Source: a virus
Virus record (IMG/VR): IMGVR_UViG_3300044949_002573
Location: 1-48,167 of that record
Reading direction: 5' to 3' (one strand)
Length of the DNA: 48,167 nucleotides
Both the position numbers and the translations under genes were made by a program. The notes beneath the pieces were generated by a model. It made no database searches. It saw only the letters and a program-made list of their open reading frames with translations, and was not told where the DNA came from. The first letter of the stretch is position 1; every line of letters starts with the position of its first letter. Of this stretch, positions 1 through 48,167 are shown piece after piece.

Positions 1-3000
1 ATCTGCCGGGATTCCTATTGCTGGGACCATTCCATCTTCTCCGCCAGGAGCATGTTCTTCAATTAATTCTTCGATGATTGTATTTCTTTCATCATCAGTA
101 AGATTCTCGTCTAAAAGATTTACGCTTTTCCCATTCAGCCTATATCTTTCAGAAATCTCTCTATATATGCGTGGAAGATTTTGTTTTGATGCACCGTCTA
201 GCTGTACTACCAGCTCAAGGTATGCCATCTGGTGACTCTCTATACCTCTTCTGATAACGCCCATCGCCTCTTCATAAACACCCCTATTTGTGGAGTTGAT
301 GATTGCATCCGGATTAGTCATGTTTTCGACGATTTCACCCATGGCAGAGTTAACATGTTCGGCCCTCAGTTCATCTAAGAGTTCGTCTACTTCTGTGGAT
401 GACAGCCCGCTGAAACTTACAGCAGAATTGTCCAAGGTGAGAGTTTTTTCTATAAATGACAATTTTTTATTTAGTTCTTTTTTAGGAAGTCTCTTGCCAT
501 TGTCGTCTGTTATTTTGAGCGTCTCACGAACAACATCCTGAGCAGAACCCTTAACATGATGATAGACCGGAGTAAATCCTGGCTCAACTCCCTGGGCCAC
601 CATCAAATCGTGCCATTCGACATCCGAAAGGTTTTCTCTCATAAGGACAATATTTGCAAGGTGTTGTATGTTTGAGCCATACCTAAAAGACTGCGTCAAT
701 GGAATTCTGTATGTTGCATCTTGTTTTGACAGACCATCGATAGAGCCTCGGAAGGCGTAGATTGCCTGCCTGGAATCTCCGACCATAATTATTGGCATAT
801 TTAAAGCATTATCCGTAAGGACTTTTGCCATTACGTCGTTCATGTCTTGAGCCTCGTCAAACATGAATATGTCGAATGGTCTGTCGTTATCTGAGTTGGA
901 GACAGATAATTTTGCAGTTACTTTATATGTACCATCGGCAGAACGTCTTGTTGATTTTTGCAAAGACAGGATTACGCCAGTTACTTCCTGCTTATCCACG
1001 ATTCCAGTTACCGTTTTCCCAATTGCAAGTTTTCCACTATCAATATCGAGGTCAGTTCCTACGCTCACCCTCTCAACCTTGTCCACTTCTGGTCTGTGTC
1101 CGATAAGACCAGGGTCTGTTCTAAGGTCTGGTTTCGTGAGGGCCCACATTTTTATTTGGAAATCCCGTGTTGGTACGACATTTGATTTAGGGTCTATTAA
1201 TTTTCCCCAAATTAGGTTTAAAGTTTCAACCATGTCCTTGTCAACCGCCGACTCATCGAACTCAAAATTAGGGTCAGCCAAAAGGGCGGCAGCATACTCT
1301 GACACTGTCGGACCAAAATGAAAAGCGGTTGGAGAGTCCATATCGGTAATTGCATAATGTTTTAATGCACGATGCAGTTGTTTGGAGCTTTCGTCATCGA
1401 TTGAAACTGTTGACGGAAGTTTCTTTTCTGCATCGAGTTGGAGCAAGATGTTTTGTACACCTTCTATTGAGTCTGGCGCTATATATCCGAGGTCAGACCA
1501 TCCCGGTTCTCTGCCAATGAATTGCTTCTCTGAACCATCGAACATAGTTGCATTAATAACCTTGTCCGCTTGCGAGCCTGGAAGTCTTTTTGAAAATTTC
1601 TTTGTTGCACTTAACTGCATCTTTTTTGTTGTTCCCTGACCATATATTCCGGTATCACCACCGAGTAGGAGTGACCAATAGGCAATTCGATTAGTTGTTG
1701 CAACTCCAGTATTCCTAGGCATTGTTTTATTGCCGTCTTTTGCGTTTCCGGCGTTGAATACCGTGTAGTAGATTTTTCCATCCGGAATAATTTTATTCAA
1801 CACTTTTGCAATTTGCTTCATTGTCGAAGTTTTTCCAGAACCGGCTCCGGCACCTATGACAAGGCTGCCCTTTTTCTTGTCAACCATGTGCATTGCCGTA
1901 TCGATTGCAGCTTTTTGCTGCTGAGTTGGCTCAAAATCTTTTTCTCCGAGAAACTTTTCAGCATAAGATTCATCGTCTTCAAGCAATGCTGGAACTTCTT
2001 CTCCAGTCTTAAGATTTTTTACTCGGCTTGCTCCGCTTGAAAGCGAGAGACCACCTGCTGCATCGCGGACCCGACCCTTAGAGTCTCTGGAAATTACTCC
2101 AGAACCATATTGAGATTCATCTCCGAAATATCGCACATCATCGCGCAACTGCCAAGGCTCTGGGAGTCTGCCAGAAGACAGAGACACACCCTCTTCGGCT
2201 ATTTCTTTAGCAGGCTTAATTATGGTTTTCGGTGGCTTTGCCTTGCGTTGTTCTTCCGGCACGCCAGAAAGTCTTCTCAATGTTGGCGACCTATCAAGAA
2301 TGTAGTCAGCTGCCGACTGTGCCTGTTGTAGGGCCTTAATAAATGCACCTGGGTCTTCTTTAAGGTTTGAAATCCAACCTTTTATATAGACAACATGGTC
2401 TGTTCTAACCTGCGGGGATATGCCAATAGCGGCAAGAAGAAATGAGGAGCCCATTTCTGCAATCAATTCTTCTGCTGCGCGAATCTTTTTGTTTTTCGCA
2501 TAGTCTTTTATGGTCTGCCTATTAATGCGTGCAGAGCCTCCGGTCCAGTGAGTTGCTTCATGAAAAAGCGTTCCGTAATACTGCTCTGGTGATTTGAACA
2601 TTTCATAAGGCGGCATCTGAATGTAATCTCCGCTCGGAGAAAAGAATGCCTCATCTCCACCAAATTTAATAACTGGCTTTAGTTCATCTATGACGGACTC
2701 AGCGTCCTTGACTTTTAGCGCAGGGTCAAGACGTTCTTTGCCAACATCTAGAAGTTTCGTTACGTATGCTTCTGGAAGGCCTTCCATTTGGTCAAGGTTC
2801 AATACCTTTTCTAGTTTGTATTTCCTTGGAATTGTTCCCTCTATTGGGACGAGAATCGATACAGGTTCTTCTCCCTTTTTTGGTTTCCCTCCAAATTTCG
2901 CCCATTGTGACTCTCCAGCCCAGAAGTTTCCACGGTAATTATTCTTCCTATGGGTATGGGCAAGGAGTATTTGATTCATGCCCTGGTATATTCGATTTTT

Positions 3001-6000
3001 TCTAGTTGGATTTCTTGCGTACAGAGTTGGCGTTCTCCACGGCACATCCCAATATGTTTGATTTGGATTTTTGTCCATCTCGATTAATGCTTCTAGTATT
3101 GATTTCCCAATTTCATTGTAGGTAGCTTGCAACTCACCAGAAGATAAGGTAATTCCGTCCTTCTTTGAAGCAAGAGTTTTCGATAATGGAGCATCTTTCA
3201 TGACGCTTCCAGAAGAAAGTGCCAAATCGTAATCAGGAACCGTATTTCTATCAGAATCAATCTTCTCAATAGGAACACGACGCTTAGATTCTTTTCTAGC
3301 AGAAGCGATATCTTCTATGTATTTTTCTGTTATTGCAGAACGAGCGTTCCAGAGTGCGTCTTGCTCCTTGGAAATCATTCGTGTTGCTACGTCACTGGCT
3401 TCAATATTCTTCTTGTCTTTAATTGTAGAAACACGTGAATACTTGTTGATGTCACCAATCCACTCATACGACCTGTCGCGAAGTGCTTCAAGCTTCCCTG
3501 CTTCATTACTTCCAGGCTTTGCTGAATCGAGTCTTACGTTCGCATCACGCACTGTTGCTTTGTGTTTTGCAAGAGAGCCGTTTTCCAGTGCGTCCATTGC
3601 ATCGTCAACGATGTCCATGTAGTCCTGGAACTCATCATCGCTTCCAGTTACAAGATTAAAAGCCTTTTGCGTGTCAAAACCATTGGCTTCAACTATCCCG
3701 TCTCCACCAAGCATGTCCGCCATATCGGCAGTGATGTCATCCTTGATAAGTGGATTTTCCTCTAACGCATCGTGGATTTGGTCAAGAAGATTATTGCCAT
3801 CGTCGCTTGTTTCAATGTCGTAGTTGTAATAATCACGACCCCGTCCACCAGAAGACAGCGAAGGAGTTTCGTCTTTCGATGGTGCAGATGGGAGGTTCTC
3901 TGAATCTCTATCTACAAGTTTTCCGTTTCTCCTGTCAACAATTCTGTCAGCGAATTGATTTCCCTTACCAAGCTTCCAGTACTCTTTGTTCTCGTTATTC
4001 AGATTTGCTGGCTTGAGACTTGCTTGATATGCAAGTTCGCCAAGTTCGTCAGCATAAACTTCATCCCACTGAGCAAGAATTCTGTTTTTGCCCTTGTCTT
4101 TACCTGTATTGATTTTTTGTTCAGCTCTGACGTAGTAGAGGTCTGGGACGGAGTTATAACCGATAACGACTTGCTGGTCCTTTGTTGAAGGAAGAACCAT
4201 CTCGTTTCCTCTGCGCTCAACACGACCGCCAGAGATGGCCATGATGTTTCCGCGACCTATTTGGTTTGTTGCCTCACGAAGGTCAAATCTGTCAGGCTCA
4301 TACCCACGCGAAGTGGCCCACTCGTTCTTTGCACCAGAAGAGAGCGAAACGCCCTCTTTGTCTTTACGCATTTTGCGCATGTGACGCTGCTCGCGCTTTC
4401 TGACTTCCATTCTCGTCAGACCGAGCTCTTCTGCAACATCCTGCAGGGAAGCTCCAGTTGTCGTTCTCTTGCGATAAATCTCTTCATCGCTCATTTGTTT
4501 CTTGCGAGAAGAAACCTTTGGTCGGTCATCTTCTGGACCCATCATGTCAAGAATGGTGTCGTAGAAATCTACATTCGTGTCGCTCTCATAATTTTCTTCG
4601 TCGAAATTTGGTCTTGTATCGTCGTCTGCGCCAGAAGAGAGGGAGAGTGAACTTCTCTTTTTTCCTTCTTTTTTCTTTCTTAATGGAGTTGGCGATAATG
4701 AGTCGAAACCATATTGACGCATCCAGTCGGATAGACCGTCTTTCCCATCTGGGCCAATACCCCTGAACCCAGTTGCATCAGGTCTGTTGTTGTACATGAA
4801 TTCATGTATTGCATCTTCCATGCCGTTGTAGAATTCGTTGTCATCACCACGTGATGCATCAAGGAAGGTGCCGGCACGCATAACCATCCCTGAGTACCAA
4901 TCCCTGTAGGCAACAGAAGACGTATTTTTATCTTCGAATTTGGCTGGTCTTGGATTGGTTTTATCTCCAAGCCACATCACCCTGGCTTGATTGACACCCA
5001 TCTCTCTTCCGCGCAGATAGTCAGGCGACCTGTAAGCATCTGGCTTATACCTAGGTACATCTGTCCAGCCATAACCGGAATCTTTCCAGTCTTTAATTAC
5101 TTCTTCGAATTTCTTGCGCTTCTCTAGTTCTTCTGGAGAAACAAGTGATTCAAATTTTGGGTCTCCCGAGTGGCGAGTGAGTCTCTTGTCGCTTTCACCA
5201 GATGAAAGTGAAGGCGTCTTATCCTTTTTAGGACCCTTAGCGAAATCTAGTTCTCCTCGTTTTACTTTTTCTTTTTTAACAGGAGCCTTTTTGGCTACAG
5301 CCTTCTTCGCGGGCTTCTTCTTTTCTCCAAGAATTTCACCAAGGTCGTCGGCCGTGTACTTTGGTTTACGGCTCTTTATTATTTCACCATCTGCTGGTTT
5401 TGTTTTTTCACCTTCACCAGGAATACTGGCAACGTCTCTTCTTTGTGCGGAAGAAAGTTTTGGGTTGTTTATCGAGCCAGGACCATCTGGTGTTGGGTCT
5501 GGTTGTTCCCAACCAGGAATGTTGTCAAAGAGTGTTCCGTCTCTGTTTTTGTCTACTCTTGTTCGTGGGTCCAGGTCGCCCTCTGGCATGCCGAATCCAC
5601 GGCCACCACGCCTTTTGCCACCAATGCTTGGTCTATCAATTGCTCTTGATGCAAGCGAACGGCCAATTCTGTAGCCGAGGGATTTACCCTCTATTTCATG
5701 ATTTGGAAATTTTTTTTTTAAGTTGTAGAGAGCCGTATCGACTGCATCTATCAAATCTTCAGTAACTCCAGAGGTTATTACTATTCCCTCTTTGTCAACA
5801 AATGTTTCTGCTCTGTAGTAATCGAATACTGGGTCTAGTGCGGTCTTTACACTAAATGCAAAATCTGTTTCGACAGGAATGAGGTAGGACTTCTCGCCCA
5901 TATCGTCCTCGTCGCCAAATTCGGCGAGATTCTTGTACTTCTTTCTTCTCTTCTTTCGTTTGCCGACGGCATTTCGTAGCACACCGAGAACAAACTCCCC

Positions 6001-7293
6001 TGGATACTTGAGCTCAAGCGTTTCCATGATTGCATCTTCTGCTTCTGAAGCGTGTTCCTCAAGTTCTTTTGAGCCACTGCTCAATACAACGCCATTCGGG
6101 ATGACAGCAAATCTGCACTTGCCTTCTGGTTCTACAGGCATGTCAATTATCTTGCAGTTTGACCCGCCTTTATAAAACACGCAATTAGCGCACTTGACAC
6201 CAATTCTGGCAACTGGATTTTCAGCAGGAGGGTAGTAGCCAGCCCAAACTCCATTTGAATCCTCGTTAAATTTTCCGTGGCGTGCAACGATTTTAAGAAG
6301 AGCATCACGCAGGTCTGCTTCTTCTTTGTCGAGGCTCATTTTTGGCGAAGCGTCATATTGGACTGAAGGGAGTGGAATCATCACAACTCCATTGTCGCCT
6401 GGCTTAACAGCGACAGGTATGGATGGCATTTGCTGTGGTCTGACAATTCTTTGTGGTTCATTTGGTGGAGTCGGTCTACCGCTAACAACTGGCATTGGAG
6501 CTGCCTGAGGATTCTGCGGAACAGAAATCATCTCAGGTGTTCCGAACATGTATCTTCCATGATTTCTCATGAATCCACACTTGTACTTTTTCGCTCCGGA
6601 CATTTCGTGTCTGGTGAAGACGACCTCATCGCCATCTATTGAATGAACTGAGACTTTGGCATTAAAAAGTCTTGACAGCTCCTTCTCCATCTCTTCGTAC
6701 CCGTTGCGCTCATCTTGCTCCGGCATCACCATGACAGGATTACCGTACGATGAGTCATCACCCTTGACCGAGATTGTTCCAGTTAACTGGTTTGCCCCAT
6801 GCAGAACAGGGCTTACTTCATAAAGCTCAACTTCGTAAAGAATGTTTGCTTGTGACTTCTGGTCGAATTGAGCTCTTAGCGTCTTGTACCCGATTGACCA
6901 CTCTTGTTCTTCTCCAAAGAAGGCCACGTTTGCAAATGCTTCTTTGCCTTTTTCTGACTGAAGATTGAATTGAACTTTTGCAAAAAGACCGCCAATTCCG
7001 GCGATTTTCATCTTCATTGGAAGGCGTGGGTCCTGTGGGCCAACTTCGTAAATTTCAAGCACTTTGCCGATTGGGTCATTCCAGTTGTGGCCCCAAACAA
7101 CTCTCGGTTTGCGGCGGAGAAGACTCTTTGTGAATGCCCCCGAGGCGCAAACGTCGCCAACAGAGTCTTTATTACCAATTCCCGCAACGAAACACTCGAC
7201 AATGCCCTGCATCTCATCCAGGCCTACAGCACCCTTAATCTGCTGGGAGCCTGATACCGATGTGGTCTTATACTCGAATGTTTCTTTTGACAT
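1..7293 (-). CDS. Giant polyprotein, partial: HK97-type prohead protease, ArdC/zincin and SF1 helicase
   Basis: The reading frame is open from an ATG at 7293 to the left edge, 2431 codons with no stop, so the C-terminus is missing. Residues 1-200 match the HK97-family capsid maturation protease: H69 in GHNWNDPIGKV and S133 in EWSIGYK fit the catalytic His and Ser. Residues about 355-400 hold a Cys cluster (CxxC-x8-C-x12-C). A DKNRDGTLFD stretch near 590 resembles a calcium loop. A helix-turn-helix-like segment (SLQDVAEELGLTRMEVRKRE) lies near 950. Residues about 1385-1640 are ArdC-like: a WDVPWRTP...YQGMN N-domain, then zincin motif HEATH (H1578, E1579, H1582) with E1608/E1609. From about 1790 an SF1/UvrD-like helicase shows Walker A (1814-1822), DEAQD (2146-2150), GDSRQ (2172-2176) and LTQSFRYG. 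LSSG occurs nine times between these parts. The fusion fits the polyvalent-protein class known from phages and conjugative elements; processing by its own protease is my inference. Confidence 0.88.
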   Translation of the reverse strand, partial: MSKETFEYKTTSVSGSQQIKGAVGLDEMQGIVECFVAGIGNKDSVGDVCASGAFTKSLLRRKPRVVWGHNWNDPIGKVLEIYEVGPQDPRLPMKMKIAGIGGLFAKVQFNLQSEKGKEAFANVAFFGEEQEWSIGYKTLRAQFDQKSQANILYEVELYEVSPVLHGANQLTGTISVKGDDSSYGNPVMVMPEQDERNGYEEMEKELSRLFNAKVSVHSIDGDEVVFTRHEMSGAKKYKCGFMRNHGRYMFGTPEMISVPQNPQAAPMPVVSGRPTPPNEPQRIVRPQQMPSIPVAVKPGDNGVVMIPLPSVQYDASPKMSLDKEEADLRDALLKIVARHGKFNEDSNGVWAGYYPPAENPVARIGVKCANCVFYKGGSNCKIIDMPVEPEGKCRFAVIPNGVVLSSGSKELEEHASEAEDAIMETLELKYPGEFVLGVLRNAVGKRKKRRKKYKNLAEFGDEDDMGEKSYLIPVETDFAFSVKTALDPVFDYYRAETFVDKEGIVITSGVTEDLIDAVDTALYNLKKKFPNHEIEGKSLGYRIGRSLASRAIDRPSIGGKRRGGRGFGMPEGDLDPRTRVDKNRDGTLFDNIPGWEQPDPTPDGPGSINNPKLSSAQRRDVASIPGEGEKTKPADGEIIKSRKPKYTADDLGEILGEKKKPAKKAVAKKAPVKKEKVKRGELDFAKGPKKDKTPSLSSGESDKRLTRHSGDPKFESLVSPEELEKRKKFEEVIKDWKDSGYGWTDVPRYKPDAYRSPDYLRGREMGVNQARVMWLGDKTNPRPAKFEDKNTSSVAYRDWYSGMVMRAGTFLDASRGDDNEFYNGMEDAIHEFMYNNRPDATGFRGIGPDGKDGLSDWMRQYGFDSLSPTPLRKKKEGKKRSSLSLSSGADDDTRPNFDEENYESDTNVDFYDTILDMMGPEDDRPKVSSRKKQMSDEEIYRKRTTTGASLQDVAEELGLTRMEVRKREQRHMRKMRKDKEGVSLSSGAKNEWATSRGYEPDRFDLREATNQIGRGNIMAISGGRVERRGNEMVLPSTKDQQVVIGYNSVPDLYYVRAEQKINTGKDKGKNRILAQWDEVYADELGELAYQASLKPANLNNENKEYWKLGKGNQFADRIVDRRNGKLVDRDSENLPSAPSKDETPSLSSGGRGRDYYNYDIETSDDGNNLLDQIHDALEENPLIKDDITADMADMLGGDGIVEANGFDTQKAFNLVTGSDDEFQDYMDIVDDAMDALENGSLAKHKATVRDANVRLDSAKPGSNEAGKLEALRDRSYEWIGDINKYSRVSTIKDKKNIEASDVATRMISKEQDALWNARSAITEKYIEDIASARKESKRRVPIEKIDSDRNTVPDYDLALSSGSVMKDAPLSKTLASKKDGITLSSGELQATYNEIGKSILEALIEMDKNPNQTYWDVPWRTPTLYARNPTRKNRIYQGMNQILLAHTHRKNNYRGNFWAGESQWAKFGGKPKKGEEPVSILVPIEGTIPRKYKLEKVLNLDQMEGLPEAYVTKLLDVGKERLDPALKVKDAESVIDELKPVIKFGGDEAFFSPSGDYIQMPPYEMFKSPEQYYGTLFHEATHWTGGSARINRQTIKDYAKNKKIRAAEELIAEMGSSFLLAAIGISPQVRTDHVVYIKGWISNLKEDPGAFIKALQQAQSAADYILDRSPTLRRLSGVPEEQRKAKPPKTIIKPAKEIAEEGVSLSSGRLPEPWQLRDDVRYFGDESQYGSGVISRDSKGRVRDAAGGLSLSSGASRVKNLKTGEEVPALLEDDESYAEKFLGEKDFEPTQQQKAAIDTAMHMVDKKKGSLVIGAGAGSGKTSTMKQIAKVLNKIIPDGKIYYTVFNAGNAKDGNKTMPRNTGVATTNRIAYWSLLLGGDTGIYGQGTTKKMQLSATKKFSKRLPGSQADKVINATMFDGSEKQFIGREPGWSDLGYIAPDSIEGVQNILLQLDAEKKLPSTVSIDDESSKQLHRALKHYAITDMDSPTAFHFGPTVSEYAAALLADPNFEFDESAVDKDMVETLNLIWGKLIDPKSNVVPTRDFQIKMWALTKPDLRTDPGLIGHRPEVDKVERVSVGTDLDIDSGKLAIGKTVTGIVDKQEVTGVILSLQKSTRRSADGTYKVTAKLSVSNSDNDRPFDIFMFDEAQDMNDVMAKVLTDNALNMPIIMVGDSRQAIYAFRGSIDGLSKQDATYRIPLTQSFRYGSNIQHLANIVLMRENLSDVEWHDLMVAQGVEPGFTPVYHHVKGSAQDVVRETLKITDDNGKRLPKKELNKKLSFIEKTLTLDNSAVSFSGLSSTEVDELLDELRAEHVNSAMGEIVENMTNPDAIINSTNRGVYEEAMGVIRRGIESHQMAYLELVVQLDGASKQNLPRIYREISERYRLNGKSVNLLDENLTDDERNTIIEELIEEHAPGGEDGMVPAIGIPAD
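2032..6084 (-). repeat. Nine dispersed LSSG tetrapeptide motifs separating polyprotein domains
   Basis: The tetrapeptide Leu-Ser-Ser-Gly appears with its Leu at residues 404, 696, 885, 984, 1146, 1359, 1383, 1705 and 1751 of the polyprotein; the 12-base sites lie at 6073-6084, 5197-5208, 4630-4641, 4333-4344, 3847-3858, 3208-3219, 3136-3147, 2170-2181 and 2032-2043. Preceding residues are often (G/T)(V/P)S and the next residue is usually A, E, S, G or R. Serine codons differ between copies (TCT, TCA, AGC, AGT), so the protein motif rather than the DNA is being kept. Every copy falls in a low-complexity or charged linker between recognisable segments and none inside the protease, ArdC or helicase cores. 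Candidate protease processing sites; the scissile bond is unknown. Confidence 0.7.
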
Positions 7294-7401
7294 TTTCCAA
7301 ACCAACTTCTCTCGGTTGCTAGTCGATAATAAACGAGAAAACAGCTACAGAATGCAAGTATTTGCTTAAATCAAATCTTTTACAGAAATTGTTTAGTGAA
7401 A

Positions 7402-9471
7402 CTAAGCAACCTGTCCGAATGTCCAGGCTCTTTTCGCTTCTGACTCAGATATCTCAAGCTGGTCTTTTGCAAGGATATTTGCGTACATCCCAACAAGCTC
7501 TTCTCTAAAAACCGAGAAACGCTGTTCTTCTCCCACATGCGAGAATGATTTCATCATCATTTCTTCCATTGAGGAACGAATTCCAGAGTTCATGGTGAGT
7601 ATCTCGGATATTTGCGAATCAATGTGCTTCTTGACAATTGCTGGAGATAGCGCCCTTGGCTTCAATCCCTTCTGCGAGTATGACTCTTTTCTGAACTCGT
7701 AGGAGTCATTGACTATCGCAGAGATAACAGGACGTAGGTCGTCTTCCAATTGCTTGTTCCATGTGTCTATTGAGAAAATTGAATCAAGGTCAAGTGTTCC
7801 CGACATAAGGGCCTTCTTGGACTTACTGCTACTTGCTTTCTCTAGGACCACGCGCTGCTGTCTTTCAACAACTCTTTCAATACCTCTTGAAAGAATTTCA
7901 GACCATCTTTCTATTGCCATCTCAGATTTGTCGAATTCATCGCTTTGAGCAGATTTGTGCTGGAATCCGCCAGAAGACTCGCTAGCCATACCAGACGGGA
8001 TTGGCGCTGCTCCAGTAGCAGGAGCCATACCAGCGACCTCTGGTGGCAACGTTGTTTGAGCCATATCCCCAGTTCCGCCAGCAGCAACTTCGGCCATTGC
8101 GCCCTGCATTGTATTTGGGTCAAGTGGTGGTACTGGAGCTTCGACTGGCGGCATTCCAGGAACTGGAGGCATACCTGGAACCGGGGGCATACCTGGAGCT
8201 CCGCCGGGAACCTGTGCAGCATTCTCTTCCATCTTCTTTTTGGTGTTAGCAATTGGAATTAGGTTTGGATTCATAAGCAGAGAATCAGCAAGGTCTGCTT
8301 CAACTTCTTTTCTTCCACTTGCCTGTCTGTATTCGTTGACAGAAATCAAACCTTGGGACAGCTCATCTTTCAAATATCTGTCGCGCTCTTGCTTGTAGAG
8401 CAAAAGGATTGGAACTTCGCTTGTGTCAAAATCTAGGTAATATTTCTCGTCAAGCTCATCCAGTGCTCGCGCTATCGGCTCAAGGTGAGGCAGCATTGTC
8501 TCAACCCAAAACACCCTAATTTCTTCTGCCGAGTTGCTAAACGTTCTTCCGGAGGCATTTCCAATAACTGATTCTGGAACACCAAAGGCTGCAAGAATTT
8601 CTTCTTTTGTAATCTGTCGCATTTGAATATATGCAGCATCTCGTGGGTTCGCTGATGTATCAACAAAGTCAACGCCTTCGTCTGCGGCGATAACTGTTGT
8701 ATGACCAGTTTTGCCCAAATTGCCCCTGAATCTATTGCGTAATTCTTCTTTATCGTCCTCGTCTATTTCGCCTCTAACAACAAGAAGTCCACCAGGTCTT
8801 CCATCGTTTAATAGATAGTTTCTGTTGTAGAGCTTTGCCAAATTTTCAATCTCTATAGCAACACCAGAAGCCTCTAGAGGCGTGAGAGAAAGGTATGGGT
8901 CAAGGGGGTGCGGTCTTCTAATCCACACAACATCCTCTGGCTTCATTATTATTTTCTTGCCATACGGCATGTTCACTTCGTACCCAGAAACAAATTTGCG
9001 AGGGCATGGAATTGGGGCAGTCGATTGTGGGGGGAGGAGATTCAAGCCAATAACACCGCCATCTCTTCCGCGAACTTTTTCAATGAATGCCCCTCTTGTG
9101 CCAAGCAACAACTGAGCAGAAAGTCTGTATCGGAAAATAAACGAGTTTTCACCAATATTGGATTTAACGTTGAGTAACTCAAGCAGTGATGAACGCTTCG
9201 CCTCACGTCCAACTACGACTTCACCATCTTTTGAATTATCTTTTCTGAGAATGATTGGAAGTCGTGCTTGGTTGCCTGCAATAGCATCGATACATCTGTT
9301 CACCCAAGTGATTTTCTGCATACCCTCTCGGTATGCACGCTCAATATCCCACGAGTCCCTGTATGGCTTATCCGTGTAACTAGGGTTTGATGTGACTGGA
9401 GCGCCATAACCAATTGCAGATTTTTTCTGCTGTTGGTCCAGTGATTTATTTTCGGATGAATTCCAAGCCAT
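7402..9471 (-). CDS. Portal protein, HK97 family, with long C-terminal extension
   Basis: The portal forms the dodecameric ring at the unique capsid vertex through which DNA is packaged and ejected. Residues 1-410 show the HK97-type fold: ITWVNRCIDAIAG near 54-66, DPYLSLTPLEASG at 191-203, FGVPESVIGN at 296-305 and the helix FWVETMLPHLEP after it. The protein is 689 residues, longer than the roughly 400-450 usual for the family. The extra part is a Pro/Gly/Met-rich linker (421-495, with GMPPVP repeats) followed by a charged helical domain (515-689), which could be a fused adaptor or scaffold-like element. The gene starts 3 bp after the membrane-protein stop and lies 108 bp upstream of the protease polyprotein, so the three are probably co-transcribed leftward. 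Confidence 0.93.
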   Translation of the reverse strand: MAWNSSENKSLDQQQKKSAIGYGAPVTSNPSYTDKPYRDSWDIERAYREGMQKITWVNRCIDAIAGNQARLPIILRKDNSKDGEVVVGREAKRSSLLELLNVKSNIGENSFIFRYRLSAQLLLGTRGAFIEKVRGRDGGVIGLNLLPPQSTAPIPCPRKFVSGYEVNMPYGKKIIMKPEDVVWIRRPHPLDPYLSLTPLEASGVAIEIENLAKLYNRNYLLNDGRPGGLLVVRGEIDEDDKEELRNRFRGNLGKTGHTTVIAADEGVDFVDTSANPRDAAYIQMRQITKEEILAAFGVPESVIGNASGRTFSNSAEEIRVFWVETMLPHLEPIARALDELDEKYYLDFDTSEVPILLLYKQERDRYLKDELSQGLISVNEYRQASGRKEVEADLADSLLMNPNLIPIANTKKKMEENAAQVPGGAPGMPPVPGMPPVPGMPPVEAPVPPLDPNTMQGAMAEVAAGGTGDMAQTTLPPEVAGMAPATGAAPIPSGMASESSGGFQHKSAQSDEFDKSEMAIERWSEILSRGIERVVERQQRVVLEKASSSKSKKALMSGTLDLDSIFSIDTWNKQLEDDLRPVISAIVNDSYEFRKESYSQKGLKPRALSPAIVKKHIDSQISEILTMNSGIRSSMEEMMMKSFSHVGEEQRFSVFREELVGMYANILAKDQLEISESEAKRAWTFGQVA

Positions 9472-9474
9472 GTT

Positions 9475-9675
9475 TTACTCAAGTCCTAACAAAAAACCAA
9501 ATAGACCGCACGTCACTCCGGCAACCACCAATCCCGCGGGCGGGAATATTAAACCTGCTCCAATACTTGTACATAGTATAAATGAAACCATGAACACATT
9601 AGCGAACGTACGCCTAGTTAATTTTGGTTTGAGCCAAATGGTGAATTTGTTAGGCAGAGTTCTTAGTTTGGGCAT
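9475..9675 (-). CDS. Small two-helix membrane protein
   Basis: A 66-residue protein with a basic N-terminus (KLRTLPNKFTIWLKPKLTRR) and two hydrophobic segments, roughly residues 24-44 and 46-64, joined by a short FPPAG turn. It would form a membrane hairpin with the charged end probably cytoplasmic. It lies 3 bp before the portal start and is the first leftward gene of the divergent head region, so it would be expressed with head genes. Size and topology recall small holins, but no lysis enzyme is adjacent, so I do not assign that function. The opposite strand carries an overlapping open frame of similar size; spacing to the portal favours this strand. Confidence 0.6.
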   Translation of the reverse strand: MPKLRTLPNKFTIWLKPKLTRRTFANVFMVSFILCTSIGAGLIFPPAGLVVAGVTCGLFGFLLGLE

Positions 9676-9697
9676 ATAACATACAGTAGCCTATAAA
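9668..9697 (+). promoter_or_regulatory. Candidate promoter for the rightward terminase operon
   Basis: TTGGGC at 9668-9673 and TATAAA at 9692-9697, separated by 18 bases, lie upstream of the terminase ATG at 9730 in the gap between divergently oriented genes. Transcription would start about 26 bases before the gene. The -35 box overlaps the start of the leftward gene. Assigned from consensus resemblance and position only. Confidence 0.35.
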
Positions 9698-9729
9698 AAC
9701 AACATACGACACTAGGGAATGCATAGCTG

Positions 9730-11043
9730 ATGGCTAATAAACCGAACTGGGAGGAAGTACTCAAGTACCTCACGCCCAAGGAAACTCCCTTCTGCCCTGA
9801 AGAACCGTCACTAAACCAAAAAGTATTTTTGCGCACACACTCCCTTGAGGCATTATTCGGAGGTGCTGCTGGTGGAGGAAAATCTTCCGCCTTGTTGATG
9901 TCGGCCCTGCAATACGTGGATGTTCCTGGATATTCGGCCATTCTTTTCCGTAGAACCTTTGCTGACCTCTCCCTGCCCGGAGCCTTGATGGACCGATTCA
10001 AATCATGGATGTCTAACTATGATGACATTCACTGGAATAGCAATACATTTATTGCAACGTTCCCATCTGGTGCAAGAATATCCTTCGGCTACCTAAACAA
10101 CGTAAATGACTATCTTCGTTATAAAGGTTCCGAATTCCAATTCATCGGCATGGACGAGGTTACCGAAATCAGGGAATCCGATTATCGCTACCTGTTCTCC
10201 CGTTTACGCCGCCCTGCCAGTGGTCCAGTTTCTCAGATACCCCTGAGAATGAGGTGCGCCTCAAACCCTGCTCCCAATTGGGTTAGGCAGCGCTTCATAG
10301 TTGAAGGCATGCAGGAGGGGAGGATTTTCGTACCCTCAAAACTGACGGATAACCCAGGAATTGACGCTGTTTCCTACCGCCAAGCCCTCCAGGCTCTAGA
10401 CCCAATCGAAAGACGCAGACTTGAGGAGGGTGACTGGTGGAGCACAACTCTCGGCTCCCTTTTCGATAGAACCTCATTCGTGATAATAGATTCAAACGAG
10501 CTACCGCCAATAACAAGCTCCGCCAGGGTCGTGAGATTTTGGGACCTTGCCGCATCGGAGCCAACGCCATCTAATCCAGACCCAGACTGGACCGTAGGGA
10601 CGCTCATGCTTCTTGACGAGGGTATTTCCTACATCCTGGACGTCAGGAGAGCCCGCGTCAAAGGCGAGAAGGTTGAGCAGCTAATGGCGCAAACGGCGCT
10701 AGAGGATGGTCATGGGGTTGCTATACGCATGGAACAGGAGCCCGGCTCTTCGGGCAAGGCTCTAGCCGACCAGTATGCAAGATACGTGCTTCCTGGTTAC
10801 GATTTTTCGGCAATTCGGTCAACTGGAGATAAAGAAACAAGGGCGAGACCATTTGCGGCTGCCGTAGCTAACGGAAATGTGAGAATAGTCAGGGCTCCGT
10901 GGTTGTCGAGTTGGCTTGACGAGTTTTCGTCATTCCCGGAATCGTGCGACCATGATGACCAGGTCGACTCTGCTGTTGGGGCTTTTACATTTTTAACTGG
11001 TCTCGGGTTGCCACAGCGCAGAAGAGTTTCTATACTGCTGTAG
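9730..11043 (+). CDS. terL: Terminase large subunit
   Basis: ATPase/nuclease that pumps DNA through the portal and cuts concatemers. The N-terminal ATPase has a Walker A loop GGAAGGGKSS (44-53, K51), a Walker B FIGMDE (D142, E143) and the following TE coupling region. The C-terminal RNase H-like nuclease shows acidic residues in RFWDLAAS (D272), near MEQEPG (335-337) and in DHDDQVDSAVGAF (407-419). At 437 residues it is complete and of normal length. No small terminase subunit is recognisable beside it. It is the first rightward gene, divergent from portal and protease, and is followed by recombination genes rather than by head genes, an unusual split of the packaging and head modules. Confidence 0.95.
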   Translation: MANKPNWEEVLKYLTPKETPFCPEEPSLNQKVFLRTHSLEALFGGAAGGGKSSALLMSALQYVDVPGYSAILFRRTFADLSLPGALMDRFKSWMSNYDDIHWNSNTFIATFPSGARISFGYLNNVNDYLRYKGSEFQFIGMDEVTEIRESDYRYLFSRLRRPASGPVSQIPLRMRCASNPAPNWVRQRFIVEGMQEGRIFVPSKLTDNPGIDAVSYRQALQALDPIERRRLEEGDWWSTTLGSLFDRTSFVIIDSNELPPITSSARVVRFWDLAASEPTPSNPDPDWTVGTLMLLDEGISYILDVRRARVKGEKVEQLMAQTALEDGHGVAIRMEQEPGSSGKALADQYARYVLPGYDFSAIRSTGDKETRARPFAAAVANGNVRIVRAPWLSSWLDEFSSFPESCDHDDQVDSAVGAFTFLTGLGLPQRRRVSILL

Positions 11044-11074
11044 AGATAGACCCACTACCACAAGGAATATTAAA

Positions 11075-11566
11075 ATGAACAATGAGAAATTAGACCTTAT
11101 TAAAAAGCTCGTTGCTGAGCTCGATTCCGAATTGATGGAATATACAGACTCTGGTCCAGACATGGTTGAGGCCTGTGAATTGCTGGCAGAATTGAATTTT
11201 TTAAAGCGCGACTTGGCGATGGTTTATGATTCTTACTCTTTTGCAATGGGTAGGATTATTGGCAATGAACAAGAAGTAAATCTTTCAAGTGGCGTAAAGA
11301 TTGAAAAGACATCATCTTACGAACGCAAGGGCTGGAAGCACAAGGACCTTGGTTCTGCTGTTGCAGACAAATTAATAAAGATGTCTGTTGACATGGACAC
11401 TGGCGAAGTGACAAAATCACCATATGACATTGCGCTGGATATGCTCACATATTGCGCTCCGTCCTACTGGAGAGTAAAAGAACTCAATAAAATTGGGATT
11501 AATCCCGACAATTATTGTGAGGTTGGCGACCTTAAGACAAGCATTATTGTACGCAAAGCAAAATAA
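11075..11566 (+). CDS. Conserved-looking phage protein of unknown function
   Basis: A 163-residue, mildly acidic protein; I recognise no family. The N-terminal half (1-60) is predicted helical with heptad-like leucines (LIKKLVAELDSEL, LLAELNFL). A central Lys/Glu-rich loop is followed by a helical C-terminal part with YCAPSYWRVKEL. It lies 31 bp after terminase and 28 bp before the Rad52-like annealer, so it probably belongs to the early recombination operon. It has one LSSG at residues 70-73, discussed among rejected observations. Confidence 0.75.
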   Translation: MNNEKLDLIKKLVAELDSELMEYTDSGPDMVEACELLAELNFLKRDLAMVYDSYSFAMGRIIGNEQEVNLSSGVKIEKTSSYERKGWKHKDLGSAVADKLIKMSVDMDTGEVTKSPYDIALDMLTYCAPSYWRVKELNKIGINPDNYCEVGDLKTSIIVRKAK

Positions 11567-11594
11567 CCACTAGAAACAGGAGATAGAACCAACT

Positions 11595-12299
11595 ATGGAA
11601 CAGCAACAAGTAAACGAACAAGCCATCATGCAGGCGTTGTATGCACCATTTCCAGAGGAGATGGAAAAAGTAATGAACCTTTCGGGGGTCAACCTAAAGT
11701 TCATTCCAGTCAGTGAAGTGACCAATCGCCTCATCAAGGTACTTGGTAGGAAGTGGTCGCGCGAAGTAATCGAGTGCAAACGCGACCCAATCGATACCGA
11801 CTGGGTTATCGCCCATGTTCGCATTACATTACACTTCACGGATGGTACCGACGCAGTAATTCGCGATGGAATTGACGGAGCAAAGATTATGCGCACTAAG
11901 CAAGGTCAGATAGTTAACCTTGGTGACGCATATAAGAGTGCGGAGTCAAACGCTTTCAAGAAAGCAGCCCAAAGCCTTGGTGTTGGTTTGTACCTATCAC
12001 GTTCTGCGGACGCTATGGATATTGAGGACGCAATGGAAGCTGGCATCTTGACATCCCATCAACCAGAGCCAGTTGAAACAGCACCAAAAACAGAGCTTGA
12101 AGAGAAGTGGGATACTTTTGTTGAAATAACAAAAGCACTCACCAAAGAGCAAAAGAATGAACTCAATGAGTTCTGGTCAACACATAGCGGTGGTAAGCCA
12201 AAGCCGACAAAGACAACAGCGTCACTTGATGACCTGCAGGCCCTCGTAGTAGAAGCCCTGCGACTTCAGTTTGGTGGCAAATATGTCGACAACAAATAA
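11595..12299 (+). CDS. Rad52/Sak-type single-strand annealing protein
   Basis: Phage recombinase that coats and anneals complementary single strands. Residues 20-135 carry the Rad52-superfamily pattern: an early conserved segment ending LKFIPVSEVTNRL, a beta-rich middle (WVIAHVRITLHFTDG), and the signature GDAYKSAESNAFKKAAQSLG at 110-129 followed by VGLYLSR, matching the A..A..KRAA..LG..LY pattern of the family. Residues 140-234 are a variable, charged tail that could bind a partner such as SSB. The next gene, a RecB-like nuclease, overlaps its 3' end, giving an annealer/nuclease pair functionally like Red beta/exonuclease. A gpO-free, replication-linked role in double-strand-end repair is likely from the family. 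Confidence 0.85.
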   Translation: MEQQQVNEQAIMQALYAPFPEEMEKVMNLSGVNLKFIPVSEVTNRLIKVLGRKWSREVIECKRDPIDTDWVIAHVRITLHFTDGTDAVIRDGIDGAKIMRTKQGQIVNLGDAYKSAESNAFKKAAQSLGVGLYLSRSADAMDIEDAMEAGILTSHQPEPVETAPKTELEEKWDTFVEITKALTKEQKNELNEFWSTHSGGKPKPTKTTASLDDLQALVVEALRLQFGGKYVDNK

Positions 12300-13074
12300 T
12301 TCAGGTGCAGGCCTAAAGGCGCCAGAGTTCCTTTCACCATCTTCAATTTCAACATTTAATCAATGTCCATTGAAATTTAAGTACAGCAAGATTGACAACA
12401 TCAAAGACCCGAGTGGCAAGGAAGCGCTTCTTGGAAACTTTGTTCACGACATTCTTGAGGAAATGTACAAACTTCCACCAGAATTCAGAACACAGCAACA
12501 GGCAAAAATAATTGCCAAAGAGCAGTGGGATACGAAGTGGGCTGTTCAGGTTCAAGAAATCGTCACCGATGAAAAGAACTTAAAATTGTTCAGATGGTCT
12601 GCATGGTGGTGTGTCGAAAATCTATGGCGTTTAGAAGACCCAGCACTAGTAACCCCACACAGTCTTGAATCGTTTGTTAGCGGAGGAATTGGTGGAGTCA
12701 AGATTCGTGGATTCATCGACAGGCTAACGCAGAACAAGTTCACTGGAGCGCCAAAGATTAGCGATTACAAAACTGGCAAGACGCCAAGAAAGATGGACCT
12801 TGAGGATAAGTTCTTTCAGTTGATTGTTTATTCTCAGCTCTTATCAAGTATCGGTATTGAGTCAGATGAATCTTCAGCAGAACTCCTGTACCTGAAAGAT
12901 GGGGTTAGGTTTGAAATGCAAATAACCCCATCAGACGTAAGCAGGGTTGTTGAACAAATTCAAGAAACAAAATCAGGAATTGATGAGCGTTGTGTCTCTG
13001 GTGATTTTGAAGCAAAGAAATCTGTTCTGTGTGGATGGTGCGGGTACAAATCTTTTTGTCCAGCCTGGAATTAA
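12283..13074 (+). CDS. PD-(D/E)XK nuclease, RecB/Cas4-like with iron-sulfur cysteines
   Basis: Exonuclease of the RecB/Cas4/AddB nuclease superfamily, expected to resect DNA ends for the adjacent annealing protein. Motifs in the 263-residue form starting at ATG 12283: LSPSSISTFNQCPLKFKY (17-34), GNFVHDILE (51-59), GFIDR (D146), SDYKTGK (D161, K163) and QLIVYSQLL (179-187), which together make the active site. C28 plus C250, C253 and C259 are arranged as in Cas4/AddB proteins that hold a 4Fe-4S cluster. The frame also allows TTG 12271 or GTG 12274; ATG 12283 gives the more usual short leader and a 17 bp overlap with the annealer gene. Confidence 0.88.
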   Translation: MSTTNNSGAGLKAPEFLSPSSISTFNQCPLKFKYSKIDNIKDPSGKEALLGNFVHDILEEMYKLPPEFRTQQQAKIIAKEQWDTKWAVQVQEIVTDEKNLKLFRWSAWWCVENLWRLEDPALVTPHSLESFVSGGIGGVKIRGFIDRLTQNKFTGAPKISDYKTGKTPRKMDLEDKFFQLIVYSQLLSSIGIESDESSAELLYLKDGVRFEMQITPSDVSRVVEQIQETKSGIDERCVSGDFEAKKSVLCGWCGYKSFCPAWN

Positions 13075-13084
13075 GGAAAAGTAA

Positions 13085-13594
13085 ATGATTATTAATGATG
13101 ATGCTTTTGCGCGCATGGTGGCAGAAGAGGTAAAGAACAAGCTCTCTCCACTGCATAAAAAAGAATTAATGAAGCGAGAAAACTGGGAAAAATGGAGAGA
13201 TGCACTATTAGCACTCTCGGAAAATCTTGGACGTCAAATTGAAGATATTGAATCTGATTCCAAATCAGACCTCTCTAGATACAGTGCTTTGGGTAGGGCT
13301 GGGACGAAGTTGGGCCGTGAAGCTGGCTCCTACTACGAGACGAAAGCGACAAGAATAAAAAGGTTTAAGTTTCACGTTGATAGACGCCTTGACGAGGTTG
13401 CTGTAATGATTTCAACTGGTCAGGAAATGCAAAACGATGGTTGGGAGCAGGTTGAATTCTTGAGGCGCGCAATAGCGAGGCATCGAGCAATGCTTCGTGA
13501 TTTTGACCTAGAAGATACCTCGATAGACCGTTCGCTGTGGGATACTCTTGATAATAAGTGGACATTTGACGATATTGACGTCGATTCACTGTGA
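13085..13594 (+). CDS. Hypothetical protein, helical and charged
   Basis: A 169-residue protein with no family I can name. It is rich in Arg, Lys, Glu and Asp and mostly predicted helical; GRAGTKLGREAGSYYETKATRIKRF (roughly 76-100) is the most distinctive stretch and the C-terminus is acidic (DTLDNKWTFDDIDVDSL). It starts 10 bp after the nuclease gene with a GGAAAAG ribosome-site candidate, and precedes the HNH gene, so it belongs to the DNA-handling operon. A role in recombination or replication would be guilt by association only. Confidence 0.72.
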   Translation: MIINDDAFARMVAEEVKNKLSPLHKKELMKRENWEKWRDALLALSENLGRQIEDIESDSKSDLSRYSALGRAGTKLGREAGSYYETKATRIKRFKFHVDRRLDEVAVMISTGQEMQNDGWEQVEFLRRAIARHRAMLRDFDLEDTSIDRSLWDTLDNKWTFDDIDVDSL

Positions 13595-13622
13595 TGTAAA
13601 TCCATGATGCGCGAGGTGCCTA

Positions 13623-13964
13623 ATGATTCGAAGAAACAAACCAATCAAGAGAAGTGGCCCTCCTAAAAAAAGAAGTGCAAAAACCGAAGAGATATATGTT
13701 GAACGACGTAAATTCGTTGAACGAATCTTGAGGGAAAGACCGGCATGTGAGGCATGTAAGGTTTTTGCATCACACGACGGAAAGTCAACATACAATCAAC
13801 ATCTGAGCAATGATGTGCATGAAATAATTAGACGCTCTCAGGGTGGCTCAATACTCGATGAGGAAAATGTACTTGCAGTTTGCAGGCTGTGCCATGTAAG
13901 AATCGGCAATTATCCACAGCTTGCTTTTGATTTGGGCCTAGCAAAGCACGGCTGGGAAAGATAA
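13623..13964 (+). CDS. HNH-type endonuclease-like protein
   Basis: A 113-residue protein with a very basic N-terminal arm (1-20) and a compact zinc-binding HNH fold: CEAC at 42-45, VHEIIRRSQGG at 65-75, ENVLAVCRLCH at 81-91. The cysteine pairs C42/C45 and C87/C90 would hold the structural zinc, with H66, N82 and H91 around the metal site. The residue after H66 is Glu where a second His is common in homing-type HNH enzymes. HNH proteins near terminase often assist packaging cleavage in HK97-like phages, which is possible here, though terminase lies 2.6 kb upstream. It ends 347 bp before the next gene and is the last gene before a strong terminator. Confidence 0.8.
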   Translation: MIRRNKPIKRSGPPKKRSAKTEEIYVERRKFVERILRERPACEACKVFASHDGKSTYNQHLSNDVHEIIRRSQGGSILDEENVLAVCRLCHVRIGNYPQLAFDLGLAKHGWER

Positions 13965-14040
13965 TTTTTTATAGTTTTATAATTAACACTTTCAGTATTT
14001 AATACAGGTGTATCGTTGTAATTCTTAGGACCGTTATAGG

Positions 14041-14093
14041 CGCGAAAGTCGGGTGAGGAGACTCACTCGGCTTTTGCGTCTTTTGTTTTATTT
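14041..14093 (+). terminator. Rho-independent terminator with GAGA tetraloop
   Basis: Bases 14041-14057 pair with 14062-14078 to form a 17 bp stem with three G-T pairs, closed by the GNRA-type tetraloop GAGA (14058-14061). The tail after the stem (14079-14093) is T-rich though interrupted. It lies 77 bp after the HNH gene and would end the terL-to-HNH transcript. Confidence 0.65.
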
Positions 14094-14253
14094 AAACATT
14101 ATTTAAAAGCTCTTCACTTATTGGTGCATAACATAAGTGCTAACCTTTATTCGTCTAGCCGATATCTACCCTTCACGGAAGAAAGGCGGTGGTCCAAGAG
14201 TCGAGTGTTCCTACACGGCAATGATTCTGAGCCGCCGCAAACGGTTCGAATTT
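14094..14253 (+). other. Gene-free interval between two terminators; possible small RNA
   Basis: No coding frame of note is present. The interval is bounded by terminators on both sides. A GGCGG block near 14186 is complementary to CCGCC near 14232 and could enclose a folded element of about 50 bases. A TTGGTG/TAACCT-like pair near 14120-14150 could act as a weak promoter. I tested for a tRNA because TTCGAAT occurs near 14245, but the T-stem does not pair. A short RNA ending at the 14254 terminator, or a leader for the RuvC gene, are both possible. Confidence 0.25.
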
Positions 14254-14295
14254 AACCCACCGAACTAGCTGGATGTTCGGTGGGTTTTTGCTTTT
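14254..14295 (+). terminator. Strong rho-independent terminator before RuvC gene
   Basis: AACCCACCGAAC (14254-14265) pairs perfectly with GTTCGGTGGGTT (14275-14286) around a nine-base loop, followed by TTTG and a further TTTT. It lies only 17-26 bases upstream of the GTG start of the RuvC-like gene, so it may act as an attenuator for that gene or end an RNA made from the preceding interval. Confidence 0.85.
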
Positions 14296-14311
14296 AGGTT
14301 AGTATGTCATC

Positions 14312-14839
14312 GTGATAAACGATTTTCTTGGACTAGACCTATCCCTAACGTCAACTGGGTATGCGTTTGGCGATGAATCAGGAGTTATCTCGTTTAACAA
14401 GTCTGGGCCGGAACGACTATGGCTAGTGAAAAGGGAAATAGAATCCCTAATCAATAAATATGACGCAAAGGCAGTCATGCTTGAGGGCTACTCATTTGCT
14501 TCACGCAGTGGTCAGGCTTTCTCCATTGGGGAGCTAGGAGGAGTGGTCCGCTTGCTGCTGTGGCAAATTGGAATCCCATATGTGACAATACCCCCAACTT
14601 GCCGAGCGAAGTTTGCAACCGGAAAAGGAAACGCCTCAAAAAACGAAGTAATTTCATCCATATCCGCACGTACTGGGATTGTTTGGCAAAACCCAGGAGC
14701 CGACGACAGATGTGATGCATGGATTCTGCAGGAGATGGGCTTGGCACATATAGGTAAACCACGATTTAATTGGCCAGCACAGAACATGGATGCTTTAGCC
14801 AAGGTAGATTGGACACCAATCGAGGAACAAGGGGAATAA
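14312..14839 (+). CDS. RuvC-like Holliday junction resolvase
   Basis: RNase H-fold nuclease that resolves four-way junctions and branched DNA before packaging. The catalytic acidic set is visible in the 175-residue product: D9 in GLDLSLTSTG, E58 in MLEGYSF, and D131/D132 with D135 in GADDRCDAWIL; K110 lies in the conserved GNASKNEV segment. It starts at GTG 14312, immediately after a strong terminator hairpin. Its stop overlaps the ATG of the next small gene by one base, so the two are translationally coupled. Fits the recombination set upstream (annealer and nuclease). Confidence 0.9.
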   Translation: MINDFLGLDLSLTSTGYAFGDESGVISFNKSGPERLWLVKREIESLINKYDAKAVMLEGYSFASRSGQAFSIGELGGVVRLLLWQIGIPYVTIPPTCRAKFATGKGNASKNEVISSISARTGIVWQNPGADDRCDAWILQEMGLAHIGKPRFNWPAQNMDALAKVDWTPIEEQGE

Positions 14840-15174
14840 TGAGAACATCACCCATAAGCCAGATAGAAATTGAACAAGAGCTGATAAGGCTAATAGACAG
14901 ACTCGAAACAGAAACAGAAAAATTTGAGACCCTAGCGATAGATGCGGCGAAGAAAGACGCGCTCTACAAGTCGACATGGGCACGTGAATACCTATCCGCG
15001 AAAGGTTCAATTAAAGAACGCGAAGCTTGGGCAGACTACAAAATGGATGAGCAGAATTTTGACTACAGGTGCGCAGAAGCACTAGTTAAAACAAAGAGAG
15101 AGTTACTTCTATCCCTAAGAACATCAATTGATGCAATGAGAACACTCAATGCAAATGTCAGAACGCAGGTATAA
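14839..15174 (+). CDS. Small coiled-coil protein coupled to RuvC gene
   Basis: I choose ATG 14839, which overlaps the RuvC stop (TAATG); the longer frame upstream would lie inside the RuvC gene. The 111-residue product is almost wholly helical with heptad spacing (IEIEQELIRLIDRLETETEKFE, split by a YKSTWAREYLSAKG segment), rich in Glu/Lys, and without Cys. Proteins of this shape occur beside RuvC and ParB-like genes in actinobacterial phages. I know no function; a DNA-repair cofactor or oligomerisation partner is possible. Confidence 0.72.
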   Translation: MRTSPISQIEIEQELIRLIDRLETETEKFETLAIDAAKKDALYKSTWAREYLSAKGSIKEREAWADYKMDEQNFDYRCAEALVKTKRELLLSLRTSIDAMRTLNANVRTQV

Positions 15175-15176
15175 AT

Positions 15177-16004
15177 ATGTCAAACAAAATTCACGAATCA
15201 TTAAAGCAACTTGCGGTTGATGTAGACAAACTAGTTCCACTTGAGGGAAACCCGAGAAAAGGTAACGTCCAGTCAATCGTGGCTTCATACAGAGAATTTG
15301 GACAGATAAAGCCAATTGTTATTCGCCCAAACGATGATGGAACATCAACCGTTATTGCAGGTAATCACCAGTTAGAAGCAGCAAAACTTCTTGGGTGGGA
15401 CAAGATAGCAGCAGTTAGCTATGACGTTGACAACAAGAAGGCAATTGCATTTGCGATTGCCGACAACAGAACCATGGAGCTCGGTTACACGGAATCAGAA
15501 CTACTGAGTGAGTTCATCCTTGAAATTCACGAAGAATACCCAGAGCTTGTTGACAGTCTTGGATGGGATGAATTCGAGATTGCAGAATTCGAACAGACAT
15601 CAATTAGAGATGAATATCAAGTTGTTGGAAGTGGTTCTTACACTCCCCCGGTGATGGTGGAGGATTCAGAAGCGGAAGAAGAGTATGAAAAATTCCAGGA
15701 GACAAAAATAAAAGATACCTCAATGGATATGAATGCTGTCTCAATTACCAAGGATAAAGAGGGAAATCAGCAGATAAATATCAGACCAGGGATTGACCAG
15801 AACGACGCTGTAGTCAGGGGCTCGACAACCGTATCTCCTCGCTCTGCGCCACAAGCCGTTGTTCAGTACACGATTGTTTTTGACAACACCCAGCAACAGG
15901 CAGAATGGTACACGTTCATAAAGTGGCTGCGTTCGGATGCCGGGCTAGAAGGTGACACGGTTGCAGAGAAGTTGATTTCTTTTATCTCAGAGCACACACC
16001 ATGA
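15177..16004 (+). CDS. ParB-like nuclease-domain protein (IbrB/YbdM-like)
   Basis: Residues 12-100 carry the ParB/sulfiredoxin fold: LVPLEGNPRKGN, a helix with YREFGQIKPIVIRP, and IAGNHQLEAAKLLGW, which form the nucleotide-binding pocket of the ParB N-domain; IADNRTMELG follows as in phage ParB-like proteins. The 275-residue protein lacks an obvious HTH DNA-binding domain and ends in a separate C-terminal domain (about 215-275, starting VVQYTIVFDN) preceded by an acidic linker. Its stop overlaps the start of the PAPS-reductase-like gene by 4 bp. ParB-like plus PAPS-reductase-like pairing is known from IbrB/IbrA and YbdM/YbdN; what the pair does in phages is unsettled. Confidence 0.88.
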   Translation: MSNKIHESLKQLAVDVDKLVPLEGNPRKGNVQSIVASYREFGQIKPIVIRPNDDGTSTVIAGNHQLEAAKLLGWDKIAAVSYDVDNKKAIAFAIADNRTMELGYTESELLSEFILEIHEEYPELVDSLGWDEFEIAEFEQTSIRDEYQVVGSGSYTPPVMVEDSEAEEEYEKFQETKIKDTSMDMNAVSITKDKEGNQQINIRPGIDQNDAVVRGSTTVSPRSAPQAVVQYTIVFDNTQQQAEWYTFIKWLRSDAGLEGDTVAEKLISFISEHTP

Positions 16005-17128
16005 CGAGACAGCGCCTATTTCTCGATATGTCTTGCGTGGAGGCTGCACGCCAAAGAATCAGGCATGTTTACGACCAGTTTGACACTGTCTGCGTGCAGT
16101 TCTCTGGGGGAAAAGACTCAACTGCAGTTCTATATCTTGCAAAAGAAGTGCACGAAGAAAGAAATCTTGGGCCAGTAAAAGTCATTTTTCGAGATGAGGA
16201 AATGGTCAGCCCAAGTGTCGTTGAGTATGTTGAAAAAGTTCGCAATTATGACTGGGTTGATATGGAGTGGTACTGCCTCCCATACCCAGCGGAAATTTGG
16301 GTTCTTGGCTATCGTTTAACAACGGTTCTTTGGAGTCAGCAGCGTGGAGAACAGAATAGGTGGCTAAGGGACATGCCAGAGTTTGCAATTAATGCAAATG
16401 ATTTTGGTCTTTCTCACGATAGTTCGCTGCCGGAGCAAACTGACTACTACACAATGCAGGGCAAGAAGGGGAATGTTGCTTTCCTAACAGGTGTTCGAGC
16501 GAGTGAATCAATGGTTAGATATCGCTCTGTAGTTCAAAAATTACATGAAAATTACATAAATACCCCGTACAAACTAAAAGCTGGGATACCGCTCAAATTC
16601 GCAAAAGTCATTTATGACTGGAACACCAACGACGTATTCAAGTTCATAATAGAAGAACACAATGCCGAATATTGTGAGTACTACGACTTGGCTGTAGCAA
16701 CAGGGAGCAACACGAGAGTTGGTATACCGCTCCACGCAACAGCAATAAGAAGAATTGGTGACGTAATAGCAACTGAGCCAGAATTCTATGACAGGCTATG
16801 GGAGTGCTTTCCATTCATAGATGCGCAAAGAAGATGGTGGCCAGAATTTGATAGCGAAAGCCTTATAGCTAGATACTCTGGTCGAGGGTTTGATGGTGCC
16901 TCTGAATTCATCGATGAATATCTTGTTGGGGACAGAAGAAAAATGGAAGCACGCGTATATGTTTCAAAGTTTAGAAAAAAACATCTTCAAGACCCATATG
17001 GATACCCGGTAAGTTGGTTGATAAGAAACTTGATGTTAAATGAAATAGACGTCAACTCACCAACTCCAGTTGGACCGAAAACAAAAGCAAATGCAGTAAG
17101 AATTCTTGAAAGTGAAACAGAATTGTGA
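16001..17128 (+). CDS. PAPS-reductase-like PP-loop ATPase (IbrA/YbdN-like)
   Basis: Adenine nucleotide alpha-hydrolase of the phosphoadenosine phosphosulfate reductase superfamily. The PP-loop SGGKDST is at residues 35-41 and VFLTGVRASES-like sequence (GVRASESMVRYR) follows near 165, as in the IbrA/DUF3440 branch. The 375-residue length suits that branch and exceeds classic CysH; the C-terminal cysteine motif of true PAPS reductases is absent, so assimilatory sulfate reduction is unlikely. It sits between two ParB-like genes with 4 bp overlaps on both sides. Known relatives include DndC, which installs phosphorothioates, but here DndD/DndE partners are missing. A nucleic-acid modification role is plausible inference. 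Confidence 0.85.
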   Translation: MTRQRLFLDMSCVEAARQRIRHVYDQFDTVCVQFSGGKDSTAVLYLAKEVHEERNLGPVKVIFRDEEMVSPSVVEYVEKVRNYDWVDMEWYCLPYPAEIWVLGYRLTTVLWSQQRGEQNRWLRDMPEFAINANDFGLSHDSSLPEQTDYYTMQGKKGNVAFLTGVRASESMVRYRSVVQKLHENYINTPYKLKAGIPLKFAKVIYDWNTNDVFKFIIEEHNAEYCEYYDLAVATGSNTRVGIPLHATAIRRIGDVIATEPEFYDRLWECFPFIDAQRRWWPEFDSESLIARYSGRGFDGASEFIDEYLVGDRRKMEARVYVSKFRKKHLQDPYGYPVSWLIRNLMLNEIDVNSPTPVGPKTKANAVRILESETEL

Positions 17129-17685
17129 AAGATATAAAAATTGATTGGGTAACAAAAGAAAAACTAATTGTTCCAGAGTGGAAATCCACTTATACGCTTA
17201 GACCAGAACTGCTTTTAATATCTGCATCCCTTATGCAGCATGGTTTCATCCAACCTATTCATGCACGAAGGGAAACTGGAGAGATAATAGACGGCTCAGA
17301 AAGATATAAACTTTTAATAAATATTGAAGAAATATCTGAAATCCATGGAGAATTGATACCAGTCGTATTTCATGACTGCGACAAGATTGAAGCAATGATG
17401 ATGCACATGCAACTAAACCGTGGTAAGTCGGTAATCGTTGCAGCAAAGATGTCGAAGATAATTAGGGAGATGAAAAGGTCAGGGCGTTATACAAATCAAG
17501 ATTTTGATGACCTCTTGTGCATGAAGTCTGATGAATTATCATTAATGCTTGACAGCAGCCTAATTAAAGTTAGAAAAATAAAAGAACACAATTATGCTCG
17601 TGCATGGGTTCCGATTGAGGCCCCATCCGGGAAAAGCGACTCTTCAAAACCATTCTTCGAGTCCCCACCAAACCCTGATAGATAA
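17125..17685 (+). CDS. Second ParB-like protein, divergent and short
   Basis: A 186-residue protein with the ParB N-domain order: LLLISASLMQHGFIQPIHARR, then GEIIDGSERYKLL (the nucleotide-binding helix region, with SER in place of the more usual GHR/NHR) and MMMHMQLNRGK. A helical segment (100-150) with KMSKIIREM and LSLMLDSS could be an HTH-like middle domain. It starts at GTG 17125 overlapping the preceding stop, so three genes (ParB, PP-loop enzyme, ParB) form a tight translationally coupled set. It is not a simple duplicate of the first ParB gene, from which it differs strongly in sequence. Confidence 0.78.
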   Translation: MKDIKIDWVTKEKLIVPEWKSTYTLRPELLLISASLMQHGFIQPIHARRETGEIIDGSERYKLLINIEEISEIHGELIPVVFHDCDKIEAMMMHMQLNRGKSVIVAAKMSKIIREMKRSGRYTNQDFDDLLCMKSDELSLMLDSSLIKVRKIKEHNYARAWVPIEAPSGKSDSSKPFFESPPNPDR

Positions 17686-17760
17686 TTAAATAAAACTTAA
17701 TTAAATGGTGTCTAGGTTGGACGCATAAACTCTGGTATATTTTTATGACCAAGGAGTTTT

Positions 17761-18528
17761 ATGCCAGGTGTACGTTACGGCCCAGACATCTCAGATGATG
17801 CCGCATATATTTATAAGGGGATTGTCAGTCTCCAAAAGAAGGAACAGGCGCTAAAGCGCAAAGCTCAGGCTGCAAAAAAAGCAGGCAAAAAAGTAAGAGG
17901 CGGAACGCTGAATGCTCGCGACAAGGCGCAGTATGAACGTTTTGCGAACATGGCTTCGGATATTTTTGGCGTAACAAAACGCGATTTAAAGGCTGGAAGA
18001 TTTGGCGACCTATACACCTTGCAGCAATACTCGCGTGATGGTGTTACAAAGAAGGGCAAGCAATCCAAAAAATACAAAGTTGCCAAAAATAAAAGAACTG
18101 GCAAAATGAAAATAAAAAGGGACACCAAGGAGAGCTTGGATAGAAGCGAAGGAAAAGTAACTCGTCGAGCCGGAATGGGTTCTTCTTACATTGGTGCAAC
18201 TGCCCCTAAGGCATACAGGGATGCAAGTGACCGTGCTTTTAAAAGAATGAAGCAGCGTGGCGGCGTACGAACTGGTAGCGGAAAAAGGAAAAAAGTAACA
18301 AATGCAGAAGGTTTGGATAATTTGCAGATTGCAAAACGTCCAAAACCAGTTGGATTGCTAACTGGTGGTGGTGTAAAGATAAGGCCACAGGTACTTAGAC
18401 CCAAAAAAGTAAAAACACCTAGAGCAGCTGCATCTTCAAAAAGAGCAAAAACAACTCAATCAAAAACCAAGAGCACTGTTAAGGCTGCTGGCAAAACACC
18501 TAAACGCAAGACAACGCGCAAGAAGTAG
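17761..18528 (+). CDS. Highly basic protein with histone-like Lys/Arg-rich tail
   Basis: A 255-residue protein dominated by Lys, Arg, Ala and Gly. Residues 1-110 include a more ordered part (DDAAYIYKGIVSLQKKEQALK, ARDKAQYERFANMASDIFGV) and residues 190-255 form an Ala/Lys/Thr/Ser tail resembling histone H1 C-termini. It should bind DNA or RNA non-specifically, either as a nucleoid-type protein or as an internal virion protein neutralising packaged DNA. A good ribosome site (AAGGAG) is placed before the ATG. The gene lies alone between the ParB cluster and a convergent acidic gene, just before the neck genes. I know no named family. Confidence 0.78.
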   Translation: MPGVRYGPDISDDAAYIYKGIVSLQKKEQALKRKAQAAKKAGKKVRGGTLNARDKAQYERFANMASDIFGVTKRDLKAGRFGDLYTLQQYSRDGVTKKGKQSKKYKVAKNKRTGKMKIKRDTKESLDRSEGKVTRRAGMGSSYIGATAPKAYRDASDRAFKRMKQRGGVRTGSGKRKKVTNAEGLDNLQIAKRPKPVGLLTGGGVKIRPQVLRPKKVKTPRAAASSKRAKTTQSKTKSTVKAAGKTPKRKTTRKK

Positions 18529-18530
18529 GT

Positions 18531-18917
18531 TTACTTATTGTCCTCGCCGATAAATAGACCTTCGAAGCTGCCAAGGTCGACCTCTGAAGACTCCTCATCT
18601 ACAGAGACCATGTCTTCAAAGTATCTATCGCCATCGTCCCCGGTGTAATCATTTTGAAGAAATTCTTTAACACTTTTTACTGGATTGAAGACTGCATTTA
18701 TGGTTCCGTCAGAGTTTCTTCCAGTAATAGTCATCCCCACTGAAGCCATGGCTACATTGGCAATTATCCAAATAAAGTTGGTGAATTCATCCAAAGCCTC
18801 ATCGTCGTCATCGAGGTCTTCTTCGGTGTCTTCAAAAAAGTAAAAAAGAGTTTCAGTGACGTGATTAAGAATGTTGACTACGTCTTCTTTGATTTCTGTT
18901 TTATTTGATTTGGCCAT
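18531..18917 (-). CDS. Small acidic protein, lone leftward gene
   Basis: I use the ATG at 18917 (128 residues); a TTG at 18956 would add 13 residues. The protein is strongly acidic, with DTEEDLDDDDEALDEF in its middle and an acidic C-terminus, plus a hydrophobic segment (FIWIIANVAMASVGMTI, about 50-66) that may be a core helix or membrane segment. It is the only leftward gene between 9.7 and 39 kb, and it converges on the basic-protein gene with 2 bp between their stops. It might be expressed early under its own control. Function unknown; DNA mimicry or binding to the basic neighbour are guesses. Confidence 0.68.
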   Translation of the reverse strand: MAKSNKTEIKEDVVNILNHVTETLFYFFEDTEEDLDDDDEALDEFTNFIWIIANVAMASVGMTITGRNSDGTINAVFNPVKSVKEFLQNDYTGDDGDRYFEDMVSVDEESSEVDLGSFEGLFIGEDNK

Positions 18918-19036
18918 TCCCGTACAGTACCAGCACCCAGATGGTTGGTCAATCAATCATTGACCTTAAAAATAAGGAAAAAATGTTAAAATTATGGACT
19001 ATAAAGAGTCCCAATAACTTTTGACCAGAGGATGAC

Positions 19037-19681
19037 ATGGCGCTTGTTTCGGTAAATGACCTCAAGGTCTATATGGATATATCCCTAACAAACCGCCAGA
19101 TTGACGCGTGCGAGATGATACTCGCTGGCCTTCAGAGCGAGTTGGAGGCATTCCTTCGCAGACCGATAGAGCCACAAACCTTCATAGAGGAACATAGGCT
19201 CGACTCCCAGCACCACGGCGTACCAATGACATCGTTCCTTTCGGTTAGTGACTACAACTACACAGATACTTTCGTGGACAATGTGGTGGACAGCACAACT
19301 TTTGCATCTCCACCCCCAGCCATATATCTCAAGAACACCCCAATTGTCTCTATAACACAGGTAAAAGTAAAGCCAGTTTTTGGGACTGAAAGAATATTGC
19401 AACACGAACAGCATTACATTGAGAGAACTTATGGGATTGACTACTACTACGGATACCCAGATGACCTGGTAACAATCACCTACACAGCAGGACTTGATGG
19501 AGCGAGCATTCCGGTTTTCAAGTTAATGATTCTTCGCGCTGCAACAAGAGAAATGCAAAACATGCACGATGATGTTGTTGGCGTCAAAGACCTGAATCCA
19601 CGTGGTGTTGCTCCAATCGAAACTGGTTTTCTTGACGCAGAACTTTCTACGTTAAGGAAATACAAAAGAACTCGGATATAA
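19037..19681 (+). CDS. Head-tail connector (gp6/gp15-like adaptor)
   Basis: First gene of the neck and tail operon. The 214-residue product begins VSVNDLKVYMDISLTNRQID and has the pattern of HK97 gp6 / SPP1 gp15-type adaptors, which form a ring under the portal: an N-terminal helical bundle (1-45), a beta-rich central insertion (IYLKNTPIVSITQVKV, near 95-112), an ITYTAG turn and a C-terminal helix (PVFKLMILRAATREMQ). Its order before tail-completion, sheath and tube genes supports the call. An AT-rich stretch precedes it, and GAGGATG supplies a ribosome site. Confidence 0.75.
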   Translation: MALVSVNDLKVYMDISLTNRQIDACEMILAGLQSELEAFLRRPIEPQTFIEEHRLDSQHHGVPMTSFLSVSDYNYTDTFVDNVVDSTTFASPPPAIYLKNTPIVSITQVKVKPVFGTERILQHEQHYIERTYGIDYYYGYPDDLVTITYTAGLDGASIPVFKLMILRAATREMQNMHDDVVGVKDLNPRGVAPIETGFLDAELSTLRKYKRTRI

Positions 19682-19683
19682 GT

Positions 19684-20169
19684 GTGGCAAGAATACGAGT
19701 AGTAACAAAAATTAAAGTCGACTCAGACGAAGCCAAAGAGCGCCTTGATGACATGCAGGACAGAACTAGGGATATGGGCCCTGTTCTTAGATGGGCAAAA
19801 AGAACATTAGAAGAAGCAACAAAAGAGAATTTTTTATCTCAAGGTGCTGTGTCGGCAAGGTCGATGCTTGGTGGAGCGTGGCCACCACTATCTCCGGAAT
19901 ATGGAGCATGGAAGGCAACGAACTGGGCAACCCCATTAATGGTTAGGACTGGTGGATTGCTGTTTGACGCAACAAATCTTGATGTAGTTGGGGGCTCATC
20001 AAGCGACCAATCAATAACCCTTACAGTTAATAATAGAATTGCAAAGTTTCATCAATACGGTACTGAAGATATGCCAGCTAGACCAATACTTTTTACACCG
20101 CGCGATTTTGATAGAGACCTTGGAAAAGTTGCTCGAAAGTACATTAAACATGGAAGCAAATTGACATGA
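19684..20169 (+). CDS. Tail completion / virion morphogenesis protein (gpG/gp10-like neck)
   Basis: A 161-residue neck protein starting at GTG 19684, 2 bp after the connector stop. It shows the phage virion morphogenesis pattern: a helical N-terminal third, GGAWPPLSPEYGAWK (62-76), LMVRTGGLLFDAT, a beta strand LTVNNRIAKFHQYGTEDMPARPI and a C-terminal helix. The FHQYGT...MPARP motif is diagnostic of the Mu gpG / HK97 gp10 group. Proteins of this family sit between connector and tail terminator. The ATG of the next gene overlaps its stop by 4 bp. Confidence 0.86.
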   Translation: MARIRVVTKIKVDSDEAKERLDDMQDRTRDMGPVLRWAKRTLEEATKENFLSQGAVSARSMLGGAWPPLSPEYGAWKATNWATPLMVRTGGLLFDATNLDVVGGSSSDQSITLTVNNRIAKFHQYGTEDMPARPILFTPRDFDRDLGKVARKYIKHGSKLT

Positions 20170-20843
20170 TTAGATTAATGAATGGTGCGCATTTTGCAAA
20201 GAAATACGTTAACGACTATTTAAAAATTGACATCCCGAGCAGGCTCATTGACTATCAAAACGGATGGGCCGTAGACAATCAGCAACTTCCAGAACCAGAG
20301 CAGTACATAATTCACGAACCACTTGCTCTGGACAGGTGGCCTTCGATTATCACGACAGTCCTGACAACAAACGAATTAGAGCGAATTGGGTTCGATAATG
20401 GAGACCCACTATATAGAGTCAGTTACTCAATGCGAACGTACGTATGGGTTCGCACAGAGGGCTCAGAGGAATGCACCCTAATGAGAGACAGAATGACGAC
20501 AGTCGTTCGTTCTGCGCTTCTTGATTATCCTTGTTTGAGAGCGTATGACTCGCGAACCTCTTTCCGTGCACTAATCGATGAATCAACTATCCGTGAAGAG
20601 TTCTCCGACATAACCCTACTCAAAGGCGACAGAGTTATGGCTGGAGCCTACGTCTCGTACACCCTCCAGATAGACGAAGTTGTAATGAGAAAAGGCTATG
20701 GAAATGTTGAAGAAATAGAGTTTGATACTTCATCTGTTGGTGCAGGTGTTGACATTCCAGACCTAAGCAGTCCATCACCAGATAACAGAATAACCCTCAC
20801 CGGAACAAATAATGGGGTCACAATTACTGGCCCTGGTGTATGA
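20166..20843 (+). CDS. Putative tail terminator
   Basis: A 225-residue protein assigned mainly by gene order: in contractile phages the terminator lies between the neck protein and the sheath. An alpha/beta body has PSIITTVLTTNELERIG and beta strands (YRVSYSMRTYVWVR, MAGAYVSYTLQID) alternating with a helix (CTLMRDRMTTVVRSALLDYP), consistent with the gpU-like terminator fold. The C-terminal 40 residues are a Ser/Pro/Gly-rich tail (SSPSPDNRITLTG). It overlaps the preceding stop by 4 bp. No diagnostic motif was seen. Confidence 0.58.
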   Translation: MIRLMNGAHFAKKYVNDYLKIDIPSRLIDYQNGWAVDNQQLPEPEQYIIHEPLALDRWPSIITTVLTTNELERIGFDNGDPLYRVSYSMRTYVWVRTEGSEECTLMRDRMTTVVRSALLDYPCLRAYDSRTSFRALIDESTIREEFSDITLLKGDRVMAGAYVSYTLQIDEVVMRKGYGNVEEIEFDTSSVGAGVDIPDLSSPSPDNRITLTGTNNGVTITGPGV

Positions 20844-20921
20844 TTTATAAATGTTTTTCTTATTAAAGCCACTTGTTTGAGGTTGTAGTGATAGTTGCAC
20901 AAAATAATCACTTTGCCTCTG

Positions 20922-20927
20922 TACAAT
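20922..20927 (+). promoter_or_regulatory. Candidate -10 element before sheath gene
   Basis: The 135 bp gap before the sheath gene holds TACAAT, a good -10 hexamer, about 50 bases upstream of the ATG. No TTGACA-like box is placed 16-18 bases further up; TTGCAC lies at 21 bases. A separate promoter for the very abundant sheath and tube proteins would make sense. AGGAAGG precedes the ATG as ribosome site. Confidence 0.3.
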
Positions 20928-20978
20928 TGACTCACATAAGGGAATCCAACCCTCAATGATAAGTAATAGGAAGGTCCT

Positions 20979-22439
20979 ATGCCTGGCGTAGTTATATCAA
21001 CTTCAGTAAGAACCGGCCCATCAACAGCGACGGTCCGTGAGTCATCACAGTTATTCGTCGTTGGCTTGGCCGACAGGGGTCCAAGCGATGAAGCAGTTTT
21101 GGTTCAGAGCATTGCAGAGTTCGAGGCCATGTTCGGTGACTACCGTTCAGACTCATACCTCCACCCAACAGTCGAAACATTCTTTGAAGAAGGCGGCACA
21201 CAGGCATATGTTGCTCGTGTTGTTGGAGCTAGCGCAACAGTAGGAACGTTGGTATTAAACAACAGCTCGGCAGTAAACTGCATCACGCTTACGGCCAACG
21301 GTGCTGGCGCGTGGAGCTCAGACGTAGAAGCAGAAGTAACGGTATCTGGAGCAACAGCAAAACTCAATCTTTCTTACGATGGCACACTCGTCTACACGAC
21401 AGGAAATTGTTCAACTTCATCGCAGATGGCTGGACGAATTAACTCCAGTGCAATTGCTTCTCGCTATGTGACTGCTTCAATTCAGTCAACTACAACTCTT
21501 CCTGCAGCAATTGCATCAACACCGCTTGCAGCAGGAAACGCATATGAGAACCAAGTCACTTCGACTTACTACGTAAACGCCTTGACATTATTCAATGACG
21601 CATTGGGAACCGGTGCTGTTTCATGCCCTGAAATTTCAAATGATGACGTAGCTGTTCGCAACGGATTAGTTGCACATGCCAATAACTACAGCAGAATCGC
21701 AATTCTTCACGGAGGAGCTGTGGACAGTGCTGCAACAATCAAGGCAACCGCGCTCGCCCTTCAAGCTGAAGACAATGCAGAGCACGCAGCAATTTACTAC
21801 CCTTGGGTTACTGTTCCATCTGGAGTGGCTGGTGTAACAAGAACAATTCCACCAGATGGTTATGTTGCTGCAAAAAGAGCTGTTGCCCACAATCAGACTG
21901 GCCCACATTTGCCAGCAGCTGGTTTGATATCAACCGCAAAGTTCGTTACTGGAGCTGCTGTTGATATAGACAAGACAACTGGCGATGACCTTGACGAGAA
22001 CTACGTAAACGCAATCCGCGTAATTCAGAACACTGTCAGAATCTATGGTGCTCGCTCACTTTCGGTCGACACTGAGAACTTCCGCTACATAACCCAGCAA
22101 GACGTTGTCAACACGATTGTCACGGAATGCTACCGCTCGCTTGAAGACTTGGTCTTCTCAACGATTGATGGAAGAAATACAATCTTCGCAAATATCGAAG
22201 CAAGACTCGTGGTTATTCTCGCCGGAATGAGAGACCTTGGTGCACTCTACCCAGCGTTCGATGCAAATGGCAAGCAGCTTGACAATGGCTACACAGTGAA
22301 ATGTGATGCCGGAATCAACCCAGCTGCACAGCTGCAAACAGGTCTTGTCAAAGCTCGCGTTGGAGTAAGAGTATCCAGCGTTGGTGACAAGATTGAAATT
22401 GACATCGTCAAATCAAACCTGACTTCAACAGTCGTATAA
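20979..22439 (+). CDS. Contractile tail sheath protein
   Basis: Forms the contractile sheath around the tail tube and thereby marks this phage as a myovirus. The 486-residue protein has the sheath N-terminus (MPGVVISTSV...STATVRESSQLFVVGLADRGP), the domain IAEFEAMFGDYRSDSYLHPTVETFFEEGG (split here by the family turn), an inserted variable domain (about 90-200), and the conserved C-terminal part RVIQNTVRIYGARSL plus GLVKARVGVRVS near the end, where the sheath C-arm engages the tube. Complete, of normal size for the gpFI/XkdK group, and followed 14 bp later by the tube gene. Confidence 0.95.
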   Translation: MPGVVISTSVRTGPSTATVRESSQLFVVGLADRGPSDEAVLVQSIAEFEAMFGDYRSDSYLHPTVETFFEEGGTQAYVARVVGASATVGTLVLNNSSAVNCITLTANGAGAWSSDVEAEVTVSGATAKLNLSYDGTLVYTTGNCSTSSQMAGRINSSAIASRYVTASIQSTTTLPAAIASTPLAAGNAYENQVTSTYYVNALTLFNDALGTGAVSCPEISNDDVAVRNGLVAHANNYSRIAILHGGAVDSAATIKATALALQAEDNAEHAAIYYPWVTVPSGVAGVTRTIPPDGYVAAKRAVAHNQTGPHLPAAGLISTAKFVTGAAVDIDKTTGDDLDENYVNAIRVIQNTVRIYGARSLSVDTENFRYITQQDVVNTIVTECYRSLEDLVFSTIDGRNTIFANIEARLVVILAGMRDLGALYPAFDANGKQLDNGYTVKCDAGINPAAQLQTGLVKARVGVRVSSVGDKIEIDIVKSNLTSTVV

Positions 22440-22453
22440 CGGAGGAATAGGAA

Positions 22454-22957
22454 ATGGCAAAAATTGCACAGAGACAAGTACTTGCGGAGATATTCCCAAG
22501 CAACTTTGCGAGCAACGCCAAGCAGCAAACAAACGTTCAGGCAAACCTTCCTAAGTGGACGGGTTTCAAGTTCGCTCAGGTGTCTGGTGGTGAAATAACA
22601 GCCTCCGTTGAGAAAATCTACGAAGGTGGCAAGTCACGCCCAACAGTTCTTTGCGCTCCTTCGGAGATTGGCGACATCACTCTGACTGCACACTACGACG
22701 ATGACATGGTCAGCGCCGAAACAGCAGCCGGAATTGGTGCAAAGTTGCAGGGACTTCGTAGATACGTAGGTATTGCTTACTACAACATCGTAATCTCAGT
22801 TTTTGACTGCGATATCAAGGACCCAACGAATGACCGCTACTACTATGATGCCCTTTTGGTAGGCATCACAGAGCCAGATGGTGACTCGTCATCCGGTGCC
22901 CCAGCGACATTCGCCCTTACGTTCGCCATATCTGACGTCACTTCAACCCTTAGATAA
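22454..22957 (+). CDS. Tail tube protein
   Basis: Major tube subunit that stacks inside the sheath. The 167-residue protein directly follows the sheath gene, as in nearly all contractile phages. Residues 40-85 (FKFAQVSGGEITASVEKIYEGG) and 150-167 (ATFALTFAISDVTSTLR) are the beta strands expected of the tube beta barrel; the C-terminal strand with alternating hydrophobics is typical. GGAGGA gives a strong ribosome site. A stable hairpin follows its stop. Confidence 0.86.
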   Translation: MAKIAQRQVLAEIFPSNFASNAKQQTNVQANLPKWTGFKFAQVSGGEITASVEKIYEGGKSRPTVLCAPSEIGDITLTAHYDDDMVSAETAAGIGAKLQGLRRYVGIAYYNIVISVFDCDIKDPTNDRYYYDALLVGITEPDGDSSSGAPATFALTFAISDVTSTLR

Positions 22958-22968
22958 TAAAAGGGTAC

Positions 22969-22984
22969 TTCCGCTACGGCGGAA
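22969..22984 (+). other. UACG-tetraloop hairpin after tube gene
   Basis: TTCCGC (22969-22974) pairs with GCGGAA (22979-22984) around TACG, giving in RNA a C(UACG)G tetraloop, an unusually stable loop type. No T-run follows, so it is not a standard terminator. Its position between tube and chaperone genes suggests a 3' stabiliser or partial attenuator that keeps tube mRNA above downstream genes. Confidence 0.45.
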
Positions 22985-23006
22985 AAAGGTGTGATAGTTT
23001 CAGGGC

Positions 23007-23570
23007 ATGAGCGATAACACACTTTACACAACAGAAGATTCAGACAGCCAGAAGCAGAAGAAGGCTTCAATCAAAGACGCCATTTCATCGGCTGCTGGCT
23101 TAACAACCGTCCCAGAAGAGACACAGCTAAACAAGCTGCGTGCCCTCGTTAAGCGCAAGGTTGAAAGAAACCCTGTACTCATTGAAGTACCAGAGCGACC
23201 AGGCCTAAGCGTCAAGGTGAGCCCAAATATCACCCAGACACAGATGAAGAACTGGCGTAAGCAGTGCGGTGAAGATTCACGCAATGGTCTCGATGCAACA
23301 AAATTTGCTTGCATGGTCATTGGCCATACAACAATTGGCATCTACGTTGATGATGAAGAAGTATTCGATGAGTACGGCAACATCATGAATTTCGCCCATC
23401 CGTTTATTCTTGAAATGACCGAAACAACCAAGCCTGTTCCAGATGCTGTTAGAGCGCTGTTTGGCGTTGACCCACATATTGAATCAGCAGCGCTTGCAAT
23501 CCTTGATGCCGCTGGATACTCAGATACGGTGTCAGCATCGGACCCTACGAAGGAATCTTCGACGAGCTAG
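23007..23570 (+). CDS. Tail assembly chaperone, zero-frame product (gpG-like)
   Basis: A 187-residue protein between tube and tape measure, the constant position of tail assembly chaperones. It has a charged N-terminal arm, then a domain from about 50 (LIEVPERPGLSVKVSPNITQTQMKNWRKQC) to 165 with DATKFACMVIGHTTIGIYVDDEEV and FAHPFILEMTETTKPVPDAVRALFG, as seen in actinobacterial phage chaperones. The last residues are low complexity (ASDPTKESSTS) and end at TAG 23568-23570, while the -1 frame stays open across this point into a second domain. Expected to coat the tape measure during tail assembly. Confidence 0.82.
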   Translation: MSDNTLYTTEDSDSQKQKKASIKDAISSAAGLTTVPEETQLNKLRALVKRKVERNPVLIEVPERPGLSVKVSPNITQTQMKNWRKQCGEDSRNGLDATKFACMVIGHTTIGIYVDDEEVFDEYGNIMNFAHPFILEMTETTKPVPDAVRALFGVDPHIESAALAILDAAGYSDTVSASDPTKESSTS

Positions 23571-23743
23571 TTAAAGATTCCATAATAAAATCAGCAGCAA
23601 GACTTGGAGAGCTATTCGGGCAAAACCCGCTAGACCTACTTGATAGAGATGATGTTGACTGGTTGTTGCTTATGGCATGTGCTAAAGTTATATCCAACGA
23701 CCGCGAAGAGCAAGAGCGCAAGTCGAAGACTCAGCAGGCATAA
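23507..23743 (+). CDS. Tail assembly chaperone -1 frame extension (gpT-like)
   Basis: In the -1 frame relative to the chaperone gene, codons are open from 23507 (just after a TGA at 23504-23506) to TAA 23741-23743. No ATG, GTG or TTG lies near the frame's beginning, so expression should need a -1 frameshift between 23507 and 23570 to make a longer fusion. The encoded sequence GPYEGIFDELVKDSI...LGELFG...DWLLLMACAKVISNDREEQER is acidic and helical, as expected for the T part of GT fusions. I find no canonical X-XXY-YYZ slippery heptamer in the overlap, so the site is either non-canonical or mis-seen. Confidence 0.7.
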   Translation, partial: CRWILRYGVSIGPYEGIFDELVKDSIIKSAARLGELFGQNPLDLLDRDDVDWLLLMACAKVISNDREEQERKSKTQQA

Positions 23744-23818
23744 CCAAATGCAGGCATAGCTCCGGCGCTTTTTACACTCACGTGACTTAACAATCACATC
23801 TAGAAGTGGCAAAGAGCT

Positions 23819-26800
23819 ATGGCTGACGAGCTTGTAAAAATCAAAATTTCATTTGATGCCAAAACAAAAGACCTTGTAAAAGCACGTCTTGAATTACTCG
23901 CGCTAGATAGGGCAGCCAAGAAACTAGGAAGTCGAGACCTAGGTGCACAGATGGCCCGGTCTTCTCTATCTTTCGAAACAACATCCAGAAAATTTAAAAA
24001 GAGTTTTGACGTAATTGATGCTGGCGTAAAAATGGCCGGTAAAGCAATGACCAAATTCCTGATGACAGCGATTAAGGGTGTAATTCTGGAAATGGGCTTA
24101 CTTAGTGCCACAATGCTGGCTACCCACGCTCTTTTTGCTGCAGGAAGATTCCTCATGAAGGCCTACCAGGGGGCGATGCAATTAGTCGCTGGAGGTGCAG
24201 CGGCAATGACAATGGCCCTTGGGGCTGCTGCTGCAGCGGTGAGGGAACAGCAGGCTGCAATGTACGCGTATAGAGGCAAAGGCGCGCAACAGTTCGGCTC
24301 AGCAATGAATCAGACAAGAATGGCAATGCGTAACCTGCAAGCAGATGCAGACCTTGCAGTTCTTGGAATAGATGGTTTAAACAAAGCCTATGGGGTCATG
24401 TCAAAGACAATGAGCTCAACTCAGATAAATGCAAGCGGTAAAGCAATAAAAGCTTTGATGGATTTTGGTTCTGCTGGGCAAGACCCACAGAAAGCCATAG
24501 AGCAAGTTGCTGCAGTCGTTGCTGCACTGAATGACCAAAAGAAAAGTCTTGCGGACGTAAAAGCAGCTGCAAGTCAACTTGGTCCAGAAATGCAAAAAGC
24601 ATTAAAAGAATCAAAATTCACACAAACAAAAGAGGGGTTCAGAGATGCATTATTTTCTGGTCTTCTTGCTGAAAAAGGTGGTGTTGCCGGACAGTTTGCG
24701 GCAATAAACAACACATTAATAGGTCAGTTGAAATCATACATGACTCGACTCAGGACTGAATTTGCAGACTTTGGAGACCAATTCCTTGAACCGACAAAGG
24801 GCGCATTTGAGGGTGTATTTAAAATAATAAGAAGAGACCTTCAAAGAATAAGTGCAACAATTCAGCAATCAATGGGGTTTGAGACTATAACCGATGGTTT
24901 TGTTGGCGCTGTTGATGGCGTTAGTAACTGGATGGTGAAGACAATCCGCGAGTACTTACCAAAAGCTGTTGGCATGTTCGACAGAATTGGCGATTGGATG
25001 CTTAACTTTAAACAAGGTTGGAGGCGTGTGACCGAATACATGCGCCCACTGCAAGATGGTGCCAGAGTTCTCGAGAAAGCTTTTAAACCAATAGGAAAAG
25101 CTCTTCAAGGTGGTGCTAGCAACTTGTGGTTATTTAACGATTTGTTGCAAAAAAACGAAGGTGAAGTTACGGCATTTGGTGAAGCACTTGGCGGAATGAT
25201 TACAAAAGGTTCTGAATTATTCATGAATCTTAAAAAAGGATTTTTTGACCTTCTTCCATTCTTAACAAAGATTGTAAACATGGTTTCTCAAGTGCTCGGA
25301 ATGATGACCAAGCTACTCACTGGGACAATGGGCCAAGGTCTCATGAGTGCACTCGCCCCACTTCTTGCATTCAGTCTTGCTGGACGGGCAATGGGTAAAG
25401 TCACTGGAAGAATGGCTCCAGAAGCAGGTCGACTCACCACACAGCAAATGAACGTGACTGCCGGAACAGTAACAGTCGGTGGCAGCCCTGTCCCTGGCGC
25501 TGGTGGGGGAGGAAGAGGTGGCAGAAGAGGTCCTGTTGGGCCGGGAGGAGGAGGAGCTGTAGTTGGTCCAGGTTCTCCAGCTCTTTCCTCAGGAGCCACA
25601 AGAGTGTCATCTAGTACTTCACTGTCGTCTGGTGCGGCTGGTCCGGTACTGGCCAGTACGGTTCTGGCAGCACAGAGACATAGAACATTTCTTGGACAAC
25701 GGGGTGTTGCTGGAATATCTCCTACTGGACATGTAACAGATATGGGTCACGAAGCAAGAAGGGGTAGTTTCGACCAAGGAAACATAAGCAAAGAGGCGTA
25801 CGACCAAAGAGCACTTAGCGCATTTAGGGGTGGTGGCGCTGTCGGTCTTGACCCATTTTCTGGGTACACAATGCGTGGGGCAATGGGGATGGGTAAGGCG
25901 CTTGTTTTTGACCAGGCGGCTGGTTCATGGTATGACGAAAGAGCAGCGCAAAGAGAAAAAAATGCAGAAGATAGGGCGTACAACCGTGCGCTTGCAGCAG
26001 AGAAAGAACGAGCAGCTGCAGCATACATACCAGCAGGTGAAGCCGGAACAGGAACTGCTAGACAAAGAAGAGCAAGAAGAGCTGCTGCAGAGAGCGCTGC
26101 TGATATGCCTTTCAGGGATGTCAGGGGAAGTGCTCTAAAAGACTTCGCCCAATCAGGAATGGACAGGGTAACAAGTACTGGGCTAAAGGCTTATGGAGCA
26201 GCTGCTGGTGGTATGGCGTTCCTCCAGGGTGGGCGTTATGACCCAAACATGAAATCCCAGACAGTTATGTACAACCCAGATGGGACAATCAAGACAGAAC
26301 AGGTCAGAGTTGGTGGTACTAAAAAGAAACCAATCTTTGAAACAAGAAACGTAATGCAAGAAACAACTGGCGGCATTGTCGATGTTGATTCAATGCGGCA
26401 AAGCGCAATTGCAAGGTACAACAATTCACAGCTTTCAATAGAAGACGGTGGAACTGGAAGGACTGGGGCAATATCCAAGAGAATGGAAAAACTCCGCCTT
26501 GCTAGAGATATAAACAGAATTAATCGTAACGAAACAAAATTTGGTGCTGCTTCAAATAAATTCGGCAAGAGCATGGGCGGCAAGATGGGTGCAGGAATGG
26601 GCCTAGGAATTGCCAGCCAATACGCACCAGAAGAGATGCAGGGAGCGATGGCTCTCGGTGGTGTTGTTTCTCAGTTCGACGCTAGAGCAGGAATGGCAGT
26701 GGCAGGACTCGGTGCCGCATATAACGCTCAAAGTGCCGGAGCTGGATTGATGGCTGGAGCTGCTGGTGGTGCGGCACTCGGTTCATATCTCGGACCATAC

Positions 26801-28732
26801 GGAGCACTTGCTGGTGCTGTTATTGGCGGTCTTGGTGGTGCGTTCAAGGGAATGATTAATGCCGGCAAGCAAGAAGCCAAAAAAGCAAAGAAGGCTATGG
26901 AAAACAACATGGCCGAGGTTTTCAAATCTGTTGTAAAACAAGGTGCAGGAAATTTCTTCAGGAGCCAAGACCAACTCGCAGCACTAAAAGAAGCCGGAAT
27001 AGACACTTCAACGATGAAGGACAGGGGTTCATTCGAAGGTATTGGCGCAGGGTATCTAGCGAAAGCCGCCAACATAAAATCGATGGTAACCGGGAATGTC
27101 AAAACAGGCGGCACAGCTGCATCAATTGCTTCGAACAAAGCCCTTCTAGAAAAAGTCTTGAATGAACAAGAAAAGAGTGGGGTAATTACAACAGAAAAAG
27201 AACGCAAAGATATGTTCAAGAGTGATACCGCCGTTCAGTCAGCCCTAAATGCTGCTGGAACAGTTTCATTGGGTGAGACAAGCGCTTATCAAATGCAAGA
27301 CAGGGTTATAACAAACCGTCTTGACCAGTTTGTGAAAATGTCAGGAAAATCAATTCCAGAGCTTGAAAAAATGGCTCATGAGTTGGGGTTCAACTTATAT
27401 GACACAACAATAAAATTCACAGATGCTCTAAAGGGCATGGGTATGGCTGCTGGAAAATCAGCTGACCAAATGAAGCAGGCGTTCGTTGACATAGTTCTTG
27501 CTGGCGGAAATGCGTTCACCAAGAAAAGAGAACAACAAACAGCACAGAAAACAATAAATCAGTCCTCGCAAGGATTTAGAGACCAGATGTTGTCCGGTGG
27601 ATTAGGTGCAACAGAAAAAACCGCAGCAACTGATACGTATTTTGAAAACTACTTTGCTCAGGCCACAGCTGCCGCTGGCGGAGACGGAGTAGAAGCATAT
27701 TTAACAACGATGAATCTGTTCGGCCAGGGCGAAGAGGGTGGAGCTTTTGCAAAGGGTGCAACTTTTGAGGGAATGGGCGCTGATGTTTTAAATAATGAAA
27801 CATTGAAAGCTCAATTAGCCACAATGCAAAAAGAAATGCTTGGAACAGCAACCACCCAGGTATCCGGCCTGTTAACTGAAGCTGGTTTTGCAGGAGACGC
27901 TGGGCAGATTAAAGAGCGACTAACAACAATGTCTCAAGACCCAGCAAAGTTTGCTGCATTCTTGCGTCAAATGCAAGCAGGAGAACTAAATTTTGGTGCA
28001 ACTGGAAATCAAGACCCAACAAATGCCTTGAACTTTGCTCTTAATAAGGCTGGACTTGGTGGTTTGACAACAACAGCACTAGAAGACCTAACTGGTGACG
28101 GTGGAGCAAAAGACCTTGACGAAGTCGCCAACAAGATGGACACTGCCAGCAAAGACTTCAAGAAGGGTGTAGAACAGTTTACGGCTGCAACAAAAGATTT
28201 TTTCAGCGGTAAGTCTGATACTCCAACATGGTGGTCTACTGCCCCAGACTGGTACAAGGCCGACACATCGACGCCACGTGGGGACACAACATCAAGCCGG
28301 CTTTCACAAACAATGTCTCGTCATGCAGAAATGAACTCACAACTAACAGGAAACAGAACAGTAACGTCGTCTTGGAGAAATCACTCACTCGGCTCTATAA
28401 ATTCAGACCACGTAACAGGGAAGGCATATGACCTGATTGGTCAGAATCTTGGCCAGTACCAGCGCTTGGTTCATGCAAACGGTGGGTTTGCCGAGTTCCA
28501 CGGAACACTTGCCGACAGACACCTGCATGTTGTTCCTGGTGCTGGATATGGTGACTCACCAGTTCCTTCGATGTCGCGGGTGTCTTCTGGTGGCTCTGGT
28601 GGTTCTTCAAGTTCAAATACAATGACTGTGTCAATAAACGTAAATGGCGGAAACGGTTCACCAGAACAAGTTGCGAACATGGTAATGATGAAGCTCAACG
28701 AAGAGCGAAGAAAGATGAATGAAAGAACATGA
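23819..28732 (+). CDS. Tape measure protein with C-terminal M15-like peptidase domain
   Basis: A 1637-residue protein, the longest complete gene here, that sets tail length and is ejected with DNA. It has a helical N-terminus, Ala/Gly-rich hydrophobic stretches (roughly 85-145 and 920-1020, with GAAGGAALGSYLGPYGALAG) suited to membrane insertion, and a Gly/Arg linker around 560-600. The C-terminal 150 residues resemble a LAS/M15 peptidase: H1531 and D1538 in SDHVTGKAYDL, and HLH with H1570 near DRHLHVVPG, are the expected zinc ligands. It would cut host peptidoglycan cross-links during entry. LSSG occurs twice (Leu 589 and 602). It ends with an ATGA overlap to the next gene. Confidence 0.92.
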   Translation: MADELVKIKISFDAKTKDLVKARLELLALDRAAKKLGSRDLGAQMARSSLSFETTSRKFKKSFDVIDAGVKMAGKAMTKFLMTAIKGVILEMGLLSATMLATHALFAAGRFLMKAYQGAMQLVAGGAAAMTMALGAAAAAVREQQAAMYAYRGKGAQQFGSAMNQTRMAMRNLQADADLAVLGIDGLNKAYGVMSKTMSSTQINASGKAIKALMDFGSAGQDPQKAIEQVAAVVAALNDQKKSLADVKAAASQLGPEMQKALKESKFTQTKEGFRDALFSGLLAEKGGVAGQFAAINNTLIGQLKSYMTRLRTEFADFGDQFLEPTKGAFEGVFKIIRRDLQRISATIQQSMGFETITDGFVGAVDGVSNWMVKTIREYLPKAVGMFDRIGDWMLNFKQGWRRVTEYMRPLQDGARVLEKAFKPIGKALQGGASNLWLFNDLLQKNEGEVTAFGEALGGMITKGSELFMNLKKGFFDLLPFLTKIVNMVSQVLGMMTKLLTGTMGQGLMSALAPLLAFSLAGRAMGKVTGRMAPEAGRLTTQQMNVTAGTVTVGGSPVPGAGGGGRGGRRGPVGPGGGGAVVGPGSPALSSGATRVSSSTSLSSGAAGPVLASTVLAAQRHRTFLGQRGVAGISPTGHVTDMGHEARRGSFDQGNISKEAYDQRALSAFRGGGAVGLDPFSGYTMRGAMGMGKALVFDQAAGSWYDERAAQREKNAEDRAYNRALAAEKERAAAAYIPAGEAGTGTARQRRARRAAAESAADMPFRDVRGSALKDFAQSGMDRVTSTGLKAYGAAAGGMAFLQGGRYDPNMKSQTVMYNPDGTIKTEQVRVGGTKKKPIFETRNVMQETTGGIVDVDSMRQSAIARYNNSQLSIEDGGTGRTGAISKRMEKLRLARDINRINRNETKFGAASNKFGKSMGGKMGAGMGLGIASQYAPEEMQGAMALGGVVSQFDARAGMAVAGLGAAYNAQSAGAGLMAGAAGGAALGSYLGPYGALAGAVIGGLGGAFKGMINAGKQEAKKAKKAMENNMAEVFKSVVKQGAGNFFRSQDQLAALKEAGIDTSTMKDRGSFEGIGAGYLAKAANIKSMVTGNVKTGGTAASIASNKALLEKVLNEQEKSGVITTEKERKDMFKSDTAVQSALNAAGTVSLGETSAYQMQDRVITNRLDQFVKMSGKSIPELEKMAHELGFNLYDTTIKFTDALKGMGMAAGKSADQMKQAFVDIVLAGGNAFTKKREQQTAQKTINQSSQGFRDQMLSGGLGATEKTAATDTYFENYFAQATAAAGGDGVEAYLTTMNLFGQGEEGGAFAKGATFEGMGADVLNNETLKAQLATMQKEMLGTATTQVSGLLTEAGFAGDAGQIKERLTTMSQDPAKFAAFLRQMQAGELNFGATGNQDPTNALNFALNKAGLGGLTTTALEDLTGDGGAKDLDEVANKMDTASKDFKKGVEQFTAATKDFFSGKSDTPTWWSTAPDWYKADTSTPRGDTTSSRLSQTMSRHAEMNSQLTGNRTVTSSWRNHSLGSINSDHVTGKAYDLIGQNLGQYQRLVHANGGFAEFHGTLADRHLHVVPGAGYGDSPVPSMSRVSSGGSGGSSSSNTMTVSINVNGGNGSPEQVANMVMMKLNEERRKMNERT

Positions 28733-30345
28733 GCTTCAAATACTCATTTAATGAATATCAATGGATAACCGTTGCTTATACCAAGCCGAATAGCCAAAGA
28801 CCAAATTGGCCAATAAAACAAACATTTAAATGCATAAACAAATCTGGAACCAATATAGAACCAAGAAACCACCCTGATTGGGAGGTCCAAAATAATGGAA
28901 ATAAATACTGGTCACCATATGCCACGCCAGCATCAAAACCAAATACATCCACCTATATTGTTTACAACACAAATGACGAGTTTACTTATCAATCAGGTTT
29001 TTTGCCGGTATCAACAGTTGACCTTGTTTTGCCAAATGCGACAAAAGGCATACAAGTACATAAAGAACAGTTTGTAGACAACAACACCTCAAAGGTTTAT
29101 GCCAACGAAATATACTCTGTTACTAAAGATTTTTTTATTTGGAGCGACACAGAGCTGCCAGACTCAAAAAATCCATATTCAACATATAGAATACCTAAGT
29201 GGAGAAAACAGTCAGACACGCTAAGCCAGGATTACACTCCGTATTGGTATCATCCATCTTTAAAGCAATTTTTTCCAGTATCTAAAAAATTAGCCGATGC
29301 TCAATACAACGCTTTGGCAAAGGTTGATTTATATACTTCTTTTCGAGGAGAAGCATCTGATTTCAATTTGAGTACTTTTACTAAAGCAAAAATTGAATAC
29401 CTGGAATCAAAAGGTCTTTCGAATAGAGAGGCTGTTGAAAGGGCTAGAGCTGAAGCGGCAGTAGCAGCTGCAGCCGCTGGAGCAGGAAGTAGTGGTGCTG
29501 CCGGCGGAAAAGCTGGCTCTCGTTCATCTGCAACAAAGAATGCCACTACAAGCCGAACGAATCAATCATCAGCTACAGCACAGGGTGAATATGGACAGAA
29601 TGATGCTGGGACCCAGAACAGGGCAGTTGTTGCAACAATAAAAAAATCAATAAATTCAAGAGTTCTAGCACTTGGTGATACAACAAAAGCAGAAATGATT
29701 CAGTACTACAGGGCTCCAGATGGAGACTATTCACTAACACCTGACAGGTTTCAATTCAGATACTACCCAAACAATGTTTCATACACTGACCTTGGAGCAA
29801 ACTGGACAGAAGTAGACAGAGTCAATAATTCACCATTTGTTGATTTTAGAAACTTCAAACTAATGAAAATTTCTTTTGAGTTTGTCGTTGGTGATAACAC
29901 AAACCTGATGACATCCTGTGATGATGAATTAAAAATGCTTCGGCAAATGGCAACAAGACCAGAATCTGTAATTTTTCTAGGAATGGACAAAATGTTTACC
30001 GAGCAGCTCATCTACCCATCGTGGACCGGTGGTTCCGGTATTGAATTTGCGATTGTAGATTTAACAATAAACTCAGTGCAGAGAGTACAGCAACCACCTG
30101 ATGCAAATAGCTCATCATCCCCAAGGGGAGAAATAGCGCGAGCAACCTGCAATATAACAATGCAGGAATTACCACTAGAGGGGCCAAATCTAATAGTGCT
30201 TCCTCGTCTAGTTGAGATATCCACCCCGACCCCGGGAACACCAACCCCAGGACCAGGAACATGCATACCGCAAATATGGTCCAATCCTGGTGTTACGAAA
30301 AACAGAGAAGTATCTGGGTGTCCGAATGAACAGACGATTCCATAA
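28729..30345 (+). CDS. Baseplate/tail hub-associated protein, probable gp53/XkdP-like adaptor
   Basis: A 538-residue protein starting in an ATGA overlap with tape measure. Residues 1-240 are Tyr/Asn/Pro-rich and unlike anything I recognise. Then comes an Ala/Gly low-complexity linker (about 243-270). The C-terminal domain (about 330-500) holds RFQFRYYPNNVSYTDLG, FKLMKISFEFVVGDN and DDELKMLRQMATRPES, a pattern of tail proteins that lie between tape measure and hub in contractile phages. It ends with a PTPGTPTPGPGT linker and a short Cys-containing tail. Position between tape measure and hub supports a baseplate adaptor. Confidence 0.55.
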   Translation: MSFKYSFNEYQWITVAYTKPNSQRPNWPIKQTFKCINKSGTNIEPRNHPDWEVQNNGNKYWSPYATPASKPNTSTYIVYNTNDEFTYQSGFLPVSTVDLVLPNATKGIQVHKEQFVDNNTSKVYANEIYSVTKDFFIWSDTELPDSKNPYSTYRIPKWRKQSDTLSQDYTPYWYHPSLKQFFPVSKKLADAQYNALAKVDLYTSFRGEASDFNLSTFTKAKIEYLESKGLSNREAVERARAEAAVAAAAAGAGSSGAAGGKAGSRSSATKNATTSRTNQSSATAQGEYGQNDAGTQNRAVVATIKKSINSRVLALGDTTKAEMIQYYRAPDGDYSLTPDRFQFRYYPNNVSYTDLGANWTEVDRVNNSPFVDFRNFKLMKISFEFVVGDNTNLMTSCDDELKMLRQMATRPESVIFLGMDKMFTEQLIYPSWTGGSGIEFAIVDLTINSVQRVQQPPDANSSSSPRGEIARATCNITMQELPLEGPNLIVLPRLVEISTPTPGTPTPGPGTCIPQIWSNPGVTKNREVSGCPNEQTIP

Positions 30346-30347
30346 CC

Positions 30348-32108
30348 ATGGCCCAAGAACTTACAACTTTTACAAGTTGGTCATTTGCTAGAAACTTTTC
30401 TGGACCTCAGCAGAGAAGAATAATAATTGCAGATTTGCCCAATTTTGGCAAGGGCTCGTTTACCGATGTTTCTCAATTCGTCACTCAAGCAAGCGTTAAT
30501 TACACGATGGACATGGCTTCAGAACTATCTTTCGACATTCTTGACCCAGGCCTACTTATGTCTAAGAATAATTATTTTATTTTAGGAAGAGACATAATTT
30601 ACCAGACAGAAACAATAGGGCAGGTTGCCCCAGCAAGTTCTGTTACAAGACCAGTATCTCAACTTTTTGAAATTGCAAACGTTACAGTTTCTCAGGGTCC
30701 TGGTGGTAGTTGCTCTTATTCAGTCAAGTGTTACACCAAGGCGGTTCAGCAGATGAAGCGCGACAAAAAAGGTGGAACCATAAAGGGTGGCGGTAGCCAG
30801 TACGTAAAAAACGCAGCCAAGAAATATGGTTTAAAATTCGCAGGACAAGAAACAAGCAAGGGTGGCTCAACTACTTCTGCTAAGGGAAGTCGTGAGGCTG
30901 AGTCAGTTTGGGACATAATTCAAAGAATCGCTGAGTCTGCAAAATTTGTTTGTTTTGAAGTTGATGGGTATCTTATTTTCGCATCTGAGCAATGGCTTCT
31001 TCACAAGTGGGGTGTTGATAGAAGAACTGTCCCAAATATGATTCCAGACAAGAAAAATCCTGGAAAGAAAAAGCAAAAAGGATTCAAAGAGCAAAGATGG
31101 ATTCCTTTGCAATTTCCAAACGATTCTATTGACTATGTTGGGACTCCAGGAAGATTCTTGCTCACAGAACATCCGAATATAACAAAGTCAGACAACGACC
31201 CATACGCAGGAGACGGTGGTTGCACTGTCGAAAGAGTTAACGGGACACAGCTGAGACCAGGAATGACGGCTTATGTTGGGACAGTTCCAAACATGTCAGG
31301 GTTTTATTTGATAACTGATGTTTCATTTAATGAGATGTCCCCAGATGCCGTATCTGTATCATTCAGAACTGTTGAAAGAACTGAACAGCAAAAGAAAAAT
31401 TTAAAACTATTGCCAATTGGAGAAAAATACACTCAGACATACGTCGTTGACAGGTCTGCTTTGCCTCAAATAAAAACAACTGTAGAAGAGGCTCGTTCAG
31501 CTTCAGGACAGCCAATTACTAAAAACTCTATTGATTCCAGAATTCTTCCCTTGCCCACGAATGCAAACAGATATCTATATCCGTCAATGGTTTATGCGAA
31601 TATTACAAGCACACATGCAATGATAAAAAATCAAATAACAGGTGGAGAGCCAGACTCTTTGAGCACGAACGATAAAGACACGGTTATTTACGTTGGAAAT
31701 TTAGACCTTTATAATCGCCCAGTTTTACCGTTCTCGTTGCCAGGAAGAACCCCCGACCCATATGGTATTCACACAACGTACTCCACGACACTCGTGCAGC
31801 AGTACGGAAATGAGTGGAGATGCGTGATTCTCCCGACTATTTACACAGTCGGTGGAGTAGCAGTAGAAAAGACTGTTGCCGAAGTGGAGGCCGCGTTTTT
31901 GGCTGCTGGCGGATACGAGGGAAATGGGAAGCACCTAGGTGTAGTGCGTGGAGACACCGAGAAGAAGGCTCGTCTGAATGGTAGGGACTATGCCTTTTTG
32001 ATTTCTATGCAACAGGAACAGATTTCAATCAATAGATTTCCTAATGTTTCTGGAAGTTTATACTTAATACCAAATACCGCTGGTGGCATAGATTCATCAT
32101 GGTATTAA
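30348..32108 (+). CDS. Baseplate hub protein (gpD/XkdQ/gp27-like)
   Basis: A 586-residue protein that should form the trimeric hub under the tail tube. It opens with a beta-rich domain (FTDVSQFVTQASVNYTMDMASELSFDI, 37-64) typical of gpD/XkdQ N-termini, followed by a domain with ESVWDIIQRIAESAKFVCFEVDGYLIF near 190-215, the region found in late control D proteins. GMTAYVG...GFYLITDVSF (about 305-330) fits the hub second barrel. A long C-terminal extension (about 350-586) with many Thr/Asn is additional and may contact the spike or wedge. Confidence 0.75.
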   Translation: MAQELTTFTSWSFARNFSGPQQRRIIIADLPNFGKGSFTDVSQFVTQASVNYTMDMASELSFDILDPGLLMSKNNYFILGRDIIYQTETIGQVAPASSVTRPVSQLFEIANVTVSQGPGGSCSYSVKCYTKAVQQMKRDKKGGTIKGGGSQYVKNAAKKYGLKFAGQETSKGGSTTSAKGSREAESVWDIIQRIAESAKFVCFEVDGYLIFASEQWLLHKWGVDRRTVPNMIPDKKNPGKKKQKGFKEQRWIPLQFPNDSIDYVGTPGRFLLTEHPNITKSDNDPYAGDGGCTVERVNGTQLRPGMTAYVGTVPNMSGFYLITDVSFNEMSPDAVSVSFRTVERTEQQKKNLKLLPIGEKYTQTYVVDRSALPQIKTTVEEARSASGQPITKNSIDSRILPLPTNANRYLYPSMVYANITSTHAMIKNQITGGEPDSLSTNDKDTVIYVGNLDLYNRPVLPFSLPGRTPDPYGIHTTYSTTLVQQYGNEWRCVILPTIYTVGGVAVEKTVAEVEAAFLAAGGYEGNGKHLGVVRGDTEKKARLNGRDYAFLISMQQEQISINRFPNVSGSLYLIPNTAGGIDSSWY

Positions 32109-32140
32109 TAAAGTAAAATAGAATACGAAAGGAGACAAAA

Positions 32141-32500
32141 ATGACAAAAAGACCATCATTAGTTGATAACAAAAAAGCTTCTAAGCACCTACTTACGCCT
32201 GGAAGGTTTTATAAGGGTCGAGTTACTTTTGTCAACCCTAAGGGCCAGGTATCTGTATTCTTATCGGATATCAAATGTAGCTACGATTCGGTGACCCCAG
32301 TCGGCACAACTGCTACGCAAAAGTTAAAGATTGGCGATGTTGTTGATTGTGCTTTTACAGATGAGTTTTTTACAGATATTGTTGTTTTTGGTTCTAGTAA
32401 TTTCAGGGAAGACGTTTTTGCATCCAAAGTAATTGTTGACTCTTTGGTTGACGAGATTGCATCGTTGAAAGCTCGCGTAACTGCATTGGAGAATCAATAA
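32141..32500 (+). CDS. Probable baseplate spike/OB-fold protein
   Basis: A 119-residue protein between hub and gp25. Residues 20-85 are beta-rich with the alternation of an OB fold (GRFYKGRVTFVNPKGQVSVFL, LKIGDVVDCAFTDEF) and residues 90-119 form a short coiled coil (LVDEIASLKARVTALENQ). An OB domain plus trimerising helix suits the neck of a central spike (gpV/gp5 type), but there is no beta-helix or HxH tip, so a membrane-piercing needle is not visible. The stop overlaps the gp25 start by one base. Confidence 0.55.
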   Translation: MTKRPSLVDNKKASKHLLTPGRFYKGRVTFVNPKGQVSVFLSDIKCSYDSVTPVGTTATQKLKIGDVVDCAFTDEFFTDIVVFGSSNFREDVFASKVIVDSLVDEIASLKARVTALENQ

Positions 32501-32796
32501 TGGATATGCTTGCATTCCCGATTAGATTCGATAGTAGTGGGTTTAAAAAACACCGCGAAGGAAGCGACGAATACTACACACAGCTCTTGTCTATTTGCAT
32601 GTTGACCGAACCAATGACTCATCCTTTCACCCCAAGATTTGGGGTAAATGACCCAGCATTTAGAGGAATTGATAAAGGGTTATTCGTTTTAAATGCTGCG
32701 CGTTATGTCCCTGAGGTAAAAATAACATCAGTTTTGACAACAGAAGATTCTGACTCAAATGCAAAAGTCACGTTCTCATTCGATGTTTTGGTATAG
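32500..32796 (+). CDS. gp25-like baseplate wedge protein
   Basis: A 98-residue member of the gp25/W family that joins sheath and wedge and triggers contraction. It starts FPIRFDSSGF, contains a helix with YTQLLSICMLTEPMTHPFTPRFGV, where the more usual family text has L(L/F)T.pGER...P.FG, and ends in beta strands (VKITSVLTTEDSDSNAKVTFSFDV). Length is slightly below the common 110-130. The order gp25, J, I is the classic P2/Mu baseplate order and supports it. Confidence 0.78.
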   Translation: MDMLAFPIRFDSSGFKKHREGSDEYYTQLLSICMLTEPMTHPFTPRFGVNDPAFRGIDKGLFVLNAARYVPEVKITSVLTTEDSDSNAKVTFSFDVLV

Positions 32797-32805
32797 GAGA
32801 AAATA

Positions 32806-34254
32806 GTGCCTGCAGATTTTTCAGACTTCATCGACCTTACAATATTCGACCTTGAGCCTGGCGATGTCTATAAAGACTCACTAGAGCTTGCGCGGTTAAC
32901 GCTTCCGAGCTTTGAGTTGAGAACGGGGACACCAGAAGACGCAATTTTTCAAGCAATGGCTTATGTCAGCTCGTTAAACATAGCTGCAATAAATAGGCTT
33001 CCAAACAGACTTATGGCTGGCTTGATGGCGATACTTGGCTTCACAAGACAGGAGGGTGTTGCTTCAGAGGTAGATGTAATATTCACTCTTAATTCGTACA
33101 ATGGTGGGACAATCCCGGCTGGAACTGTAGTTAGTTTTGAAACATTTTACGAAGACGAACTTCAAGAGTACGCATTTCAAACATTAGAGGCAGTCGAAGT
33201 AGGAGCTGTTGACCCGGAAAACGAAGAGCTGCCTTTTGCAGTAATACCGGTATATTGCTTAACCCTTGGGATAATTCCACCGATATCGGCAGATACAGAA
33301 TTAAGCGTAGTTTCTTCTGGAACAAATATAATATCGGCAATTGTGGCAAATCCAAGCGGATTTGTTAATGGCGTAAACCAAGATACCGACTCCGACTATC
33401 TGTCGCGTGCTGCCACATACCTTCGCTCATTGTCTTCTGTTATAAACAAGTCGTCACAACTAGACGCATATGTGCTCTCATCATTCCCTGGTGTTGTTGG
33501 AAAAGTGAAGTCATACGACTTGACCAACGGAGACAGCACTTCTGGAGACATATCGGTTAAAAGAACATCTGGGGTAATACGAACATTTAGAGATGGGGCC
33601 ACGAGTCTTGCGACAATACAGACTGAAGCACCTCACCTATTTATTGCAGGAGATTCTGTAAGATTTTCTGGTTGTGGAGAATTTAATGGAGAATTCGAAA
33701 TACTCGCAACCAGCGCTTCTACAATGGTTTTCACTTCGGTAGGTGCAAACAGTGCCAGTACGGTTGTTACTGGTTCGGCCTACGCAGGTGAAGATGAGGC
33801 TGGTTATGTATCAGTTTTTGCCTACGGTCTTAATTCGTATCTAAATACAACCGAAAAAGCAGCAGTAAAATCGGACGTTCAGAATTCATCAATTGCTGGA
33901 CTCACGATAAATGTTCTTGACCCAACGCTAGTGAATTTAACGGTAAACGCAAATGTAATTATAAATGATTTGTATGACGCCACTGTTCTTCAATCTTCAA
34001 TTATTGATGCTGTTGTTCAATTCTTGAGTCCTGGAAGTTTTCCTTCGAACCTAGACAGGGTTAGAACAAGCCAAATTATTTCCATCATCGCCAACGTCCC
34101 TGGTGTTGTTTATGTTGACGAAATAACAATTTCACCAGTTGGAAGTGGTTGGCTTCCAAAATACGGAAATGATTTACTGTTCTTGAACAAAGGAACATTG
34201 CCAATAATCTCTCATGAGGATGTCACTTTGACGGTGACCGTTTTTGCTCCATAA
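32806..34254 (+). CDS. Baseplate J-like wedge protein
   Basis: A 482-residue baseplate wedge protein (gpJ/gp47 family) starting at GTG 32806 after GGAGAAAA. It begins with the family's helical entry (LPSFELRTGTPEDAIFQAMAYVSSL, near 30-55), then the beta-rich domain with NGGTIPAGTVVSF (105-118), the segment GVNQDTDSDYLSRAATYLRSL near 190 and C-terminal NLTVNANVIINDLYD...FPSNLDRVRTSQIISIIANVPGV, which matches J-domain ends. A middle insertion (about 250-325) is extra. Its stop overlaps the next start (TAATG). Confidence 0.9.
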   Translation: MPADFSDFIDLTIFDLEPGDVYKDSLELARLTLPSFELRTGTPEDAIFQAMAYVSSLNIAAINRLPNRLMAGLMAILGFTRQEGVASEVDVIFTLNSYNGGTIPAGTVVSFETFYEDELQEYAFQTLEAVEVGAVDPENEELPFAVIPVYCLTLGIIPPISADTELSVVSSGTNIISAIVANPSGFVNGVNQDTDSDYLSRAATYLRSLSSVINKSSQLDAYVLSSFPGVVGKVKSYDLTNGDSTSGDISVKRTSGVIRTFRDGATSLATIQTEAPHLFIAGDSVRFSGCGEFNGEFEILATSASTMVFTSVGANSASTVVTGSAYAGEDEAGYVSVFAYGLNSYLNTTEKAAVKSDVQNSSIAGLTINVLDPTLVNLTVNANVIINDLYDATVLQSSIIDAVVQFLSPGSFPSNLDRVRTSQIISIIANVPGVVYVDEITISPVGSGWLPKYGNDLLFLNKGTLPIISHEDVTLTVTVFAP

Positions 34255-35528
34255 TGCCAACAACAGTAAATCTTCTTCCGTGGTACGACTCTCTATCCAC
34301 AACAGGCGACGATGGGGTACCAGTATCCCTAGCCAGCACTGAGTACCCGCTTGGATGGGATACAGACAACGCAACCATCGGTATATCTCCAACAGACTTA
34401 AATGTGACTAACAAGTTTGTGGCCCTGGCTAATCCATCAAGTGCACAGAAAGTTACATACAGACTTCGCAATGTAAAGATAGCCCAAGACATGAATGGAA
34501 GCGGGCTTTCCTTTAATTGCAAACTAAAAACACTTGAAGAAGTCACCGTATCAACAAAATTATGGATAGATTCGGCGTCGGCAGTGTACTTTGTTGACCC
34601 AGAAACAAATATAGCTCAATCGGCGTCTTCTACTGTTTCATATCCGGTGGAGAGTAATACAAAAAAACTCTTTAGCGGACTTTACAATGCCGTTTACTCA
34701 AATACGGCATATGTCCCGAACGATTTAGTTAATCACTATGCAAACATAGACATTGAAGTAACAGGGCATAATGCCACTCCAATAAAAATGACAAATCCGA
34801 ATCTAATTAGAGAGTTGGGTTTTTATGAAAATCCATTCGTTGGACAATTCAGACACTTAATTCCAGATTTTTATTGGTCTATAGATTCTGAAGAAAGCTT
34901 TCCTTCATACCCATTTTATAGATTGATAGATGTTCTTACATCTTTTGCTGGTGATGCTAGGCGAGAATTCACAAGGATGTACGGATATGAGCAGGGTGAG
35001 CTTTATTCACCAGAACAAAAACTCAATTACTTCATAAATAGCTCGCTTGTTTCTCCATCATTTGTTCGTGAAGAGTACATGCCGTGGTTGGCACAATTTA
35101 CCGGCTCTGACCTAAAACAAAACTTCCAACTTCCAGACGGTTCTTTTTACCTCGATAACATAGCTAGCGCTGGAGCCTATACCGAATGGCAATTGCGTAA
35201 CTCATATTACGGAAGAGCCGCTGGAAGTAGGCAGTCAATGATTGACTCTGCAAAAAGAGTTTTAATAAAAACAGACGACGATGAACAGTCAACGCTTGGT
35301 GTTTCTTTGACTCCAAAATTTGGAGGAAATCCTTGGGCCATACGAATACAAACTCTTGCAAATGAAACGCTTGATGCCATCTCTGGCGAGTCAAGCAATT
35401 TGGTTCTTTCAGCAGTAGAGCCATCAAGGCCGCTTGGATTCGAAATAACACACTTAACAGTAGAAGAATTTTTATTGACACTTGACGACATCACGCTTGG
35501 TCTTCTGGGCGAATATCCACTGGGATAG
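34254..35528 (+). CDS. Tail protein I-like baseplate/fibre connector
   Basis: A 424-residue protein following J, the position of P2 gpI. The C-terminal half carries the I-type pattern: IPDFYWSIDSEESFPSYPFYRLIDVLTS (approximately 203-230), EEYMPWLAQFTG (about 276-287), and WQLRNSYYGRAAGSRQSMIDSAKRVL, where the R..I......h..GT motif of gpI has become AAGSRQSM. The N-terminal 190 residues are an added beta-rich domain (YRLRNVKIAQDMNGSGLSF). It would anchor tail fibres to the wedge. The repeat fibre gene follows after a 40 bp gap. Confidence 0.68.
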   Translation: MPTTVNLLPWYDSLSTTGDDGVPVSLASTEYPLGWDTDNATIGISPTDLNVTNKFVALANPSSAQKVTYRLRNVKIAQDMNGSGLSFNCKLKTLEEVTVSTKLWIDSASAVYFVDPETNIAQSASSTVSYPVESNTKKLFSGLYNAVYSNTAYVPNDLVNHYANIDIEVTGHNATPIKMTNPNLIRELGFYENPFVGQFRHLIPDFYWSIDSEESFPSYPFYRLIDVLTSFAGDARREFTRMYGYEQGELYSPEQKLNYFINSSLVSPSFVREEYMPWLAQFTGSDLKQNFQLPDGSFYLDNIASAGAYTEWQLRNSYYGRAAGSRQSMIDSAKRVLIKTDDDEQSTLGVSLTPKFGGNPWAIRIQTLANETLDAISGESSNLVLSAVEPSRPLGFEITHLTVEEFLLTLDDITLGLLGEYPLG

Positions 35529-35568
35529 CAATGATAAACTTTACAATTACAAATACAGGAGATTGACA

Positions 35569-36609
35569 ATGGCTGGTGGATTAGGCACAAGATTATTCGT
35601 TCAGGGCGACGTTATTTCAGCTGCCGACGTGAACGGATACCTGATGAATCAGTCAATCATGCGTTTCGCGACAACCGCTGAAAGAGATACTGCTTTTGGA
35701 AACGGAATTGCAGTTGGCGTCACCGTAGGTGGAACTGCTGGGGACGGAAAACCATTGCTACAAGAGGGAATGTTCGCATACATTGACTTCAATAACGACG
35801 TCACATTTTATGACGGCTCGCAGTGGGTCTCGGCCCCAACATTCGTACTCGCAGATGGTGAAGTAACAACAGCAAAAATTGCAGACGATGCCGTTACTAG
35901 TGCAAAGATTGCTGACGGTGCAATTACTTCTGCACATATAGCAGACGGAACTGTAATCGCATCCGACATAGCAGATGGGTCCGTGACTTCGGCAAAGATT
36001 CTTGACGGAACTATCGTCAACGCAGATATAAACGCTTCGGCAGCAATTGCTCACAGCAAACTAGAAAACGCAACTGCGGGTCAGGTTCTTCTGGGTACTA
36101 CTACAACTGGAGTAGTTACCGCAACAACTATTTCCGGGGATATAACAATTAATGGAGCTGGAGTTGCTTCAATTGTGGCAAACTCGGTAGCACTCGGAAC
36201 TGATACGACAGGTAATTACATGTCGGACATAACCGCTGGAACTGGCTTGTCAGTTTCACATACCGCGGGTGAAGGTTCTTCCGCCACAGTGTCACTTGCT
36301 GGATTGGGTTTTACTACATCTTCTGCTGCATACACGCTTGCACTTACAGACAATAACAACATGGTAGAGATAACGGCAACATCGAATGTGGATGTAACCA
36401 TTCCTCCAGAAAGTTCGGTGTCTTGGCCAAGTGGAACCCAGATTGTAATTTTCCGAAGAGGAACAGGAAAGGTGAGAGTATATCAGGGTGCTGGAGTAAC
36501 CATTCTTTCAACCCCAGGAAATTATTTAAGAGCGACTAATTCTGGAGCAACGCTCGTGCGACGTGATACTAACGTTTGGATACTATTTGGTGACCTCAGC
36601 GCAACATGA
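35569..36609 (+). CDS. Tail fibre protein with decapeptide repeats
   Basis: I place the start at ATG 35569 (346 residues), preceded by AGGAGATTGACA; the open frame extends upstream into the previous gene. Residues 95-164 are six to seven tandem ten-residue units of the form SAKIADGAVT (bases about 35850-36060), a collagen-free fibre repeat common in phage tail fibres that makes a thin trimeric shaft. The N-terminal part (1-90) probably attaches to the baseplate and contains YDGSQWV. The C-terminus (about 215-346) is Ser/Thr/Gly-rich and beta-structured, including TIPPESSVSWPSGTQIVIFRRG, as in fibre head domains. Confidence 0.8.
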   Translation: MAGGLGTRLFVQGDVISAADVNGYLMNQSIMRFATTAERDTAFGNGIAVGVTVGGTAGDGKPLLQEGMFAYIDFNNDVTFYDGSQWVSAPTFVLADGEVTTAKIADDAVTSAKIADGAITSAHIADGTVIASDIADGSVTSAKILDGTIVNADINASAAIAHSKLENATAGQVLLGTTTTGVVTATTISGDITINGAGVASIVANSVALGTDTTGNYMSDITAGTGLSVSHTAGEGSSATVSLAGLGFTTSSAAYTLALTDNNNMVEITATSNVDVTIPPESSVSWPSGTQIVIFRRGTGKVRVYQGAGVTILSTPGNYLRATNSGATLVRRDTNVWILFGDLSAT

Positions 36610-38465
36610 TTGTAACTATTGGCTCCTCTGGCGGTAAGCCTGATACTCCATCTGTTGTAACTGGCTCCACGAAACTCGGAACTGTAGCTGCGACGGGTGG
36701 CACAAAGACAACAATAACTTCTGGTGGAACGCAATGGAGTTTGCATCAATTTGACAGTACTGGGGTAATAAATTTTTCCTCTGGCGGCCCAATTGAGTAC
36801 ATAATTGTTGGAGGCGGTGGCGGTGGTGCAGAGGGTGGAGTTGGAGCAGGAGCAGGAGCGGTTGTAACCGGAACAACTACTGTCTCTCCAGGAAACTATG
36901 CAATAACCGTAGGTGGAGGAGGTGGCGGTCAAGAAGGTTGGTGGTACTACGGGAACACTGTAAGTAATGGGCAGCCTAGCAGCGCTTTCAGCCAGACAGC
37001 AGATGGTGGTCAGTCCGGTGGTAATTCGGGGAATGGAAGAACACCTGGGGCTAGCTTTCAGTCTGGTTTTAGCAACACTGTTTCAGGCGGCGGTGGAGGC
37101 AGTGCTGCAAATGGTAACCCTGGTTCATTTCCTAGACAGGGAGGCTCGGGCGGTAGTGGTGATGACATATCTGCATTTTTAGGACAATCTGGTGGCACCA
37201 CATATAAAGGCGGCGGAGGTGGCGGTTCTGGTTTCTGGGCAAATGACTGGGGCAATGAATCAATTCTTGGTGGAGCTGGAGGGCTCGGAGGCGGAGGACT
37301 TTCACCGGGTGTAGGAGCTGTTGGCGGTGGGTATGTAATACCACAAACAGCGCGTGGAGCAACCAACAGCGGTGGCGGTGGCGCTACGGCTGCAGGCAGA
37401 ATGGGCCAACCAACCGACGGCGGAGCGCGTGGAGCAAATGGCGGTTCAGGAATCGTCTATGTTCGTTATGCACTTAGTTCGCAAACAACAGCAGAGGTTG
37501 GTTTTGTGGAACCAACATTTAAGGGCAAGAGTGGCGTTGCTCGATATAGAGTAAAGTCAAATACAAATGTTCAGACATTGGGCGACAATTCGCCGATAGA
37601 AGTTACCGGACTAACTCCTGGTCAAAATTATAATTTTACTGTCACCACAGTTGCTGATTCTGGAATGGAATCAGATGAGTCAGCAGCATCAAATACATTT
37701 CAGCTCGGAATTGCTCCTGGCGCACCGACGATTGGTACAGCAACAGCCGGAAACTCTGCTGGTAATTACAATCGCGCAACAGTTTCGTTTACTCCTGGGA
37801 CAAGTGGAACTGGAACAACTACTTACACTGCGACATCAATTCCTGGCGGATTTACAGCATCAAATACGACCGGGGACCCGATTACTGTAACTAGTCTAGA
37901 AGTTGGAGTGAGCTACACGTTTACGGTCACAGCATCAAACTCGTTTGGTGCAAATACTTCCGGACAATCAAACTCGATAGTAGCGAATGGGATACCACCA
38001 GCACCAGTGCTTAACAGCGTAAGTGCTTCATACAGCAGAGCATCACTGTCCTGGAGTGCAGCGGCTGGGGCAACCAGTTATATAGCATACGCTGTTGCTT
38101 CTGGATACACTACGCGTACAGCCACAACAAGCGGAACATCGGTAACAATAAGCAGCCTAAGCACCAACGTCACATATACATTTTATGTTGTTGCATCGAA
38201 CGCAGCGGGTAGTTCAGGAAACTCTAATTCACTCACAGAATTCACCGATGTGCCATGCCCGGCTGGAACATATGTAAACACGATTCAATACCCTGGGGAA
38301 GGCACTACTTGCACATATGACAGGAGATGTGACGGAGACGGCGGTATAGGTCTTTACTATGTTGGTGGAGGCTGTAACGTCTGCTGCTCGAGCGGTAGGG
38401 TTGTTGGTGCTTACTGCGCTGGCTGCTCCCCATGCCTAAACAATGACGAGGGTGGTTGTCCGTAG
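36606..38465 (+). CDS. Glycine-rich tail fibre with Fn3 domains and Cys-rich C-terminus
   Basis: A 619-residue likely adhesin, coupled to the first fibre by an ATGA overlap. Residues 60-280 are glycine-rich with many GGGGGG runs around YIIVGGGGGG, the pattern of phage tip-fibre beta sandwiches linked by polyglycine helices (as in phage S16 gp38-type adhesins, though not clearly homologous). Three fibronectin type III domains follow (about 290-380, 380-460, 465-545), each with GLTPGQNYNFTVT-like strands. The last 70 residues contain ten cysteines, a separate compact domain. The most likely host-receptor binding protein in the window. Confidence 0.8.
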   Translation: MIVTIGSSGGKPDTPSVVTGSTKLGTVAATGGTKTTITSGGTQWSLHQFDSTGVINFSSGGPIEYIIVGGGGGGAEGGVGAGAGAVVTGTTTVSPGNYAITVGGGGGGQEGWWYYGNTVSNGQPSSAFSQTADGGQSGGNSGNGRTPGASFQSGFSNTVSGGGGGSAANGNPGSFPRQGGSGGSGDDISAFLGQSGGTTYKGGGGGGSGFWANDWGNESILGGAGGLGGGGLSPGVGAVGGGYVIPQTARGATNSGGGGATAAGRMGQPTDGGARGANGGSGIVYVRYALSSQTTAEVGFVEPTFKGKSGVARYRVKSNTNVQTLGDNSPIEVTGLTPGQNYNFTVTTVADSGMESDESAASNTFQLGIAPGAPTIGTATAGNSAGNYNRATVSFTPGTSGTGTTTYTATSIPGGFTASNTTGDPITVTSLEVGVSYTFTVTASNSFGANTSGQSNSIVANGIPPAPVLNSVSASYSRASLSWSAAAGATSYIAYAVASGYTTRTATTSGTSVTISSLSTNVTYTFYVVASNAAGSSGNSNSLTEFTDVPCPAGTYVNTIQYPGEGTTCTYDRRCDGDGGIGLYYVGGGCNVCCSSGRVVGAYCAGCSPCLNNDEGGCP

Positions 38466-38504
38466 GATATAGTCTTATCTAAACGTAGATAAATTGGAGC
38501 AAAA

Positions 38505-38735
38505 ATGACAGAAGAATTCATACCACCAGCACTAGTGCAGTTCGCAGTCATTGTTGGCGGCGAAGTTGTAGAAGTGCAGGGTTTTTCGGAGGATGCAGAA
38601 ATGCAAATTGCTATTTACTCATCAGACCCAAAAATTGTTCGTGTAACAGAAGAGAATCGAAATATGGTTTCAGGAACTCTTCATGGGGCAACATGGGATG
38701 GCGAAAAATTCCTACCCACCCAGTTAATGGAGTAA
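38505..38735 (+). CDS. Small conserved phage protein after fibre genes
   Basis: A 76-residue protein with text seen in small proteins of aquatic myoviruses: FAVIVGGEVVEVQGF, then an acidic SEDAEMQIAIYSSDPKIV and C-terminal GATWDGEKFLPTQLME. The WDG..F motif suggests a small beta structure. It sits between the tip fibre and the zinc-type protein, and the three are probably co-transcribed. Possibly a fibre-associated or ligand-binding accessory; function unknown. Confidence 0.72.
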   Translation: MTEEFIPPALVQFAVIVGGEVVEVQGFSEDAEMQIAIYSSDPKIVRVTEENRNMVSGTLHGATWDGEKFLPTQLME

Positions 38736-38741
38736 TCATTC

Positions 38742-38969
38742 ATGAGCGCTTGGGAAGAATACAAGAAGAAACTAGGAACAACACGCCCGTGGGATGTGCT
38801 TCGCCCAAATACCGAATACTCATCAACCGAACTTGCTGCTGAAAGATTTGAAACATGCGAAGCGTGTCCAAGCCTTATTAAAGCAACAAAGCAATGCAAA
38901 GAATGTGGCTGCTTTATGAAAATTAAAGTCAAATTAGCCGCAGCAACATGCCCGCTAGGGAAGTGGTAA
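38742..38969 (+). CDS. Small cysteine-rich (zinc-binding-like) protein
   Basis: A 75-residue protein beginning 6 bp after its neighbour. Residues 46-75 read CEACPSLIKATKQCKECGCFMKI followed by KVKLAAATCPLGKW (given here in two parts); the CxxC...CxxCxC...C layout would hold one zinc ion. A widespread small family in cyanophages and freshwater phages has this C-terminal Cys/Met/Lys pattern. Function is not known to me. The gene converges on the leftward gene at 38999. Confidence 0.75.
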   Translation: MSAWEEYKKKLGTTRPWDVLRPNTEYSSTELAAERFETCEACPSLIKATKQCKECGCFMKIKVKLAAATCPLGKW

Positions 38970-38998
38970 TAAAGAAATATCGGAGGAACACAGCGATT

Positions 38999-39337
38999 TT
39001 AGCTAGCGTTTCTTTCCACCCACGACAGTGTCTTTTCATCCCAAATGTAGTCACCTTCGGGCCTTGATGTTGGTGCTTGCCAGTCATTATTGCTATCTAA
39101 CGTCCATGATGGGAACGGTTGGGGAGACACGAATTCATCTCTGACTGAATCGTAGGTGTAGCCGGTTCCAGCATAGTGTTTTCTAAAACCATTCGTCTCA
39201 GCGTTATAGCTGGTCTGCACCCAGGTTCCACCCAGAAGGTTGTTGCACCATTCTGCTCCGTTCTCTTCGTGCTCGTCCGCTACGACGATTACTCGTAGGA
39301 CCTGATTATCTGCGTTTATCTCTGCAAAATGTGCCAC
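38999..39337 (-). CDS. Small conserved aquatic-phage virion-type protein
   Basis: Several starts are possible (GTG 39352, ATG 39346, GTG 39337). I choose GTG 39337 because the product then starts MAHFAEIN, the usual beginning of this family, with GGAG nine bases upstream. The 112-residue protein has ADNQVLRVIVV, a Trp-containing GGTWVQTSYNA, GYTYDSVRDEFVSPQPFPSWTLD and ends IWDEKTLSWVE. Proteins with FAKLNENNVV...P.PSW.L......W.W.....W are frequent near tail genes of cyanophages and pelagiphages and have been seen as structural or fibre-linked. Divergent from the 39448 gene across an operator-like site. Confidence 0.75.
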   Translation of the reverse strand: MAHFAEINADNQVLRVIVVADEHEENGAEWCNNLLGGTWVQTSYNAETNGFRKHYAGTGYTYDSVRDEFVSPQPFPSWTLDSNNDWQAPTSRPEGDYIWDEKTLSWVERNAS

Positions 39338-39356
39338 TGCATTCATCTCCACTTAG

Positions 39357-39384
39357 TTGGGTACCCAATAACAACAACATTATA
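39357..39384 (-). promoter_or_regulatory. Leftward promoter with overlapping 12 bp palindrome
   Basis: On the minus strand a perfect TATAAT box lies at 39384-39379, with TTAATG 17 bases further upstream. Transcription should start near 39372, and TTGGGTACCCAA, a perfect 12 bp palindrome at 39357-39368, falls just downstream of that point. This is the usual geometry of a repressor operator. The divergent rightward gene could share it; a TATAGT at 39423-39428 could be its -10 box. Confidence 0.45.
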
Positions 39385-39447
39385 CAATGTCAATTGAAAG
39401 CCATTAAGCGTCGTTCAGCCAATATAGTCAGGTGCTAGCATCTTTAT

Positions 39448-39747
39448 ATGGAGTCAATAGGAACCTGGTTCATAACCGCAACCTCACCGCTTGGTAGAGA
39501 AACATACAACCTACGCCTAAACAGCGATGGTTCTGGCTCTATTTCACACGATAGAGGAACTGTAGAATTCTCAGACGCCCTAATAACAAGCTCTGATACA
39601 TCACTAAATGTTAAAATTTGTGGCCACACAGACATCCCAATGAGCGTTGATTTCCTCTGCCAGTTTGAATCTATGGGAAAATCCCTAACTGGTTTTGTCG
39701 AGATTGGCGAATATGCAAACATTGAGCTCACCGGGGTGAAAATATGA
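39448..39747 (+). CDS. Small beta-structured accessory protein
   Basis: A 99-residue protein with alternating strands and no helix: GTWFITATSPLGRETYNLRL, DGSGSISHDRGTVEFSDALI, LNVKICGHTDIPMSVDFLCQFE and LTGFVEIGEYANIELTG. The order (thin strand pairs each ending in G) fits a small family in actinobacteria whose members read GxW...TP.G.....L.....dG..L.G; that resemblance is from memory and moderate. It overlaps the start of the glutathione-peroxidase-like gene by 4 bp, so the two are a coupled accessory pair. Confidence 0.68.
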   Translation: MESIGTWFITATSPLGRETYNLRLNSDGSGSISHDRGTVEFSDALITSSDTSLNVKICGHTDIPMSVDFLCQFESMGKSLTGFVEIGEYANIELTGVKI

Positions 39748-40367
39748 CCATTAAATCAGTTTTTGATATGCCAATTAAATCAGTTGATGGCACCATCGAC
39801 GTGATGGATTCTGTGCGCGGTAAAGTCTGTTTATTCACGAACATAGTAACGAAGACCGACTACCAGCCAAGATGTAGTCCTATCTGGTCATATGCCAGAG
39901 CTGCAAGGCAGTTATGGGAATTTCAGAAATTGCATGAAATGTTCTCAGACAAGGGTTTCAGTGTTGTTGGTTTCCCATGCAATCAGTTTGGTGAGATGGA
40001 ACCATCGAACAACGAAGATATAAGTCAATTTATTTCCGAAGCTTATCCATTTGTTACTTTTCCAATTACCGAAAAAGTTGAAGTGAACGGCCCTAACGAG
40101 CATCAAATATGGAGTTTTCTCAAAGGGGATATAGTGCGCGCCTTTGATGACAACAAAGCCGATGGCTCGGACAGGGCTGCAGATGGACAAAACCTCGCAG
40201 GACAAGCCATTATGCGAATCCCGCATAACTATGAAAAATTTATGGTGAGCAGAGATGGCCAGCAGGTTGGAAGATTTAATTGGGCAGACCTACCATTGGC
40301 CGACAAGCCACTCGCCGCTGGTTCATCATGGACAGTGGTGGAAGCAGTGAAATCACTTGTAGGTTAA
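39744..40367 (+). CDS. Glutathione-peroxidase-like protein lacking the peroxidatic residue
   Basis: A 207-residue thioredoxin-fold protein of the glutathione peroxidase family: GKVCLFTNIVTK (26-37), VVGFPCNQFGEMEPSNNEDI (74-93) and NYEKFMVSRDGQQVGRF near the C-terminus are clear family text. In active enzymes the Cys or Sec follows NvASK; here the matching residue is T38, and the catalytic Trp in WNF is replaced by His (HNY). Gln81 in NQFG is kept. A 15-residue insertion after YQPRC adds C44, which could serve instead. So either a non-peroxidase thiol protein or an enzyme with a moved active cysteine. It precedes the oxygenase array by 2 bp. Confidence 0.8.
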   Translation: MTIKSVFDMPIKSVDGTIDVMDSVRGKVCLFTNIVTKTDYQPRCSPIWSYARAARQLWEFQKLHEMFSDKGFSVVGFPCNQFGEMEPSNNEDISQFISEAYPFVTFPITEKVEVNGPNEHQIWSFLKGDIVRAFDDNKADGSDRAADGQNLAGQAIMRIPHNYEKFMVSRDGQQVGRFNWADLPLADKPLAAGSSWTVVEAVKSLVG

Positions 40368-40369
40368 TT

Positions 40370-41368
40370 ATGAAAATGCCATCTACTCCGCATATTGGTG
40401 CGGAAGAACTATCAGAAATCGGCAACATCGTTGCTGATGACCTTGGTAGCGGGATAGTCGTTTTTAGAAACGCATTTAATGTTGAAGACTGGATTCTCAA
40501 GCACATAGACGAGTGTGCGGCAGAGGCCCACAAGAGCCGTTGGTCCTACGTAACCGATGAAGACGGGATTGAGTATGGAATCAACGAGGATGGCTTTAGA
40601 TACCGTCTAGAAGACGTCCCAAACGCCCCTGTAAGACTCCTGGAGCCCGTTACAAAGGCGACAAGCCCAGATGTGGTCGAATACTTCACAGGTCTCGAGG
40701 ACGCCATCTACAAGTGCCTGATTCGCTATACGGACATGTTCCCATTAATCGTTGGGAGCCTCTGGTGGAGGACAAGGGGTCACATACTCAGGTACGACGG
40801 TGGCGGGATACTTGGATGGCATCAAGACAACGATACGAACTACAAAGTCACCCAGGGTGTTAGATACATGCCACGTGGGCAGGTAGCACTCAGACAGACG
40901 GCTGGCGCTTTGGCATATTTCAATGATTGTGTAGATAGCGCCGATGAGCTTGATGGGACCAACTTTGCTGGCGGGCACCTTAAGTTTGCATACCTCGGGA
41001 TTGATTACAAGCCAAGAAAAGGGGACATCATCATGTTCCCAACGAACTACATCTGCGCACATGGAGTGACAAAGATGGAGGGTGGAACCAGGTACGCATA
41101 TCTTTCGTTCTTTGGCCAAGGCGGAACCGACAATGCGGCGAATATAAGAATTAAAGAGAAAGATGCAAGCATCCAATGGTGTGAGCCAGTTTGGTTTGAC
41201 AATATTTACGACGACTACGAGCTTTATTGTAAATCCGAGTACTCAATTTGGTCAAAACCAACACCAGGCCTAGAACTCGGCTCCAATCCTGTTTTCCAAA
41301 ACAGATGTGTGACGCAGTACGGTGAAACACACACCGCCCTGGAGGTGAATCAAGTTGAAACGATATGA
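40370..41368 (+). CDS. 2OG-Fe(II) oxygenase 1
   Basis: Start taken as ATG 40370, 2 bp after the preceding stop. The 332-residue protein is a 2-oxoglutarate/Fe(II) dioxygenase of the prolyl-hydroxylase type: iron ligands H151 and D153 (GWHQDNDTNY), distal H231 (ICAHGV), and R241 in GGTRYAYL for the 2OG carboxylate. The N-terminal signature LGSGIVVFRNAF (25-36) and MFPLIVGSLWWRTRGHILRY (123-142) recur in its neighbours. Substrate unknown. It is the first of two rightward oxygenases, and its 3' end carries the strong ribosome site (GGAGGTGA, 41341-41348) for the next. Confidence 0.88.
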   Translation: MKMPSTPHIGAEELSEIGNIVADDLGSGIVVFRNAFNVEDWILKHIDECAAEAHKSRWSYVTDEDGIEYGINEDGFRYRLEDVPNAPVRLLEPVTKATSPDVVEYFTGLEDAIYKCLIRYTDMFPLIVGSLWWRTRGHILRYDGGGILGWHQDNDTNYKVTQGVRYMPRGQVALRQTAGALAYFNDCVDSADELDGTNFAGGHLKFAYLGIDYKPRKGDIIMFPTNYICAHGVTKMEGGTRYAYLSFFGQGGTDNAANIRIKEKDASIQWCEPVWFDNIYDDYELYCKSEYSIWSKPTPGLELGSNPVFQNRCVTQYGETHTALEVNQVETI

Positions 41369-42344
41369 AGTTGATACACCAGATATTTCAGGTGAAGTAC
41401 TAGAGGAGATACGCAATCTTAAGTTCACCGACCTTGGTGGTGGGGTTGTTGTTTTTCATGATGTAATGGACGTAGACCTGCCATTGATGTCAAAGTGGAT
41501 AGACGATAACGCATTGGCCGCACACCAACAAAGATGGAAATACGACATTGATAAAAACGGTGTTGTGTATGCAAAAAACGAAGACGGAAACAAATTCTCT
41601 ATTGAGCAAGTTGAAACCGTTCCAGTTAGAGTTCTCGAGCCAGTACAGGACGGAACAGAAGAAGAAATAGTCGAAATAATCAGGGGATGGGAAGACTCCA
41701 TCTATAAAACCCTAATTAGGTACATAGACATGTTCCCTCTAGTGGTTGGAACCATATGGTGGAGAAACCGTGGCCATGTTCTTAGATACGACCCAGGTAA
41801 GCATCTTGGTCTACATAATGACAACGACACCAACTATAGAGCTACTGGTGGAGAGAGATACATTCCGTATGGGCAGGTTGGAGCAAGGCAGACTGTTGCC
41901 GTACTTCTGTACATAAACGATTGCGTTGATTCTGTCGACCAGCTTGATGGCACAAATTACAGCGGTGGCGAATTGTATTTTCCATACCTAAACATAAGCC
42001 ATCAGGCCAAAAAGGGCGACATCATAATCTTCCCAACAAACTATGTCGCATCCCACGGAGTTAACGAAGTAACTGGTGGAACAAGGTATGCATACTTGGA
42101 GTTCTTCTCGCAAGGCAGCCCAGACATAAACATCAGACTCGAAGTTGCCGAGCCAGATGAGGTTTCAAGCTGGTGTGTCCCACACTGGATAGACACTGTT
42201 TACGATGATTATCAAAAGTACTCAAATCACATCAAGCAGAATTACTCTCACCTAAAAGAAAATGTCAACAAAATTGACTATCTAGTGAGGAACCTCGAAG
42301 GGGAAAAAGGTTACATAAATCCGCTAAACAGAAAGCTTGATTGA
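41355..42344 (+). CDS. 2OG-Fe(II) oxygenase 2
   Basis: Starts at TTG 41355, supported by GGAGGTGA six bases upstream; it overlaps oxygenase 1 by 14 bp. The 329-residue protein is the closest paralogue of oxygenase 1: LGGGVVVFHDVM (27-38), MFPLVVGTIWWRNRGHVLRY (126-145), H154 and D156 in LHNDNDTNY, H234 in SHGV and R244 in GGTRYAYLEF. All catalytic residues are present. A helical C-terminal tail (about 285-329) is extra and could mediate oligomerisation. Likely arose by tandem duplication. Confidence 0.88.
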   Translation: MKRYEVDTPDISGEVLEEIRNLKFTDLGGGVVVFHDVMDVDLPLMSKWIDDNALAAHQQRWKYDIDKNGVVYAKNEDGNKFSIEQVETVPVRVLEPVQDGTEEEIVEIIRGWEDSIYKTLIRYIDMFPLVVGTIWWRNRGHVLRYDPGKHLGLHNDNDTNYRATGGERYIPYGQVGARQTVAVLLYINDCVDSVDQLDGTNYSGGELYFPYLNISHQAKKGDIIIFPTNYVASHGVNEVTGGTRYAYLEFFSQGSPDINIRLEVAEPDEVSSWCVPHWIDTVYDDYQKYSNHIKQNYSHLKENVNKIDYLVRNLEGEKGYINPLNRKLD

Positions 42345-42889
42345 TAGTGGCGAATATAGGAATTGTTTCAATGGGGAATATGGGGCTCACCATAGCGGCA
42401 AGCATGATTAATTCAGGAAATAAAATTCACTGGACGTCAGAGGGCCGCTCTGAGCAAACAAAACAAAATGGGAGAAACCTTGAAGGCTCAATAGAGCACG
42501 AAAGCATAAGGGAACTTTTTAATTCTTCAGATGTTGTATTTTGCATTGGCAGGCTTGGGGCAGGAATAGACACAATCAATTCGGCCGCAGACAACAAATT
42601 TGATGGGATATATGTAGACGGGAATAATCTCAGCGGTGAATCTTCAGAGAAAGAAATAAGTGAAATAGCAGAATCTGCAGATATAAAATATGTAGAGGCA
42701 TTGTTTAGGGGTTACCCAATTGGGTATGACCAAGGTGGCGGTGAGGACAAGAGAGACTTATATCTGTCTGGTCAATCGGAGTTTGCAAAAGTTGTTGAAT
42801 CTTTATTTTCCGACGGAATTTGGAAGGTTCATATTGTCCAAGAATCAGCAAAAGCATTAAATAGAACAAGATTTAAAAGACTTTTTTAG
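42341..42889 (+). CDS. Isolated NAD(P)-binding Rossmann domain (beta-hydroxyacid dehydrogenase-like)
   Basis: A 182-residue protein that opens with a dinucleotide-binding loop ANIGIVSMGNMGLTIA (GxxxMGxMG-type), followed by KIHWTSEGRS and SDVVFCIGRLGAG, the pattern of the N-terminal domain of 6-phosphogluconate / 3-hydroxyisobutyrate dehydrogenases. The second, helical catalytic domain is absent; only a short C-terminal helix remains. TTG 42341 overlaps the oxygenase stop; GTG 42347 is an alternative start two codons in. The gene converges on oxygenase 3 with a 4 bp overlap of stops. It may make or sense a dinucleotide cofactor rather than act on a hydroxyacid. Confidence 0.7.
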   Translation: MIVANIGIVSMGNMGLTIAASMINSGNKIHWTSEGRSEQTKQNGRNLEGSIEHESIRELFNSSDVVFCIGRLGAGIDTINSAADNKFDGIYVDGNNLSGESSEKEISEIAESADIKYVEALFRGYPIGYDQGGGEDKRDLYLSGQSEFAKVVESLFSDGIWKVHIVQESAKALNRTRFKRLF

Positions 42890-43614
42890 TCAACTTCCCC
42901 AACAAGAACTGTTTTCTGAAGATTGTTTCCTGTCCCAGAATTCCTTTTAAGCTCCTGAGCCCATTCGTATGAGCCTTCTTTTTCTTCTTGCCCGTTGCCA
43001 TGAAAGAACCAGCTCAGGAAAGCCCATCTCTCCCCTCCGCTCACCTCTGAAACCTCGTGGCACCCTATGAAGTTTGATGGGTAGATAATTGCTGAACCTG
43101 CTTCTGGCTTAACGTTTATTCCCCATATCCTAAATATAACATCACCACCAGAATATGAGTCATTCAAAAATATTGACGTTGTAAGTGTGTTGAACGCAGG
43201 GCTCGTCGTCATTGGCTCGAGAGTCCCAGGCCTATAGGGTATGTTGCAGTCTGAATGTGGCCCCATATCGTTTCCATCGCCATATCTAATCAAATAGCCA
43301 TCAGTTTGCCCAGTTATACACTCCAAGGCAACCGGAAAAACTTTGCAATACTCAATTACCGCTGAATATATAGATTCTCTGAGTTTCTTGGTTATGTCGA
43401 ATTCACCTATATTTGTGTATCTGGTTGGAGATTTACTTTTACTCATCTCATCAAACTCATAACCACCATCACTTATTGTTTTCCCATCGACAATTGAATA
43501 CCCCTGTGGGGCGGTGGATTCAAATATGCGATTTATTTCATCAGTATCATCGTGCGAAATTTGGACTAAATTTCGCACCAACACTATTCCGCTGCCAAGG
43601 TGTATCAATTTCAT
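42886..43614 (-). CDS. 2OG-Fe(II) oxygenase 3
   Basis: A 242-residue dioxygenase, the shortest of the five with the shared N-terminal signature (HLGSGIVLVRNL, 5-16). Iron ligands H120 and D122 (PHSDCNIPY), H186 (GCHEVSEVSGGERW) and R196 are present; YPSNFIGCHEVS matches prolyl-4-hydroxylase-type enzymes with C-terminal GERWAFLSWF. It lacks the WW-RGH segment of the others and has instead ITGQTDGYLIRYGDGND. Last gene of the leftward operon, it overlaps oxygenase 4's stop by 4 bp at its start. Confidence 0.87.
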   Translation of the reverse strand: MKLIHLGSGIVLVRNLVQISHDDTDEINRIFESTAPQGYSIVDGKTISDGGYEFDEMSKSKSPTRYTNIGEFDITKKLRESIYSAVIEYCKVFPVALECITGQTDGYLIRYGDGNDMGPHSDCNIPYRPGTLEPMTTSPAFNTLTTSIFLNDSYSGGDVIFRIWGINVKPEAGSAIIYPSNFIGCHEVSEVSGGERWAFLSWFFHGNGQEEKEGSYEWAQELKRNSGTGNNLQKTVLVGEVD

Positions 43615-44522
43615 AAGCTTTCCCCGAGTACCAGCCTGTATGTCCTAGAAGACTTATCCTCACCAACGGAATCCAGGTACTCTAAAAACTTTTCCCTCAG
43701 ATGGGGGATGTATACGTTTGAAGATATTGAAGCTTTTTCTGGGTTGACTTCTGGGTCTTCAACTTCCTCATTTACGTTTGGATTCGGCGTTCCATGGGCG
43801 TACCAACCAAGATAAGTGAATCTATCCCCAGACTTGACAGGAGTTACTTCATGTGCTGCAACATAGTTTGACGGGAACATCAATATGTCACCACGGTTTG
43901 GGATGTACTCAATATCAAGATAAGTAAATTTATGATGTCCGCCAGTGAAATCACCTGGACCAAAACCTTCGAAAGGAAAACCTCGCGAACCAAGACCATC
44001 AATGCAGCTGCCAAAATACACCAAACAAGACAGAGTGTTGCGTGAAGCAAGCTGGTGAGGTGGATGAGGTATTCCGTATACATAGTCAACGCTTGTGTCG
44101 CTGTGTTCACCTATATAACCACCACACTCGGACGAATAGTTGACTAAATGGCCTTTAACTTTCCACCAAATATTCTTGTACGCCAAGGGGAACATGTGCA
44201 TGTATTTGAGTAAATACTTATCTTTTGAATCTTCCAAAAACGTGAACAGCTCAACAACCTCGGCTCTTGTATCCTGATGCACCCTAGAGCCTCTTTTTGG
44301 CATTTTATCAATTCCATTTTTAGAGAAGAAATAGCCACTTCTATTTACGTATTCCTCTTGACCGCTGTCTGGGTTTATTGCTGGAGAATACATTTCTGCA
44401 ACTTCTCTATCAACTATCTCTTTTGAGATATCATTAGCAAACGTCCAATTTATGGATATGGCATTGCGAAATACAACAACACCCCCACCAAGATGTTCGG
44501 CTTTTACGTTATTAAAAATCAC
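43611..44522 (-). CDS. 2OG-Fe(II) oxygenase 4
   Basis: A 303-residue paralogue with the shared signature LGGGVVVFRNAI (11-22), MFPLAYKNIWWKVKGHLVNY (110-129), iron ligands H140 and D142 (EHSDTSVDY), H224 (AAHEV) and R234 (SGDRFTYL). An insertion around 170-195 (Gly/Phe-rich) lies between the strands before the distal His, where substrate loops usually lie. Both ends overlap neighbours by 4 bp, so it is translated as part of a tight chain of oxygenases. Confidence 0.87.
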   Translation of the reverse strand: MIFNNVKAEHLGGGVVVFRNAISINWTFANDISKEIVDREVAEMYSPAINPDSGQEEYVNRSGYFFSKNGIDKMPKRGSRVHQDTRAEVVELFTFLEDSKDKYLLKYMHMFPLAYKNIWWKVKGHLVNYSSECGGYIGEHSDTSVDYVYGIPHPPHQLASRNTLSCLVYFGSCIDGLGSRGFPFEGFGPGDFTGGHHKFTYLDIEYIPNRGDILMFPSNYVAAHEVTPVKSGDRFTYLGWYAHGTPNPNVNEEVEDPEVNPEKASISSNVYIPHLREKFLEYLDSVGEDKSSRTYRLVLGESL

Positions 44523-45379
44523 TTGTGGTCATTCTTTCGCGACTTGAACGGCATGACTTCATTTGGTATTTTTCCTTCATCGCCATATTTTTTCATTAGA
44601 TATTCGTCATAGTCAGATATTACATTCTTCATCCACCACTGACCACCAATTGGCCTGTCCGTGTACAAGTCTGGGTCCATTGGGGATATGCCCCTATCAA
44701 TTTGCTCTGAACCCTGAGAGAACAAAGTGAGATATGTGTATCGGCACCCAGAGGTGACTTCAAGTATTTCATGTGCACCAAGATAGTTTGATGGCATGAA
44801 TACTATATTTCCGCTTTTAGGTTTGACAGTAACCCCAGCGTGAGGCACAACCATTTCTCCACCAGAAAAAGAGTTATCGTCGCATTCTCCTTCATCGCAA
44901 CTATCGTTGATATAAACCAAAACAGTTATAACTGCCCTTGTTGCATTCTCAACAGGAGGGAACTGGCCGTACCTGTAGTTGACGTCGTTGTCGCAATGCA
45001 GCCCAAGCTTTGAACCAGTCGGATATTTTAATGCATGGCCCTCTGTTTTCCACCAAAGACACTGCAGAACCCACGGAAACAATTCTATATATTGCATCAG
45101 GCAACTGTAAATTGTTTTTTCGCAATCCCAAAAAAACTGATGGTTAAGGTTTTGTATTCTTATTGGAGTTTTTGATATTGACTCAAGCTCAAAAATAAAG
45201 CCACTCTTGTTTATAGCGTGGATAATCTCGCCGCTCTCGTTTTTAACATACTCGTACTGCTCGCTGAGAGACTTTTCTGAAAGTTCGTCTATGAGGGTTA
45301 TAATCTCTTTTTGAGGAACATCTATGGCGTTCTCAAAAACGACCACCCCACCTCCAAGATTTATTGCTTCACAATTCAT
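44519..45379 (-). CDS. 2OG-Fe(II) oxygenase 5
   Basis: A 286-residue paralogue: NLGGGVVVFENAI (7-19), LFPWVLQCLWWKTEGHALKY (100-119), H128 and D130 in LHCDNDVNYRYG, H203 in GAHEI and R213 in SGCRYTYL. An acidic Cys-containing loop (NDSCDEGECDDNS, 158-170) precedes the FSGGEMVVP strand. Closest in layout to oxygenases 1 and 2 despite being on the other strand, which suggests an inversion after duplication. It lies 18 bp downstream of oxygenase 6. Confidence 0.87.
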   Translation of the reverse strand: MNCEAINLGGGVVVFENAIDVPQKEIITLIDELSEKSLSEQYEYVKNESGEIIHAINKSGFIFELESISKTPIRIQNLNHQFFWDCEKTIYSCLMQYIELFPWVLQCLWWKTEGHALKYPTGSKLGLHCDNDVNYRYGQFPPVENATRAVITVLVYINDSCDEGECDDNSFSGGEMVVPHAGVTVKPKSGNIVFMPSNYLGAHEILEVTSGCRYTYLTLFSQGSEQIDRGISPMDPDLYTDRPIGGQWWMKNVISDYDEYLMKKYGDEGKIPNEVMPFKSRKNDHK

Positions 45380-45397
45380 GGCAAAAACATACCATAG

Positions 45398-46024
45398 TTA
45401 CCGGATTTTAATAGCAGACGGACCGTTAATTGAATACTCGGACCAATCCGGCACGGCAGTCATATTCTCGTTTTTGGGTTTAAAATTTGCACTTACGACA
45501 ATTCTTTTTTCTTCACCGTAGTGTCTATTCGTCATGTGATGAATATAGGAATTAAATATAACCAACATTCCAGTTTTTGTGGATATTGCGTAAGAATTCT
45601 CTATCAAATTGCAGTGATTAGTTAAAAATATTAAATCCGCACTTCCATCCGGGGCATTGACATAGTAAGAAATTGAAAAGTAATCATTTGGATGAAGGTG
45701 CGTGTTTACCCTATGCGTATGGCCAGCAACGGACTGTCCGTGCTCAAGGGTTAATGTCCATATTGAGTCAAGCTCCATCTCCTTGCCAATAATCGAATTT
45801 ACAGCAGTTTTTAACTCATCAATAAGTTTTGAGCATTCAGGCATTGAAAACGGATAATGTCTATCCTCGTAGAACGTATGAGCTGGACTTGGGTCCTTAA
45901 TATAGGGTAAAGCTCCAGAATATTCGTCTATTTCCCTAGCGATTAAATCGTTATCAATATTTGTGATGTTAGTTGTAAATACATCCAGACTTATTAGATT
46001 TATCTTTTTGAAATCTCTACTCAT
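45398..46024 (-). CDS. 2OG-Fe(II) oxygenase 6 (Oxy_5-like)
   Basis: ATG 46024 is taken as start (208 residues, 8 bp overlap with the upstream gene); TTG 46030 is possible. It belongs to another branch than oxygenases 1-5: THLHPNDYFSISYYVNAPDGSADLIF (108-133, given as the family landmark in shortened form: H109/H111, SISYYVN) and a distal IHHMTNRHYGEEKRIVVSANF end (H162/H163, R174) match the putative 2OG-Fe(II) oxygenases common in cyanophages. The N-terminal 40 residues (INLISLDVFTTNI) pair with this branch. The exact iron ligands are less certain than for the others. Confidence 0.78.
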   Translation of the reverse strand: MSRDFKKINLISLDVFTTNITNIDNDLIAREIDEYSGALPYIKDPSPAHTFYEDRHYPFSMPECSKLIDELKTAVNSIIGKEMELDSIWTLTLEHGQSVAGHTHRVNTHLHPNDYFSISYYVNAPDGSADLIFLTNHCNLIENSYAISTKTGMLVIFNSYIHHMTNRHYGEEKRIVVSANFKPKNENMTAVPDWSEYSINGPSAIKIR

Positions 46025-46688
46025 AAACAAAATTAGCCATGTCTACCGGAGGATTTGATTTAAGCCAAACATTCACAACCATTACATTTCTTATTCCAGA
46101 AACGCATGGGCTGGTTTGATGTAAGACCCTTCCTGCGTCAAATATTATTAATCTATTTTCTTTAAAAGCGATTCTTTCTCGCAGCTCAATTGGGTCTAAT
46201 TTTTTTTCAAGATTTTCCCATTCAAGCGCATTTTTTTCTCCGAAAGTAAGCTTTGATTCAAACAGTTCAAGAAATCCACCTACAACATTTTCTTTAGATG
46301 GTCCATAGTAAACGCAACCTATTTCTGGCCCATTGTAAATTTTTGTGTCTTGATATAGGAATGTATCCTCATCTACGTGCGGACCAAGGAATTGACCTGG
46401 CCCGAAAGTTCTTGTCCAATACTCAAAGCCAAGAACCTCGCCAGATGGTACGGGTAGGTTGCTCTCCCATATGTTTCTAATTACGCGCTTCCTTATTGTG
46501 TCGACCGGGGAAGACCACCAACCCTCCCAGAACATGTATGGCGCATAACAGCTTGCTTGCTCGTTATGGTAAGAATTGAGCTCGCTTGCTATTCTGCTCT
46601 CATCTTGCATCAATCCTGGAAAAAAATCAGGAGAATCTGATATTGAACTAAGAAGCGAGCTTCCGAGAAAATTGTCCAGTACTTTCAT
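46017..46688 (-). CDS. 2OG-Fe(II) oxygenase 7
   Basis: A 223-residue dioxygenase of a third type: it begins MKVLDNFLGSSLLSSI, as many phage 2OG enzymes do, and has H104 and D106 (GPHVDEDTFLY), distal H190 (GRVLHQTSP) and R200 (SGIRNVMVVNVW). A Trp-rich segment (YMFWEGWW, 51-58) lies before the jelly-roll core. It is separated by 36 bp from the methyltransferase-like gene upstream and overlaps oxygenase 6 by 8 bp. Confidence 0.85.
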   Translation of the reverse strand: MKVLDNFLGSSLLSSISDSPDFFPGLMQDESRIASELNSYHNEQASCYAPYMFWEGWWSSPVDTIRKRVIRNIWESNLPVPSGEVLGFEYWTRTFGPGQFLGPHVDEDTFLYQDTKIYNGPEIGCVYYGPSKENVVGGFLELFESKLTFGEKNALEWENLEKKLDPIELRERIAFKENRLIIFDAGRVLHQTSPCVSGIRNVMVVNVWLKSNPPVDMANFVYE

Positions 46689-46724
46689 GGTTCACCAAGA
46701 CTACACGCACTTTTACGCCGTGTA

Positions 46725-47483
46725 TCAATTCTTAACAAACACCGTGAACCCGTATTGGCCTGAGTCGTGAAAGACAAAGCCATCATATGACTTAAGAATT
46801 TGATGCATTTCATTGTGTGGATGAAACCAGAAGTCGTCACGATAAAGTTTCCCAGAATTATTATTAAAGTTTATAAGCAACACACCATTAGCGGCTAGAG
46901 CCTCAATGCAATCAATCAACAGTTGCCCGTTTGAGTTGCATTCGAACGCTTGCATTGTAATCAAATCAAAATCTACAGCCTCACCTTGTCCTATTTCTGA
47001 CTTGTCTACTACGGAGTAGTCAATGTCAGCATATGGTTTTCCGTCAATCTCCATCGATTGGTCTCGTACAAAATGTTCAAAATTCCAAAGTGCCTGATTA
47101 TTTACAAAACATACTTCGGTACTTGGGAATCTGATTTTCTGAAAAATTGGAGTTGGTGCCTGGTCTGGGTTGAAAGCAAGAATTTTATTTGGTTTTTTTG
47201 TGCACATCATTAATTCGATAGGGGCTTGTGCAACTATCATCATATCTGCCCATGGGGACTCTGGTGTCACTAGTTGGTCAATGTACCAGAGACCCTCGGT
47301 TGCTCCTCTTGCGGCAATTGACAAGTCTAGATTAAGGGTATCTCTCCAATTTTTAATATTCGTAGAGGATTCAAATCTTTCTGTTGCAGCTATCCTGACG
47401 CCATCCTCACCCAAAATAGTCGTCGCCATATATTTTGATATAGATGCTGTAACCATTGCTGTTCTGAGTTGTTTATTGTCCAT
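46725..47483 (-). CDS. Possible SAM-dependent methyltransferase-like protein
   Basis: A 252-residue protein whose second half (about 170-252) has the strand-helix order of a class I methyltransferase C-terminal half: AVDFDLITMQAFE (strand 4), LLIDCIEALAANGVLLINFNN (helix then strand 5) and a final hairpin FVFHDSGQYGFTVFV. Strand 1 may be NKILAFNPD near 99-107, but the glycine-rich SAM loop is not visible, so binding of SAM is uncertain. Position next to oxygenases suggests it acts in the same modification pathway. It overlaps the preceding gene by 11 bp. Confidence 0.45.
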   Translation of the reverse strand: MDNKQLRTAMVTASISKYMATTILGEDGVRIAATERFESSTNIKNWRDTLNLDLSIAARGATEGLWYIDQLVTPESPWADMMIVAQAPIELMMCTKKPNKILAFNPDQAPTPIFQKIRFPSTEVCFVNNQALWNFEHFVRDQSMEIDGKPYADIDYSVVDKSEIGQGEAVDFDLITMQAFECNSNGQLLIDCIEALAANGVLLINFNNNSGKLYRDDFWFHPHNEMHQILKSYDGFVFHDSGQYGFTVFVKN

Positions 47484-47793
47484 TTTTTACTGCCCTTGCA
47501 AGAGTGAAGTTCCAGTTAGCTTTTCTCGCTCTGTCCGTCATTCTGGAATTCATTTTCGAGAGGAATCTAGGTATTGAGTTATTGGTGTAGGTGGGCTCTA
47601 AGGAACCTCTCAAGTCGCTGCTGTATCTCCACATCATCCTGATGTCTGAAACCGCTCCAGGAATATTGAATGATTCTACGTTTTCCGGGTCGTAACCAAG
47701 TATGTATGACAATACGGCCAGTTCTGTTTCGTAGTACGCAATATCTCCATCTGCGTCATACAGATTTTCGCCACCAGAGACTCTACTCCTCAT
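47473..47793 (-). CDS. Small hypothetical protein
   Basis: A 106-residue protein without a family I recognise. It is helical in the middle (DIAYYETELAVLSYILGYDPENV) and ends in a basic helix (FLSKMNSRMTDRARKANWNF). No membrane segment or Cys. It overlaps both neighbours by 11 bp, so it is a real member of the leftward operon. Confidence 0.65.
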   Translation of the reverse strand: MRSRVSGGENLYDADGDIAYYETELAVLSYILGYDPENVESFNIPGAVSDIRMMWRYSSDLRGSLEPTYTNNSIPRFLSKMNSRMTDRARKANWNFTLARAVKNGQ

Positions 47794-48091
47794 TAAACAA
47801 CTCCTCTACATCCTCGTCGCGCATGAAGTCGCCTTGCTCTGTCTCTTCCCACTTCTTCTGTGGGTCGCTTGACTGCAATAAGTCGCAAAAGAATGCAGCG
47901 CCGTCGGGTAGTTCAAAAGAAAACAATTTTGGATTCCATACAGCAACTTGTTGGTCTCTGTTTGGATTACTGAGTGGCTCTTGAATATTTGGAAAGTCTG
48001 GGTCTACGTCTGGACAAATTTCATATCTTCCAGAATTAATTGCCTCTTCGACAATTGAAATCTGTTTAGGTATTTTTGGCGTTATCTTCAT
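47783..48091 (-). CDS. Small acidic hypothetical protein
   Basis: A 102-residue acidic protein (C-terminus MRDEDVEELFNEE). PKIPKQISIVEEAINSGRYEICPD starts it; WNPKLFSFELPDGAAFFCDLL (about 52-72) is a likely beta-hairpin and helix. I know no family. It lies 7 bp after the partial gene at the right edge and overlaps the next gene by 11 bp. Confidence 0.65.
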   Translation of the reverse strand: MKITPKIPKQISIVEEAINSGRYEICPDVDPDFPNIQEPLSNPNRDQQVAVWNPKLFSFELPDGAAFFCDLLQSSDPQKKWEETEQGDFMRDEDVEELFNEE

Positions 48092-48098
48092 GGCGATT

Positions 48099-48167
48099 TT
48101 ACGCCTGTAGTCTTGCTAGCGCCGCCAATTGCAACTTGAGACATTCGTAACCGTCATACTGTGCTAG
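48099..48167 (-). CDS. C-terminal end of a leftward gene entering from the right edge
   Basis: The only minus-strand frame open to the window edge gives 22 residues ending KLQLAALARLQA before TAA (complement of 48099-48101). It stops 7 bp before the next ATG, the spacing seen in the rest of this operon, so I take it as the tail of a real upstream gene. Function cannot be read. Confidence 0.45.
   Translation of the reverse strand, partial: LAQYDGYECLKLQLAALARLQA

Follow-up and report, generated by a model that had tools for sequence, protein, structure and literature searches.

A conserved array of 2OG-Fe(II) oxygenase paralogues beside tail-fibre genes in a viral contig

Genes of the array

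Positions 40370-46688 of the window, the whole 48,167-nt stretch of viral DNA that was analysed, contain seven 2OG-Fe(II) oxygenase genes (D1-D7; Table 1). The open reading frames agree with the Pfam and phrog matches on this number, which an earlier note on the same DNA had given, and the Rossmann and methyltransferase-like genes it described are both present. Inside each same-strand run, the overlap between neighbouring genes is usually 4 or 14 bases, and promoter and terminator counts in the array were not above those in shuffled sequences. The array extends past the right end of the window, where close relatives carry at least three more oxygenases; a 172.5-kb relative encodes 15 oxygenase genes in 19.4 kb, flanked by two tail-fibre modules.

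Table 1. Coordinates of the oxygenase array and its neighbours in the window
Feature	Position	Strand	Description
Repeat fibre	35482..36609	+	Fibre-like gene left of array
Gly-rich/Fn3 fibre	36606..38465	+	Fibre-like gene left of array
99-aa gene accompanying array	39448..39747	+	Homologue fused to D6-type oxygenase
Glutathione-peroxidase-fold protein	39744..40367	+	PF00255; peroxidatic Cys absent
D1	40370..41368	+	2OG-Fe(II) oxygenase, long family; sister to D2 lineage
D2	41355..42344	+	2OG-Fe(II) oxygenase, long family; H154, D156, H234, R244
Rossmann NAD(P)-binding protein	42341..42889	+	PF03446/PF03807; N-terminal domain only
D3	42886..43614	-	2OG-Fe(II) oxygenase, long family
D4	43611..44522	-	2OG-Fe(II) oxygenase, long family
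D5	44519..45379	-	2OG-Fe(II) oxygenase, long family
D6	45398..46030	-	PF13759-type putative 2OG-Fe(II) oxygenase; without HxD
D7	46017..46688	-	2OG-Fe(II) oxygenase, other subfamily (phrog_274); HVD...H
Class I methyltransferase fold protein	46725..47483	-	Homologues in 53/85 loci
Conserved 106-aa companion	47473..47793	-	53/85 loci
Conserved 102-aa companion	47783..48091	-	22/85 loci as clustered

D1-D5 match PF13640 with 33-43 bits, above the Pfam cut-off of 27, with D7 slightly under it (24.3 bits, E 6e-5) and matching phrog_274, and D6 passes the cut-off for PF13759 (39 bits against 27). HxD...H...R is found in six of the seven window oxygenases, as the earlier note had stated for HxD and Arg; its wider claim of HxD...H iron ligands in all seven stands for these six and fails for D6, whose HLHPN...H...R motif is the pattern of PF13759, a different metal site. 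D6 is also the quickest-evolving of the seven. Among 101 representatives of the D1-D5 family, H154, H234 and R244 are kept in every one and D156 in 100, and dN/dS for D1-D5, calculated against L008 and L010, is 0.01-0.06. The retained catalytic residues and low dN/dS indicate that the array enzymes are in use; judged from sequence, D1-D5, the shorter D6 and D7, and the extra members beyond the window probably all encode active Fe(II)/2OG oxygenases. These invariant residues and dN/dS values, with synteny in dozens of contigs, establish that the array is not a chance arrangement.

All-against-all BLASTP links D1-D5 with E-values of about 1e-22 to 1e-113 at 25-53% identity, bearing out the claim of five local paralogues, and gives D6 and D7 no significant match to them; D6 and D7 belong to other subfamilies and may have joined the array separately. 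D1-D5 make up a single, discrete family that is essentially viral, its members scoring at least 128 bits and all other sequences at most 77, which excludes separate acquisition of the five; at least three copies occur in 78 of 84 loci. A phylogeny of the paralogues with those of relatives, as the earlier note had proposed, placed the duplication deep in the tree, with the paralogues co-inherited, each clade covering the same distant viruses and the quartet kept together in fixed order. Recent tandem duplication is out, orthologues of D3, D4, D5 and D1/D2 being present even in viruses where identity in D2 is down to about 50%. Local duplication is thus upheld as an ancient event within one family whose paralogue lineages were conserved separately, and the suspected later inversion is visible as a D3-D4-D5 block that lies flipped in 8 of the 84 loci.

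Fold, carriers and companion genes

Among PDB profiles, the D1-D5 alignment matches PKHD/PiuC (E 2e-11) and prolyl 3-hydroxylase 1 (P3H1; 1e-6), and more weakly P4H (E 8e-5) and LH3 (0.02). The AlphaFold model of D2 (pLDDT 87) has a double-stranded beta-helix core nearest to P4H/PKHD; the top PDB folds are Bacillus anthracis and Pseudomonas putida P4H, the PBCV-1 viral collagen P4H, mimivirus lysyl hydroxylase and PHD2, with TM values, taken by target, of about 0.5-0.66 to P4H and 0.42-0.52 to PKHD. The small-molecule oxygenases SnoK and HygX are also listed, and because the P4H/PKHD fold includes small-molecule hydroxylases, fold alone is no proof of a peptide substrate. D1-D5 share with PKHD/PiuC and bacterial P4H, their best profile and fold matches, the core fold and HxD...H...R, but differ in a ~120-residue N-terminal part, a nearly invariant extra Arg (R92), identities of 12-17% and their setting in a multi-copy phage array. 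PBCV-1 vCPH and mimivirus lysyl hydroxylase likewise represent a virus-encoded peptidyl hydroxylase fold, but they act on collagen-like proteins, whereas the proteins encoded in the window and in the relative G001 contain no collagen-like repeats; a collagen-like fibre is set aside as substrate on this ground, and a globular substrate is still conceivable.

WhiB genes are present in all eight records longer than 80 kb, which points to an actinobacterial host, and the carriers, large tailed phages, probably infect actinobacteria. Their setting, judged only from contig numbers and the literature on WhiB phages, would be aquatic (freshwater). A profile search of genome contigs returned just three relatives. 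Each sits in a MAG contig, of which one has a terminase-like gene and two contain little besides the array; these are likely misbinned phage rather than of bacterial origin. Among 50,697 isolate phage records, D4, D6 and D7 have no match and D2 has one partial match of 29%, and no paper on hydroxylases of actinophages together with tail fibres came up in a literature search.

The genes accompanying the array differ from virus to virus, whereas the paralogue quartet is constant. In L108, L109 and L111, a D6-type oxygenase ends in a fused C-terminal homologue of the 99-aa protein (28.6% identity, E 3e-7). The glutathione-peroxidase-fold protein reads NIVTKTDY where NVASKCGF is expected, Thr replacing the peroxidatic Cys; lacking the Cys/Sec of NVASxCG, it is rejected as an active glutathione peroxidase, and its array homologues carry Cys in 21 of 55 cases and Thr, Ala or Ser in 34. 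Foldseek matches the model of the methyltransferase-fold protein (pLDDT 78) best to TrmR and O-methyltransferases (E about 1e-6), and no GxGxG-like SAM motif I is conserved in the homologue alignment. A PF05118 Asp/Asn hydroxylase, of a family that includes lipid hydroxylases too, is a companion in 16 of 85 loci. PF11397 glycosyltransferases, whose Pfam namesake modifies hydroxyproline in Skp1, occur in 11 of 50 records and are absent from the window; L122 encodes one. The G001 array includes a PF04488 glycosyltransferase and a fatty acid desaturase, and TauD-type oxygenases and sulfotransferase-like proteins are further companions. P4H-like genes together with PF11397 recall the pairing of Skp1 prolyl hydroxylase with its GlcNAc-transferase, a likeness at family level only, in which a hydroxyproline acceptor is hypothetical.

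Relation to the tail fibres

Two fibre-like genes lie to the left of the array, confirming that it adjoins fibre genes, and in G001 the array sits between two fibre modules. Comparing the window with the locus L007, the score ratio is 0.99 for the array and 0.06-0.08 for the fibre. Spearman correlations between array and fibre divergence lie between -0.09 and 0.35, while those of array genes with one another are mostly 0.5-0.87, in a comparison where fibre scores saturate and the short fetched flanks hold no neutral baseline gene. D1, D2, D4 and D7 are strongly conserved despite fibre swapping. Because array and fibres evolve independently, one enzyme per fibre is disfavoured, weakening the earlier suggestion that each enzyme has its own fibre substrate; fibre-specific enzymes are set aside with the saturation and baseline of that comparison in mind.

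Possible roles of the array

The analysis shows the family and its class of fold, intact residues in the active site, purifying selection, the age of the paralogy and the conserved gene order and company. The preferred reading, to which a probability of about 0.42 is assigned, is a dedicated peptidyl-hydroxylation module of large, probably actinobacterial phages, its hydroxyls then being capped by companions. D1-D7 and the members outside the window would be P4H/PKHD-class oxygenases made together during infection, expressed from two overlapping, convergent operons. Each paralogue would hydroxylate a different position on a protein of the phage or the host, and the new hydroxyl could be capped by virus-variable glycosyltransferases (including the PF11397 type), the methyltransferase-fold protein and a sulfotransferase-like protein. 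As target, a conserved virion or host-surface protein with a part in adsorption or assembly would be likeliest, ahead of the variable fibre tips. Catalytic activity, the peptide nature of the substrate, the separate sites, the capping, the target and the timing all belong to the proposal.

The hydroxylation module is favoured by the profile and fold matches to peptidyl hydroxylases, active-site conservation, low dN/dS, overlapping genes, clades spanning the same viruses, peptidyl-type companions (PF05118, PF11397, PF04488) and the fibre-flanked position in G001. Against it stand the small-molecule hydroxylases of the same fold, the lack of collagen-like repeats in G001 and the window, array-fibre decoupling, the absence of PF11397 from the window, a methyltransferase-fold protein without evident SAM motif, the lipid hydroxylases within PF05118 and the desaturase in the G001 array.

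A possible but rather unlikely alternative is a small tailoring pathway, in which the oxygenases act in sequence on a single small molecule, glycan or lipid, belonging to the host envelope or attached to the virion, with Rossmann, methyltransferase-fold, desaturase, TauD-type and sulfotransferase-like proteins as helpers. The fixed quartet is pathway-like, and such companions, SnoK and HygX in the D2 fold list and the independence of the array from fibre sequence all agree with it, but every top profile match is a peptidyl hydroxylase or PKHD protein, the genes do not add up to any complete known pathway, and the quartet stays while companions vary. Hydroxylation of a host protein, leading to translation takeover or blunted defence, is improbable: EF-Tu-linked P4Hs (4iw3, 5v7y) are among the nearest folds, in keeping with the P. 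putida and B. anthracis P4Hs that bind or modify EF-Tu, and a constant target fits the conservation of D1, D2, D4 and D7 despite fibre swapping, yet nothing links the enzymes to a host protein directly, their place among fibre genes hints at a role in the virion or late in infection, and a single host site would need one enzyme only. Drawdown of 2-oxoglutarate to alter host nitrogen or energy signalling, already proposed for cyanophages with many 2OG oxygenases (PMC3037559), is very improbable, as a sink needs no separate, individually conserved paralogue lineages and NtcA, on which that proposal was built, is a cyanobacterial regulator, while WhiB here indicates actinobacterial hosts. Least credible is DNA or RNA base oxidation of TET/JBP or AlkB type, the nucleotide target named earlier, to which D1 alone lends a sub-threshold Tet_JBP match (E 0.02, 14.5 bits; cut-off 34.9; D2-D7 without match), against P4H/PKHD fold and peptidyl-hydroxylase profiles and an array in which no base-modification cassette was seen.

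Phages with many 2OG oxygenases are already known, T4-like cyanophages carrying 1-5 and the Synechococcus phage S-SCSM1 24 (PMC3037559, PMC9602691); the earlier figure of one to three per phage is therefore too low, and the copy number here still exceeds the phage norm. Such enzymes occur in viral metagenomes, with functions described as cryptic (PMC9301287) or as not having been specifically studied (PMC9602691). S-SCSM1 and the T4-like cyanophages resemble the array carriers as tailed phages with many PF13640/PF13759 genes of low identity between copies. The S-SCSM1 PF13640 genes, however, are scattered over 0.3-220 kb, three genes within about 1.7 kb being the tightest group. Their scores with the D1-D5 profile do not exceed 55 bits, which leaves no long-family member among them. 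The array, by contrast, packs 7-15 genes into a single block that includes a fixed paralogue quartet, in WhiB-carrying phages. What is new is this compact conserved array and its family.

Four to five conserved paralogues with intact sites, purifying selection and fixed order work as a set in one virus group, and a conserved array beside fibre genes suggests a dedicated chemical modification step during infection. The substrate question is now testable with a few purified enzymes and the virion proteome. It is distinctly unlikely, short of improbable, that ancient peptidyl-hydroxylase paralogues mark separate virion or host residues for capping by exchangeable glycosyl-, sulfo- and methyl-transfer enzymes; if true, this hydroxylate-then-decorate system would be the bacterial-virus counterpart of hydroxyproline/hydroxylysine glycosylation. 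The array may bring to light a modification of proteins or surfaces that phages of abundant aquatic actinobacteria employ.

The seven oxygenases and their paralogy

The seven 2OG-Fe(II) oxygenase genes (D1-D7) described in the earlier note were confirmed at their position, as was the mutual paralogy of five of them, D1-D5, while D6 (PF13759) and D7 (phrog_274) belong to other subfamilies with no significant match to these five. The HxD...H motif with Arg, reported as clear in six, is present in six of the seven, D6 following the PF13759 pattern without HxD. The genes form two tightly packed, convergent runs, gpx-D1-D2-Rossmann (+) and u102-u106-MT-D7-D6-D5-D4-D3 (-), most adjacent genes overlapping by 4 to 14 bases.

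A D1-D5 profile divides the ORFs of all loci into a long family (D1-D5 and homologues, at least 128 bits) and short oxygenases (at most 77 bits). At least three long-family genes occur in 78 of the 84 loci left after duplicate removal, and at least four in 74. In a quick, unrooted tree, to be read with caution as to the branching among clades, support is high for the D3 (31 rows, 98), D4 (19, 100) and D1+D2 (26, 100) groups, and lower for D5 (15 rows, 85). The same distant viruses are represented in every group, so the duplications are older than the split of these viruses; D1/D2 is probably the latest. In 53 loci the D3-D4-D5 genes adjoin on the strand opposite to D2; in 8 this block is flipped onto the D2 strand, which together with the tree supports the proposed duplication and later inversion.

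Features of the window and related loci, with neighbour counts over 85 loci
Feature	Position	Strand	Observation	Loci
Long ORF	1-7305	-	at least 2435 aa, extends off window edge	
ParB-like, PAPS-reductase-like (phrog_2302), second ParB-like genes	15177-17685		consecutive	
gpx (GPx-like)	39744-40367	+	Thr at peroxidatic Cys position	67
D1-D7	40370-46688	D1, D2 +; D3-D7 -		
Rossmann protein	42341-42889	+	N-terminal NAD-binding domain only, 182 aa; 288-aa form in L031/L032	
MT (methyltransferase fold)	46725-47483	-		53
u106 (106 aa)	47473-47793	-		53
u102 (102 aa)	47783-48091	-		
DUF6065	L043:9466-10167, L042:15931-16635 (examples)			48
Fibre genes				47 and 36
Asp/Asn hydroxylase				16
TauD				15 and 11
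TauD-type oxygenase close to carbamoyltransferase	L047:7717-12126		second island of G001	
Sulfotransferase-like			named from HIPRTSG-type motif only	13
PF11397 glycosyltransferase			11/50 records in separate count	13
D6-type oxygenase fusion	L108:15227-16147		fused to homologue of small gene 39448-39747	

Extent, novelty and conservation of the array

The array is larger than seven genes and conserved among relatives. Gene order is retained across related contigs (80 kept from 331 candidates in one search), and L006 and L007, 95-100% identical to the window throughout D1-D7, continue past its right end with DUF6065, three further oxygenases and a sulfotransferase-like gene. The 172.5-kb relative G001 has 12 PF13640 matches within 34.6-53.8 kb; counting D6, D7 and a PF05118 Asp/Asn hydroxylase as well brings its oxygenase genes to 15, over about 19.4 kb. 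A DXD glycosyltransferase, a fatty acid desaturase and two DUF6065 genes are interspersed among them, and fibre-like gene sets flank the array on both sides.

Many oxygenases per phage are already known, with 1-5 in T4-like cyanophages (PMC3037559, PMC9602691) and 24 in S-SCSM1 (PMC9602691); those of S-SCSM1 are scattered and none is of the long family, whereas the present case is set apart by one compact array and that family. Among 50,697 isolate-phage records, D4, D6 and D7 have no relatives, and for D2 there is nothing beyond a partial match of 29%. The main text of published accounts of WhiB-carrying freshwater phages, in the part of this literature covered, does not mention 2OG oxygenases.

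The residues H154, H234 and R244 (D2 numbering) are kept in 101/101 representatives and D156 in 100/101. Where dS was measurable, many further comparisons being saturated, dN/dS is 0.01-0.06 for D1-D5 against L008 and L010, and 0.03 for D7 against L008. Between window and G001, identity is higher for D1 (84-96%, two pieces), gpx (89%), D4 (80%), D2 (78%) and D7 (77%) than for sheath (65%), tube (68%), portal (69%) and baseplate J (55%); for D6 it is only 38%. Retained catalytic residues and low dN/dS indicate that the oxygenases are probably in use.

Virus and probable host

The 48-kb window, a virus record and probably itself a fragment, belongs to a contractile-tailed phage: its genes include those for portal, terminase, tape measure, baseplate J, tail sheath and tail tube, together with fibre-like ones. 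The start of the long ORF resembles a prohead protease, and the ORF is possibly a giant fused head protein; the ParB/PAPS-reductase row resembles IbrA/IbrB-type cassettes. No WhiB gene occurs in the window; WhiB is found in 14 of 50 related records, including all eight of at least 80 kb. WhiB occurs only in actinobacteria and in phages that infect them (PMC6802176), which makes an actinobacterial host the most likely. The nearest isolate terminases include those of Gordonia phages (~42% identity) and methanogen phages.

Enzyme class, candidate targets and companions

If each oxygenase served one fibre, array and fibre divergence should go together. Among array genes, correlations of pairwise score ratios lie mostly at 0.5-0.87 (lower for D1 and D6); with the two genes on the fibre side they are -0.09 to 0.35. 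Window and L007 have a near-identical array (0.99) and very different fibre genes (0.06-0.08), and the tendency is opposite for window and L010. Array and fibre thus do not diverge together, which weakens the idea of fibre-specific oxygenases. Collagen-like repeats were sought in the encoded proteins of the window and G001, and none was found. A conserved virion or host protein is a possible target.

For D1-D5, peptidyl hydroxylase is the favoured class, although small-molecule enzymes share its fold. A profile search of PDB matches PKHD-type hydroxylases, PiuC among them (E 2e-11), prolyl 3-hydroxylase 1, bacterial P4H and LH3, and the D2 model (pLDDT 87, pTM 0.87) comes closest, at a TM by target of ~0.4-0.66, to bacterial/viral P4H, PKHD, mimivirus lysyl hydroxylase and PHD2. 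Its nearest neighbours in a viral library are 'oxoglutarate/iron-dependent dioxygenases' of uncultured phages.

The GPx-like protein is probably no ordinary peroxidase, because the peroxidatic Cys is lost, being replaced by Thr, Ala or Ser in 34/55 array homologues; it may represent a repurposed fold. Many homologues keep a Cys seven residues further on (PKC-S). The PF11397 gene, absent from the window, has as its namesake the enzyme adding GlcNAc to hydroxyproline of Skp1, and its position next to P4H-like genes gives the strongest hint that these phages may hydroxylate a target and then cap it.
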